From: Xestospongia bergquistia
Taxonomy: Eukaryota; Porifera; Demospongiae; Haplosclerida; Petrosiidae
Length of the DNA: 64,000 nt
Direction: 5' to 3'
Assembly: GCA_963965975.1 (NCBI GenBank)
Contig: OZ014411.1
Span: 5,255,001 to 5,319,000 of the forward strand
Shown here piece by piece: positions 1 through 64,000 of this stretch (position 1 is the first letter of the stretch; every line of letters begins with the position of its first letter). Position numbers and translations under genes: made by a program. The notes under the pieces are model-generated. The model did no database searches. It had not been told where the DNA came from and was given only the letters and a program-made list of their open reading frames with translations.

Positions 1-710
1 ACCTGTACACTGATATCACTATGTGTACTCTCTTTGTCTTGTAGAACAAGTAAACCTGACAATAAGATCACAATAGTAATAATGTCATATGCATGTTCAA
101 CTCACTGACAGATTACAAAGCTAATATTATAATATAATACACATCAGAAATAAAATCTTTCTAGTCACTTGTTGTCACTTATTATGTGTATTATCATATA
201 CTAGTGATCTATTGATGAGAATATTAGGTTGACTATTAGTTGATGTTTTATATTCATCATCAGTTACTACAATACCCTCAATAGTTAATGGATATTCAAC
301 AATTAGTAAATTAGAAAATGAAGGGTCTCAAATACTTAATGTAGCTAATTTATTAATATTCTACCACAAAGAGAGTTATACTGTAATGTCATAAATTATA
401 TCTGAAAGACCTAAGTGCTCATTAAATCTAGTGTAAACTAGTTTGGTAACAGTGTTATGATATTGACATGTACACAAGTATAGATCAAGTAAGTCAATTC
501 TTTAAGCCAATTAATTACTACTTTATTAAAGTCTTATATAACTATGTGAATAATATTGAACTAAAACTGACAATACTTACTTTTAGTATTTTCTATTCCA
601 CTCACAGATTGTCTTGTAACAGCAGCTACATGTATTACAAATTAAGATAATACTAAAATAGTTATATGTGTATAAGTTATTACCAAGTGATCGTACTATA
701 TAAATTTTAA
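1..710 (-). pseudogene. Chimeric remnant of a Death/UPA-type array unit
   Basis: Positions 3–55 match the linker exon that follows the Death domain in unit D (31785–31892; reading LLVLQDKEST against LLALQDKERT). Positions about 57–166 match the intron before it and the last ~20 bp of the Death exon. From about 170 to 460 the sequence instead matches the UPA-like exon found at 30588–30804 and 2078–2330. From about 560 to 708 it matches the 3' end of unit A exon 14 and its downstream intron, ending at the shared string for IYIVRSLG. In intact units these parts have a different order, and ZU5 and CARD are missing here. This is a recombined leftover of an array member that continues left of the window. 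No complete product can be read. Confidence 0.6.
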
Positions 711-1240
711 AACCAGACTATGAAAAGAAATGTAGAAATGTTGAGCCACTCCTACACTTTTTGGTTGAACTCACATGGTCATCTTACTCTATGGACATAT
801 GACTTGTATGAATGGATGCATAAAGGATCCTGGAATTAATAAGTGTTTGTTTTTGAAATTGTCTGTTTGTTACTACAATTGTATTGTCTTCATTGACACG
901 GATTATTAAGACTGAAGGTAAGGACACTTGTTACAGTAACAGTAATAACCTTGAAAAACCTTAGTCAAATCATACCTCATATTAAAGTATTTAAATGTTC
1001 AAGGTATGTTCATTCCATTATGTATACTTCAACACTATTAGTAGATTTTTCAATCAAAGTTCAGTTCATTTGTTTAGAATTACAAATACAAACTTACATT
1101 AGATACACTAGTACATTAACCCTTAATGGAATGTTAATTAAAAAATGTATCTTATTTACTTGATCTTATAAGTTTTAACTTTTTTTATAAAAAGCTTATC
1201 AATATAATACTAAGTAATTACTACTATAAACAACCAGAGA
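711..1240. repeat. Copy of kelch-unit upstream flank
   Basis: From 711 the sequence matches the upstream flank of unit A (from about 8933). Shared parts are the 'GAGCCACTCC...ACTTTTTGG' block, an E-box-like CACATG at 772–777, and the downstream 'tatgaatggatgcataaagg' string. No kelch start codon lies next to it; it abuts UPA exon sequence, so the promoter has been separated from its gene. From 950 to 1240 I see only AT-rich sequence with no supported gene. Confidence 0.5.
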
Positions 1241-1527
1241 TTTTGATCAGGTTTTTGGAAATTGCTCTGATATTAAAACTGAGAGTGAGAGAGCAGTTAC
1301 AATTATGACTGTAGAAGTGATGATGAACTGGATAATGAAGTCCTACAAGTTGTTGTGTTTGGATGAACGTTATAAAAATACAATGCTTGACTCAAAATCA
1401 TAAATCGTAGCCTTTCATATATGATATATTCACGTAATATAAACTTACAAAGTATAAAGAGATATTTATTAGTATTAACAAAGAGAATACACATTAGAGA
1501 TAATAATAAATTCATCAAGTACATTAG

Positions 1528-4500
1528 TTATAACATAGTGTTAACAATGTCAGTTAGTCTCTGATCATTTTGTTTTAACAATACATTACAAATCATAGTT
1601 AAATATTGCTCTGGTTGACTATGTGCTTTTAATTGATTATATAGTTCATGAACTACTTGTCTTGCTTTATGATAATTAGAGACACCATCTATAGTTGTAG
1701 ATTGTAGAACAGCTTCTCCTATAAGTCCATTAGCAAAGAGACTATCAGATATTCGATCAAGATTTGCTGCAAAAGCATCACAAAGATGACTAAGATGAAT
1801 ACGGAATATATCTGCTGGGTTGTGCTCCTCCTCAGATCCTACACAAATAAAAGACATTAATGAGAATTATTAAAGCAATTCCTCATATACAAAATTAGTG
1901 TTGCTATCAATACTAACACAGACCTGATGTTGAATGTGGACCTCTGACTAGATCCTTCTTATTAGTACTGGATGAACCTAAAATGTAAAGCAATATTATG
2001 AAACAACTGTGTCCAGTAAGTCTCTTCATGTAGTTTAAAGATATCAAAATTCACATATTCAATAGAAGTACATAAACACTTACTATGTGTATTATCATGT
2101 ACTAGTGATCTATTGATGAGAATATTAAGTTAACTATTAGTTGATGTTTTATATTCATCATCAGTTACTACAATACACTCAATAGTTAATGGATATTCAA
2201 GAATTAGTAAATTAGAAAATGAAGAGTTTCAAATACTCAATGTAGCTAATTTATTAATATTGTACTATAAAGTGAGTCATACTGCATAAGTGTAATAATT
2301 ATATCTAAAAGACATGATTGCTTATTAAATCTTAGCAACTGTGACATAATATTGATTTGTAAACAATTATAGGTCAAGTGAGTCAATTCTTTAAGCCAAT
2401 TGATTGCTACATTAATAAAACCTTATAATAACTATATGAATAATACTGAATAAACCTACAATACTCACTTTTAGCATTCTCTATTCCACTCACAGAGTGT
2501 TTTGTAACAGCAGCTATATTTATTACAAATTAAGATAATAATAAAATAGATATGTGTATCAGTTATTACCAAGTGATCGTACTATATAAATTTTCTGAGC
2601 GAGATCTTCTTCATTACTGATACCTCTCAAACTAATACCATATTGAAGTACTGGGACTGTCATAGTACTGGGAATAGCAGATACTGTAATCAAACATGAT
2701 GGAAACTGGGGAGGAGAACATGTTCCATAAGTGTCTACAGCTCTTTGATATATCTACAAATGGAGTCATTAGATAATACAAAGGTAATATATTGTCTAGT
2801 ATACCTTAGTAGGATAGGAATGAGGATAGACACTCCATCCTTCACAAGATCGTTCTTGCTCTTCTCCAAACACTAACTCAATATATCCATTTTCCTTTAA
2901 AAATTTGAAGAACACAGTGACATCTTTCTTAGCACTTGGAAGTGAAGTGTCTATGTACTGTAAAAACAATGTCAAGTCAGTCATTTAGTAGTAAGGAGGT
3001 ACCTTTAAAAGAGCATCAAGATGTTGAGATACAAGAAATGTCATTAGCCATTCAGTTTGACATTCTACCTCATACACAACCTGACCTACATATAAATTGA
3101 CTGGAGAATGTCCTAGAGACACATCTACCATAATGTATTAAATAATAATAATGTTGTAATTATGTATACCTTGCTGGGTTTTCAAATCTGTGTGAGCATC
3201 AACATAATTTATATTATCATCATCAGACTGATGTATCTCTATGATATAATAATAAAAGTATAATAAATTAACTCTAGATAGAAGATTGAAGTGAATTTTT
3301 ACCTCCTGAAGTATATGTTGCTAAATTTGTGTGGGTGTCCACAAATTGTGTATCATTATCAGATGATGATGACAATGTTTCTTGTTGTTCAACATCATCA
3401 TACCCGAACAGCCATCTTACTGGTGTCATAAGAGCTTTAATAATTCCTTTGATAGAGAACTTTGTAAGATTAATACTGCCATATTGGTTACCAGGATAGA
3501 ACTGTCCCCCTTCTTCTAATTGCATTTTATAAGGAAGGTCAGGTTGATACAGATCAGCTGTAACAAAACTCAAGTAACCAGTGTGTTCTTGTGTCTCTAT
3601 TGACACACAATGTTGAATAGATAACTGAACTGGTTGAAGGAGTGCTTTGGAAACAGAAATAGCATAAACTGCACTCACTAACATTGTATCAGAGGGACAC
3701 TTAAACTCTCCCCCTACCATTGCTGCAATAGAAACTTCACAAGTTTCTCCAGGAGGTATAGTTCCATGAGATACATTAATTCTTAAACCATATTCCTCCC
3801 AATTTAATAAGCAACTGTGTTCTCCTTGGATTAGGAAAAGTTTCTTACAAGCTATATGAACACCAGTACCATCAAGATACTCCAACTTGTCTAATATAAT
3901 AATATCAATACATGACAATATACTAGTGACATACCAAGAGAAGGGATGAGATAGTTAAACTGACATTCAACATCTTTGGTTATCACTTCATGTTGAACAT
4001 TTGAATCCTCTTCCTGAACTCTTTCCTCTGTTCTGATTAGTTCATGTAATCCTTTATATTTGAAAACAAAATATAATAGCGTACAGTAATATGAACTGTG
4101 GAATATATAGTATTGACCTGATTGTATTACCAATTACACTTGTAAGTGAATACTATTTACCAAATTAAAACTAAAAGTTAACAAAATCCTATAATTTGTT
4201 TTGGAAGATACTGGTTTACAGTAAAACACTGACTGGAGACACAAAGATTATAAAATTAGCAGCAATGTCTATGGAAGACTATAAAATACTAGAATTTTAG
4301 CTTTATAGGCATAGAAAGAAGATGGTAAGAACATTCAAATCACATCCATTGTCATAATACTTGTGGTTGGTATTAATGAATATTGTTAGTTCCTTTATGT
4401 GTTGGCTGTAAAAATTAGTAACTTTAGTATTAATGTTATAAATAAGAGGTCAATATAATTCAATATCTTGTGCTTTAAACATCCAAAAAATGTAATAATT

Positions 4501-7500
4501 TATTTTAAAAAATTTAATGGTGAATTTCAAAATTGATTGTAAAAGAAATAATTAAGTGATCTTATGTACATATCACACCTCACAAAGTCAATACTGTAAT
4601 ATAACATACCAGAAATGGTATCTTTCTTGCCAATATGAAGTAGAACATCTTCAAGATGTCTCAATGTACCTCCTTTTATAGACCATTCTTCTAACAAGCA
4701 TTTCATCTGTTCAGTAGAATCTCTTTTACTTCTGATATCAGTCAGTACAGATTGATCTATATTAAGTTGATGACCTAGTAGTTCCCAATCTTCTTGTACT
4801 GGTTGTAGAACAACTGCCAGTTTAGGAAGATAACTGACAATATCTGTGATATATGATAAATAAAGTAATGAACTGTTATATTACAGTAATAACAAACCTG
4901 TAGTCTTTTGAGGAGTCCTAGGTAATTTCTGTTGTTTGTACTCTTGTAGTTGTGTTTGGAATGTTGTTATGACCTCTTCTTTCTCTTTAGTAACAGTGTG
5001 TAGTTTACGAGTGAGTTGAGCTATGTAGCTGTCTTTCTCATGTATTAAATCAAGATGACTTGTTGTAATAGGAACTATAATATAAAACACAATGGATATA
5101 TCATCATCTGTCACTATTATGTCAAATATATGACTAGACAGAGCAGGTGGCCAAAGGGATTTTTATGCTGACTCATTTTGTCAATTTGTCAATCATGTCC
5201 TAATTGTCTATCTACTTACTTACTTAGTTATCAGTACAACAATGAATGTATTCATTCATTTCTGTCTGTCCATTTATACATCATAAAATTATAACCATCT
5301 TTTATTATAAGTCTAACATACAGAGGATGTATTAACTATCTGTCTATTATTTATATATCTACTTAATAACTACCTACATCAAAATAGTTAGGTTACCTTG
5401 TTGTCTATCTTGTTGAGATTCTAGTTCTAGTAGTCTTTCTTGAAGACTATGAATGTTTTGTTGTGCAACTAAAAGATCATCTCGGTAGTTAGCTTGAAGA
5501 ACTGTCTCCTTAGTTGACAAGTTGTCTTGAGTTGATTTTGTTTGTTGTTCTATCAATTGTCTCCTTACTTCTGTGAGTTGTTTTAATACTCTTTGTTGAT
5601 AGTTATCAGTTGAAGTCAGTTCATTAGAGTCTAGTACAAACCCTACTGACCATTGATCATCATTAAGGACTATATAAGAGAACACAAGAGTACTAATGTC
5701 AGTATATAATGTGGTAGTCTACTACTAGTATAATATGTATGGAAGTAATAAGACTATACTAAGTTGTAGTATATAACAAGGTCAACTGCAACTCAGGTAA
5801 CCCATGTCTTTGGTTAAAATAACCCATTGAAAATTATAGTTAAAGCAACTGTCAAATGTATTGATGATTATAACCCACACCTATAGTTAAAGTAACATCT
5901 GATATAAGTAGTTGAGGTAACAATTGCTGTTACTTTAACTTCATGCACTGTGGTTACTGTAACACTTAGTAGGTTTGATTCTAACATATGTTGCAGTTAT
6001 CATAACTAGCAAAATAGGTTGTTATAACTAATATTGTTAATGTAAATCATTGGTGGTGACATGCTTCTTTTTTTGGTTTCATCATGTACTTTATTTTGAT
6101 AGTCACAAAAAGCATGTTGTCATTTTAACTATAGTTACATCAATATGATGTAAGCCCAATTCAAAGTTGCTACAAGGCCAATACAAGTGTAACTCAATAA
6201 GCATGAAGCGAACTAGTTGCATCTACAACCACATTGCTTTTACACCTACTTTGCTATAGTAGTCGAATCATGGCTTCAATTGAAGCTATAAGTAGATACT
6301 ATTTCAACTTAATTAACCTAATTAGTTAGGTTGAAACAGTATCCATCTCTCCCTTATAATTTCAGTTATTGGATATAAATTACAAAGACTACTTTTGGCT
6401 TCTAGTTGGCTTTTCACATATTAAGTTAGACCAGTTTTTGGCTTTATGGTAACTCAATATTGGGCTTACATCAACTTGATGAGATTCTGATAACGAGGAC
6501 AATTAAGGGTTGAAATGACAAAATTCTATTTTAAGTACATTATTATACCTATGTCATTTCTGTTTCTTCATACCAGTCATTAATGTCTGATTTATTTAAT
6601 TACAATGTTTATCATGGTCATATTTATATAAACTAACAGATGGTTTCACTTATATTTATCTAAAACACTATGTTATGTAAACTAATATTGCTTTTTCTTC
6701 CTTTTACCAATTTGTTTAGTAACTAGATTACATTGTTATTCTGGTGTTAACCTAGTTATAGTAACAGTCAGTCAACATGGTAGCTTCAACCAACTTAGTT
6801 ATATTAACCCATTTTAGTTAAAGTTACCCAGGAGTGTCACTTCAATTACATGTAAGTTAATATAACCAATTTGTATTGTAGTTGATACAACCATTGCAGG
6901 TAGTCTTAACTTTGTGTTTTTGCTGAGTATATTAAATCACATCTACAATGCATATCAAATCATACCTCCTATTATATATAAAGAAATAAACAGATGTACT
7001 ATGACATCAATTATGCATTTCTCATATGAATTTTGTATATGAGATGACTTACTTACCTAGTTCTATTAACATTGTTATATTGATGTCTGTGACATCTGTA
7101 CTATCAACGTTTACTGCACCTCCTACTATAACTAACCACACACAGTGTGATCCCATCATATAGGTTGATAGAGAGTGGGCACATCTCTTAGTCACAGAGT
7201 CAGGTAGATTAATCTGTAGTATATAGAGATATTAATATTACTACATCATTATGTGTTAATATTAAAGACAAGATACACTACAGTATAGTAACTTGAATGT
7301 TATCAAATTATAAATATAATCTTATAATTATAGACATATATACAAATCATCAAAACATTATAATACATCTATCATATTAAAGTAATACAGTGTGTAATTA
7401 TTACTAACTGATATTGTTAAGACAATATATGAGATATGTCATTTATAATTAACAATTCTACTTAACAGATACATACTATCATAGAACTGATTAGAGTAAC

Positions 7501-8841
7501 ACATTATGATATACCTTTGTCCATGACTTCTTATTAATATCCAGTATCCAGCAGTCTTTTATTAACTCTTCATAATTATCTAGTCCACCTAACACCACTA
7601 GTATAGGTGATATTGATCCAGTGATAATACTAGCAGCATGAAAGTCCCTTTCCTCTGGCCATTGTACTACTGGATCAGGTTTAGTAATAGTCTGCCAGTG
7701 CTAGATATAGACAAATGAACTCAACTAACACTCATTATAACATGCTATTAGTTAGTGTATAAATGATAATATAACATACCAATGTATTATTGATGATGTC
7801 CACTATATATATGGTATTACTTGTTGTGCCATTTTCAATAATACCACCAAAGATGACTGCTCTGGTATTATGTATCATTTCCATAACAAAGTTATTATTA
7901 GGTGGCATACACTGTCCACTGATATCAGGTATTGTCCATTCATCTAAAAGTAGAACAAACAGAACACTCATCATCATACTTGTATCATAGTAGTAATTTG
8001 GTTATGATATAATAATCAATAAAATGACAGTTTATTAGTACAATTATAATATTAATATTAACATTATCTGATCATTAAAGTATTATTGTAAATACTCCAC
8101 TAAAATTATTTCATAAGTGATGTAGGCTCAAACACAATAGCAGTACTCTATGATAGTGATATGATGTCTAATACTATAATATGATATATTAATGTACTTA
8201 CTAGTGGATATGTTATATAGGTTCTGTTCATTAGTACGTATTCTACCACTGGGTAACTGAATATATTGAGCTTGTGATAGTTTTGTAGAAGGTGGGGATC
8301 CAAGACCTCCTATAACTATAAGACAATGTACTCCTCCATACTCAGTCAACATTATACCACCAGCACCTCTCTTCATCACTGGTCTCCTATCATCTGTTGG
8401 TGATACCTGTGTCCAGGTTAGAGTGGAAGTATCTAGTTCATTTAGACTGTTATGGTAGCAAATGTCATGACCACAGTATCCTCCAAAATAATAGATCTTG
8501 TTGTTAAATGTAGTACAGGAATAGTTGATCACTCCTAGAGGTGGATTACCTCTGGTGGGTTTAGTGTCCCATTTACCACAGGTAATATTGAAGATTTGTA
8601 CTTGAGATGTGAGTCTTTTTTTCTCATCATTGTTGTGTACTTTGGGTAAGTTTGGTTGATCCCCACCCCACAAATATAGACTGTCACCAATCACTTGAGT
8701 GTTATGACCAGCTCTTCCTTCAAGTTTGTATTGTCCTGTAGAGAATGATATGTACCATATCTTGAGATCAGATGGTAATATACGACTACATAACAAGTGT
8801 AGATATTGTATGATATTACCTGAAGATACGTCAGTGGCCAT
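1528..8841 (-). CDS. Unit A: kelch–coiled coil–Death–ZU5–UPA-like–CARD protein (1114 aa)
   Basis: Sixteen exons: 8820–8841, 8202–8735, 7780–7943, 7515–7700, 7057–7213, 5397–5669, 4898–5074, 4610–4843, 3935–4051, 3303–3890, 3170–3238, 3003–3124, 2805–2957, 2570–2753, 1924–1977, 1528–1838. They sum to 3345 nt, in phase, with no internal stop seen. Residues 1–354 hold six Gly-Gly kelch motifs (YLWGGDQ, YYFGGYC, IVIGGLG, VIFGGII, VVLGGLD, VIVGGAV), so a six-bladed propeller. Residues 355–504 are coiled coil, 505–582 a Death domain (WELLGHQL, LLEEWSIKGGTL, HIGKKD), 583–621 an acidic linker, about 623–775 ZU5 (MLVSAVYAISV, QPVQLSIQHC), about 840–993 a UPA-like region, and 1012–1114 a CARD-like death fold. 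A cytosolic immune or cell-death sensor is inferred. The domain order is not one I know. It is the only FIIND-type unit here with a fully open frame. Confidence 0.82.
2078..2330 (-). pseudogene. Decayed extra UPA-like exon inside the last introns of unit A
   Basis: This stretch matches the UPA-like exon of unit D (30588–30804) over VVTDDE and NILINRS, but codon TAA (complement of 2130–2132) interrupts it and the upstream half is eroded. Unit A already has its own functional counterpart (2570–2753), so this is a leftover second copy. Joining exon 2570–2753 directly to 1924–1977 keeps the frame. The same lesion occurs in unit E at 41014–41016. Confidence 0.6.
5782..6930. repeat. Intronic insertion with repeated GTTA/TAAC motifs (unit A)
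   Basis: The corresponding intron of units C, D and E lacks this ~1.1-kb block: they run directly from 'ataacaaggtc' to the 'acctcctactatatat' region. The insert is full of short degenerate repeats such as 'tagttaaagtaac', 'ggttaaaataaccca' and 'gttactgtaac'. They read in one sense near the left end and mixed or opposite sense near the right end (6745–6910). No transposase or other coding sequence is visible. It is probably a non-autonomous mobile element or satellite-like insertion. Confidence 0.5.
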
Positions 8842-8944
8842 CTAACTAATAACTCAGGAAAAGAATAGTCTTAACGAGGGGCCGGTAAAAACATAGTTGA
8901 AGTCCTAAGAAACCATATCAGAGTGTCGGTAAAACAGGACTATG

Positions 8945-9015
8945 AAAAGAATGTTGAGCCACTCCCACACATTTTGGTAGAGCTCAAAATGTCATGTGAT
9001 CGCTATATTACGCAA
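8945..9015 (-). promoter_or_regulatory. Conserved promoter block with E-box-like site, unit A
   Basis: The string 'gagccactcccacacattttggtagagctcaaaatgtcatgtgatcg' is shared with unit B (perfect GTCACGTGAT), the kelch fragment at 21.2 kb, unit C and the left remnant. In unit A the core is GTCATGTGAT at 8991–9000, about 150 bp upstream of the start codon. Conservation across paralogs while surrounding sequence differs suggests a proximal regulatory element. The bound factor is unknown; CACGTG-type cores are bound by bHLH factors. Confidence 0.45.
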
Positions 9016-9182
9016 TGGACGTATGACATATGTATATACGAATGGATGTATAAAAGTGCAGGAATAAATATTAAATAAGTTGGTATTAGTCTATCAGTGA
9101 TTACAACTCTATTGTCTTCATTGATGCAGATTATCAGGACTGAATGTAGACACTGACTATGAATTAAACAGTTAGCAGTTGC

Positions 9183-9498
9183 GTAGCCAGGGGGGGGGGG
9201 TGCTGAGGGTGCTAAAGCACCCCCCTCGTCCATCTTCAAGCCTTTGTGCTCGCTGAATGGCGAGGGCGCGAGCCGCTATATAGCGAAAGCGCCAATATCG
9301 TGAAAGCTAGAGAGGGCGGGCTGGCGCGGCGCGGCGATCGTTAGCGATTAAATGCGCATGCGCTAGTTGTATCACTCCAGGTGCTAGCAAGATGTCCCTT
9401 CATTCTTCGTCCTGCGTCGCCACTCTTCACTAGCCACGGAAAAATCCGTGGCTAGTGAATACAGGCAAGCACCCCCCTATCCAAAATTCTGGCTACAC
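9183..9498. mobile_element. MITE-like element with GTAGCCAG terminal inverted repeats
   Basis: The left end reads GTAGCCAGGGGGG and the right end reads CTGGCTAC, which are inverted repeats, with G and C runs just inside both ends (gcacccccct at both sides). The interior is much more GC-rich than the window (gcgcggcgcggcgatcg). Unit B's flank lacks this insert. There is no coding capacity, so it is a non-autonomous DNA element. Confidence 0.6.
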
Positions 9499-10809
9499 TT
9501 CTGGTTAGGTTGAAGAAGAAGTAGAACATCTGTATTAAAAATGTAGAGAATACTTTTGCAACAGATTTTGTTGGCACTACTGAAAAGAGGGTATAATTTT
9601 TATTGGATGGATTGATGGATGAACTAATATTAATATCAAGAGAATACTTGAGATCAACAAGAGTAGCAAATTATAGAGTCTCACACACTGCATCATTACA
9701 GGTGGAAAGTGACACTGACTATTCATGGGTGGAGACAGCTACTGAAAAGTGGGGGGGGGACAAGTGCCTGGTGAAGAATCAGATAGATGTAAATGAAAAT
9801 CTTATTTGAAAAAAAACAACTAAAAATTACAAAAGTATTTAACCCGTTCATCTGTAGCATGAACGAATTCTTTTGCAATGGATGCTAAGTCTAAATGTGT
9901 GAATGTCATTGATTCATTGACAGCTGGCTGATTGTTTTGATCAATCAAATTATTTTTCACCCAGTTTGTTAGTGTGGAGTGCAATTTATCATGCATACTT
10001 GTATATCACACAGTCAAAATCAAACAGTCAGGGGGCAGAGCCCCCCTGCCCCCCTAGTTCTCCACCATAACTATGAATCAAACAGTTAGGTTGAAGAACT
10101 AGAATGTCTGTATTAAAAATTTAGAGAACAGTTTTTCGTTGGCACTACTGAAAAGAGGGCATAATTTTTATTGGATGGATTGATGGATGAACTAATATTA
10201 ATATCAAGAGAATACTTGAGATCAACAAGAGTAGCAAATTATAGAGTCTCACACACTGCATCATTACAGGTGGAAAGTGTCTGGTGATACACAAAAATTA
10301 ATAGTAAAACTTGTGTAATTGAAGTCATGCAATTATGTGTTTATGATATGATATCATAAATTAAGCTATGTATATAACATACAACTAATTAATTAAAATG
10401 ATTTTTTCATAGAATGCTGACATTATGTTGTGGCAATAACTAAATTGCTTCTGTCTGTCCTGACTTCATTGTTGGACAACTTAAAGCATATCTCTAAATA
10501 TTGCTCTTATAATGAGTGGACTAACAGAAGATTGAATTCAGCTCATCTGTTGCAGAAAAGTTGACAGTTTTTGTGTTCTCATAAGGTCTTATGTTCATGA
10601 ATACATCATCAGTGATTTATGATTTTAACCAAATAAACAACAATTATAAACATTATATCATTAATTTTCACACTATGACACTAGAAATTAGATAGCAGTA
10701 AAGGCAAATTTGTTGACTGGAATAAAACAAATGAAAATTAATGTTTGATATATTAACAATAATTACACTGATAATGTCACTTAGTATTGGGTAAAACAAC
10801 TAAGTTGAT

Positions 10810-11040
10810 TTTAATAAACATTATATATTTACATGTATTTCATCAACATTGTGGTAAAGAAATATAAAGGACAAACTAAAGGATTCTAAGATGAGGATTG
10901 CTGATTCAATTATAATGCAGGCCTGCTTTACTACCCTTAATGGAATTTGTATTATGCAGGCAGTGGCTATTTGTACATCACAGGAAGAAACACTGAACTC
11001 CATCAATCACTTTTTTGTCTTACTTAGATTAGTGTTTAGT
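10810..11040. repeat. Conserved unit-upstream module, copy 1
   Basis: This segment recurs at 19965–20195, 21970–22245 and 28165–28385, each time upstream of a kelch unit. On the plus strand the copies share a reading around ADSI.M.A (for example CIIQAVAIC), and on the minus strand a 61-aa ORF exists here and at 19974–20159. Neither reading has a recognisable domain, splice sites or a full ORF in all copies. It may be an old repeat, a regulatory element, or an exon of a lost gene. Confidence 0.45.
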
Positions 11041-11701
11041 ATTTTGGAATTCTTACATCAATGACATTATCCAAACCTTATATAATGATTCCAGTACTTT
11101 TAAGATTACCTAATATCTTTTTCAACAAATTGAACTAATACTTTTTTATAAATGCAGCTCAATTAAATAGTTTGGGCTCTATTAGCTCCTATTCCTCCTC
11201 CTTTTCTCTATTTATGTTGAGAATAGTAGAGGTTGAGGCTGAACTGGGCTGTGTACTAAATATATAGTGTACATGTATGTAAATATAAGTGATAATATAT
11301 ACTGATTGTTATGTTAACACTTTAAAAAATCATTTATTAAGTAAAAGAATTATGCAAAGTATAAAAGATAAGAGTAACATTGACACAATCTGTTTGTATG
11401 AGATATATGATCAATACAAATACATCAACATCACATAATAGACTATATCATAAAGCTTTATTAAGGTAGTGTAACTTTAATGATGATAGTTTTACATAAG
11501 ATATATACTTTGACAACAACCAAGTCAACATTAGCACAATTAAAATGTTTGAAATATGTAGAACTGTTTGCTAGTGAAATGAAATGTTGTAAAGGATTTC
11601 TTTAGCTTTTTTTATTTATGATGTAGCTAATTCTGAAACAGGAAAAAGTATTTCCTAAAATAAGGATTAAAGCTAATATATCATACCTTTATATTTTGAC
11701 A

Positions 11702-12590
11702 TTATTTTAGGTCTTGTCGATTTAAACTATCATCTCTTAAAATATTCAGGAAAATCATGAAGGCACTAACATCGTGTTTGACATGATCCTTTAGATCATC
11801 AAGAATGTCATCAAGACAATCTGCACTTGTATCTCCTGTTTTCTTGTCTTTTATAATTTTGTAATCATCCTCAGAAATAAGTTCTTCTGAAACTAGTCTC
11901 CTTGCTAGAGTAATAGGCTCAATAGTTGATTCAACAATAGCACTAGTACATTTAATTAAAGCTCTTCTAGCTACATCAGAGTTTAGGGTATCATCTAGAG
12001 TATAGAGACAAAACATGGAGTTGTTAGTAATGTATTAGAAAGATCATCTATAGTAAATTAATGTTTATATGATGTTCTAGTTAGATGACTTAACAATCTT
12101 GGTAATAATAATAGTATTATTATTAATATAGTGATGACAAATCTAATGTTATATCTATTACTTAAAATGTAAATACCACGAGACATTAGCTTCACTGTAA
12201 AAATAAACAACGTGAATAAAGTAAGAGTCGTATTTTGCAGCCACCACTAGCCATTTCATTTTAATTAAGTAATAACATAATTTTATATAAATATCATAAT
12301 TATATCAACATACTTCTAACATCTGATATAGTAGCAACCTCATCAGTTGATAATGATTGTCTTGATATTCCTACTTAATGAAATAAATATCCTGGACTAC
12401 CATTTACTCCAATACTTACCATCATTGCTAGGAAGAGAACGTATGATATTAATCTTTCTATTTTCTGGTTTAATTCCTTTCAATGGTACACTATATTTTA
12501 TTCTAGTAGCTGTATTATGTCCACTATCAGCTGATACTGTGATCAATATAGAAGGAACAGATGGAGGATTTTGTAATTAAAATCTAATTC
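11702..12590 (-). pseudogene. Orphan UPA-like/linker/CARD tail of a diverged unit
   Basis: Three exon-like pieces follow the end of unit B. About 12417–12580 reads IRSLPSND after NPPSVPSILITVSAD, the counterpart of the UPA-like exon of unit D. Exon 12314–12370 (57 nt) reads RQSLSTDEVATISD and copies unit B's linker exon. Exon 11702–11994 encodes an acidic CARD-like domain (LARRLVSEELISEDDY, DDILDDLKDHV, FMIFLNILRD) and ends in TAA. No start, ZU5 or Death exon precedes them, and I could not find a clean acceptor for the first piece without a stop. They may be a relic or alternative 3' exons of unit B. The CARD here is only distantly like those of A, B, D and E. Confidence 0.5.
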
Positions 12591-13041
12591 ATCACTATTT
12601 TGAAATGTAAATGATAAGCTAGCATCCTTCTTTGTATTAGCAGGAAGAAAGGTCTTTATATAACTATATATATACTCCATCCATTATCACTTTGATAGAT
12701 CTATCAAACATTGTATATATACATATATTTAAAACCAATTTTTAAAAGATGTATTTTTTAAGAAAAACCTTCAAAATGATCAACAGTACAGAAATGGTTT
12801 AATGTAAATAAAATAATTGTTTGTATATGAAATTGTTAACAATATTGTTTTGTAAAGGTAATATATAAATCAAAAGGACAATATCAGTTATACAAAATGG
12901 AGACAAATAATTGTAATTGCTAAAATATCAGCATAAATTCTGTAACTATAAAACGTCAAAAAATATATAGGTATCATAAATTAGATAATTACAGGTTATA
13001 AATTAAATACATCAATACTTAGATATGGCAAATATATTAAT

Positions 13042-16000
13042 TCATAACAATACTTTTATACTATTAGCAATGTCCTTTAGTTTCTGGTCATTTTCTTTCA
13101 ATAAGACATCACAAATCTTAGTTAGCAATTGAACTGGATGTCTATGAGCTTGTAACTGATTATATAGTTCGTGGACTAGTTTGCTAGCTTTACGATAATT
13201 AGAAACACCTTCTGCTGTTGTGAACTGTTGTACAGCTTGTCCTATCAACTTTTCAGCAAATAGTTTATCAGCAACTTCATCAAGACATGAAGCAATAGCT
13301 TTACTAATATCTGGAATATAAGTACGAAATGTCTCTGATGGATTTGGCTTCTCCTCTGGCACTATAAAATTGAAAGGCAGAGGCAGAGTAAATTATTTTA
13401 AAATTGTTCTAATTTAGTGCTTGTCTTCATTAACAAATTAATAATTACTATAATTCAACAGAGTAATTTAGAATATTTGTTTATAAGTCATATTATGTAG
13501 TCACCAATAGCCATTTTTCATTATTATTATATAATATCATAAATATATAAACATACTTCTAATATCTGATGTAGTAACAACTTCATCAGTTGATAATGAT
13601 TGTCTTGATACTCCTACTTAATGAAATAAATATATCTAGTAATCATTCAGTTTCACCATTTATTTATTCATCAATATTAATATTTAAAGTACCTTTACTT
13701 AGAGAATGAGGCTCTTTTAACTCTAATGGCTGTTGTCTATATTCCTGTATCTGTTGCTGTTGTTGTTGTTCAATATCATGTATTTGTTGCTGATGTCGTT
13801 GTTCAATATCATGTATTTGTTGTTGATGTCGTTGTTCAATATCATGTATTTCCTGTATCTGTTGCTGATGTTGTTGTTCAATATCATGTATTTGTTGCTG
13901 ATGTTGTTGTTCAATATCATGTATTTCCTGTATCTGTTGCTGATGTTGTTGTTCAATATCATGTATTTGTTGCTGATGTTGTTGTTCAATATCATGTATT
14001 TCCTGTATCTGTTGCTGATGTTGTTGTTCAATATCATGTATTTGTTGCTGATGTTGTTGTTCAATATCATGTATTTCCTGTATCTGTTGCTGATGTTGTT
14101 GTTCAATATCATGTATTTGTTGCTGATGTTGTTGTTCAGTTTCTTGTCTAGCTTGTTCTAGTTGTTGTAGTAGGTGGAGATTACTTTGTTGATATTGATT
14201 TCTCTCAGACTTTATCTTTTGTAGTTCATCTAAAACAAATCAGAGATATATACAGTTAATATGATATAGTTAATATACTGTTTATAGTCAATAGTAGATT
14301 AACACATTGTAATTTGACTTCTATCTATTATCTTTATATCTATCAATCTATCAACATATCTGTCAATTTATCATTTTCTAATTCTCTGTCATTTACTTAT
14401 CCATCAAACCATTAATGTCTCTATGAATAGGAGTCTATAAAAGATATTTATATGAATTTATCAACATATCAATCTACATAGATGGATAATAGAAGGAGTG
14501 ATGAACTGATGAAGAGATAGATAGACAAAGGAAAGGACAATGTATATCCATTAATTTGTCTGTCTCTCATTCACTTCATCCATTTAACTCTATAATGGAT
14601 AAATAGACAGATAGACTAATTAATGGACACTGGATTGATGGTACAATGGACAATTAACAAATAAATAGACAGATGAATGAAAGGACACATGAATGGACTG
14701 TCATAAAAGCAAAGTCTGACTTACAAGAGAATATTTATGGACTATCTGTCTATTATCCATACATCTATTTAACTATATAACTACCTACATCAAAATAGTT
14801 AGGTTACCTTGTTGAGATTTTAGTTTTTGCTGTTGTTCTAGCCATTCTCTCCTTACTTCTCTGAGTTGTTTTAATACTCTTTGTTGATAGTTATCAGTTG
14901 AGGTCAGTTCATTAGAGTCTAGTACAAACCCTACTGACCATTGATCATCATTGAGGACTATATGAGAGAACACAAGAGTACTAATGTCAGTATATAATGT
15001 GGTAGTCTACTACTAGTATAACATGTATGGAAGTAATAAGACTATACTAAGTTATAGTACATAACAAGGTCACCTATATAACAGTACATGTACTAAATGA
15101 ACATTAATAAGAGTTATAGTACTGATAATACATACAGTATTATCTCTTATGATAAATATGTGGGTATCAGTAGTACATAAAACAGTTTACTCATATACCT
15201 AATTATATCTTTTACTATGTACATCAAACTACACCTCCTACTATATATAAAGTAATACACAGAAGTACTGACATCAATTGTGTATTTCTCTTACAGTGGC
15301 TTAGACACCATAAAAAATTTGGGAGGGCTCAAATGTAACCTGATATTTTTTACTGTCATGCCAAAAATATTACAATAAATTAAGTACGAATAACTTGAAT
15401 CAATAACAGTATAACAATCAGTAAACAGTTTTAAAATTGTCCAAAATGCTTCATCCTTTCATCATTTCTCTTTACAAACTCCTTGGCTATTGAAAGTAAA
15501 TTGAGATTATTGGTGTAGTTGTTGTGTATATGCAAAAGTAAATAATTGTTTAAGTGGCTTTGAGTCACTGTTAAGAACAAACAATTGAAGTTGTGTATAG
15601 CTGGTATTAATTATTCAATATTATGCATATGTGACCTGATTTGCAAAAAGGGACCACTTCTGTCAAAACATTTGTGACCTGACTTTTGAACAAACTACTG
15701 TTAAAACATCTCAAACATCTCAGTTTTGTATACATACAGTTGATACATATGCATAACTATTCTACATGCATGCAAAACTGTTTATTGTTATGTTTTAATT
15801 AACAGTGTTTTTTTCACAAATCAGGTCACAAATGTTGTGACAGAAGTGGTCCCTTTTTACAAATCAGGTCACATATACATGATCAATCACCTACAAATAC
15901 ATGTACATCATTTACACTGTCAGGTGATAAATTTTTTGACACTATTCTGTTTTTGATAATGGTTTTTTGAAATTGCTGAATCGTTCAAATTAAGGGGGCT

Positions 16001-17950
16001 GTGCCCCCCAGTCTTAAATTAGGGGGGGCTCAAGCCCCCCTGCCCCCCCTATGTCTAAGCCAGTGTCTTATGAACTTAATGTGGTTTGTGTTTGTGTAAT
16101 GACTTACTTACCTAGTTCTATTAGCATTGTTAGATTGGGGTCTATGACATATATACCATCATAATTTAGTGCACCTCCTACTATAACTAACCACACACAG
16201 TGTGGTCCCATCATATAGGTTGATAGAGAGTGACCATATCTCTCAGTCACAGAGTCAGGTAGATTAATCTGTAGTATGTAGAGATATGAATATTATTACA
16301 TCATTATGTGTTAATATTAAACACAAGATACACTACAGTATAGTAACTTGAATGTTATCAAATTATAAATATAATCTTATAATTATAGACATATATACAA
16401 TCATCAAAACATAATACATCTATCATATTAAAGTAATACAGTGTGTAATTATTACTAATTGATATTGTTAAGACAATGTATGAGATATGTCATTTATAAT
16501 TAACACTTCTACTTAACAGATACATACTATCATAGAACTGATTAGAGTGACACATCATGATATACCTTTGTCCATGACTTCTTATTAATATCCAGTATCC
16601 AGCAGTTTTTTAGTATTTTTCCATAATTATCCAGTCCACCTATCACCACTAGTACAGGTGATATTGATCCAGTGATAATACTAGCAGCATGATTGTCCCT
16701 TCCCTCTGGCCATTGGACTACTGGGTCAGGTTTAGTGATACTCTGCCAGTGCTAGATATAGACAAATGAACTCAAATAACACTCATTATAACATGTTATT
16801 AGTCAGTGTATAAATGATAATATAACATACCAATGTATTCTTGATAATGTCCACTATATATATAATATTACTTGATATGCCACCTTCAATAATACCACCA
16901 AAGATGATTGCTCTGGTATTATGTATCATTTCCATAACAAAGCTATCATTTGGTGGCATACATTGTCCACTAATATCAGGTATTGTCCATTTATCTAAAA
17001 GTAGAACAAACAGAACACTCATCATCATACTTGTATCATAGTAGTAATTTGGTTAAGATATAATAATCAATAAAATGACAGTTTATTAGTACAACTATAA
17101 TATAATATTAACATTAACTGATTATTGAAGTATTATTATTATAAAGTACTGCTGTAGTGTTCGTCTACTTTTAGTAAGTTAGAAAACAATAAAATAGTTA
17201 TCAGGTGAAATAGTGAGTAGTAATATTTACAGATATTAAAATACAGGTGGTGGTATATTTAGATGACACAACACAATAGCAGTACTCTATTATAGTGATA
17301 TGATATCTAATAATATAATATGATATATTAATGTACTTACTAGTGGATATGTTATATAGGTTCTGTTCATTAGTAAGTACTCTACCACTGGGTAACTTAA
17401 TATACTGAGCTTGTGATAGTTTTGTAGAAGGTGGAGATCCAATACCTCCTATAACTAGAAGACAATGTACTCCACCATACTCAGTCAACATCATACCACC
17501 ATAGCCTCTCTTCATCACTGGTCTAATATCATCTGTTGGTGATATCTGTGTCCAGGTTAGAGTGGAAGTATCTAGTTCATTCAGACTATTATGGTAGCAA
17601 ATGTCATGACCACAGTATCCTCCAAAATAATAGATCTTGTTATTAAATGTAGTGCAAGAATATCTGATCACTCCTAGAGGTGGATTACCTCTGGTGGGTT
17701 TAGTGTCCCATTTACCAGAGGTAATATTGAAGATTTGTATTTGAGATGTGAGTCTCCTTTTCTCATCATTGTTGTGTACTTTAGGTAAGTTTGGTTGATC
17801 CCCACCCCATAAATATAGACTGTCACCAATCACTTGAGTGTGATGAAAAGCTCTTCCTTCAAGTCCTGTAGAGAATGATATGTACCATATCTTGAGATCA
17901 GATGGTAATATACGACTAAATAACAAACCTGAAGATACGTCAGTGGCCAT
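13042..17950 (-). CDS. Unit B: kelch–coiled coil–Gln-rich coiled coil–CARD protein (705 aa)
   Basis: Nine exons: 17929–17950, 17341–17865, 16831–16994, 16566–16751, 16112–16268, 14808–14957, 13693–14229, 13557–13613, 13042–13361. They total 2118 nt, in phase. Residues 1–351 form the six-bladed kelch propeller; exon 2 lacks three codons after MATDVSSG relative to unit A. Residues 352–401 are a short coiled coil. Exon 7 begins [19 protein letters not shown], close to the first part of unit C's kinase exon, then runs into a QIHDIEQQHQQ repeat. A 19-residue linker leads to the terminal CARD-like domain (MPEEKPNP..., LFAEKLIGQAVQQ, KICDVLLKEND). It lacks Death, ZU5 and UPA, so it may act as an adaptor or competitor of unit A. 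A partner role is inference. Confidence 0.8.
13745..14140 (-). repeat. 75-bp coding minisatellite in unit B
   Basis: Inside exon 7 of unit B an 11-residue module QIHDIEQQHQQ alternates with a 14-residue module QIQEIHDIEQQHQQ, giving a 25-residue (75-bp) period over about five cycles. The nucleotide copies are almost identical, so the array was recently expanded or homogenised. Every module length is a multiple of three, so copy-number change keeps the reading frame and only lengthens the predicted coiled coil. Confidence 0.85.
15295..16068. mobile_element. MITE-like element with CA(G/C)TGGCTTAGACA ends
   Basis: It sits in the unit B intron between exons 5 and 6. The left end CAGTGGCTTAGACA and right end TGTCTAAGCCAGTG are inverted repeats, and TCTTA flanks both sides as a likely target duplication. 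The matching introns of units C, D and E run through 'gtgtatttctcacatgaacttaatgtgg' without an insert. Inside are two oppositely oriented stretches containing 'ggtcacaaatg' and 'gtgacctgatttg' plus G/C runs near the right end. No ORF is present. A solo end of the same family lies at 52828–52850. Confidence 0.65.
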
Positions 17951-18051
17951 CTAACTAACAACTCTGGTAAAGAATAGTCTTAGCGAAGGGTCAGTAAAAA
18001 CCTAGTTGAAGCTATCCTCATATTCTTGAGAAATCACGGTAAAACAGGGCT

Positions 18052-18118
18052 ATGTTGAGCCACTCCCACACATTTTGGTGGAGCTCAAACGTCACGTGAT
18101 CGTATTACGCAATGAATA
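18052..18118 (-). promoter_or_regulatory. Conserved promoter block with perfect GTCACGTGAT, unit B
   Basis: The string 'gagccactcccacacattttggtggagctcaaacgtcacgtgatcgtattacgc' matches the unit A block. The palindromic CACGTG core at 18093–18098 is intact here and at 21328–21333. Confidence 0.5.
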
Positions 18119-18867
18119 CATATATATGAATGGATGCATAAAGGTGCAGGAATAAATAAGTTTGTATTATTCTGTTTACCAGTGATTACAACTCTATTGT
18201 CTTCATTGATACAGATTATCAGGACTGAATGTAGACACTGACTATTCATGGGTGGAGACAGCTACTGAAAAGTGGGGGGGACAAGTGCCTGGTGAAGAAT
18301 CAGATAGATGTAAATGAAAATCCTATTTAAAAAAAAAACTAAAAATTACAAAAGTATTTAACCCGTTCATCTGTAGCATGAACGAATTCTTTTGCAATGG
18401 ATGCTAAGTCTAAATGTTTGAATGTCATTGATTCATTGACAGCTGGCTGATTGTTTGATTAATCAAATTATTTTTCACCCAGTTTGTTAGTGAGGAGTGC
18501 AATTTATCATGCATACTTGTATATCACACAGTCAAAATCAAACAGTCAGGGGGCAGAGCCCCCCTGCCCCCCCTAGTTCTCCACCATAACTATGAATCAA
18601 ACAGTTAGGTTGAAGAACTAGAATGTCTGTATTAAAAATTTAGAGAATACTTTTGTCAGTTTTTCGTTGGCACTACTGAAAAGAGGGTATAATTTTTATT
18701 GGATGGATTGATGGATGAACTGATATTAATATCAAGAGAATACTTGAGATCAACAAGAGTAGCAAACTATAGAGTCTCACACACCACATACATTCCAAGT
18801 GGAAAGTGTCTGGTGATACACAATAGTAAACTTGTGTAATTGAAGTCATGCAATTATGTGTTAATGG

Positions 18868-19497
18868 ATTAGTCTCGCGTAGCCAGCCCCTCCCTCTCGG
18901 GAAGGGTCTGGTCAACTGTGAGTTTTTTTCTCATTCAGAGAACTACCGGAAATCCGGTAGTCGATAAGTGATGTTGAGAGGGAGGAGGCCAAACATCTAC
19001 TTTAAAATTGCTGACTCAACAGAAGCACAATGCTAGACAGTACTTTTTAGCAGGCTCCTTTGTTCTGCCCTATGCAAAGTGCCATGAAGTTTACTGGTAT
19101 AAAGCAGTATGTCAGGCAGGTTCCTTAAGTGTAACTCCTAGTCTAGTACCAGCAGCTTGAATTGCAGCTTCTCGATTATCCATGACAGTTTCGAAGGTTA
19201 TAACTTATTACAACTCAATTGATGAAAGCATTGGTTATTTGTAAACCTCACGGTGCTTTGCATAGGGCAGAACAAAGGAGCCTGCTGAACTCGTTTACAC
19301 TAAAAAGTACCGAAAAGTTTTAGAGAACTGCTTGTGTATCTGGCATTGTGCTTCTGTTGAGTCAGCAATTATAAAGTTGGTGTTTGCCCTCCTCCCTCTT
19401 AACACCACTTATCGACTACCGGATTTCTGGGAACGAGAACTATACTTACAGTTGACCAGACCCTTCCCGAGAGGGAGAGGCTGGCTACGCGAGACTA
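18868..19497. mobile_element. Fold-back element with TAGTCTCGCGTAGCC ends
   Basis: The first ~50 bp (TAGTCTCGCGTAGCCAGCCC...) are the inverse of the last ~50 bp (...GGCTACGCGAGACTA). Further internal arms also pair: 'agcaggctcctttgttctgccctatgcaaag' at about 19049 with its complement near 19256, and 'gctgactcaacagaagcacaatgc' with its complement near 19345. Most of the element can therefore form one long hairpin. TTAATGG occurs on both sides (18861–18867 and 19498–19504). The homologous site near 10345 in copy 1 is empty. No transposase is encoded. Confidence 0.75.
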
Positions 19498-20552
19498 TTA
19501 ATGGTATGATATCACAAATTAAGCTGTATAAATAACATACAACTAATTATTTAAAATGATTTTTTTATAGAATGCTGACATTATGTTGCAGTAATAACTA
19601 AATTGCTTCTGTCTGTCCTGACTTCATTGTTGGACAACTTAAAGCATATCTCTAAATATTGCTCTTATAGTGAGTGGACTAACAGTGAATTCAGCTCATC
19701 TGTTGCAGAAAAGTTGACAGTTTTTGTGTTCTCATAAGGTCTTATGTGCATGAATACATCATCAGTGATTTATGATTTTAACCAAATAAACAACAATTAT
19801 AAACATTATATCATTAATTTTCACACTATGACACTAGAAATTAGATAGCAGTAAATGCAAATTTGTTGACTGGAATAAAACAAATGATAATTAATGTTTG
19901 ATATATTAACAATCATTACACTGATAATGTCACTTAGTATTGGGTAAAACAACTAAGTTGATTTTAATAAACATTATATATTTACATGTATTTCATCAAC
20001 ATTGTGGTAAAGAAATATAAAGGACAAACTAAAGGATTCTAAGATGAGGATTGCTGATTCAATTATAATGCAGGCCTGCTTTACTACCCTTAATGGGATT
20101 TGTATTATACAGGCAGTGGCTATTTGTACATCACAGGAAGAAACACTGAACTCCATCAATCACTTTTTTTGTCTTACTTAGATTAGTGTTTAGTGATCTG
20201 GAATTCTTACATCAATGACATTATCCAAACCTTATATAATGTAGACTCACTTGTAATAAGTCATAATATTTTGATTCCAGTACTGTTAAGATTACCTAAT
20301 ATCTTTTTCAACAAATTGAACTAATATTTTTTATAAATGCAGCTCAATTAAACAGTTTGGGCTCTATTAGCTCCTATACCTCCTCCTTTTCTCTGTTTAT
20401 GTTGGGAATAGTAGAGGTTGAGGCTGAACTTGTCTGTGTGCTAAATATATAGTGTACATGTATGTAAATATAAGTGATAATATATACTGATTGTTATGTT
20501 AACACTTTAAAAAATCATTTATGTAGTAAAAGAATTATACCAGTGTATAAGA

Positions 20553-20658
20553 TAGGTGTAGGAACAGGGGGGCACAGGGGGCACGTGCCCCCCCCCCCCC
20601 AATATTTTTGGTATATGGTTTCATAATCAACTGATTTAGATTAGACACTTTTCAATCC
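20553..20658. mobile_element. Truncated G/C-run MITE fragment
   Basis: It begins AGGTGTAGGAACAGGGG and contains a run of C. The rest matches, inverted, the right half of the element at 27329–27646 ('ggtatatggtttcataatcaactgatttag'). TATAAGATA occurs immediately on both sides. It ends exactly where the kelch exon fragment starts, so it marks the breakpoint that removed the remainder of that unit. Confidence 0.55.
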
Positions 20659-20664
20659 CTATAA

Positions 20665-21222
20665 GATATAAAATCCAAGACCTCCTATATCTAGAAGACG
20701 ATATACTCCTCCATACTCAGTCAACATCATACCACCATAGCCTCTCTTCATCACTGGTCTCCTATCATCTGTTGGTGATATCTGTGTCCAAGTTAGATTG
20801 GAAGTATCTAGTTCATTAATACTGTTATGGTAGCAATTGTCATGATAACAATCTCCTCCAAAGTAGTAGATTTTGTTGTTAAATGTAGTACAACAATAGC
20901 TGACCACTCCTAGAGGTGGATTACCTCTGGTGGGTTTAGTGTTCCATTTACCAGTGGTAATATTGAAGATTTGTTTTTGAGATGTGAGTCTCCTTTTCTC
21001 ATCATTGTTGTGTATTTCAGGTAAGTTTGGTTGATCCCCACCCCACAAATATAGACTGTCACTAATCACTTGAGTGTGATGACCAACTTTTCTTTCAAGT
21101 TTATATTGCCCTTTAGAGAATGATATATACCATATCTTGTGATCAGATATAATTATATAATAATATATGACTACATAATAAGTGTAGATTTTGTACTAAC
21201 CTGAAGATACGTCAGTGGCCAT
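20665..21222 (-). pseudogene. Truncated kelch unit (first two exons only)
   Basis: Exon 1 at 21201–21222 encodes MATDVSSG and exon 2 runs from 21110 downward with motifs [10 protein letters not shown] and IYYFGGDCYHD. The frame is open and close to units A–E until IGGLG. There, just before the position of the PPSTKL segment, it breaks off and meets the MITE fragment. Exons 3 onward, coiled coil and effector are absent. A short two-blade peptide could be made, but a functional propeller is unlikely. Confidence 0.7.
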
Positions 21223-21289
21223 ATAACTAACAACTCAGTAAAGAATAGTCTTAGTGAAAGAACAGTAACGTAAAACAGGACTATGAAAA

Positions 21290-21345
21290 GAAATGTTAAC
21301 CTACACTTTTGGTGGAGTCTAAAATGTCACGTGATCATCATCTTA
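21290..21345 (-). promoter_or_regulatory. Conserved promoter block of the truncated kelch unit
   Basis: The string 'cctacacttttggtggagtctaaaatgtcacgtgatc' matches the blocks of units A and B, with CACGTG at 21328–21333, about 105 bp upstream of the start codon. Confidence 0.45.
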
Positions 21346-22540
21346 CTCTGGACGCATGATTTGTGTGAATGGATCCATAAAGGAGGCAGTAATAAATAAT
21401 AGTTTGTGACTTCATTTAAAAGTTGAATGTTATATGGTAAATAGTATATACTAGGTCCATTTTTCATATTTAAAGCTTTTTTTGTCACTATACTCCAACA
21501 ATGCATGCACACATTTCACTACTTCAGTCAGTGACCATTATTGACCATTTACTGTCTTCCTTCATATTTTATGTGTCATGATTTGTGACCTTTTTCATGT
21601 AACATCAATTTTAATTTGTTTCTATGGAATAAGACAAATAATATTTAATGTTTATCTTTTACAATTATACAATTTATGTTTTCATTCTTTAATCTGAAAA
21701 TGTCAATTATGAAATTATTACTGGATAATGAACATTATTGAACAACTGAAAGCACACTTCTAAATGTTGCTCTTATAGGATGAGCTCAGATCAATTGTTG
21801 TAGAAAAATTTACAGTTTTTATGTTCTCTTATAAGGTCTTTATGTACATGTATACATCATGTAATGTAAATGTGTTGACTGGAATAAAACAAATGACATT
21901 TAATTTTTTTATATATTAACAATCATTACAATGATAATGTCACTTTGTATTGGGTAAAACTGAAACATATGAATTGATTTTATTAAACATTATATATTTA
22001 CATGTATTTCATACATGACTGTGGTGAATAACTATAAAGGACAGACAAAAGGATTCTAAGATGTGGATTGCAGATTCAATTATGGTGTATGCAGGTCTGC
22101 TTTCTACCCTTAATAGGATTTGTATTATACAGGCAGTGGCTATTTGTATCATACAGGAAGAAACACTAGCTCCATCAATCACTTTGTTGTCTTACTTAGA
22201 TTGTTGTCTAGTTGATGTCCGGGATTACAAAAATGACATTATCCAAATCCTTATAATAAGGTTACTCAGTTGTATTGGTAGTAAGTCATAATATTTTGAT
22301 TCCAATGCTATTAAGATTAACTAATATCTTCTTCAACAAATTTAAGTACTATTTTTTAAAAGTACAACTGAACTCAGCAGTTTAGGCTCTATTAACTCCT
22401 CTCCTCCTCCTCCTCTCTGTTAATATGTCAGAAATAACAGAGGTTGATACTGCACTGGTCTGTATACTCAGTATATAGTGTACACACACATTATCTTTGA
22501 ATATAAAGTGATTACCAATTGTCATTATTACAGCTAAGTA
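21346..22540. repeat. Upstream flank module, copy 3
   Basis: Diverged homolog of 10400–11300 and 19560–20500, including the conserved module at 21970–22245. The plus-strand frame at 22061–22291 stays open for 76 codons here but not in the other copies, so I do not call it a gene. No promoter or splice evidence supports it. Confidence 0.45.
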
Positions 22541-23422
22541 GATTCAAAGGGTTTGAGAAATTCATTCATCAATTTCTCCATTCATAATATTCATCCTCCC
22601 TATTTTTTGTTAATTCATCCATTCATTCATCCATTAATCAATCCATCTCTTTGTTTCAGCTATAATACAAGTTTATTGCTACCATTCTCCACAGGTCATG
22701 TTCATTGAAACAGGACAAGATTATCATTGGACACAGTCTAATCACATTGTTTTTACAAGTTCTATTCTGTGAAGTTTTCAGTTTCATTTTAATTTACTAT
22801 TATCATATTGATGTGATATCATAAAATGATACAATGTCTTAACCAAAATAATGTAGATGAGAAAATAGTGTAGTTCTACAATTACCATGGTAACTTAATT
22901 AAAAACAATACACAAGTATATTCATAGCGTTATGAAATAATTATTTTAACTAATTAAAGAATGGATCAATAAAATAAAGAATAGACACATGTAAATATAC
23001 TCTGTTGTTATCTGAAGAAATATCTCTTCAATTTTTTTATCTAATTATTATATTAGAATTAATGTAATATTAGTTTAATGAAATAGAGATGAGAAATGGA
23101 CTAATTAATGGACAGACAGTATGAATCATAATACTACATATCAATTTTGAAGTGTTGTAGTAAGTCCTTGCTGCTTACCTTCTCTATATATTCAACTCAT
23201 AGTTCAGATGGTGACTGTATCATTGGATACTGTCTACTATTAATTGTTATATATTATTATTAACTAAATCAATATAAACACTACAAAATATAGTCTAACA
23301 AAACAGCTGTATGTAATATTTATAATATGACATAATATACCTCATACATTAAATGTATAGAGGTCCTAACAATAAGATAAATCATTAATAATATTGTAAT
23401 ACATACTAGTAACTTTAATATG
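22541..23422. other. Intergenic AT-rich stretch downstream of unit C
   Basis: It contains short 'cattcatccattaatcaatccatc' simple repeats (about 22560–22650) and AT-rich sequence that would include the unit C 3' UTR. I see no gene, RNA or element. Confidence 0.4.
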
Positions 23423-26400
23423 TCACACTTTTAATTGTTTGAGTTGGTCTAAAATTTGGGTCATATTTGGACGATGTTGACAATCTTGGTTAAGACACCT
23501 TCTTATTAGAGAGGACATAGGAGACCATGACACTCTACTAGCTTGTTGTTCTCTTTCTATAACTGTCATAGCAGGTGGACAATGTAAGATCATCTCCATT
23601 AGGAGAACAGAGTAACTGTATACATCCATTGCTGGTGTATGATCATCTGGATAACGTGACTCTGGAGCAGCATAGGCTGGATTTCCTGGCATGTCTGTCT
23701 TTGCTTGTTGTTGGAGATTAGCTGCTCCATAATCAGCTACTTTAGCTTTGAAACTATCACCTACTGATGGTTCTAACAGGACATTAGGACTACTAATATC
23801 TCTATGTATAATAGGGTTGGGCTTCCATAGATGGAGGTAGTTCAGAGCTAAAGCAACATCTTGACTGATACCAAGTATTTGAGGTTGTGTCAATGCATTC
23901 TTTTGGAGCTCTTCATACAGACTAGTGGTCATGATCTCTGTAAGGATAATGGGTGTGCCCACTCTAGTAGCTCCAATAAATTGGACAAGATTAGGATGAC
24001 ATACTCTAGAAGCAATGTCCATTTCTCTGGAGAAAAGATCTCGTGTATAGTCTGAGATGATGATACCATGAAGAGACTTAGCAGCTACTCTTAGACCTCG
24101 GAACATAGCCACTTTAACTTTACCATATGACCCATCACCTAAGACCTCCTGTGTCATAGTCACTTCCTCTCTATCAACGACCCAATGAGGTTGTCTTTGT
24201 TGAGAACAAAACTGTTCTAATTGTTGACATAGAGTACAAACTGTTTCTTCAGACTCCTGCATTTGTTGTTGATACTGTTGTAACTGTTGTCTATACTCAA
24301 GTGACTGTTGTATAATATTTTGTCTATCTTGTTCTGTTTGTTGTAGTTGTTGTAGTAAGTGGAGATTACTTTGTTGATATTGATCTCTAGTAGATTTTGT
24401 CTCTTCTAGTTCATCTAAACAGATTACAGACAAATACACTTAATACAATTAATGAATATATGTATAAAACACCTCATTAATCAGACTACTTGCCGTTCAT
24501 CTATCCATCCACATAACTATCCATCCATTATTATTATTATTAATCTTTCTTCCCATCCACCTATCTAGCATTATTCTGTTCTCAGAATAATGCATCACCA
24601 CTAACACACTTAAAATTAAATTATAAATACATTAACACGATTTAAAATTATATATCTATATATAATATATAGTTAGGTTACCTCGTTGTCTATCTTGTCG
24701 AGATTCTAGTTCTAGTAGTCTTTCTTGAAGACTTTGTATGTTTTGTTGAGCAACTAAAAGATCATCTTGATAGTTAGCTTGAAGAACTGTCTCCTTAGTT
24801 GTCAAGTTGTATTGAGTTGATTTTGTTTGTTGTTGTTCTATCCATTGTCTCCTTACTTCTGTGAGTTGTTTTAATACTCTTTGTTGATAATTATCAGTTG
24901 AGGTCAGTTCATTAGAGTCTAGTACAAACCCTACTGACCATTGATCATCATTGAGGACTATATGAGAGAACACAAGAGTACTAATGTCAGTATATAATGT
25001 GGTAGTCTACTACTAGTATAACATGTATGGAAGTAATAAGACTATACTAAGTTATAGTACATAACAAGGTCACCTATATAACAGTACATGTACTAAATGA
25101 ACACTAAGAAGAGTTATAGTACTGATAATACATACAGTATTATCTCTTATGATGAATATGTGGATATCAGTAGTACATTAAAACAGTTTACTAGTAAATC
25201 TAATTACGTTTCTTACTATGTACATCAAACCACACCTCCTACTATATATAAAGAAAGTACTATAAATAAGAAATAAACATTGTGTACTTTTCATAAGAAC
25301 TTAATGTGGTTTGTGTATGTAATGACTTACTTACCTAGTTCTATTAACATTGTTAGATTAGAATCTGTGACATATTGACCACCATAGCTTACTGCACCTC
25401 CTACTATTACTAACCACACACAGTATGGTCCCATCATGTAGGTTGATAGAGAGTGGGCACATCTCTTAGTGACAGAGTCAGGTAGATTAATCTGTAGTAT
25501 GTAGAGATATTAATATTATTACATCATTATGAGTTAATATTAAAGACAAGATACACTACAGTATAGTAACTTGAATGATATCAAATTATAAATATAATCT
25601 TATAATTATAGACATATATACAAATCATCAAAACATTATAATACATTTATCATATTAAAGTAATACAGTGTGTAATTATTACTAATTGATATTGTTAAGA
25701 CAATATATGAGATATGTCATTTACAATTAACACTTCTACTTAACAGATACATACTATCATAGAACTGGTTAGAGTGACACATCATGATATACCTTTGTCC
25801 ATGACTTCTTACTAATATCCAGTATCCAACTGTCTTTTAGTGTTTCGTCATTATTATCCAGTCCACCTATCACCACTAGTATAGGTGATATTGATCCAGT
25901 GATAATACTGGTAGCATGAAGATACCTTTTCATTGGCCACTGACCTACAGGGTCAGGTTTAGTAATAGTCTGCCAGTGCTAGATATAGACAAATGAACTC
26001 AAATAACACTCATTATAACATGTTATTAGTCAGTGTATAAATGATAATATAACATACCAATGTATTGTTAATGATGTCCACTATATATATAGTACTACTT
26101 GATGTGCCATCTTTAACTCTACCACTAAAGATGATTGCTCTGGTATTATGTATCATTTCCATAACAAAGCTATTATTAGGTGGCATACATTGTCCACTGA
26201 TATCAGGTATTGTCCATTCATCTAAAAGTAGAACAAACAGAACACTCATCATCATACTTGTATCATAGTAGTAATTTGGTTATGATATAATAATTAATAA
26301 AATGACAGTTTATTAGTACAACTATAATATTAATATTAACATTAACTGATCATTAAAGTATTATTGTAAAGTTATTACAGTGCTCTATGATAGTGATATG

Positions 26401-27088
26401 ATGTCTAATAATATAATATGATATATTAATGTACTTACTAGCGGATATGTTATATGAGTTCTGTTCATTAGTACATACTCTACCACTGGGTAGCTGAATA
26501 TACTGAGCTTGTGGTAGTTTTGTAGAGGGTGGGGATCCAAGACCTCCTATAACTATAAGACAATGTACTCCTCCATACTCAGTCAACATTATACCACCAG
26601 TACCTCTCTTCATCACTGGTCTCCTATCATCTGTTGATGATATCTGTGTCCAGGTTAGAGTGGAAGTATCTAGTTCATTCAGACTATTATGGTAGCAGAA
26701 GTCATGACCACACGATCCTCCAAAATAATAGATCTTGTTGTTAAATGTAGTACAAGAGTAGCTGATCACTCCTAGAGGTGGATTACCTCTGGTGGGTTTA
26801 GTGTCCCATTTACCAGAGGTAATATTGAAGATTTGTACTTGAGATGTGAGTCTCTTTTTCTCATTATTGTTGTGTATATAAGGTAAGTTTGGTTGATCCC
26901 CACCCCACAAATATAGACTGTCACCAATCACTTGAGTCTGATGACCAGCTCTTCCATTAAGTTTGTATTGTCCTGTAGAGAATGATATGTACCATATCTT
27001 GAGATCAGATATAATTATATGATAATATACAACTACATAACAAGTGTAGATATTACATGATATTACCTGAAGATACGTCAGTGGCCAT
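23423..27088 (-). CDS. Unit C: kelch–coiled coil–TKL-like protein kinase (776 aa)
   Basis: Seven exons: 27067–27088, 26439–26972, 26058–26221, 25793–25978, 25335–25491, 24682–24957, 23423–24414. They sum to 2331 nt, in phase. Residues 1–354 form the six-bladed kelch propeller and 355–530 a glutamine-rich coiled coil. The kinase (about 530–776) has a glycine loop GDGSYGKV (539–546), an AAK lysine (559), HRDISSPN (650–657), DYG in place of DFG (674–676), and APE (696–698). It ends at the domain border (HRPNMTQIL). All catalytic residues are present, so it should be active. The HRD..SPN form fits the tyrosine-kinase-like group, but substrate class cannot be set from sequence. It shares the sensor module with units A, B, D and E, so a role as signalling kinase of the same pathway is inferred. 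Confidence 0.88.
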
Positions 27089-27159
27089 CTAACTAAGATT
27101 ATTCTAGAACATAGACCTAAGTTCAGTAAGTCTATCTTCTGTTTTCTAGAGTCACTCCC

Positions 27160-27195
27160 ATACTTTTTGGTGAGCTAAAAGTGTCACATGATATT
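27160..27195 (-). promoter_or_regulatory. Conserved promoter block, unit C
   Basis: The string 'gagtcactcccatactttttggtgagctaaaagtgtcacatgat' ends at 27192 and matches the other units. The core is GTCACATGAT (27183–27192), about 95 bp upstream of the start codon. Confidence 0.4.
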
Positions 27196-27328
27196 TGATT
27201 TGTAAAATATGAACTAGCTAATACAACCTCCATATTTTAGAAATTTGAAACATCTGGTTTACTATTAACCACAGCTGTGTTCAGTAAGTTAATTATTTTG
27301 ACTACATACTATCACTTCGGTCTACTGA

Positions 27329-27646
27329 CTCATAGGTGTAGGAACAATTTTGTCATTGGGGGGGGGGGGGGGCACATATGTAACATTTTAACATTGTTCA
27401 GTTTAACAATGAAGTATTTGAAAAACAACCAAAATAAAATCTTCTGTCATTTACACTGACAAAAATTTTTGAAATGTTTTTACATAAAATGTTTATCTAC
27501 AGGTGTTAATTGTATTATGAGGATAGGGATTGAAAAGTGGCTAATATAAATCAGTTGATTGTGAAACCATCTCACAATATACCAAAAATATTGGGGGGGG
27601 GGCACATGCCCTGTGCCCCCCTGTTCCTACACCTATGTGACTTCAT
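27329..27646. mobile_element. MITE with ATAGGTGTAGGAACA terminal inverted repeats
   Basis: The left end ATAGGTGTAGGAACA and right end TGTTCCTACACCTAT are perfect inverses. Runs of G lie just inside the left end and near the right end (27357–27372, 27591–27601). No coding sequence. It is the full-length relative of the fragment at 20553–20658. Confidence 0.7.
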
Positions 27647-27883
27647 TGACACAGGTTATCAGAACTGAAGATAGACACTGGGTAAGTATCAAACAGTTAG
27701 GTTTTAAAGGAAGTGGAACTATCTTTTGAATTAAAGACTCAATATATTTTGGCTGGCACTGAAAAGGTATAATTAATGGATGTATGAATGTATTGTTTGA
27801 AGGACAGAGAGGAAAGTCAAATGGACTTTTGTACATTATCTCCTTTGGGAACAGGAGACTAATACTACTAGAGACGAGACCCA

Positions 27884-28128
27884 TACCCCTCTTCATTTTA
27901 TCCTCTATTGCTAAACATCATCCTCCTAATATAGTTGAGTTCTATGAAGCATTTCTTTTACCTTCAACAGCTAATAAAACATTATAACTACATGTACACA
28001 ATATACATGTATACATTATTCCTTCTATTATAGACTTTGGTTGTGCTCAAATACTTGAAGACAGTCATCAAGGATATTGTGTGAGAGGTGATGCTAAAGT
28101 TGGTATTGTTTATTATAATCCTCTTGAA
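27884..28128 (+). pseudogene. Kinase pseudogene fragment, copy 1
   Basis: Two exon remnants on the plus strand. The first reads SIAKHHPPNIVEFYEAF (helix C to strand 4 of a protein kinase N lobe) and stops after TANKTL. The second, 28034–28128, reads DFGCAQILEDSHQGYC followed by VRGDAKVGIVYYN, the DFG and activation segment. The catalytic-loop exons between them are missing. Copies 2 and 3 lie near 35.5 and 47.2 kb. The family differs from the unit C kinase. Confidence 0.6.
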
Positions 28129-28164
28129 GTAAGTACATATAATATATGTGTTATACATCGAACA

Positions 28165-28385
28165 GAATAAATTTTAATAAACATTATATATTTACATGCA
28201 ATTTATTCACGTATTATCACTGCTCAGACAAAAGGATTCTAAGATGTGGATTGCAGATTCAATTATGGTGCAGGCCTGCTTTACTACCTTTAATGGGATT
28301 TGTATTATACATGCAGTGGCTATTTGTAAGAAGAAACACTAGCTCCATCAATCACTTTTGTTGTCTTACTTAGAGTTGTCTGGAA
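28165..28385. repeat. Conserved unit-upstream module, copy 4
   Basis: Matches the modules at 10810, 19965 and 21970, here about 1.1 kb upstream of unit C's start. The plus-strand reading RCGLQIQ / MWIADSIMVQACFTT is interrupted sooner than in copy 3. Confidence 0.45.
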
Positions 28386-28419
28386 TTACAGATAACTGGA
28401 ATCCTTCATTTAGCACACA

Positions 28420-29090
28420 CACACACCTGTAGGAGAGCATCAAGATGTTGAGCTACTAGAAATCTCATGAGCCATTTGTTTTTGCCATTTCACTTCATAC
28501 ACTACCTGACCTATATGTAAATTAATTGGAGATCAACATGGACATAATCTGTTAGTAATATATGATAATTACATACAATGTAGTCATTTTGTTTACCTTT
28601 TGTGCTCTGTTTGTCTAGTAGTAACTCTAAATCAATGAGAATGTCAACAAAAGTCCATCATTGGATGATATAGAAATGTTGTCCTATTGTTAATAATTAC
28701 TGTGAATTTTCTTTAAAAGGGTGTCATGTATCCACTTGGTCCTCATAACCAAACACCCATCTTACATGTGTCAAGAGGCCTAGGGCTTATACAATTCACT
28801 TAATAGAGAACTCTGTAAGACTAATACTACCATATTGGTTACCAGGGTAAAATTGTCCTTTATAAAGGAATTAGGTTGATACAAAAAAGCTATGATATAA
28901 CCAGGCAGTCATGTATTTCTACTGATGCACAGTGTTGAATGGATAATTGGACCAGTCAAGAAAGTGCTTTGGAAACAGAAACTGCATACACTGTACTGCA
29001 CTCACTAACATAGTACCAGAGGGACACTCGAACTGTCCTCTACAATTGCTGCTGTACAATTGTGATTCCTCAGGTATGGCCCATTACTCT
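28420..29090 (-). pseudogene. Decayed ZU5–UPA fragment
   Basis: Positions 28422–28540 match unit A exon 12 (UPA-like) and 28735–29060 match the ZU5 exon (3303–3890). Clear shared strings cover the last ZU5 strand ('taatactaccatattggttaccaggg') and the QPVQLSIQHC region. Several indels break the frame. The Phe-Ser dipeptide of the last ZU5 strand is still legible (28805–28810). No Death, CARD or kelch exon is attached. It is the relic of another FIIND-type unit. Confidence 0.7.
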
Positions 29091-30013
29091 CAAATAGATT
29101 TTTAACAAATCAAAGGAGCAATAACTTCTGAAATAATATCTCTAATTTATTTTTCAAAACAAATAACAGTCTATTATATAATTCTGTGTAAAATAAAGTA
29201 AAAAGAAAAATAACAATATCTGGACATAACAAAATATTTCCACAAGATATAATGAGGACATACCTGGAAATGATAACTACATTTTATAGCTTGTCTTTAA
29301 TATTCTTTAAACATACAAGTCCTAAAACAAAATCATGAATGGATTGTTGATGAAGAGTATGTTCATAAAGATACACATATCTTGTATTTATCTACATGGT
29401 GGCTGTGACAGTGAGGCAAAATGGTAAATTGTAATAAACAAGTTAATGAATAGATGAATAACTGATTCTAATATAAAAATTTATGGATGTACATGTGCAG
29501 TCGGTGGTCCAGCTGGATGCCTCTATAGTATGCAACAAATATGTACATTTCTATAGTAACTGTATAATTTTAAATAAAAAATGTCTGATAAAATAATTTA
29601 TACTTTTTATAGTTTGTGTGTGTGTGTGTTAATTAAGCTTGAAAAAAAACTATCCAGATGGATTGCAATTGTCCACAGAAAAAAGTCATATTAATCACTT
29701 CAATATAATTGTGTTTCCACACACGTATATATATATACAAGTAGATGTTCAGCAAATTGAAGAAGCAATATTTTCTGAAATAAAGTGTAAATTTTGAAAA
29801 ATCAGCTTCAAAACAAATAACAGTCAATTATACAATAGTTTATTGTGTAGATAAATTAACTCTTATACATGAAATCACTAATATAATTAACAGGAATGCT
29901 CCCTTTAACTTTAATAGTATAAAATAAAAGGACAATATCTGAACATGTGAAGTTAACTAAAGTTTTAGCATAACATAAGATATAAGGAAATAGTTAGAAA
30001 TTATAACTACATT
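29091..30013. other. Intergenic region downstream of unit D
   Basis: Two related AT-rich stretches carry 'caaaacaaataacagtc' (about 29155 and 29810), probably duplicated 3'-flank sequence of FIIND-type units, plus a short GT run at 29618–29630. I see no gene; the 64-codon ORF at 29633–29827 has no supporting features. Confidence 0.4.
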
Positions 30014-33000
30014 TTATAACTTAGCTTTAATATTATTAACAATATCAGTTAGTCTTTGATCATGTTGTTTTAATAGTACATCACATATCTTAGTTAGATA
30101 CTGCTTGGGATCATTATGAGTTTGTAACTGCTTATATAGTTCATAGATTAGTTTGCTAGCTTTACGATAATCAGATATAGCTTCTATAGTTGTAGACTGT
30201 TGTATAGCTTGTCCGATTAGTTTCTCAGCAAACAATCTATCAGTTACTCTATAAAGATCTGAGGTAATAGCATCACTAAGATCAACAATGTGAGGACGAA
30301 ATATTTCTGATGTGTTGGGTTCCTCTTCAGATCCTATAGAAATAAAGGATATTATTACAAGCTATTAAAACAGCTCATTGTAAATACAATTAGTGGTGTC
30401 ATCAATATTGACACAGACCTGATGTTGAATGTGGATATCTAACAAGATCCTCTTCATAAACACTAGATAAACCTGAAATACAAAGAAATAACAACATAAA
30501 AATTATGCTCAGGAAGTCTCTTCATGTAGTTTGAAGATATCAACAATGAAAAATTCACATATTCAATAGAAATACATAAACACTTACTATGTGTATTATC
30601 ATATACTAGTGATCTATTGATGAGAATATTAGGTTGAATATTAGCTGATGTTTTACATTCATCATCAGTTACTACAATACCCTCAATAGTTATTGGATAT
30701 TCAAGACTTTGTTTAGAATCTGAATCAGCACGTATTAACACAGGAATATATGGAGGATTGGCACTCTTTGATTCCATAAAGTCATCAACATGTCTCCTGT
30801 TAATCTATTTGTTAAAGTGATGTTCAATACAATTATATATAAATGCTCCTTATATTGAGCAAATATTTAATAACACTTACTACAGGTGGATTATGAATAG
30901 GTTTAACTATCCATCCTTGAACTGTATCATTAGGAAATCCTGATAACTTCAATGTCTCAGAGATAAAACAAAATCTAAGGCTAGAATGTTTTTCTCCAAG
31001 TTCATTAGTAGATATCAGTTCTTGAACACACTATAAACAAAATAATGTAGTTAATACACTTATATAGACCTATTACCTCAGAGTACTTAGTATCTTGAAT
31101 TACAACAAAATTTAAATTCCATTTATTGGTATCCATACTTTTATAAAAAACACAAGCTTGATAGTAACAGGAAGGCTTGTTTCCTGGATATATGTCAATG
31201 TTTAAATGAATACAATCATTTGTCACTTACCTGCTGTAAGATGGCGTCTTGCTACTGCTCCTAAGGCAAGTGCTGCAACACCACCAATAACTAGTACTAC
31301 AGCTAGTAATGAAAACTTCTTTAAAGATATAGTACCATATTGAGACTCAGTAGAAAATGATCCACCTGGTAAGTATTCAAATTTGAAGGGTGGGTCTGAT
31401 TTAGCAGCCACAAAACTCAGGTATTGTGTCTGTCTTTCATCAAGTATTTGAGCACAATGCATTAGCTCAACTGTAACTGGTTTGTTGAGCTCAAAGGAAC
31501 TAGACACTGATATATAACAAACACCACTGATAAGTATACTACCTTCAGGGAACACAAACGTGCCACCCCACAAACCTTGAGCAGCTACCTCATATACAGA
31601 CTCAATGGGTGTGATGACCTCTGCTGGAATGACTAGTCTTAATCCACATTGTTCCACTAGTAACTCATGATTAGTATGAGCATTATAGAGACATAGCTTC
31701 TTGCCAACTGTAACTATTCCTTCAAATGAGTCTACATTACAAATAGTATTTAAAAAAGTATAAAATTTGCTTAATACTTTGTACCTGATATATTGGTATA
31801 ATTCCAGTAATCACACTGGATACATTTATCAGTAGAGACCTCTATACTCATATCAGCATGTGTTCTCTCCTTATCTTGTAGAGCAAGTAAGCCTGACAAT
31901 AAGATCACAATATTAATAATGTTACATTTAACACATTGACAGATCAAAAAGTTAACACTGTAACAAAACATACCAGAAATGATATCTTTCTTGCCAATAT
32001 GAAGTAGAGCATCTTCAAGTTGTGTCAATGTACCTCCATTTATAGACCATTCCTCTAACAAGTACTTCATCTGTTCAGTAGAATCTCCTTTACTTCTGAT
32101 ATCAGTTAGTACAGACTGATCTATATTAAGTTGATGACCCAGTAGTTCCCAATCTTCTTCTACTGGTTGTAGAACAACTGCAAGTTTAGGAAGATAACTG
32201 ACAATATCTGTGATATATGATAAATAAAGTAATGAACTGTTATATTTATAATAATAACAAACCTGTAGTCTTTTGAGTATATATGTAAAATTTAATTTAA
32301 TCAATGATAATTAAACAAAATACAAAGTACAATATACCAAAGTTGAATGGATAAATGGATGGAAAACAAATGAACAGATTTTAATGAAGAGACACATAAT
32401 GGATTATCATAAAACAAAGTCTAAGACAAAAGCAGGAGAAACAAATTGAAAAACTGATAATAGGGAAAAATATAGATGGACATATAGATAAACAAAGATA
32501 AATAGACAGACTGATATGAATATATGAATATAATTTATTTAAAAGATGAAATAATCAAAAGACAAACAAACAGACATAGCAATAATGGATGAATAGAGGG
32601 ATAGATAGACAAACAAATGGATGGACACATGAATGGATTGTCATAAAAACAAAGTCTAACATACAGTATATATATGGACTATCTTTCTATTAACAATTCA
32701 TCTACTAACTATATAACTACCTACATCAAAATAGTTAAGTTACCTTGTTGTCTATCTTGTTGAGATTCTAGTTGTTCTATCCATTGTCTCCTTACTTCTG
32801 TAAGTTGTTTTAATACTCTTTGTTGATAGTTATCAGTTGAAGTCAGTTCATTAGAGTCTAGTACAAACCCTACTGACCATTGATCATCATTGATGACTAT
32901 ATGAGAGAACACAAGAGTACTAATGTCAGTATATAATGTGGTAGTCTACTACTAGTATAACATGTATGGAAGTAATAAGACTATACTAAGTTATAGTACA

Positions 33001-35306
33001 TAACAAGGTCCCCTATATAACAGTACATGTACTAAATGAACACTAAGGAGAGTTATAGTACTGATAATACATACAGTAATATCTCTTATGATGAATATGT
33101 GGATATAAGTAGTACATCAAAACAGTTTACTAGTAAATCTAATTACATCTACTACTAAGTACATCAAACATCACTTCCTACTATGTAAAAAAAAACACAG
33201 ATGTACTATGACATCAATTGTGTATTTCTCACATGAACTTAATGTGGTTTGTGTATGTAATGACTTACTTACCTAGTTCTATTAACATTGTTATATTGGG
33301 GTCTTTGACATATGTGTCATCATCAAAACCTCCTACTATTACTAACCACACACAGTATGGTCCCATCATGTAGGTTGATAGAGAGTGGGCACATCTCTCA
33401 GTGACAGAGTCAGGTAGATTAATCTGTAGTATGTAGAGATATGAATATTATTACATCATTATGTGTTAATATTAAAGACAAGATACACTACAGTATAGTA
33501 ACTTGAATGTTATCAAATTATAAATATAATCTTATAATTATAGACATATATACAAATCATCAAAACATTATAATACATCTATCATATTAAAGTAATACAG
33601 TGTGTAATTATTACTAACTGATATTGTTAAGACAATGTGAGATATGTCATTTACAATTAACACTTCTACTTAACAGATATATACTATCATAGAACTGATT
33701 AGAGTGACACATCATGATATACCTTTGTCCATGACTTCTTACTAATATCCAGTATCCAGCAGTCTTTTATTGTTTTTTCATCATTATCCTCTCCACCTAT
33801 CACCACTAGTATAGGTGATATACATCCAGTGATTATACTGGCAGCATGATTGTCCCTTCCCTCTGGGCACTGTACTAATGGGTGAGGTTTAGTGATAGCC
33901 TGCCAGTGCTAGATATAGACAAATGAACGCAACTAACACTCATTATAACATGTTATTAGTCAGTGTATAAATGATAATATAACATACCAATGTATTGTTG
34001 ATGATGTTCACTATATATATAGTATTACTTGATATGTCACCTTCAATAATACCACCAAAAATGATTACTCTGGTATTATGTATCATTTCCATAACAAAAT
34101 TATTATTAGGTGGCATACATTGTCCACTGATATCAGGTATTGTCCATTCATCTAAAAGTAGAACAAACAGAACACTCATCATCATACTTGTATCATAGTA
34201 GTAATTTGGTTATGATATAATAATCAATAAAATGACATATTAGTACAACTATAATATTAATATTAACATTAACTGATCATTAAAGTATTATTGTAAATAC
34301 TTTACTAAAATTATATCATAAGTGATGTAGGTAACAGGTATATACAATATAAGTTGTTATATAGTGAACAATTGATTAGTTTCACAATAAACAAAGGTCA
34401 CATGACTACTGGTAATCAATTACTTTCATACATCCATTCATTATATAATAATTACATATACTATAAAGTACTGCTGTAGTGTTCATCTACTTTTAGTAAG
34501 TTAGAAAACAATAAAATAGTTATCAGGTGGAATAGTGAGTAGTAATATTTACAGATATCAAAACAACAGGTGGTAGAATATTTAGATAACACAACACAAT
34601 AGCAGTATTCTATGATAGTGATATGATGTCTAATAATATAATATGATATATTAATGTACTTACTAGTTGATATGTTATATAGGTTCTGTTCATTAGTACA
34701 CACTGCACCACTGGGTAACTGAATATACTGAGCTTGTGGTAGTTTTATAGAGGGTGGGGATCCAATACCTCCTATAACTAGAAGACGATGTACTCCTCCA
34801 TATTTAGTCAACACCATACCACCATAGCCTCTCTTCATCACTGGTCTCCTATCATTTGTTGGTGATATCTGTGTCCAGGTTAGAGTGGAAGTATCTAGTA
34901 CATTTAGACTGTTATGGTAGCAGATGTCATGATAACAATCTCCTCCAAAGTAATAGATCTTGTTGTTAAATGTAGTACAAGAATAGTTACCCACTCATAG
35001 AGGTGGATTACCTCTGGTGGGTTTAGTGTCCCATTTACCAGAGGTAATATTGAAGATTTGTACTTGAGATGTGAGTCTCCTTTTCTCATCATTGTTGTGT
35101 ACTTCAGGTAAGTTTGGTTGATCCCCACCCCACAAATATAGACTGTCACCAATCACTTGAGTGTGATGACCAACTCTTCCTTCAAGTTTGTATTGTCCTG
35201 TAGAGAATGATATGTACCATATTTGAGATCAGATATAACTATGGTAATATACGACTACATAACAAGTGTAGATATTGTACTAACCTGACAATACATCAGT
35301 GGCCAT
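30014..35306 (-). pseudogene. Unit D: kelch–coiled coil–Death–ZU5–UPA-like–CARD gene with TGA at codon 75
   Basis: Fourteen exons: 35285–35306, 34664–35197, 33988–34151, 33723–33908, 33273–33423, 32744–32896, 31974–32207, 31785–31892, 31231–31731, 31077–31183, 30881–31030, 30588–30804, 30419–30472, 30014–30333. They total 2901 nt (967 codons) in phase. The one lesion seen is TGA at 34995–34997, where the other units have GGA (glycine of the PPLGV strand). The coiled coil is shortened and the second coiled-coil exon is lost. The Death domain (WELLGHQL, LLEEWSINGGTL), ZU5 (GLRLVIP, SILISGVCYISVS), UPA-like region (VQGWIVKPIHNPP) and CARD (LFAEKLIGQAIQQ) stay open, as if selection lasted until recently. 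Unlike A, the ZU5 exon ends in a hydrophobic stretch (31250–31309) like a membrane helix. The stop could be a recent inactivation, an allele or a sequencing error. Confidence 0.75.
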
Positions 35307-35544
35307 CTAACTAAGATTATTCTAGAACAGAGAGTCAAGTTCAGCAAGTTTAGAATCGATTGTTTGTACTCTGCTGAAGTTAGTCTCACCATAGATAGTA
35401 GACTACTCTACTATCTATGGTCTCACATTCCTGGGCCTCACATTCTTGATAGCAAATACTTGACATTCTTTTGGTTTGACTTTTTCGTGGGCGTTACTTA
35501 CTTACTACATCAGAGGGCATTCCCAGTGGCCCAACCTTACATTC

Positions 35545-36186
35545 AAATATAGCTGAGTTCTATGGAGCATCTGTTTTGCTCTCAACACAGTTCAACAACT
35601 AATAGAACATTACAACAATTTCTAGAACTAATGCCATGTAAGATCCTTGTACATATGATATATGCTATTATATTAATAGAATCATATGTACTATAAATTA
35701 GTCCATTATACTGTACTACTGATATTAGATATAATATTGTCTTCATATTAGGTTGTCTCCAAAGTTATCTTTTTAATGGTGGTCCTCTATCTATTGAAGA
35801 TTGTCATAATTATGCCTGTCAGTTATTTGATATGCTTGATTTTTTACATAGAACAATTAACCTTGTACACTCTGATCTTTAAAGATATCATACTATATTA
35901 CCATTTTTGATACTGTCCCCCCCCCCCCCCCCTTCCTCTGTAGCTGGTAACTTATTAATTGATGAAAATATTCAAAGACTAAAAGTAGCAGGTAGATATA
36001 GTTATGATTTGTCTGTATATTATATCAATTAATTTAAGTCCTACTACATGTACACAATATACATGTATACATTATTCCTTCTATTATAGACTTTGGTTGT
36101 GCTCAAATACTTGAAGACAGTCATCAAGGATATTGTGTGAGAGGTGGTGATAAAGTTGGTATTGTTTATTATAATCTTCTTGAAGT
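35545..36186 (+). pseudogene. Kinase pseudogene fragment, copy 2
   Basis: Four exon remnants: about 35549–35638 (EFYGASVLLST, then broken), 35752–35881 (SIEDCHNYACQLFDML, then FLHRTINLVHSDL ending in a stop), 35942–35991 (GNLLIDENIQRLKVA) and 36090–36185 (DFGCAQILEDSHQGYC). The third-to-fourth join gives VADFG in phase. The donor after the HSD catalytic-loop exon is mutated (copy 3 has AAACGTAAG, this copy reads into TAA). It is a dead Ser/Thr-type kinase copy. Confidence 0.6.
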
Positions 36187-36917
36187 AAGTACATCTCATG
36201 TGTGTGTGTGTGTTATATGAAGCTTATTAAATTTTTATATGTAATTAACTAATTATTATAGATGTCATAAATCTGGATTTTGGATTAACTGACATTCTCT
36301 ATAACTCTGTGTTAGAGTTTCTGTTTGTTTATATGCCTCAATTTAGAATGGTTGGCCTTTGAAAAAATTGTTGAATTTTGATTTTTTTTAAATTTCAAAT
36401 TTTAAAAAAGAAATTTATTTATTTTAATTATAGCTTTTAATTGTTAAAATTAGGATTCATATATCATTTAACTTGTTTTAAAAGTTTAGGGTTTAGTACT
36501 CTCACATGATATCAATAAACTGGATGAGATCCATACAGATCAGAAAGACTGCACAATCACTGTCATCTTCCAACTTATAGATCTTACTCACTGTATAATA
36601 AGTGACACTTGATATATACTAGTAGCAGTAGATTCATATACTGTTATTATGGCTATCATGTAAAATGTTCATACTGACACTAAAAGTCTTACTTTGTATT
36701 TATTTGAGATGTTTTATTACCATTAATGATTTTTTTAGAATTTTATTTACTTGAAAATAAGTTAAATTGTAAAGGTTGATTAAAATAATGAGTATAAACA
36801 AATCAAGTGATTACTAATGAGAATCATAATAGAAGATTAATTCAATTGATTCATCATCATACCAGTTAGTAGTGATCATTGATATATTAAAAAAATCAGT
36901 AATTCTAAAGAGTCATT

Positions 36918-37368
36918 TTAATTTGATTTCTTTTTTGCCTCTTTTCCAGCAAGCACAGCCTTATATTCAGGATGACATATACAGTAGTTAGCTAACCTTT
37001 CATCAGAAATCTGACGTGCTTTGTTGACATATAACTAAAGAAACAAGGATCAATATTAATATTATTTACTACTTTAGGACTAATGAAAAAAGTAATAAGT
37101 TTATTTATAATTGGATTTAAATATCTTCTCTGTCTACTCTTCTCTCACCTTACAAGTCAACAAAGACATTTCAAAGTACACTACAAACCACCTTTGATTA
37201 TATACATTTGCAAGCTCTGAACTGACAGTTCATTAATGTACATGCATATTTAATAATGAATATAGTATCCATGTAAAGTGGAAGGACAAAGTTGTAATTT
37301 TAATATCTTACCTCCTTTTCCTTATGACTTAAGAGGTTCCATTGTAGCGCTATCTGTGAAAACTTTTG
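36918..37368 (-). pseudogene. Duplicated 3' end of TFAM (two exons)
   Basis: Exon 37312–37368 reads QKFSQIALQWNLLSHKEKE and exon 36918–37034 reads LYVNKARQISDERLANY, ending AKKKSN and TAA. They match exons 6 and 7 of the intact gene at 48483–48950 with a few substitutions and keep splice sites. The first five TFAM exons are absent upstream, so no full protein can form. It is a by-product of the flank duplication. Confidence 0.8.
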
Positions 37369-37400
37369 CTATAAAAGAGATAAATACAAAACAGTGACAA

Positions 37401-38963
37401 TAGCTACAATTATACATACATGGACATGTGCATGCAAATGATATACATGTACAAATACATGTAATAGTCATCTACTAATTACAAATAGTAACTACTTTGT
37501 GATGATATGTACACATATACGCATACCTGACATCTATGTCTAAGTCTAACATCATACCAAAAATCATTTGTTTGCAGCAGATTTGCTGACGATCAGTTTC
37601 CATTAACAAAAAGGATTTGGTTCATTAGAAAACAGTGTATCAAATATCATTTCAAGGACACACATGAATAGATTGCTATTTGGTGTGTAACAGGGTGGAA
37701 CAGCTAACTTAGTTATACAGAGGGAGGTGTACATGGCAAGTAATTACTTTTTAAGTGGTTGTTTATCATGAAGTCAGTGAGGTGAGCTTCGTGACATGCT
37801 ATCTCTAAGTAAACTACTTTATAGTAATTGTGTGTCCAGAAACTTATAGTTAGTTTTAGTTAGTTAATTGTCAGATGAAAAAGATTTAGTTAGTTATAGT
37901 TAGTTAACTAAAAGTCAAATAGGCTAACCTAAAAGGGTTTTAGTTTTAGTTATAGTTAACTAAAACAACATATGTGTATATACTTTAGGGAAAGTATCTC
38001 AGTCATCACAACAATATTCTTATCTTATCCTACTATTAATTGTGTCTACTAGTTTAGCAGTTATAAAACATTATGATTTAATTTATATTAATTTTGTAAC
38101 ATTATAAATGAAATTATTACATTTGAATAATGTACATGTACATGTAGTGTTTCTTCCTTCCTTACCATTATCTTTTGTGATGTACAAAAATGAAATAAAC
38201 TTATAAATTAATTAACAACTACAATATACTACTGTCCCTTAAAGTGTTATATAATGCTGTCTATAACTCCATTGATAAGTGGTATGTTATAATGATGATG
38301 TTCAATAAAACAGAAACAATATAATTATTATTTTAGTATTAATACTTTTGTTTGTAGTTACATGTACTTTAATTGGAAAGTATCATTCATAACTCATTTA
38401 TCATGTATTATTATGAAGTAGAAAACAATTTTGAAGAACTATCTTTATATTTACAGTTGTAAGTACACATTTAGTACAACATTACAATATACACTTTATT
38501 TGTATACATACATTTAGCCATTGTTATATACACTACATGTAATTTCCATTTATAAAGCTAAGGGGTTAAATAAACATACATGTCTTATCATAAAAGTACA
38601 ATGTTCATTTACTACTTATAAGTAAGTTTAATCTTTGTACATGTACTAAAGTGTATTATATCTTAATAATTATTATTTATTTGTTGTAACACTTAGACTG
38701 CTTTCCACACAATCTACACTAGTTGGTGAGTTCACTTAACAACTTGAATGTAAATAATGTGTACTATGTTCATTTTTATACTTACAACCTTTGTTGTTAT
38801 TATACTCTAGCAATGTATGCTATTGTCATAGTAACTTGTACTAACTTGTTTATCTTATGTAGTTGTTTTGTAATACAGTCTATATACATATATATGTCTA
38901 ACCATTACACATATAAAAAAAAACCTGTCACTATGATATACATCATGATCTGATCAATCTCTC
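37401..38963. other. AT-rich intergenic region
   Basis: It holds a short degenerate 'ttagttagttatagttagttaa' repeat at 37847–37965 and otherwise AT-rich sequence. I see no conserved exon. The plus ORF at 38723–38953 has no supporting features. Confidence 0.4.
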
Positions 38964-39191
38964 TCAATCTACATGATGGAATCCAGCTTCAGTCCAGTCT
39001 TTGTGAATAGCTTTAGCAGCTATTGAAAAACTACCCCCTACTTCAGTAAAGACTGTTAAGAACTTGACACAATGATCTTGTAGTTCAGAATACATTGTCA
39101 TGAAACCCATTGCAGCTGTGAATTCACTTATAATACACTCAAATGAAGGTGACCTTTGAACTTCTTTATTAAAGAGTTTAGCAGAATACAT
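38964..39191 (-). CDS. Hypothetical ORF or exon (75 aa)
   Basis: A 75-codon frame, MYSAKLFNKEV to AGFHHVD, ends in TGA. Its composition is protein-like (FTAAMGFMTMYSELQDHCV, FTEVGGSFSIAAKAIHKDW) and unlike random AT-rich translation. No family is recognised. It may be the last exon of an undetected gene or a relic, and has no copy elsewhere in the window. Confidence 0.25.
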   Translation of the reverse strand: MYSAKLFNKEVQRSPSFECIISEFTAAMGFMTMYSELQDHCVKFLTVFTEVGGSFSIAAKAIHKDWTEAGFHHVD

Positions 39192-39486
39192 CTCACTAGC
39201 TAGTGTTTCTAGGCAGTTTATACTTTACTTTAGTATCTCCTATAATTGATGTCCACCTAGGTTGTTATTTCCACTACTCTCACTGCACATTCTTACTAGG
39301 CTGGTTAGGATCTATGTGATGTGATAGTCATATGGCATACAGTCAACTCTTCCCTGTTAGTTTGTTACTATAGCAGTAAGTAAAACCTGCTCTACAGTAT
39401 TATATCTGTTAGTACAACATACATGTACTTATTCCATATACTCAGAATATAGTATTATGACATATCTGTGCTGTCTATATATACTA

Positions 39487-39678
39487 GGTGACCCATCAGT
39501 TTGGTATGGTAGAATAGCTCTATGTAATAACTCACCTCAACTTATTTGGCAAAAATCCCAACTAGATCCTACCAGTCAGTATGATCTGACATCTATAGAC
39601 ATCTATCATCTTCCCAGATCTACAGGAGATACTCCAATTGATACAAGTAAAGCAGTGATCCTTATTGTACAGAGATGA
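39487..39678 (+). CDS. Hypothetical exon (about 63 aa)
   Basis: After a possible acceptor (TATACTAG at 39479–39486) the frame reads GDPSVWYGRIALCNNSPQ, then DLTSIDIYHLPRSTGD, to a TGA. The composition is protein-like and unlike its AT-rich surroundings. It is not recognised and has no visible upstream exons. It could be a terminal exon of a lost or unrecognised plus-strand gene. Confidence 0.25.
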   Translation, partial: GDPSVWYGRIALCNNSPQLIWQKSQLDPTSQYDLTSIDIYHLPRSTGDTPIDTSKAVILIVQR

Positions 39679-40459
39679 TAAGATGATAAAATATACTAGT
39701 TAATATGAGATATTATGATATGTAGTATGATAGCTAGTGTCACTATATGTGTGGTGTCTTTTGTTTAATATTATCAACACACACTTCACTACTTCAGTCA
39801 GTGACCATTTTTGACCACTACAGTCAAGTTATAGATTGAACAGTATCATCTTAACTGAAAAATGTAGTCATTGAAGGTGTTATGTTCATCAGTATTCTAC
39901 TTTCAATTATATCTTTGTTTGTCTTCTTCAGAGATAATGTCAATAATAGAAACAATTAGTCTTATCAATATTACTTATTTATTATTGTTTTGATCAAGCT
40001 CCACTCCACTACTGCATTCTGTAAAATATTAACTCTTTTATACATTTTATGTGTCATGATTCATGATTCATGATTCCATTGATGTTGCTATGACAGCAGT
40101 AACATTATTGTTTCATATTTAGGATTATATAGTACACTTATGTGTCTAGATAACTAGCTACAGGTTTAGGGATCTGTATTATAATCACAAAAAAAACAAA
40201 GTATGGACTTACTACCTAACTGCTAATATTGGGAGCATAATAGTATTCAACAGATATGTAGATTATATCAGAAAAAATGTCTTGAAATAAAAGAATTTAA
40301 TAAACACATATGCTAGCAATAAATGAACTTTACAGAAATCCCACACATTTAAGTTATTTTTAATACAAACTTACATTCCATAATAACATAAAGATATTTA
40401 TTACTTTTAGCAAGGAGAATACACATTAGAGATAATAGTAAATTCATCAAATACATTAG
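39679..40459. other. Intergenic region downstream of unit E
   Basis: AT-rich sequence containing the presumed unit E 3' UTR. It shares with 21.5 kb the string 'cacttcactacttcagtcagtgacca' (39783–39808). No gene is seen. Confidence 0.35.
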
Positions 40460-43400
40460 TTATAACATAGTGTTAACAATGTCAGTTAGTCTCTGATCAT
40501 TTTGTTTTAACAATACATTACAAATCATAGTTAAATATTGCTCTGGTTGATTATATGTTTTTAACTGATTATATAGTTCATGAACTACTTGTCTTGCTTT
40601 ATGATAATTAGAGACACCATTTATAGTTGTAGATTGTAGAACAGCTTCTCCTATAAGTCCATTAGCAAAGAGACTATCAGATATTTGATCAAGATTTGCT
40701 GCAAAAGCATCACAAAGATGACTAAGATGAATGCGGAATATATCTGCTGGGTTGTGCTCCTCCTCAGATCCTACACAAATAAAAGACATCAATAAGAATT
40801 ATTAAAGCAATTCCTAATATACAAAATTACTGTTGCTATCCTTTTTATTAGTACTAGATGAACCTAAAATGCAAAATAATATTATGAAACTACTGTGTCC
40901 AGTAAGTCTCTTCATGTAGTTTAATAAAGATATCAAAATTCACATATTCAATAGAAGTACATAAACAACTGTGTATTATCATATACTAGTGATCTATTAA
41001 TGAGAATATTAAGTTAACTATTAGTTGATGTTTTATATTCATCATCAGTTACTTACAATACCCTCAATAGTTAATGGGATATTCAACAATTAATAAATTA
41101 GAAAATGAAGGGTCTCAAATACTCAATATAGCTAATTTATTAATATTGTACTATAAAGTGAGTCATATTGTCATAAGTGTAATAATTATATCTAAAAGAC
41201 ATGATTGCTTATTAAATCTTAGCAACTGTGACATAATATTGACTTGTAAACAATTATAGGTTAAGTGAGTCAATTCTTTAAGCCAATTGATTGCTACTTT
41301 AATAAAACCTTATAATAATCCTACAATACTCACTTTTAGCATTCTCTATTCCACTCACAGAGTGTTTTGTAACAACAGCTACATTTATTACAAATTAAGA
41401 TAATAATAAAATAGTTATATGTGTATCAGTTATTACCAAGTGATCGTACTATATAAATTTTCTGAGTGAGATCTTCTTCATTACTGATACCTCTCAAACT
41501 AATACCATATTGAAGTACTGGGACTGTCATAGTACTGGGAATAGCAGATACTGTAATCAAACATGATGGAAACTGGGGAGGAGAACATGTTCCATAAGTG
41601 TCTACAGCTCTTTGATATATCTACAAATGGAGTTATTAGATAATACAAAGGTAATATATTGTCTAGAATACCTTAGTAGGATAGGAATGAGGATAGACAC
41701 TCCATCCTTCACAAGATCGTTCTTGCTCTTCTCCAAAAACTAACTCAATATATCCATTTTCCTTTAAAAATTTGAAGAACACAGTGACATCTTTCTTAGC
41801 ATTTGGAAGTGAAGTGTCTATGTACTATAAAAACAATGTCAAGTCAGTCATTTAGTAGTAAGGAGGTACCTTTAAAAGAGCATCAAGATGTTGAGATACA
41901 AGAAATGTCATTAGCCATTCAGTTTGAAATTTTACCTCATACACAACCTGACCTACATATAAGTTGACTGGAGAATGTCCTAGAGACACATCTACCATAA
42001 TGTATTAAATAATAATAATGTTGTAATTATGTATACCTTGTTGGGCTTTCAAATCTGTGTGAGCATCAACATAATTTATATTATCATCATCAGACTGATG
42101 TATCTCTATAATATTATAATAAAAGTATAATACATTAACTTTAGATAGAAGAGTGAAATGAATTTTTACCTCCTGAAGTATATGTTGCTAAATTTGTGTG
42201 GGTGTCCACAAATTGTGCATCATTATCAGATAATGATGACAATGTTTCTTGTTGTTCAATATCATCATACCCGAACAGCCATCTTATTGGTGTCATAAGA
42301 GCTTTAATAATTCCCTTTATAGAGAACTTTGTAAGATTAATACTGCCATATTGGTTACAAGTATAGAACTGTCCCCCTTCTTCTAATTGCATTTTATAAG
42401 GAAGGTCAGGTTGATACAGATCAGCTGTAACAAAACTCAAGTAACCAGTGTGTTCTTGTGTCTCTATCGACACACAATGTTGAATAGATAACTGAACTGG
42501 TTGAAGGAGTGCCTTGGAAACAGAAACAGCATAAACTGCACTCACTAACATTGTATCAGAGGGACACTTAAACTCTCCCCCTACAATTGCTGCAATAGAA
42601 ACTTCACAAGTTTCTCCAGGAGGTATAGTTCCATGAGATACATTAATTCTTAGACCATATTCCTCCCAATTTAATAAGCAACTGTGTTCTCATTGGATTA
42701 GGAAAAGTTTCCTACAAGCTATATGAACACCAGTACCATCAAGATACTCCAACTTGTCTAATATAATAATATCAATACATGACAATATACTAGTGACATA
42801 CCAAGAGAAGGGATGAGATAGTTAAACTGACATTCAACATCTTTGGTTATCACTTTATGTTGAACATTTGAATCTTCTTCCTGAACTCTTTTCTCTGTTC
42901 TCATTAGTTCATGTAATCCTTTATATTTGAAAACAAAATATAATAACATACAGTAATATGAACTGTGGAATATATAGTATTGACCTGATTGTATTACCAA
43001 TTAGACTTGTAAGTGAATACTATTTACCAAATTGAAACTAAAAGTTAACAAAATCCTATAATTTGTTTTGGAAGATACTGGTTTACAGTAAAACACTGAC
43101 TGGAGACACAAAGATTATAAAATTAACAGCAATGTCTATGGAAGACTATAAAATACTAGAATTATAGCTTTATAGGCATAGAAAGAAGCTAGTAAGAACA
43201 TTCAAATCACATCCATTGTCATAATACTCGTGGTTGGTATTAATGAATATTGTTAGTTCTTTTATGTGTTGGCTGTAAAAATTAGTAACTTTAGTATTAA
43301 TGTTATAAATAAGAGGTCAATATAATTTAATATCTTGTGCTTTAAACATCCAAAAAATGTAATAATTTATTTTTAAAAATTTAATGGTGAATTTCAAAAT

Positions 43401-46400
43401 TGATTATAAAAGAAATAATTAAGTGATCTTACGTACATATCACACCTCACAATATACTGTAATATAACATACCAGAAATGACATCATTCTTGCCAATATG
43501 AAGTAGAGCATCTTCAAGTTGTCTCAATGTACCTCCTTTTATAGACCATTCCTCTAACAAGCATTTCATCTGTTCAGTAGAATCTCCTTTACTTCTGATA
43601 TCAGTCAGTACAGACTGATCTATATTAAGTTGATGACCTAGTAGTTCCCAATCTTCTTGTACTGGTTGTAGAACAACTGCCAGTTTAGGAAGATAACTGA
43701 CAACATCTGTGATATATGATAAATAAAGTAATGAACTGTTATATTTATAATAATAACAAACCTGTAGTCTTTTGAGTAGTCCTAGGTAAGTTCTGTTGTT
43801 TATACTCTTGTAGTTGTGTTTGGAATGTTGTTATGACCTCTTCTTTCTCTTTAGTAACAGTGTGTAGTTTACGAGTGAGTTGAGCTATGTAGCTATCTTT
43901 CTCATGTATTAAATCAAGATGACTTGTTGTAATAGGAACTATAATATAAAACACAATGGATATCTCATCATCTGTCACTATTATGTCAAATATATGACTA
44001 GACAGAGCAGGTGGCCAAAGGGATTTTATGCTGACTCATTTTGTCAATTTGTCAATATATTTATCATGTCCTTATTGTCTATCTACTTATTTACTTAGTT
44101 ATCAGTACAACAATGAATGTATTCATTCATTTCTCTGTCTGTCCATTTATACATCATAAAATTATAACCATCTTTTATTATAAGTCTAACATACAGAGGA
44201 TGTATGAACTATCTGTCTATTATTCATATATCTTCTTAATAACTACCTACATCAAAATAGTTAGGTTACCTTGTTGTCTATCTTGTTGAGATTCTAGTTC
44301 TAGTAGTCTCTCTTGAAGACTTTGTATGTTTTGTTGAGCAACTAAAAGATCATCTCTGTAGTTAGCTTGAAGAGCTGTCTCCTTAGTTGACAAGTTGTCT
44401 TGAGTTGATTTTGTTTGTTGTTGTTCTATCCATTGTCTCCTTACTTCTGTGAGTTGTTTTAATACTCTTTGTTGATAGTTATCAGTTGAAGTCAGTTCAT
44501 TAGAGTCTAGTACAAACCCTACTGACCATTGATCATCATTGAGGACTATATGAGAGAACACAAGAGTACTAATGTCATTATATAATGTGGTAGTCTACTA
44601 CTAGTATAACATGTATGGAAGTAATAAGACTATACTAAGTTATAGTACATAACAAGGTCACCTATATAACAGTACATGTACTAAATGAACACTAAGAAGA
44701 GTTATAGTACTAATAATACATACAGTATTATCTCTTATGATGAATATGTGGAATGTGAGGAATCAGTAGTACATCAAAACAGTTAGACTAAACTAGTAAA
44801 TCTAATTACATCTCCTGCTATGTACACTAAACATCACCTCCTACTATATAAAAAGTAATACACTGAAGTACTATGACATTAATTATGCATTTCTCACATG
44901 AACTTAATGTGGTTTGTGTGTGTATAATGACTTGCTTACCTAGTTCTATTAACATTGTTATATTGGGGTTTACGACAAATGTATCATCAATGTTTACTGC
45001 ACCTCCTACTATAACTAACCACACACAGTGTGGTCCCATCTTGTAGGTTGATAGAGAGTGGGCATATCTCTCAGTCACAGAGTCAGGTAGATTGATCTGT
45101 AGTATGTAGAGATATAAATATTATTACATCATTATGTGTTAATATTAAAGACAAGATACACTACAGTATAGTAACTTGAATGTTATCAAATTATAAATAT
45201 AATCTTATAATTATAGACATATATACAAATCATTAAAACATTATAATACATCTATCATATTAAAGTAATATAGTGTGTAATTATTACTAACTGATATTGT
45301 TAAGACAATGTATGAGATATGTCATTTACAATTAACACTTCTACTTAACAGATACATACTATCATAGAACTGATTAGAGTAACACATCATGATATACCTT
45401 TGTCCATGACTTCTTATTAATATCCAGTATCCAGCAGTCTTTCAGTATTACTTTAACATTATCCACTCCACCTATCATCACTAGTATAGGTGATATTGAT
45501 CTAGTAATAATACTAGCAGCATGAAGGTATCTTTCCTCAGGCCACTGTACTCTTGGGTCAGGTTTAGTAATAGTCTGCCAGTGCTAGATATAGACAAATG
45601 AACTCAACTAACACTCATTATAACATGTTATTAGTCAGTGTATAAATGATAATATAACATACCAATGTATTGTTGATGATGTCCACTATATATATAGTAT
45701 TACTTGTTGTGCCATCTTCAATAACACCACCAAAGATGACTGCTCTGGTATTATGTATCATTTCCATAACAAAGCTATTATTAGGTGGCATACATTGTCC
45801 ACTGATATCAGGTATTGTCCATTCATCTAAAAGTAGAACAAACAGAACACTCATCATCATACTTGTATCATAATAGTAATTTGGTTATGATATAATAATC
45901 AATAAAATGACAGTTTGTTAGTACAACTATAATATTAATATTAACATTAACTGATTATTAAAGTATTATTGTAAATACTTTACTAAAATTATTTCATTAG
46001 TGATGTAGGTAACAGGTATATACAATATAAGTTGTTGTATAGTGAACAATTGATTAGTTTCACAATAAACAAAGGTCACATGACTACTGTTGATCAATTA
46101 CTTTCATACATCCACTCATCATACAATAATTACATATACTATAAAGTATTGATGTAGTGTTCATCTACTTTTAATTTAGTAAGTTAGAAAACAATAAAAT
46201 AGTTATCAGGTGGAATAATGAGTAGTAATATTTATAGATATTAAAATACAGGTGGTAGTATATTTAGATGACACAACACAATAGCAGTATTCTATGATAG
46301 TGATATGATGTCTAATAATATAATATGATATATTAATGTACTTACTAGTGGATATGTTATATAGGTTCTGTTCATTAGTACACACTGCACCATTGGATAA

Positions 46401-46973
46401 CTGAATATACTGAGCTTGTGGTAGTTTTGTAGAGGGTGGGGATCCAACACCTCCAATAACTAGAAGACAATGTACTCCTCCATACTCAGTCAACATCAAA
46501 CCACTATAGCCTCTCTTCATCACTGGTCTCCTATCATCTGTTGGTGATATCTGTGTCCAGGTTAGAGTGGAAATATCTAGTTCATTAAGACTGTTATGGA
46601 AGCAAATGTCGTGATAACAATCTCCTCCAAAATAATAGATCTTGTTATTCAATGTAGTACAGGAATAGTTGGCCACTCCTAGAGGTGGATTACCTCTGGT
46701 ATGTTTAGTATCCCATTTACCAGAGGTAATATTGAAGATTTGTATTTGAGATGTGAGTCTCCTTTTCTCATCACTGTTGTGTACTTCAGGTAAGTTTGGT
46801 TGATACCCACCCCACAAATATAGACTGTCACCAATCACTTGAGTTTGATGACCAGCACTTCCATCAAGGTTGAATTGTCCTATAGAGAATGTTATGTATC
46901 ATATCTTGAGATCAGATATGACTACATAACAAGTGTAGATATTGTACTAACCTAATGATACGTCAGTGGCCAT
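40460..46973 (-). CDS. Unit E: kelch–coiled coil–Death protein; FIIND–CARD part cut off by TGA at codon 645
   Basis: Exons: 46952–46973, 46346–46879, 45663–45826, 45398–45583, 44940–45096, 44270–44545, 43762–43938, 43473–43706, 42802–42918, 42170–42757, 42037–42105, 41870–41991, 41672–41824, 41437–41620, a shortened exon ending at 40867, and 40460–40770. The order matches unit A and most exon lengths are identical. TGA at 42690–42692 replaces the GGA glycine near the start of ZU5 (IQGEHSC in unit A), so translation yields 644 residues: kelch, two coiled-coil exons, Death domain and acidic linker. The downstream exons are otherwise open. The 54-nt linker exon has lost its original donor by a deletion near 40838; a donor at AACAGTAATT would give a 33-nt in-frame exon. 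Whether this is a pseudogene or a truncated Death-domain protein cannot be told from sequence. Confidence 0.7.
40975..41180 (-). pseudogene. Decayed extra UPA-like exon in unit E
   Basis: Same position and same TAA (complement of 41014–41016) as the relic in unit A at 2130–2132. The lesion therefore predates the split of A and E. Confidence 0.55.
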
Positions 46974-47139
46974 CTAACTAAGATTACTCTAGAACACAGA
47001 GCTATGTTCAGAAAGTTTAGAATCGATTGTTTGTACTCTGCTGAAGTTAGTCTCACATCATGGGCCTCACTTTCTTAATAGCAAATACTTAACATTCTTT
47101 TGGTTTGGCTTTTTCGTGGGCGTTACTACTCGTATTCTC

Positions 47140-48180
47140 ACGCTTAATACAGTTGAGTTCTATGGAGTATCTCTTTGGTTCTCAACAGCTGATAAAACAT
47201 TACAACTATTTCTAGAGCTAATGCCACGTAAGATCCATGTACATATGATATATGTCAGTATATTAATAGAGTCACATGTACTGTAAATTAGTACATTATA
47301 ATATACTACTAATATTAGATATAATATTGTCTTCATATTAGGTTGTCTCCAAAGTTCTTTTTAATGGTGGTCCTCTATCTATTGAAGATTGTCATAATTA
47401 TGCCTGTCAATTATTGGATGCACTTGATTTTTTACATAGGACAATCAACCTTGTACATTCTGATATTAAACGTAAGATATCATAGTATATTATCAATTTT
47501 TGAAAATTTTCTCTCTCTTCCTCTGTAGCTGGTAACTTATTAATTGATGAAAATATTCAAAGACTAAAAGTAGCAGGTAGATATAGTTATGATTTGTCTG
47601 TATATTATATCAATTAATTTAAATCCTACTACATGTACACAATATACATGTATACATTATTCCTTCTATTAGATTTTGGTTGTGCTCAAATATTCGAAGA
47701 CAGTCATCAAGGATATTGTATGAGAGGTGATACTAAAGCTGGTATTGTTCATTATAATCTTCCTGAAGTAAGTACATATAGTGTGTGTTTGTGTTATAAA
47801 GCTTACTTACTTTTTATATGTAATTAACTAATTATAGATGTCATAAATTTGGATTTTGCATTAACTGACATTCCCTTTCTCTGTTAATGTTTCTGTTTGT
47901 CCATATGTTTCAATTTGGAATGGTTGGCCTTTGAAAAAAATGTTTAATTTTGATTTTTTTTCAAATTTCAATTTTAAAAAGAAATTTATTTATTTTAATT
48001 ATAGCTCTTACTTGTTAAAAATAAAATTTATATATCATTTAATTTGTTTGATATTTGTCAAAAATTTTAGGGCTCAGTACATGATAATCAATAAACTGGA
48101 TGAGATCCATACAGATCAGAAAGACTGCACAATCACTGTCATCTTCCAACTTATAGATCTTACTGTATAGTAAGTGACAC
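47140..48180 (+). pseudogene. Kinase pseudogene fragment, copy 3
   Basis: Exon remnants at about 47150–47229 (VEFYGVS, then LQLFLELMP), 47343–47472 (SIEDCHNYACQLLDAL, FLHRTINLVHSDIK), 47529–47576 (GNLLIDENIQRLKVA) and 47673–47766 (DFGCAQIFEDSHQGYC). The donor AAACGTAAG is intact, giving HSDIKPGNLL across the junction. A 2-nt deletion near 47361 relative to copy 2 ('aaagttctttttaatgg' against 'aaagttatctttttaatgg') shifts the frame in the second exon. The conserved block at about 48090–48170 (INKLDEIHTDQKDCTITV) is shared with copy 2 but unassigned. It represents the C lobe of a Ser/Thr-type kinase without a complete N lobe. Confidence 0.6.
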
Positions 48181-48482
48181 TTGATATATACTATATAGTA
48201 GCAATAGATTCATATACTGTTATTATGGCTATCATGTAAACATATTTATACTGACACTAGAATTCTTACTTTGGGTTTGTTTGAGTGTTTTATTAACATC
48301 CCTATATTAGAATTTTTTAGAATTTTTATTTACTTGCAAATAAGTTAAATTGTAAGGGTTGATTAAAATGATGAGTATAAACAAATCAAGTGATTACTAA
48401 TGATAATCATAATAAAAGATTATGATTTCAACAAACTAGTTAGTAGTGATTATTGATATATTATAAACAAATCATAGTAATT

Positions 48483-51400
48483 CTAAAGAGTCGTTTTAAC
48501 TTGATTTTTTTTTGCCTCTTTTCCAGCAAGCACAGCCTTATATTCAGGATGACGTATACAGTAGTTAGCTAATCTCTCATCAGAAATCTGACGTGCTTTG
48601 TTAATGTATAACTAAAGAAAAAAAATATCAATATTTATATTATTTACTACTTAATAACTAATGAAAGAATTATTAAGATTAGTTATAATTGTTAGAATTT
48701 AAATATCTTCTTCATCTACTCTTCTCTCATCTTACAAGTCAACAAAGACATTTCAAAGTACACTACAAACCACCTTTGATTATATAAATTTGCAAGCTCT
48801 GAACTGACAGTTCATTAATGTATATAAATATTTAGTAATGAATATAGTATCCACGTAAAGTGGAAGGACAAAGTTGTACTTTCACTATATTACCTCCTTT
48901 TCCTTATGACTTAGGTTGTTCCATTGTAGCGCTATCTGTGAAAATTTTTGCTATAAAAGAAATAAATATCTGATTGCAGTACATTCATCTATGATAACTG
49001 ATCATTTTAAAACACATCATACAAAGAGATATACAATTAAATATTACTACAAAATTATGGCGTCACAAAATTAAAATTTTTAGGAAAGAAGAGACAATTT
49101 TTCACTATACTATATCAACATAATTACTATATTATTACATTCAAACCTATAAATGAGATATAAATCTACTGCAAACTGTTCTGATCAAAGCTAACATACT
49201 TTTGAGGATTGACTCTGTATAATTATTAACTCTAGATGACCTAGAGTTTCAAGACAAAGTTTAGACTTCTGAAGCAACAATGATATTATAGTTTCTACAA
49301 TTGCAATCTTGTTTGCATCAATGAGACTAAAATACATATACTAAGACTTTATGTAAAGCTTACCTTACGATCTTCCAGACTAGTAATAAGTTGTTGATTA
49401 AGTTGTTCTTTCATATAAATGTTTAGTCCTGTAACTGCTCTTGGTACAGGATCCTAATATACATACAATAGGATTAAAAAAGGATATCATAAGTTCTCTA
49501 ACAGATTGTCATATAATGTTTTCATAATCTAAGGTTTGCCAAAATCACTTGGTATTGCCTCAGATGAAATTGGGCTTAGAAGTAAATTGTTCAGAAATGT
49601 TGGGATAATTTAAATATGATAAGAAGAATGAGTGAGTGAAAGAGAGAGAGAGAGAGGGAGAGAGAGGGAGGGAGATGGAGAGAGGGGGAGAGGGAGAGGG
49701 AGAGGGAGAGGGAGAGAGAGAGAGAGAGAGAGATTACTCACATACGTCCCTTCTCGTTTCTGTCTCAAAATTTCTCTGAACTTTCTTGTTTTATTGAAGT
49801 ACATTGTCCTTTTAAATTTATACTCCTTAAATTCTTCCTTAGACATACTACCAAGGAAAGCTTTCTTGTCTGCCAAGTAACGTTCTTTTAACTGTTCAAA
49901 CAGATCATAATAGGGCTAAAAATTAAAAAGAACATTATATTTGACCCAATATATGAAAATGTCTTGTAAGTCATAATATACAATGTAAATTAAATGATAC
50001 AATTAAACAAACTAAATAAAATCTATGAGTTGCTATAAGGATATTTGATGGACATATATGTATATCTATTGATCAAACAAAATAGTAATATATAATAAAT
50101 ATACCTTTTTCTGTTCAGCAGACATTACAGCCCATTCAGTGGATAACTCCTTCATTCTTGACACTGCCCAAGACCGACCATATTCATCAACTCCTATTGA
50201 CAAAAGACATGATGGAAAATATAAGTCAGCAACATAGGAAGTGATTTAGTCTCAAACTTTGCAATGATCTATGGTCAGATGCACAGATCTTTACTTATTA
50301 AAACATTTCATTATTGGAAGGTAAGTGTGTGTGTCTGTATGGTTAAAGTACTATGATCACCAGTTGATTCTGTATCCTTGAGATGAAAATGATCTTTTAA
50401 AAATAGAGAATATGCACTCCTAAATAAAGGAAAAATAAAAACTATTTCCATAATAATACCTAAATTGTGGCAGTAACACCAAATAAATAATGATAACAAC
50501 ACAATATCACATAACCAATGTGCTATATGGATGACTTAATGTCAATTTATAAGGAGAGTTGGGAATGCTATGGTATTCCTCAAAGACACTTTACACAAAA
50601 GTCTTTAATCAGTCATGTTCAATTCCAAACACTCACAGTAGCAGTGATTAAAGTCATTGGTAACAATTTGTGTCAGGTTTATGTAAATTCATCAGCTTCA
50701 AAATTTGTTCGCAACAATAGACCATATGACCTTTACCAGAACATGTAGTTTAAAATAATCACAGGAACACCTGGCAAGCATAGATTGCCAGGTGTAAAAA
50801 CATCATGTCCTCCTTACATAATTATAGGCAGTGCTATTGTTCACCTGGTATACATATAATGTTAAGAATAGCAACAAAATGTCAAAAGGACAGGGAGTGT
50901 GTCTGTATTGCAATTCCTACCTTTGAATATATTTAATTTCTTCATTTTTTCCTGTATCATTATCCTACGTACACATATCACTTTGATGTACATGTACATA
51001 TAGCTAAAGTTATAATTTATAAATTGGATAGTTTCTCATTCTCTTTCTCCCTCTCTCTCTCTTTCATTACTAGATTAGAAATAGAATCATGAAATGACTA
51101 CATAATAATCACATAATTAAAGATCATAATACTGGTTTAAAACATTACAGTGACATTTTCTTACTCCTTGATTGAAATGTCCAAATTTATACTATCATCC
51201 ACTATTGTTTCAAAGATTAAAGTGAATCTTGTGATTACAAAGGTGTCCTTTGTTCAAGGTTAAGTTTTAAATTAAAAATTCGCTAATTAATAAATTATTA
51301 AAAATGTCACAATAATTATATTATTCTTGCCACATCTTTGAAAACATATTAATTAAGCAATGAATGTCGAAAAATATTGGAGATTTGCTTAATAGAAATG

Positions 51401-52092
51401 ATGCCTTTTCACTACATTTAGGCACACCCAATTTCCATTATGAGATGTAATTTCCTTACTAAATTATAAACATCTACACAACTATAAGTATTACTACAGA
51501 ATACAAATATTTTCCATATTTCAAAGAGTCTACTACTACTACATGTACACTACAAGTATTATTGTAAGTATTTGAACTTATAGTCTCTGATTGCTACATT
51601 AAATGTATATACAAGCCACTTACATTGGGTAAAATAGTTGTTAATATTTTAATACATGTGCTGGATGTATTTATGGTCAAATTTGAATCTATAATCTTCT
51701 TTATTCTACTTTGCAAATATTTAATAGAAGTAGTATATATAGAGTGACTATTATACTCTAAGCTCAGTGAGAGATATGGATAAACTTGTAAATATATATC
51801 ACTCAGTTTGCAGGGTAGATTACTAAACAGATAATATGATGATTTAACTTCCAGTATAGCACTGGTAAGTTGATGACACACACTTAACTAGCAGTTATTA
51901 CAGTTAAACATTTCCAGTTTAAATTGTATAAAACTAACATAATGGGACATACCCTGGTCTTTTAGGAGGTAATTCTCCATTAAAAACAGGTTTTTTAATA
52001 CAGACTGCTGCTGTGACAACAATACCTCGAACAAATGCTGGATGTCTTATCAAAATGGAGGACGTACACCTCTGTACCAGCCTGGCTGCCAT
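48483..52092 (-). CDS. TFAM: Mitochondrial transcription factor A (tandem HMG-box), 245 aa
   Basis: Seven exons: 51953–52092, 50361–50419, 50105–50193, 49742–49915, 49364–49453, 48894–48950, 48483–48611. They sum to 738 nt, in phase; human TFAM is 246 aa. The N terminus (MAARLVQRC, with Arg and no acidic residues early) fits a mitochondrial targeting peptide. HMG box 1 starts PPKRPGSAYSLFLKDHF and includes EWAVMSAEQKKPYYDLFEQ. A basic linker follows (FNKTRKFREILRQKREG). Box 2 starts PVPRAVTGLNIYMKEQL and includes ALQWNNLSHKEKELYINKA. A lysine-rich tail ends the protein. It packages mitochondrial DNA and promotes its transcription. Exon 4 most likely uses the GTGAGT donor at 49736–49741, beside a long GA repeat in the intron. 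Confidence 0.9.
49639..49735. repeat. (GA)n-rich simple repeat in TFAM intron 4
   Basis: A purine run of GA/GGGA units lies within a few bases of the exon 4 donor. It creates long spurious Arg/Glu or Ser/Leu ORFs. Confidence 0.9.
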
Positions 52093-52405
52093 AGTTGATG
52101 AGCGGTACTCAGATGTGAAAAAGATTAAATAGAACTTAAAACCTACGTAATATAAAGACTTGCAGAACTTTTAAGTACAACTGAATTAGTCTACACAAAA
52201 CTATAGGAAAACAAAGTGTTAAAATTAAAAAATTAAGCGCCTCGTATACTGCCACGTGCAAAGGACATTGAGGGGTGGGGCTGCTGATCTATTTATATAG
52301 CACGTGGCTTTCTTGGTGTCTCTTTCTCTCTCGCCTCTTGAATGTCTCAAATTGTGTTCTGAATATCTTAGACAGTCTATCGAGCAGTCCATCCAGATTG
52401 AAGAA
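52093..52405. promoter_or_regulatory. Bidirectional promoter between TFAM and the HGSNAT 5' exons
   Basis: The two start codons lie 313 bp apart and diverge. Two CACGTG boxes (52253–52258 and 52301–52306) sit as an inverted pair, GCCACGTGC and GCACGTGGC, about 48 bp apart and closer to the plus-strand gene. A TATATAG string lies between them (52294–52300). E-boxes of this type are bound by bHLH factors such as USF or TFE/MITF; binding here is inference. Confidence 0.5.
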
Positions 52406-55050
<2,645 letters not shown>

Positions 55051-55406
55051 GCTTGTATGTATAGCAACATCTACTGTTTAAAGGAACAGTTAAAATATTG
55101 TGGTTAATAGTATATAAGACTGAAATATAGTGATTAAGAGAGAGTTTTCTCAAACAATCTTTAAGTATATCTTAGCTCAAGTTTACCACAATTCTGACAC
55201 ACTAAATGTCTACCACCTTAAGTAATCATAACAATATGACCACTGTTAGACTTGCTTCTATGATAACAATGCATTTTCTGATCATATTAATTATAACAAT
55301 ATGATCAATAAATGTATTAATTTACTGCTTGCATCATGGGTTTATTGGGACTAATAGCATACCACTTACATTGAAAATCTTTTATGTAGTACATCTTTGG
55401 GAATAG

Positions 55407-58400
55407 ACCAGACATTGTTAACTGTTACTAACAACAAGACTAGACCTGTTGTTCTCACTGGACAATCCAGCTACTGTTACAAGGTATGCCATTACAACCT
55501 AACATGTGAGAACACGTAGAAATAAATTTTTGTAGCACAAAATTTTGAAATTGCCTTTATAAATTTCACAATTAGTTGTATAAATGACTCAATTAATTAA
55601 TTTTTAATGACTCTCTCAATTAATTAATAGCCATGAAAAATCAGGAGCTTTCAACTGTTTCTTGATAAAATTATAAGACAAATTTGATGACATTATTATT
55701 TATATTTATTTGTAATTGTTACCCAAGTGTTTTTACTAGTGGAAATTTGTAGTATATTGTCCATTACTAACAAACCTACATTTTAACAAACTAGTAAACA
55801 CAGTCAGACATTGATGAAAACAAAAGATTTATTTTCATATTTTCAGTAGCTTTCTAATTTGCTATTAAACTATTAATAACTAGCAATAATAATTATCAAT
55901 TCTTTGCTTCCTATCACACAAACAATTACTCCTCCTTTTCCAAGAAAATCTAATCTGAATGCCAGACAGTCTTTCATCCACATGACATAGGCATGTCACA
56001 TGACATAGGATCATGTCACATGACATAGGATCATTGCATTTATGAATAAATGAAGTATTAGTATGTGTTAATAAAGTAATAAATCAAATTATTCTTATCC
56101 TATTCATTAATCAGGTGTGTGCTTTTTATAAAATATAATAATAACATAATGTCTTTCATTCTTTAGTGTAGTAATCTTACACTTCATATTATCTATCCTG
56201 GAGAGACCTACTATGTCATCGTAGATACTAAGTTTGGTGTCAACTATTATTTCACAGACAATGTGACACAATCTGTAATTTATAGGTAATGTATTATAAC
56301 ATACTCTTGTAACTGTTTGTATCAACTTTTTATATTTCAAAGGACTTTGAAAGGTATTTGAAAGGGCTAATGATTTAAAATTTGCCAACTAAGAGTATTT
56401 GAAAGGCTAATGATTTAAAATTTGCCAGCTAAGAGTATTTGAAAGGGCTAGTGATTTAAAATTTGGCAGCTAGGAGTATGATATCATCAGAAAACTGTTT
56501 AATATGCATGCATTTAATGCTAGCAGTAGTTCTTTGATCTACGAAATGGTGTCAGTTTTCATTAAATTCAATCAACAACATTCAATGCAAAGCATTTCTT
56601 ATTTTAAATGTTAAGATCTTCCCTTAAAGGACATGAATAAAACAAAGGGATAATAGTAACACTGTAAAATCTTCATATATTTTTTCTATTCAATTTGTAG
56701 CATACATCACCACTTCAGAGAACATAGCAAATGTAGTCTATCTTTCTATGGTACTACTTCCTACTATCACATAGATGATAATGGACAGAATGCTAATCTT
56801 CGTAAGTTATTAGTTAATTATCAGTTATTAGGAAGCAAAGGAAAGTTGGTATACAGGAGACACAATGATTGTCCTTCCTCCATACCAAATTATGTAGACT
56901 TCCTGTTTAAGATTGCCGCATAGCAACTGTTTATATGCAAGCAAGCATTCAGTCATACTTTTTGACATCCTAAGATCCCTTTTGTCTGATTTGGTCTCAT
57001 TTTTAAGAGGAAAACTTTTTTGTATGCTCTTTATAATTATACTGTATCATACTACAAACAGTTTATTGATATATATATAATTACATATATATATAGTTTT
57101 GTTAGTTTCTCTTCCATGAGTTTACTTCATGATAGTCAGTCACATTATGTACTTAGAAAATATACTTTTTGATATTATTGAGATATTAACTTTTTCTACC
57201 TATCAGCTATACTATATGCTGCTATTATTCTAATTGGTGCTTTTGTAATATGGAGTGTAGGAACATATTTATACAGGTTAGTAGCATTGTCATGAACTGT
57301 ACCAATTGGTAGAGTTTTTTCTGATCTATGTGGCAGCTCTATAATTGTTTAGAGACATGTGTTATGTATGTATGTATGTATTGTTGAGCATGGTTGTGCT
57401 TCAATATGTAGGATTGACCCAGGAAAAAAAACACCATCCCATTCAATCTATTACACTATGATGCTTTTAAATTACATAAAAGTTGGTTTTATAAGTTTAT
57501 AACACCTACCTGCCATTATTGAGTCTTTCCATAGTTAGTAAGACTTGAAATAAATACAGAAAGTGTTGCTAAAAGGTAAAGAATATAAAAAGCTAAATGT
57601 TCAATTCTTATTCTTCCATTTCATATACACTGTTCCTGTTCACTCCTTGAATGTTATATTCTTAGAGTGACCTTCCCCTCTCTTTTCTGATACAACATTT
57701 GATCTCTCAGGCCTATGGCCCTCAACATCACATGCTCTATCAGCCCTTAATGTCCGGCAATAACCTATACATGTAAATGTATAGGTTATTGTTGTAGTAC
57801 TAGTATCCAGTACATGTTGTCACATAGTGGTGTTCATGTTTTTATGTATGTGCAGGGTTTTGTTTAGGGAGAGGGGGCAAGAGGTCTTTGCCCCCTTGAC
57901 ATATTTAATATTCCAATTTTATGCAAATATAAAATGATCAGTATAATATATGAGGCTATATGTTACACATAAACAAAAGCAAAAACAAAGTCAAACAGCA
58001 ATTTGTCTGGGTTTTCTCTTCCAAATATAGATTTAGATTGTAGGTTGCCCACCCTAACATTTTCAAAAGTTGAATGTTGCCCTCCCTTGAAACATTTTCT
58101 AAATAAAATCGTGATCTGCTTTAAGACTGTCACTGACCTATACGTATAGCAGCATTCATCATTTATAATATAAAACTTGACACTAATATAATACTTATAA
58201 AATATAATATAAAACTTGACACTAATATAATACTTATAAAATATAATATAAAACTTGACATTGATGTTCTTTACTTTAGTTGGTTAAGGAAAAAAGGATT
58301 ACTTCACTTGAGACGAGTAGACAGAGCTATTAGCCAGGTACAACTTATATACGTCCATTTTAAATATATATACATCCATTTTAAATATATATATATTGTA

Positions 58401-61400
58401 TATATATCTAATACAAACTAGTGTTAAACAAATGATTTTGGGTTCCATTCAGGATTTAGGTGATCCAGAAACTGTTAATAATTATGGTGCTGTGAACAGT
58501 GTAGAAGAATCTCCTTTGGTGAGTAAGATTTATGTAAATTTCACTGTACATGTATGCTACATTATTTTATGCTGTAGAAGAAATCTTTTTATTGTATTTA
58601 GGTATCTGATGTCCGCCCTACATCTGCCAAAGTAAATGAAGCAACTGATAATCCTTCTGATGGTAATGTAGCAGAAGAGGAAACAGTTAATAGAAAACCG
58701 AAAAGACTGAAATCACTGGACACAATCAGAGGGTTAGTTTTATTATATAGGTTAGAGACCAAGGCAGAGGTTACTATGTTGTTTAGTGATCCTAAGAAGC
58801 CTACATAATACTCAATCTGCAGGATTTCATTATAGTACTTCTTACGGTCACTAAACAACAAAGTAATGAGTGCTGAGTTCTCTAAGTGTTGTAAAAGTTA
58901 GTTCTCTTACCATACTAATGACCTTACTACTTTCACTGTCTTCATCATCATCATGACTTGCTCCTATATACATACTTACACAACCTTTCCACTGTAATCC
59001 AATATCTGCTGTCCATCTCCACTTCCATATAGAAAAGCATTGCCTGCTCCTAGACACTCCTAGACACAAACCTTTTTATCATCAAATCAACTTAACTAGA
59101 AACATATAGTGTGGGTATTGTAGTTTGTATGAACTGAACAATCCATTGTTTAGTATTCTATTGTTTTCTTTAAATCATAAACTAACTTACAATGTACCTT
59201 GTTAATTAAAACATGTGACTTCTCATTGTCTAGTGTGGGAAATAATAGGTCCTTACTCTGATCTTATCAATATCAAATAACTTCATAACCAGTAAAGATA
59301 TTACCTATTGATAATGAAGCTTGACCATTTTCTTATATGATTGAATATAATTTGTATTCAAGTCATGTTCATCAAATGATAGTAATAATATAAAATTAAT
59401 CCTAACTAGAGAAGAAAATAGAATTTGTTGCTTAAATCAATTGTCTTGTTGTTTTTCAATTCCTTTAATAGTGATGGTCATGATGACCAAATACTTCTTT
59501 TAAACTTTTTCTAAACACAACCCTAACTAGCGCTCTTCAACACATTTAAATAGAATTACAGCAAAACAAATTAAAAGGCAAGCAATTATAGTAAGAACAA
59601 AACTAAACAAAAGCTAGTTAAAACATGTAAAAGAACTTAGTTCAATGAACTCACTATGACACTCATTAATACACATTAAAGACAATCTATAACTATTAAC
59701 AATACACAAAATAACAGAAGGAAAAGTACAATAGATCATATACACACAATATAGTAGGACATATGGTCTCTCACACACTATAACTTGTTCTTATATACAA
59801 GAGCACAAAACAAGATTATGTCAAAATTTCTTGGAAAGGTTCTGTAGAATGAAATTGAACTAGAACTACTGAACAGAAGGGAAAAGTTTTATTTTGTTGT
59901 GATTGTCTTGTTGGTACATGTAAATAGTTATTAATTAATTCATCTCTGTTATATATCATTTTATCATATTGTAGGTTATCATTAATGATTATGATATTTG
60001 TTAATTATGGTGGAGGAGGATATTGGTTTTTTAACCACAGTCCGTGGAACGGTATCACTGTAGCAGATCTTGTCTTCCCATGGTTTGTCTGGATAATGGG
60101 TGTGTCCATTGTCTACTCGTTTCGTGGAAGAAAACAGGACTCATTTTTTTCTCGGTTTTATCAAGTCATCAGACGCTCTGTTATATTAATGGCTTTGGGG
60201 CTATTCTTAAATCAAGGTCAGTCTTCAAACTTAGTATCTTTAAAAAGTGACTATGTTCCCATTAACTTCCATTATGTGGAAATAAATAGTCCTATTTGGT
60301 ACACTGGTACTATTAATGTGTGCATTGATCTCCAATGACAACATGACACTCAACAATATTTATGTCTTTTTGCTATGATGAGTGCTGTCTATGAGACAAC
60401 ATTGTTACAGTATTTATATCATGTTGGTATTAATGGTTTTTCCATGCACACAGACCCACTATTGTTACCATGGTTATTATGGCAACTAGGTCAGTCTGTG
60501 ATATCCTCATTCCCAAAGCAGAAGTTATCCCAACTCCCATTCTGCTTACCCAAGGTCTTCTCTACCTCCATTCTTGTGCTTTGGGTTGGAATATGGGTGT
60601 GTCGTGGTGGGTATAACAGATGACAGCATAATCGTGTGTCTGTTTGATCACGTATACAACTATATATCCAATTAAATAAAATCATTCAAAGTTGCATTGT
60701 CATTCTCTTTAGAGTATCCTGGTACACATGTATTAAGGATACAATGTGAACAACATTGTTGTTTTAATTTTTCTTAGTTAATTTCAACACAACACAAACT
60801 ATTGATGTTTCTTCTTAATATTATTATTTAGGATATACTTTGTCAAAATGGCGCATACCAGGAGTACTTCAAAGATTTGCTATTGCCTATTTTGTTGTTG
60901 CATTAACAGAACTACTAACAACACCATTGTATAACAAATTCAGGGTAAGAGTATTATTATTATTATTTTAACAAAAATATAGTATAATGAAAAATTAGGT
61001 GCAAACAAAAGTTGGCACAATATTTTTTTAAAAATTATGGTTAGTGCTTTGTTATGTTTGTGTAAATGTTAAAAGAAATATTAGAATGGCATCCAACTTT
61101 GCTCAAGCCAAAATTACTATAACCCATAATGCCAAAATGTTTGTTATATATAAGAAAAAATTGGCCTTCTAAGGATTTTCTATTTTTCCTAGTAAATTAA
61201 TCCATAAATTTGACAAATTGGTCTTGAAAATGTACTTGTGGAATTGTTATTAAAATCTAACTATATTCATTAACAATATCATAATTATCATAAGATTATT
61301 TATATTCTTTGTATGTACTATATCTACCTTTTAGATAAGATGGCGAATTACATTTATAAGAGATCTTACTTCAAACTGGATACAGTGGATACTAACATTA

Positions 61401-63892
61401 GCTCTGGAAATGGTTTGGTTCTGTATCACTTTCTATTTGGATGTACCAGGTTGTCCAAGGTACATCAAAATATCTTCAGTTTACTCCTCTTTATATAATT
61501 ATCATTACTCTTCTAACTACATGTACATATACATGTATATATATGTACATATATATTCATGTATGTATGTATAACCTAATTTAGGAAAACCACAGATGTT
61601 GTGATAAAAAATTGAATTTAATGGTTGCATATATGTGGTTGTCATGTGGCTATTTTGTACATGTGTGTGTGATACTTATCAATGAAGTCATTTATATAGG
61701 GGATATCTTGGTCCTGGTGGACTGTCTGACAACAGCAGTCATATAAATTGTGTGGGTGGAGCTGCTGGGTACATTGATAAGAAAATATTGACTGTCAGTC
61801 ATATTTATGGACATCCAACTTGTAAGGTCAGTGAACCTTTTAAAACATATGTACATGTCCATGCTTACTATGTCTACGTGTATATTCATTTTGACTTGTT
61901 TATGTATTATTGGCTGACTGTCAACCCATCATTGGTGGATAATGAATGAAGTTATGTTTTATTGGAGCAAATCTGAATGATGAGTCAAATTTGACCAAGA
62001 CAAATGTCTATTTTGTATTCAGCAATATTAGTCAGTTAGTTATCCAATAATAGTATTATTGTAGTGATAACCAGCGATACAAATACCAAATGGCTAAGGT
62101 AAAGGCTTGTTAAGCTATTAGAAGTTGCACAAAGAGAGTACCAACATGTAAATCTTTTTTGTAACTTTAACATGTATGGATCCTTAGACTTGAATTTATT
62201 CTCCAGTATACGGCTTTAGTGTAGCATTGTATGGAGCTAGCCTTGTTGTAGGCTGTAACCTCTGGTATGTTTTCTCACTAATAATAGATAATGTATTGAC
62301 TTCCATTTTGTAAATGAATCTAATGCTTGGACTATTTTCATTGTGTTCTTGTAAGGTGAGGTCTTCCTTGACAAGTAGATGATGTTGCCAATGTTCATTG
62401 CCAATTCCACAAATGAAATACAATAATAAGATTCATAAGAATATATATATATATATATATTACTTAATAAACATAATACAAAGTAATAGTTCCCACTTTA
62501 TTATACGTGATCCTGTAAAGCACTCCAAATTCATATGTATTTACGTTTCTACTGGTACCTATAGTTAACAAAAATATCTATCTTTAATTTTCACAGGTGC
62601 TATATAACTGTAATAGCTATGATCCTGAGGGTATTTTGGGTTCAATTAATACAATTGTTATTTGTTTCCTGGGAGTACAGGCTGGTCGTATTATTATATA
62701 CCATAAAAGTCATCGATCACGAATCATTCGTTTTGTAATTTGGGGTCTTGTACTGGTATGTTATAAACTGATTCATATATCATGTGACTACAGTATGTTG
62801 ATAGTTAATACTGTTTAAGTATATCAGACCACTTGACCAAGTGTGAAGAGCTCAACAGAATCAGCCTATCTTAAAATACAAGAGAAATGTAAATGACAAA
62901 ATAGTTTCTAAATGAAAAAACCCAGTCTGTAACAGTTTTGATTTTTTAATGTCTACATTTGACTGTGTTGTGAAAGCATATAGAGGATTTCAGATTAGTA
63001 AGATTGACCCTATATTTAATGTTTAATAGAGTTTTCTTGTTTGAGACTGTAAATCCTACTGTGTGGATAGCTAGCTCATTGTGATAGTAACATAATTTGT
63101 TATGTTGGGCTTCCCAAGATAGATAACACAGAAAACAAACAGATAATTATTAAAACTTCAAACATTTATTATTGTTCTACATTTTGGAATGTTTTAGGGT
63201 CTATTAGGAACTGCCCTATGTGAAGGAAGTGTGAATGATGGAGTCATACCACTTAACAAAAACCTCTGGTAAGTGACTGAATGTCGAATAGTAGTTTAGC
63301 ATAAGATAATTAAAGAAAACTTTAATGTAATTTGTTTCGATACTAAAATATAATTAGGGACATGGAAAAGACATGATATCTGCATTTAATAATAGTAGGT
63401 ATCCCAGTGGAGACATTATAATTGAGAATAATGGTGCTTGCTATCTACATAAAAAATCATACATTTTTTGTTGTGTTGACACACCTGTAATTTTCCAATT
63501 TAGTTATTGTTTTTCTAAGTTTAAATGCAGTATGAATGGCACTTTATCATGTAATGGATGGACTTCCTGTTTTGGGGGAGTCAGCAAAGTCAAAGTTCTA
63601 ACTTCAACTTGAGGATGTAGGTCACATGACCATTAATTTCACTTTTAAGTTTTAAGTTCTCTTTAAAAAAGTTTTTGCTCTTTTGTTATGCTTACCTGTG
63701 AAAACATTAAGTATCTAACTATGCATAATTGTTTTGTACTATTATAGATTATTATATTCACTTTATTTTCTTTGATTAGGTCACTCTCCTTTATATTAGT
63801 AACTGCTGGAATGGGCTATCTTTTGTTGACTCTATTTTATATTCTCATTGATCTTGTACAAATTTGGAATGGAGCTCCATTTATCTATCCTG
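55407..63892 (+). CDS. HGSNAT: Heparan-alpha-glucosaminide N-acetyltransferase (3' end outside window)
   Basis: Exons, all in phase: 55407–55483, 56167–56285, 56701–56801, 57207–57276, 58280–58337, 58453–58518, 58602–58732, 59975–60216, 60832–60944, 61335–61459, 61700–61826, 62597–62755, 63198–63268, 63780–63892. The enzyme acetylates terminal glucosamine of heparan sulfate across the lysosomal membrane, using cytosolic acetyl-CoA. The luminal segment DQTLLTVTNN matches the human MDQALLL region. A first membrane helix (ILYAAIILIGAFVIW), a cytosolic loop and SLDTIRG follow, then the core with FVNYGGGGYWFF, NHSPWNG and VADLVFPWF. The histidine at 60036–60038 aligns with the catalytic His of human HGSNAT. 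RIPGVLQRF, GYLGPGG, NCVGGAAGYID, YDPEGILGSIN and FLGVQAG are strongly conserved. The final exon(s), after IYPG, are missing. Confidence 0.93.
55975..56035. repeat. Short tandem repeat in HGSNAT intron
   Basis: About three copies of 'catgtcacatgacatagga' (roughly 21-bp period) between the first two HGSNAT core exons. Confidence 0.7.
56338..56480. repeat. 45-bp tandem repeat in HGSNAT intron
   Basis: Three near-identical copies of 'gagtatttgaaagggctaatgatttaaaatttgccagctaa', 44–45 bp each, in the intron after 56285. Confidence 0.85.
58166..58262. repeat. 39-bp tandem repeat in HGSNAT intron
   Basis: About two and a half copies of 'ataatataaaacttgacactaatataatacttataaa' just upstream of the exon at 58280. 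Confidence 0.8.
58733..59974. other. Large HGSNAT intron
   Basis: This 1.2-kb intron separates the SLDTIRG exon from the catalytic exon. I see no exon, RNA or element in it; minus-strand ORFs at 58598–58861 and 58851–59069 partly mirror the adjacent exon or lie in non-coding sequence. Confidence 0.5.
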
Positions 63893-63916
63893 GTAATACT
63901 GAAACTATCACAATCT

Positions 63917-63922
<6 letters not shown>

Positions 63923-63995
<73 letters not shown>

Positions 63996-64000
63996 GTATA
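63923..64000. repeat. (TA)n repeat at the window edge
   Basis: A TA dinucleotide run follows the last visible HGSNAT exon, in the intron. Confidence 0.95.

Follow-up and report, generated by a model that had tools for sequence, protein, structure and literature searches.

In NLRP1 and CARD8, a ZU5 domain, a second module and a CARD form the end of the protein, where the front end acts as bait and the tail as alarm. In PIDD1, UNC5 receptors and ankyrins the order is ZU5-UPA-Death, UPA taking its usual place between ZU5 and Death, and in ankyrins and UNC5 receptors the ZU5-UPA pair serves adhesion or axon guidance. The catalytic histidine of NLRP1 and CARD8 lies 27 residues before the serine, at H942 in rat NLRP1, H1186 in human NLRP1 and H270 in CARD8, as given in parts of PMC8081665 and PMC3210808. 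In the excerpted text of Kaur et al. 2021 (PMC8195603), the Death-like and TRADD-N expansions of Amphimedon are described as lineage-specific and as combining death-fold domains with many partners, and TRADD-N fusions to FIIND and UPA-Zu5 are mentioned.

The window, the whole 64,000-nucleotide stretch of DNA analysed, contains a gene, unit A, whose tail appears from its domain pattern to resemble the ends of human NLRP1 and CARD8. It shares with them a ZU5 domain, a following module, a linker, a terminal CARD and an F-S motif at the ZU5 end. Unlike them, unit A carries a kelch propeller, a coiled coil and a Death domain in front, lacks the catalytic histidine, has a module that is only UPA-like, and places about 75 residues between F-S and exon 11 (about 10 at the related locus L050). 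Like PIDD1, UNC5 and ankyrin, it has ZU5 and a UPA-like module ahead of a death-fold domain, but its Death domain precedes ZU5 and its C-terminal domain is of CARD type; after the module there is no C-terminal Death, the last exon matching CARD instead. With the Amphimedon families it shares lineage-specific expansion of death-fold domains joined to many partners, whereas there the Death-like and TRADD-N units are N-terminal and kelch is not named in the excerpted text (PMC8195603). A literature search, with subscription papers mostly outside its scope, found ZU5, CARD and kelch together in no paper, in agreement with the first-pass annotation, to which no described protein of this domain order was known. 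The features of unit A are as follows.

8841 (ATG) to 1528 (stop), minus strand: unit A gene model, 16 exons in a single open spliced frame
7057..8841 (8841-8202, 7943-7780, 7700-7515, 7213-7057), minus strand: six-bladed kelch propeller, exons 1-4, residues 1-383, by Pfam kelch and six GG motifs
4898..5669 (5669-5397, 5074-4898), minus strand: coiled-coil region, exons 5-6, residues 383-533
4610..4843, minus strand: Death domain, exon 7, residues 533-611
3935..4051, minus strand: linker between Death and ZU5, exon 8, residues 611-650, also in unit E
3303..3890, minus strand: ZU5 and acidic linker, exon 9, residues 650-846
3454..3459, minus strand: F794-S795 in the context K-F-S, candidate cleavage motif at the ZU5 end, from an alignment with hand-counted residue numbers
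3170..3238, minus strand: linker, exon 10, residues 846-869, also in unit E
2570..3124 (3124-3003, 2957-2805, 2753-2570), minus strand: UPA-like module, exons 11-13, residues 869-1022
1924..2513 (2513-2469, 1977-1924), minus strand: linker, exons 14-15, residues 1022-1055
1528..1838, minus strand: CARD-family domain and stop, exon 16, residues 1055-1157, assigned by hhalign against Pfam CARDs from this genome

All 15 introns are GT-AG and the phases are consistent throughout. The single open frame proposed earlier is thereby retained, and its length is corrected from 1114 codons to 1157 codons plus the stop, 43 more; one gene joining a kelch input to a ZU5-module-CARD end fits both the spliced frame and the domain order. 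Pooled dN/dS is below 1 (0.32-0.65) in each of the ten exons other than 6, 8, 10, 11, 14 and 15, counting matches that span at least 70% of an exon, with single pairs reaching 2.25. This coding constraint, like the recurrence of the exon order at other loci described below, speaks against a chance arrangement. At E 1, Pfam lists 12 families for unit A, and NACHT is not one of them. Unit A is an open, apparently intact gene, and the sensor that it would encode is probably intracellular.

The first-pass annotation is borne out in large part. Pfam kelch PF24681 scores 2.6e-38, and six GG blade motifs mark the repeated blades. Variable sites concentrate behind these motifs, at 35 of 60 post-GG sites versus 73 of 293 elsewhere in the alignment beyond its first 30 columns, and none of 352 shifts reaches 35/60. 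The post-GG sites have a dN/dS of 1.10 (interval 0.65-2.21). Diversifying selection on the kelch as a whole is rejected on a pooled dN/dS of 0.45-0.65. Exons 5 and 6 are Gln/Glu-rich and heptad-like when read by eye, and the Death domain claimed for exon 7 is recovered by Pfam Death PF00531 (8.6e-8, residues 540-610), the exon having a dN/dS of 0.42. Coil exon 5 is common to units B, C, D and E of the same window, and exon 6 is also in E.

13042..17950, minus strand: unit B, the same kelch and coil, a repeat-rich coil and a CARD tail, with the Death and ZU5 exons unmatched
23423..27088, minus strand: unit C, the same kelch and coiled coil with a protein kinase tail (Pfam Pkinase 1.4e-32)
30014..35306, minus strand: unit D, kelch, coil, Death, diverged ZU5, an exon-13-like piece and CARD
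40460..46973, minus strand: unit E, a near-copy of unit A

In unit D, the ZU5 scores 18.9 bits, under the cut-off, exons 11-12 were not found, linker exon 15 is matched and exon 1 has in-frame stops. Unit E, in which linker exon 14 is matched, looks broken: exons 1 and 9 contain in-frame stops, and no border was found for exon 15.

The ZU5 domain claimed for exon 9 is recovered just above the Pfam threshold (PF00791, 22.0 bits against a bare cut-off of 21, residues 672-752), and a six-frame genome search gives 26.7 bits at the same exon. A PDB profile search with ZU5 returned ZO-1 as its best matches (E 0.026 and 0.053) and unrelated chains after those. F794-S795 aligns with the position at which NLRP1, CARD8 and PIDD cleave themselves. 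Of 31 distinct copies, 30 have residues at this site: all 30 carry S or C at its second position, and 28 carry F at its first. Copies of the L039 type read H-F-C. A histidine at -27 from the serine, seen in the L051 type, occurs at the aligned column in 1 of 31 copies; unit A has Leu there, and Lys rather than His directly before the F. Because the catalytic histidine of NLRP1 is missing, we do not class unit A as FIIND, though the F-S motif is kept. The FIIND-like end is therefore a weaker part of the first-pass annotation: it agrees with domain order and the F-S motif but falls short at the histidine of NLRP1/CARD8, and the putative UPA within it is assigned by position and pattern.

Among 150 scored candidates, exons 11-13 gave 182 matches at exon level with E<=1, and the module follows ZU5 at 17 of the 18 loci that carry it. 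It has no Pfam UPA match in unit A at E 1, and Pfam UPA gave 0 candidates over the whole genome, a search that is uninformative because no control genome gave a signal either. A PDB profile search with the module reached a best E of 1.1, which is chance level, and TRADD-N, considered on account of PMC8195603, appears in none of the Pfam listings. One has to weigh whether exons 11-13 are a separate lineage domain and not UPA, so that the tail would be ZU5-X-CARD and the analogy to NLRP1 would be limited to order. The empty Pfam and PDB searches speak for this, as do hhalign values of 0.1-0.2% against the ankyrin and UNC5B UPA. However, the hhalign comparison has little power because its positive control, ankyrin versus UNC5B, was also missed (2.0%). 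Moreover, at locus L042 the space between ZU5 and a sub-threshold Death, where UPA usually sits, holds a weak relative of the module, scoring 12.2 bits against 9.4 for the best of 1000 shuffles (3.8% only by hhalign), and the order of strand, one helix and strands resembles UNC5B by eye. The position after ZU5 and the weak ZU5-X-Death relative favour UPA as a candidate identity of the module, and we regard a separate domain as possible but less likely than not. At L039, exons 11 and 12 were not merged into a single exon, as the 54 intervening bases fit a small read-through intron.

The terminal domain is classified by profile comparison. Pfam CARD has no match in unit A at E 1; it matches 1 of 16 family members (E 0.042), where five unrelated families give lower E-values on single members. 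We compared the family by hhalign with eight Pfam CARDs of this genome, using Death as the non-CARD comparison and three row sets, all free of the compared CARDs. The 15 rows that share 30% identity or more with unit A gave CARD 78.0% with a score of 29.9, none of 100 column shuffles exceeding 16.0, and 24 rows including a second CARD type gave 95.4% with a score of 43.0 (no shuffle above 14.7). Because iteration had brought five rows of other CARD types into the 24-row set, the comparison was repeated with the 19 rows without the second type, giving CARD 92.5% with a score of 37.0 (no shuffle above 16.4) and Death 1.1%. Death stayed at 1.1-1.9% throughout, and the match in the two stricter sets spans 41 aligned columns, not the whole domain. 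A score of 98.9% was discarded as circular, 7 of its 44 rows coming from six of the eight compared CARD loci. The PDB matches to the family were too weak to use: a cytochrome oxidase subunit (E 0.13) and an MBP fusion of a guanylate-binding-like protein (E 0.14), whose matched stretch is a zebrafish CARD. Exon 16 has 150 matches at E<=0.01 (150 scored of 233 candidates) and a dN/dS of 0.36. Profile similarity (78-92%, with Death near 1% over those 41 columns) thus supports a CARD rather than a Death domain as the last exon, so that the CARD claimed earlier is upheld by comparison within the genome and not by Pfam.

Beyond the earlier annotation, N-termini of other kinds precede similar tails across the genome, and caspase matches have related CARDs upstream of them. 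Among 20 other loci, picked by hand from match lists and not a random sample (the CARD list was the sole source of L053 and L054), 13 carry ZU5, exons 11, 12 and 13 and CARD in order; in 2 of these 13 (L036 and L044) the last domain is the second CARD type. The full order is broken at L035 (no exon 12), L037 (no CARD in range), L043 (CARD upstream), L049 (no ZU5), L052 (ends after exon 13), and L053 and L054 (CARD but no module). ZU5 and exon 11 share one open frame at L036, L050 and L051, with 0-27 bases between them. Some ZU5-module-CARD loci have kelch, ankyrin or Roc-COR front ends; kelch is found at no fewer than 5 of the 20, a lower bound because no stretch exceeded 9.5 kb; 3.9 kb past the end of the L037 stretch there is a kelch exon. 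Since similar tails recur behind other front ends, the genome is suggested to hold a mix-and-match cell-death alarm system.

Seven family CARD matches (30-34% identical) start 2.2-5.0 kb upstream of caspase matches on the same strand, start to start, with CARD and caspase at C11:6404618-6468700 counted as separate matches and not as one gene model. Five of the seven lie at 2-3 kb, a range picked after seeing the data, and 19 of 20000 random placements reach that. One caspase-linked CARD was read, scoring 90.6 bits with the family profile and, alone against the Pfam CARD profile, 5.7% only. A family CARD also stands directly ahead of a NACHT frame at L053. L064 scores 42.1 bits with the family profile, a value that is not independent because the profile already contained rows of its CARD type, and is below the Pfam CARD cut-off (22.0 versus 23.9 bits). 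No gasdermin was found in the genome, by a search that gave no signal in any control genome either.

We lean, by a small margin of confidence, towards unit A as a sensor that joins a kelch input, coiled coil and Death domain to a ZU5, UPA-like and CARD tail. The variable post-GG segments of the propeller would bind a ligand that is foreign or altered self, and the coiled coil would form oligomers. ZU5 would pack on the UPA-like module and restrain the CARD until the tail is freed by ligand or damage, perhaps through self-cleavage at F794-S795; once clustered, the CARDs would recruit caspases whose own CARDs belong to the same family. An immune role and every step of this mechanism, from the binding of ligand through autoinhibition and release to the recruitment of caspases, are inferred. 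More tentatively, and with clearly less confidence, the family may be an NLR-independent alarm of inflammasome type, in which an exchangeable ZU5-UPA-CARD cassette sits behind kelch, ankyrin or a Roc-COR GTPase, acts with caspases carrying same-family CARDs, and uses an F-S or H-F-C cleavage chemistry whose origin or rearrangement was separate from the His-dependent FIIND of vertebrates.

Large tandem families, variable propeller sites and near-identical segmental copies would also be expected if the family served self/non-self recognition between individuals instead of pathogen sensing. We consider this improbable; the family CARDs beside caspase and NACHT frames fit a cell-autonomous alarm equally well. 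Even less probable is a non-immune scaffold, like ankyrins and UNC5 receptors. The PDB entries nearest to the unit A ZU5 are those of ZO-1, but the CARD-like end, the upstream Death, the caspase neighbours and the expansion would be typical of death signalling. Finally, a kelch-coil-Death gene and a neighbouring ZU5-module-CARD gene wrongly fused by the model, which is known from genomic DNA alone and has its two longest introns at 7056-5670 and 4609-4052, would be very unlikely given that ZU5 has an exon-7-type Death ahead of it on its own strand in 12 of the 20 loci, 7 of these loci being without kelch in the stretch fetched, and that the intron phases of unit A fit throughout.

Returning to the sensor reading, if the same cassette serves as the tail throughout the genome of an early-branching animal, the principle of any bait with one releasable CARD tail would predate and outrange NLRs. 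If so, the origin of FIIND-type cleavage would be testable by comparing K-F-S, D-F-S and H-F-C copies within one genome.

The main gene model, unit A, is a 1157-codon open frame (8841 to 1528, minus strand) of 16 exons joined by 15 GT-AG introns of consistent phase. This splice model agrees with the start, stop and order of parts proposed in the first-pass annotation, which had given 1114 codons, 43 too few. Exons 1–4 encode the kelch domain, exons 5 and 6 a coiled coil (read by eye), exon 7 the Death domain, exon 9 ZU5, exons 11–13 a UPA-like module and exon 16 the CARD-like end. Pfam matched the kelch repeats, whose six blades are marked by six GG motifs, the Death domain (aa 540–610) and, just over its cut-off, ZU5 (aa 672–752); neither UPA nor CARD had a Pfam match in unit A at E 1. 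The window contains the following features.

448–708: repeat of the last part of exon 13 together with exon 14 and flanking sequence, downstream of the unit A stop, a remnant of another tandem copy
1528–8841 (minus): unit A, kelch and coil, then Death-ZU5-module-CARD
13042–17950 (minus): unit B, kelch and coil with a CARD end, without Death or ZU5
13664–14239: a Q/H-rich coiled-coil unit tandemly repeated in frame within unit B, with several frames open on both strands
23423–27088 (minus): unit C, the same kelch and coiled coil, with a protein kinase (Pfam Pkinase, 1.4e-32) replacing the ZU5-CARD tail
28427–29038: one fragment of ZU5 plus fragments of exon 11, in the gap separating units C and D
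30014–35306 (minus): unit D, kelch and coil, then Death, a diverged ZU5, an exon-13-like piece and CARD
40460–46973 (minus): unit E, ordered as unit A and 94.6% identical to it across 4.4 kb, introns included; exons 1 and 9 are interrupted by in-frame stops, and the unit appears to be broken
59928–60623 (plus): frames of a putative membrane acetyltransferase, resembling the HGSNAT type

The tail of unit A recurs elsewhere in the 146-Mb genome. At 13 of 20 hand-picked loci, a single strand carries ZU5, exons 11, 12 and 13 and the CARD in this order; kelch exons lie upstream at five of the 20, within the stretch fetched. Of the 18 loci with the exon 11–13 module, 17 have ZU5 preceding it. At three loci (L036, L050 and L051), one open frame spans ZU5 and exon 11 with a gap of 0–27 bases, and therefore the two form one exon of one protein. 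The tail is preceded by ankyrin repeats at L050, and by a COR domain, a sub-threshold Roc match and a Death domain at L051; at L049, a kinase is followed by exons 11–13 and a CARD, with no ZU5 found there. Judging from order and strand, the frames at each of these last three loci would form a single gene.

We read the last exon as belonging to a diverged CARD family. When compared with eight CARDs that Pfam recognises in this genome, which were excluded from all three row sets, the family matched at 78.0% (score 29.9; 15 rows with ≥30% identity to unit A), 92.5% (37.0; 19 rows) and 95.4% (43.0; 24 rows including other CARD types). The 100 column shuffles of the 15-row set reached at most 16.0, the 100 shuffles of the larger sets at most 16.4 and 14.7, and a Death profile 1.1–1.9%. 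In both stricter sets, the CARD match spans 41 columns. An initial comparison of profiles, which was circular, was discarded. The Pfam CARD model matches one of 16 family members (E 0.042), and five unrelated Pfam families give lower E values than CARD on single members. The proposed terminal CARD is supported by profile comparison, though not by a Pfam match in unit A itself.

The module between ZU5 and CARD is probably a UPA domain. Its family is large, with at least 182 exon-level matches at E ≤ 1 (150 scored of 249 candidates), and 20 columns are invariant across 12 copies. No signal came from Pfam UPA, from PDB profiles or from hhalign comparison with the ankyrin and UNC5B UPAs; the hhalign comparison is not decisive because the same test misses ankyrin versus UNC5B (2.0%). 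A weak module relative at locus L042 (12.2 bits against at most 9.4 in 1000 shuffles; 3.8% by hhalign) sits between ZU5 and a sub-cut-off Death domain (18.2 versus 22.6 bits), the classical place of UPA. There, one apparent gene (L042:2575–4620) contains ankyrin-like repeats (by eye), ZU5, the module relative and the weak Death domain, and it adjoins a ZU5-module-CARD gene.

For cleavage at the end of ZU5, CARD8 requires F296, S297, His-252 and His-270, and the residue preceding F has little weight (D'Osualdo et al., PMC3210808); in rat NLRP1, the catalytic His lies 27 residues before S (PMC8081665). We compared 31 distinct ZU5 copies of this genome, one of them gapped at the F-S site: of the 30 others, 28 keep F and all keep S or Cys, but just one of the 31 has a His at −27. 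All 31 keep the HC histidine within ZU5, the putative counterpart of CARD8 His-252. Four copies carry a His just before the F position, one as H-S-C and three as H-F-C (L039, L040 and L043); the H-F-C His resembles the H-F-S His of PIDD and Nup98, and the Cys is a possible nucleophile. Unit A has K-F-S; its self-cleavage is therefore possible, though not predicted with confidence. The FIIND-like end first proposed fits in the order of its parts and in the F-S motif, but we do not file unit A as a FIIND protein.

The ten unit A exons that were compared with paralogues, taken from the window and from six further loci, are under constraint. Pooled dN/dS is 0.32 for ZU5, 0.32 for exon 12, 0.36 for CARD and 0.47 for exon 13, with 0.42 for Death, 0.45, 0.45, 0.55 and 0.65 for the kelch exons and 0.53 for exon 5; single pairs reach 2.25 despite these pooled values below 1. 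The kelch domains were compared across the five window units with all four exons, D and E with their in-frame stops among them; the comparison omitted the kelch fragment at 21222 and began after the first 30 columns of the alignment. Of the 60 sites lying up to ten residues behind a GG, 35 are variable, versus 73 of the 293 other sites. This clustering is reached by none of 352 circular shifts, and thus the variation falls at the same spot in every blade. The dN/dS is 1.10 at post-GG sites (bootstrap interval 0.65–2.21) and 0.51 in the rest; the pattern is what a binding face would show, with positive selection not proven. A large tandem array of kelch exons, 41–48% identical to unit A exon 1, occupies G000 C11:0.07–2.3 Mb.

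The genome has 99 caspase-domain matches. In the C11 cluster, seven CARD matches of unit A's family (30–34% identical to its CARD) lie upstream of seven of the 14 caspase-domain matches, on the same strand and 2.2–5.0 kb apart, start to start; CARD and caspase are known as separate matches. Five of the seven lie at 2–3 kb, a range chosen post hoc; when positions inside the cluster were randomised 20000 times, 19 placements reached this. One of these CARDs (L063) scores 90.6 bits with the unit A family profile and, alone, 5.7% against the Pfam CARD profile. A weak Pfam CARD at L064 (22.0 bits, cut-off 23.9) starts 2.2 kb upstream of a C11 caspase match. Window 11702–12034 holds a second CARD type, like that of L064, with exon 12 and 13 pieces adjoining at 12400–12683. 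At L053, a CARD frame of unit A's family is followed directly by a NACHT frame (Pfam 3.3e-21).

A literature search, with subscription papers mostly outside it, found no paper combining ZU5, CARD and kelch, and none that names these three along with sponges. One paper mentions NACHT-Zu5 (PMC12909245), another lists ZU5 among NACHT partner domains in cnidarians (PMC8260672), and a third describes Death-like/TRADD-N expansions in Amphimedon, noting ZU5-UPA and FIIND fusions (PMC8195603). Kelch-, Death- and CARD-containing genes are among those changed by microbial cues in a two-sponge transcriptome study (PMC6208332). In NLRP1 and CARD8, UPA lowers the CARD filament threshold (PMC7794386); by analogy with these proteins, the UPA-like module of unit A may likewise lower the threshold at which its CARD would form filaments.
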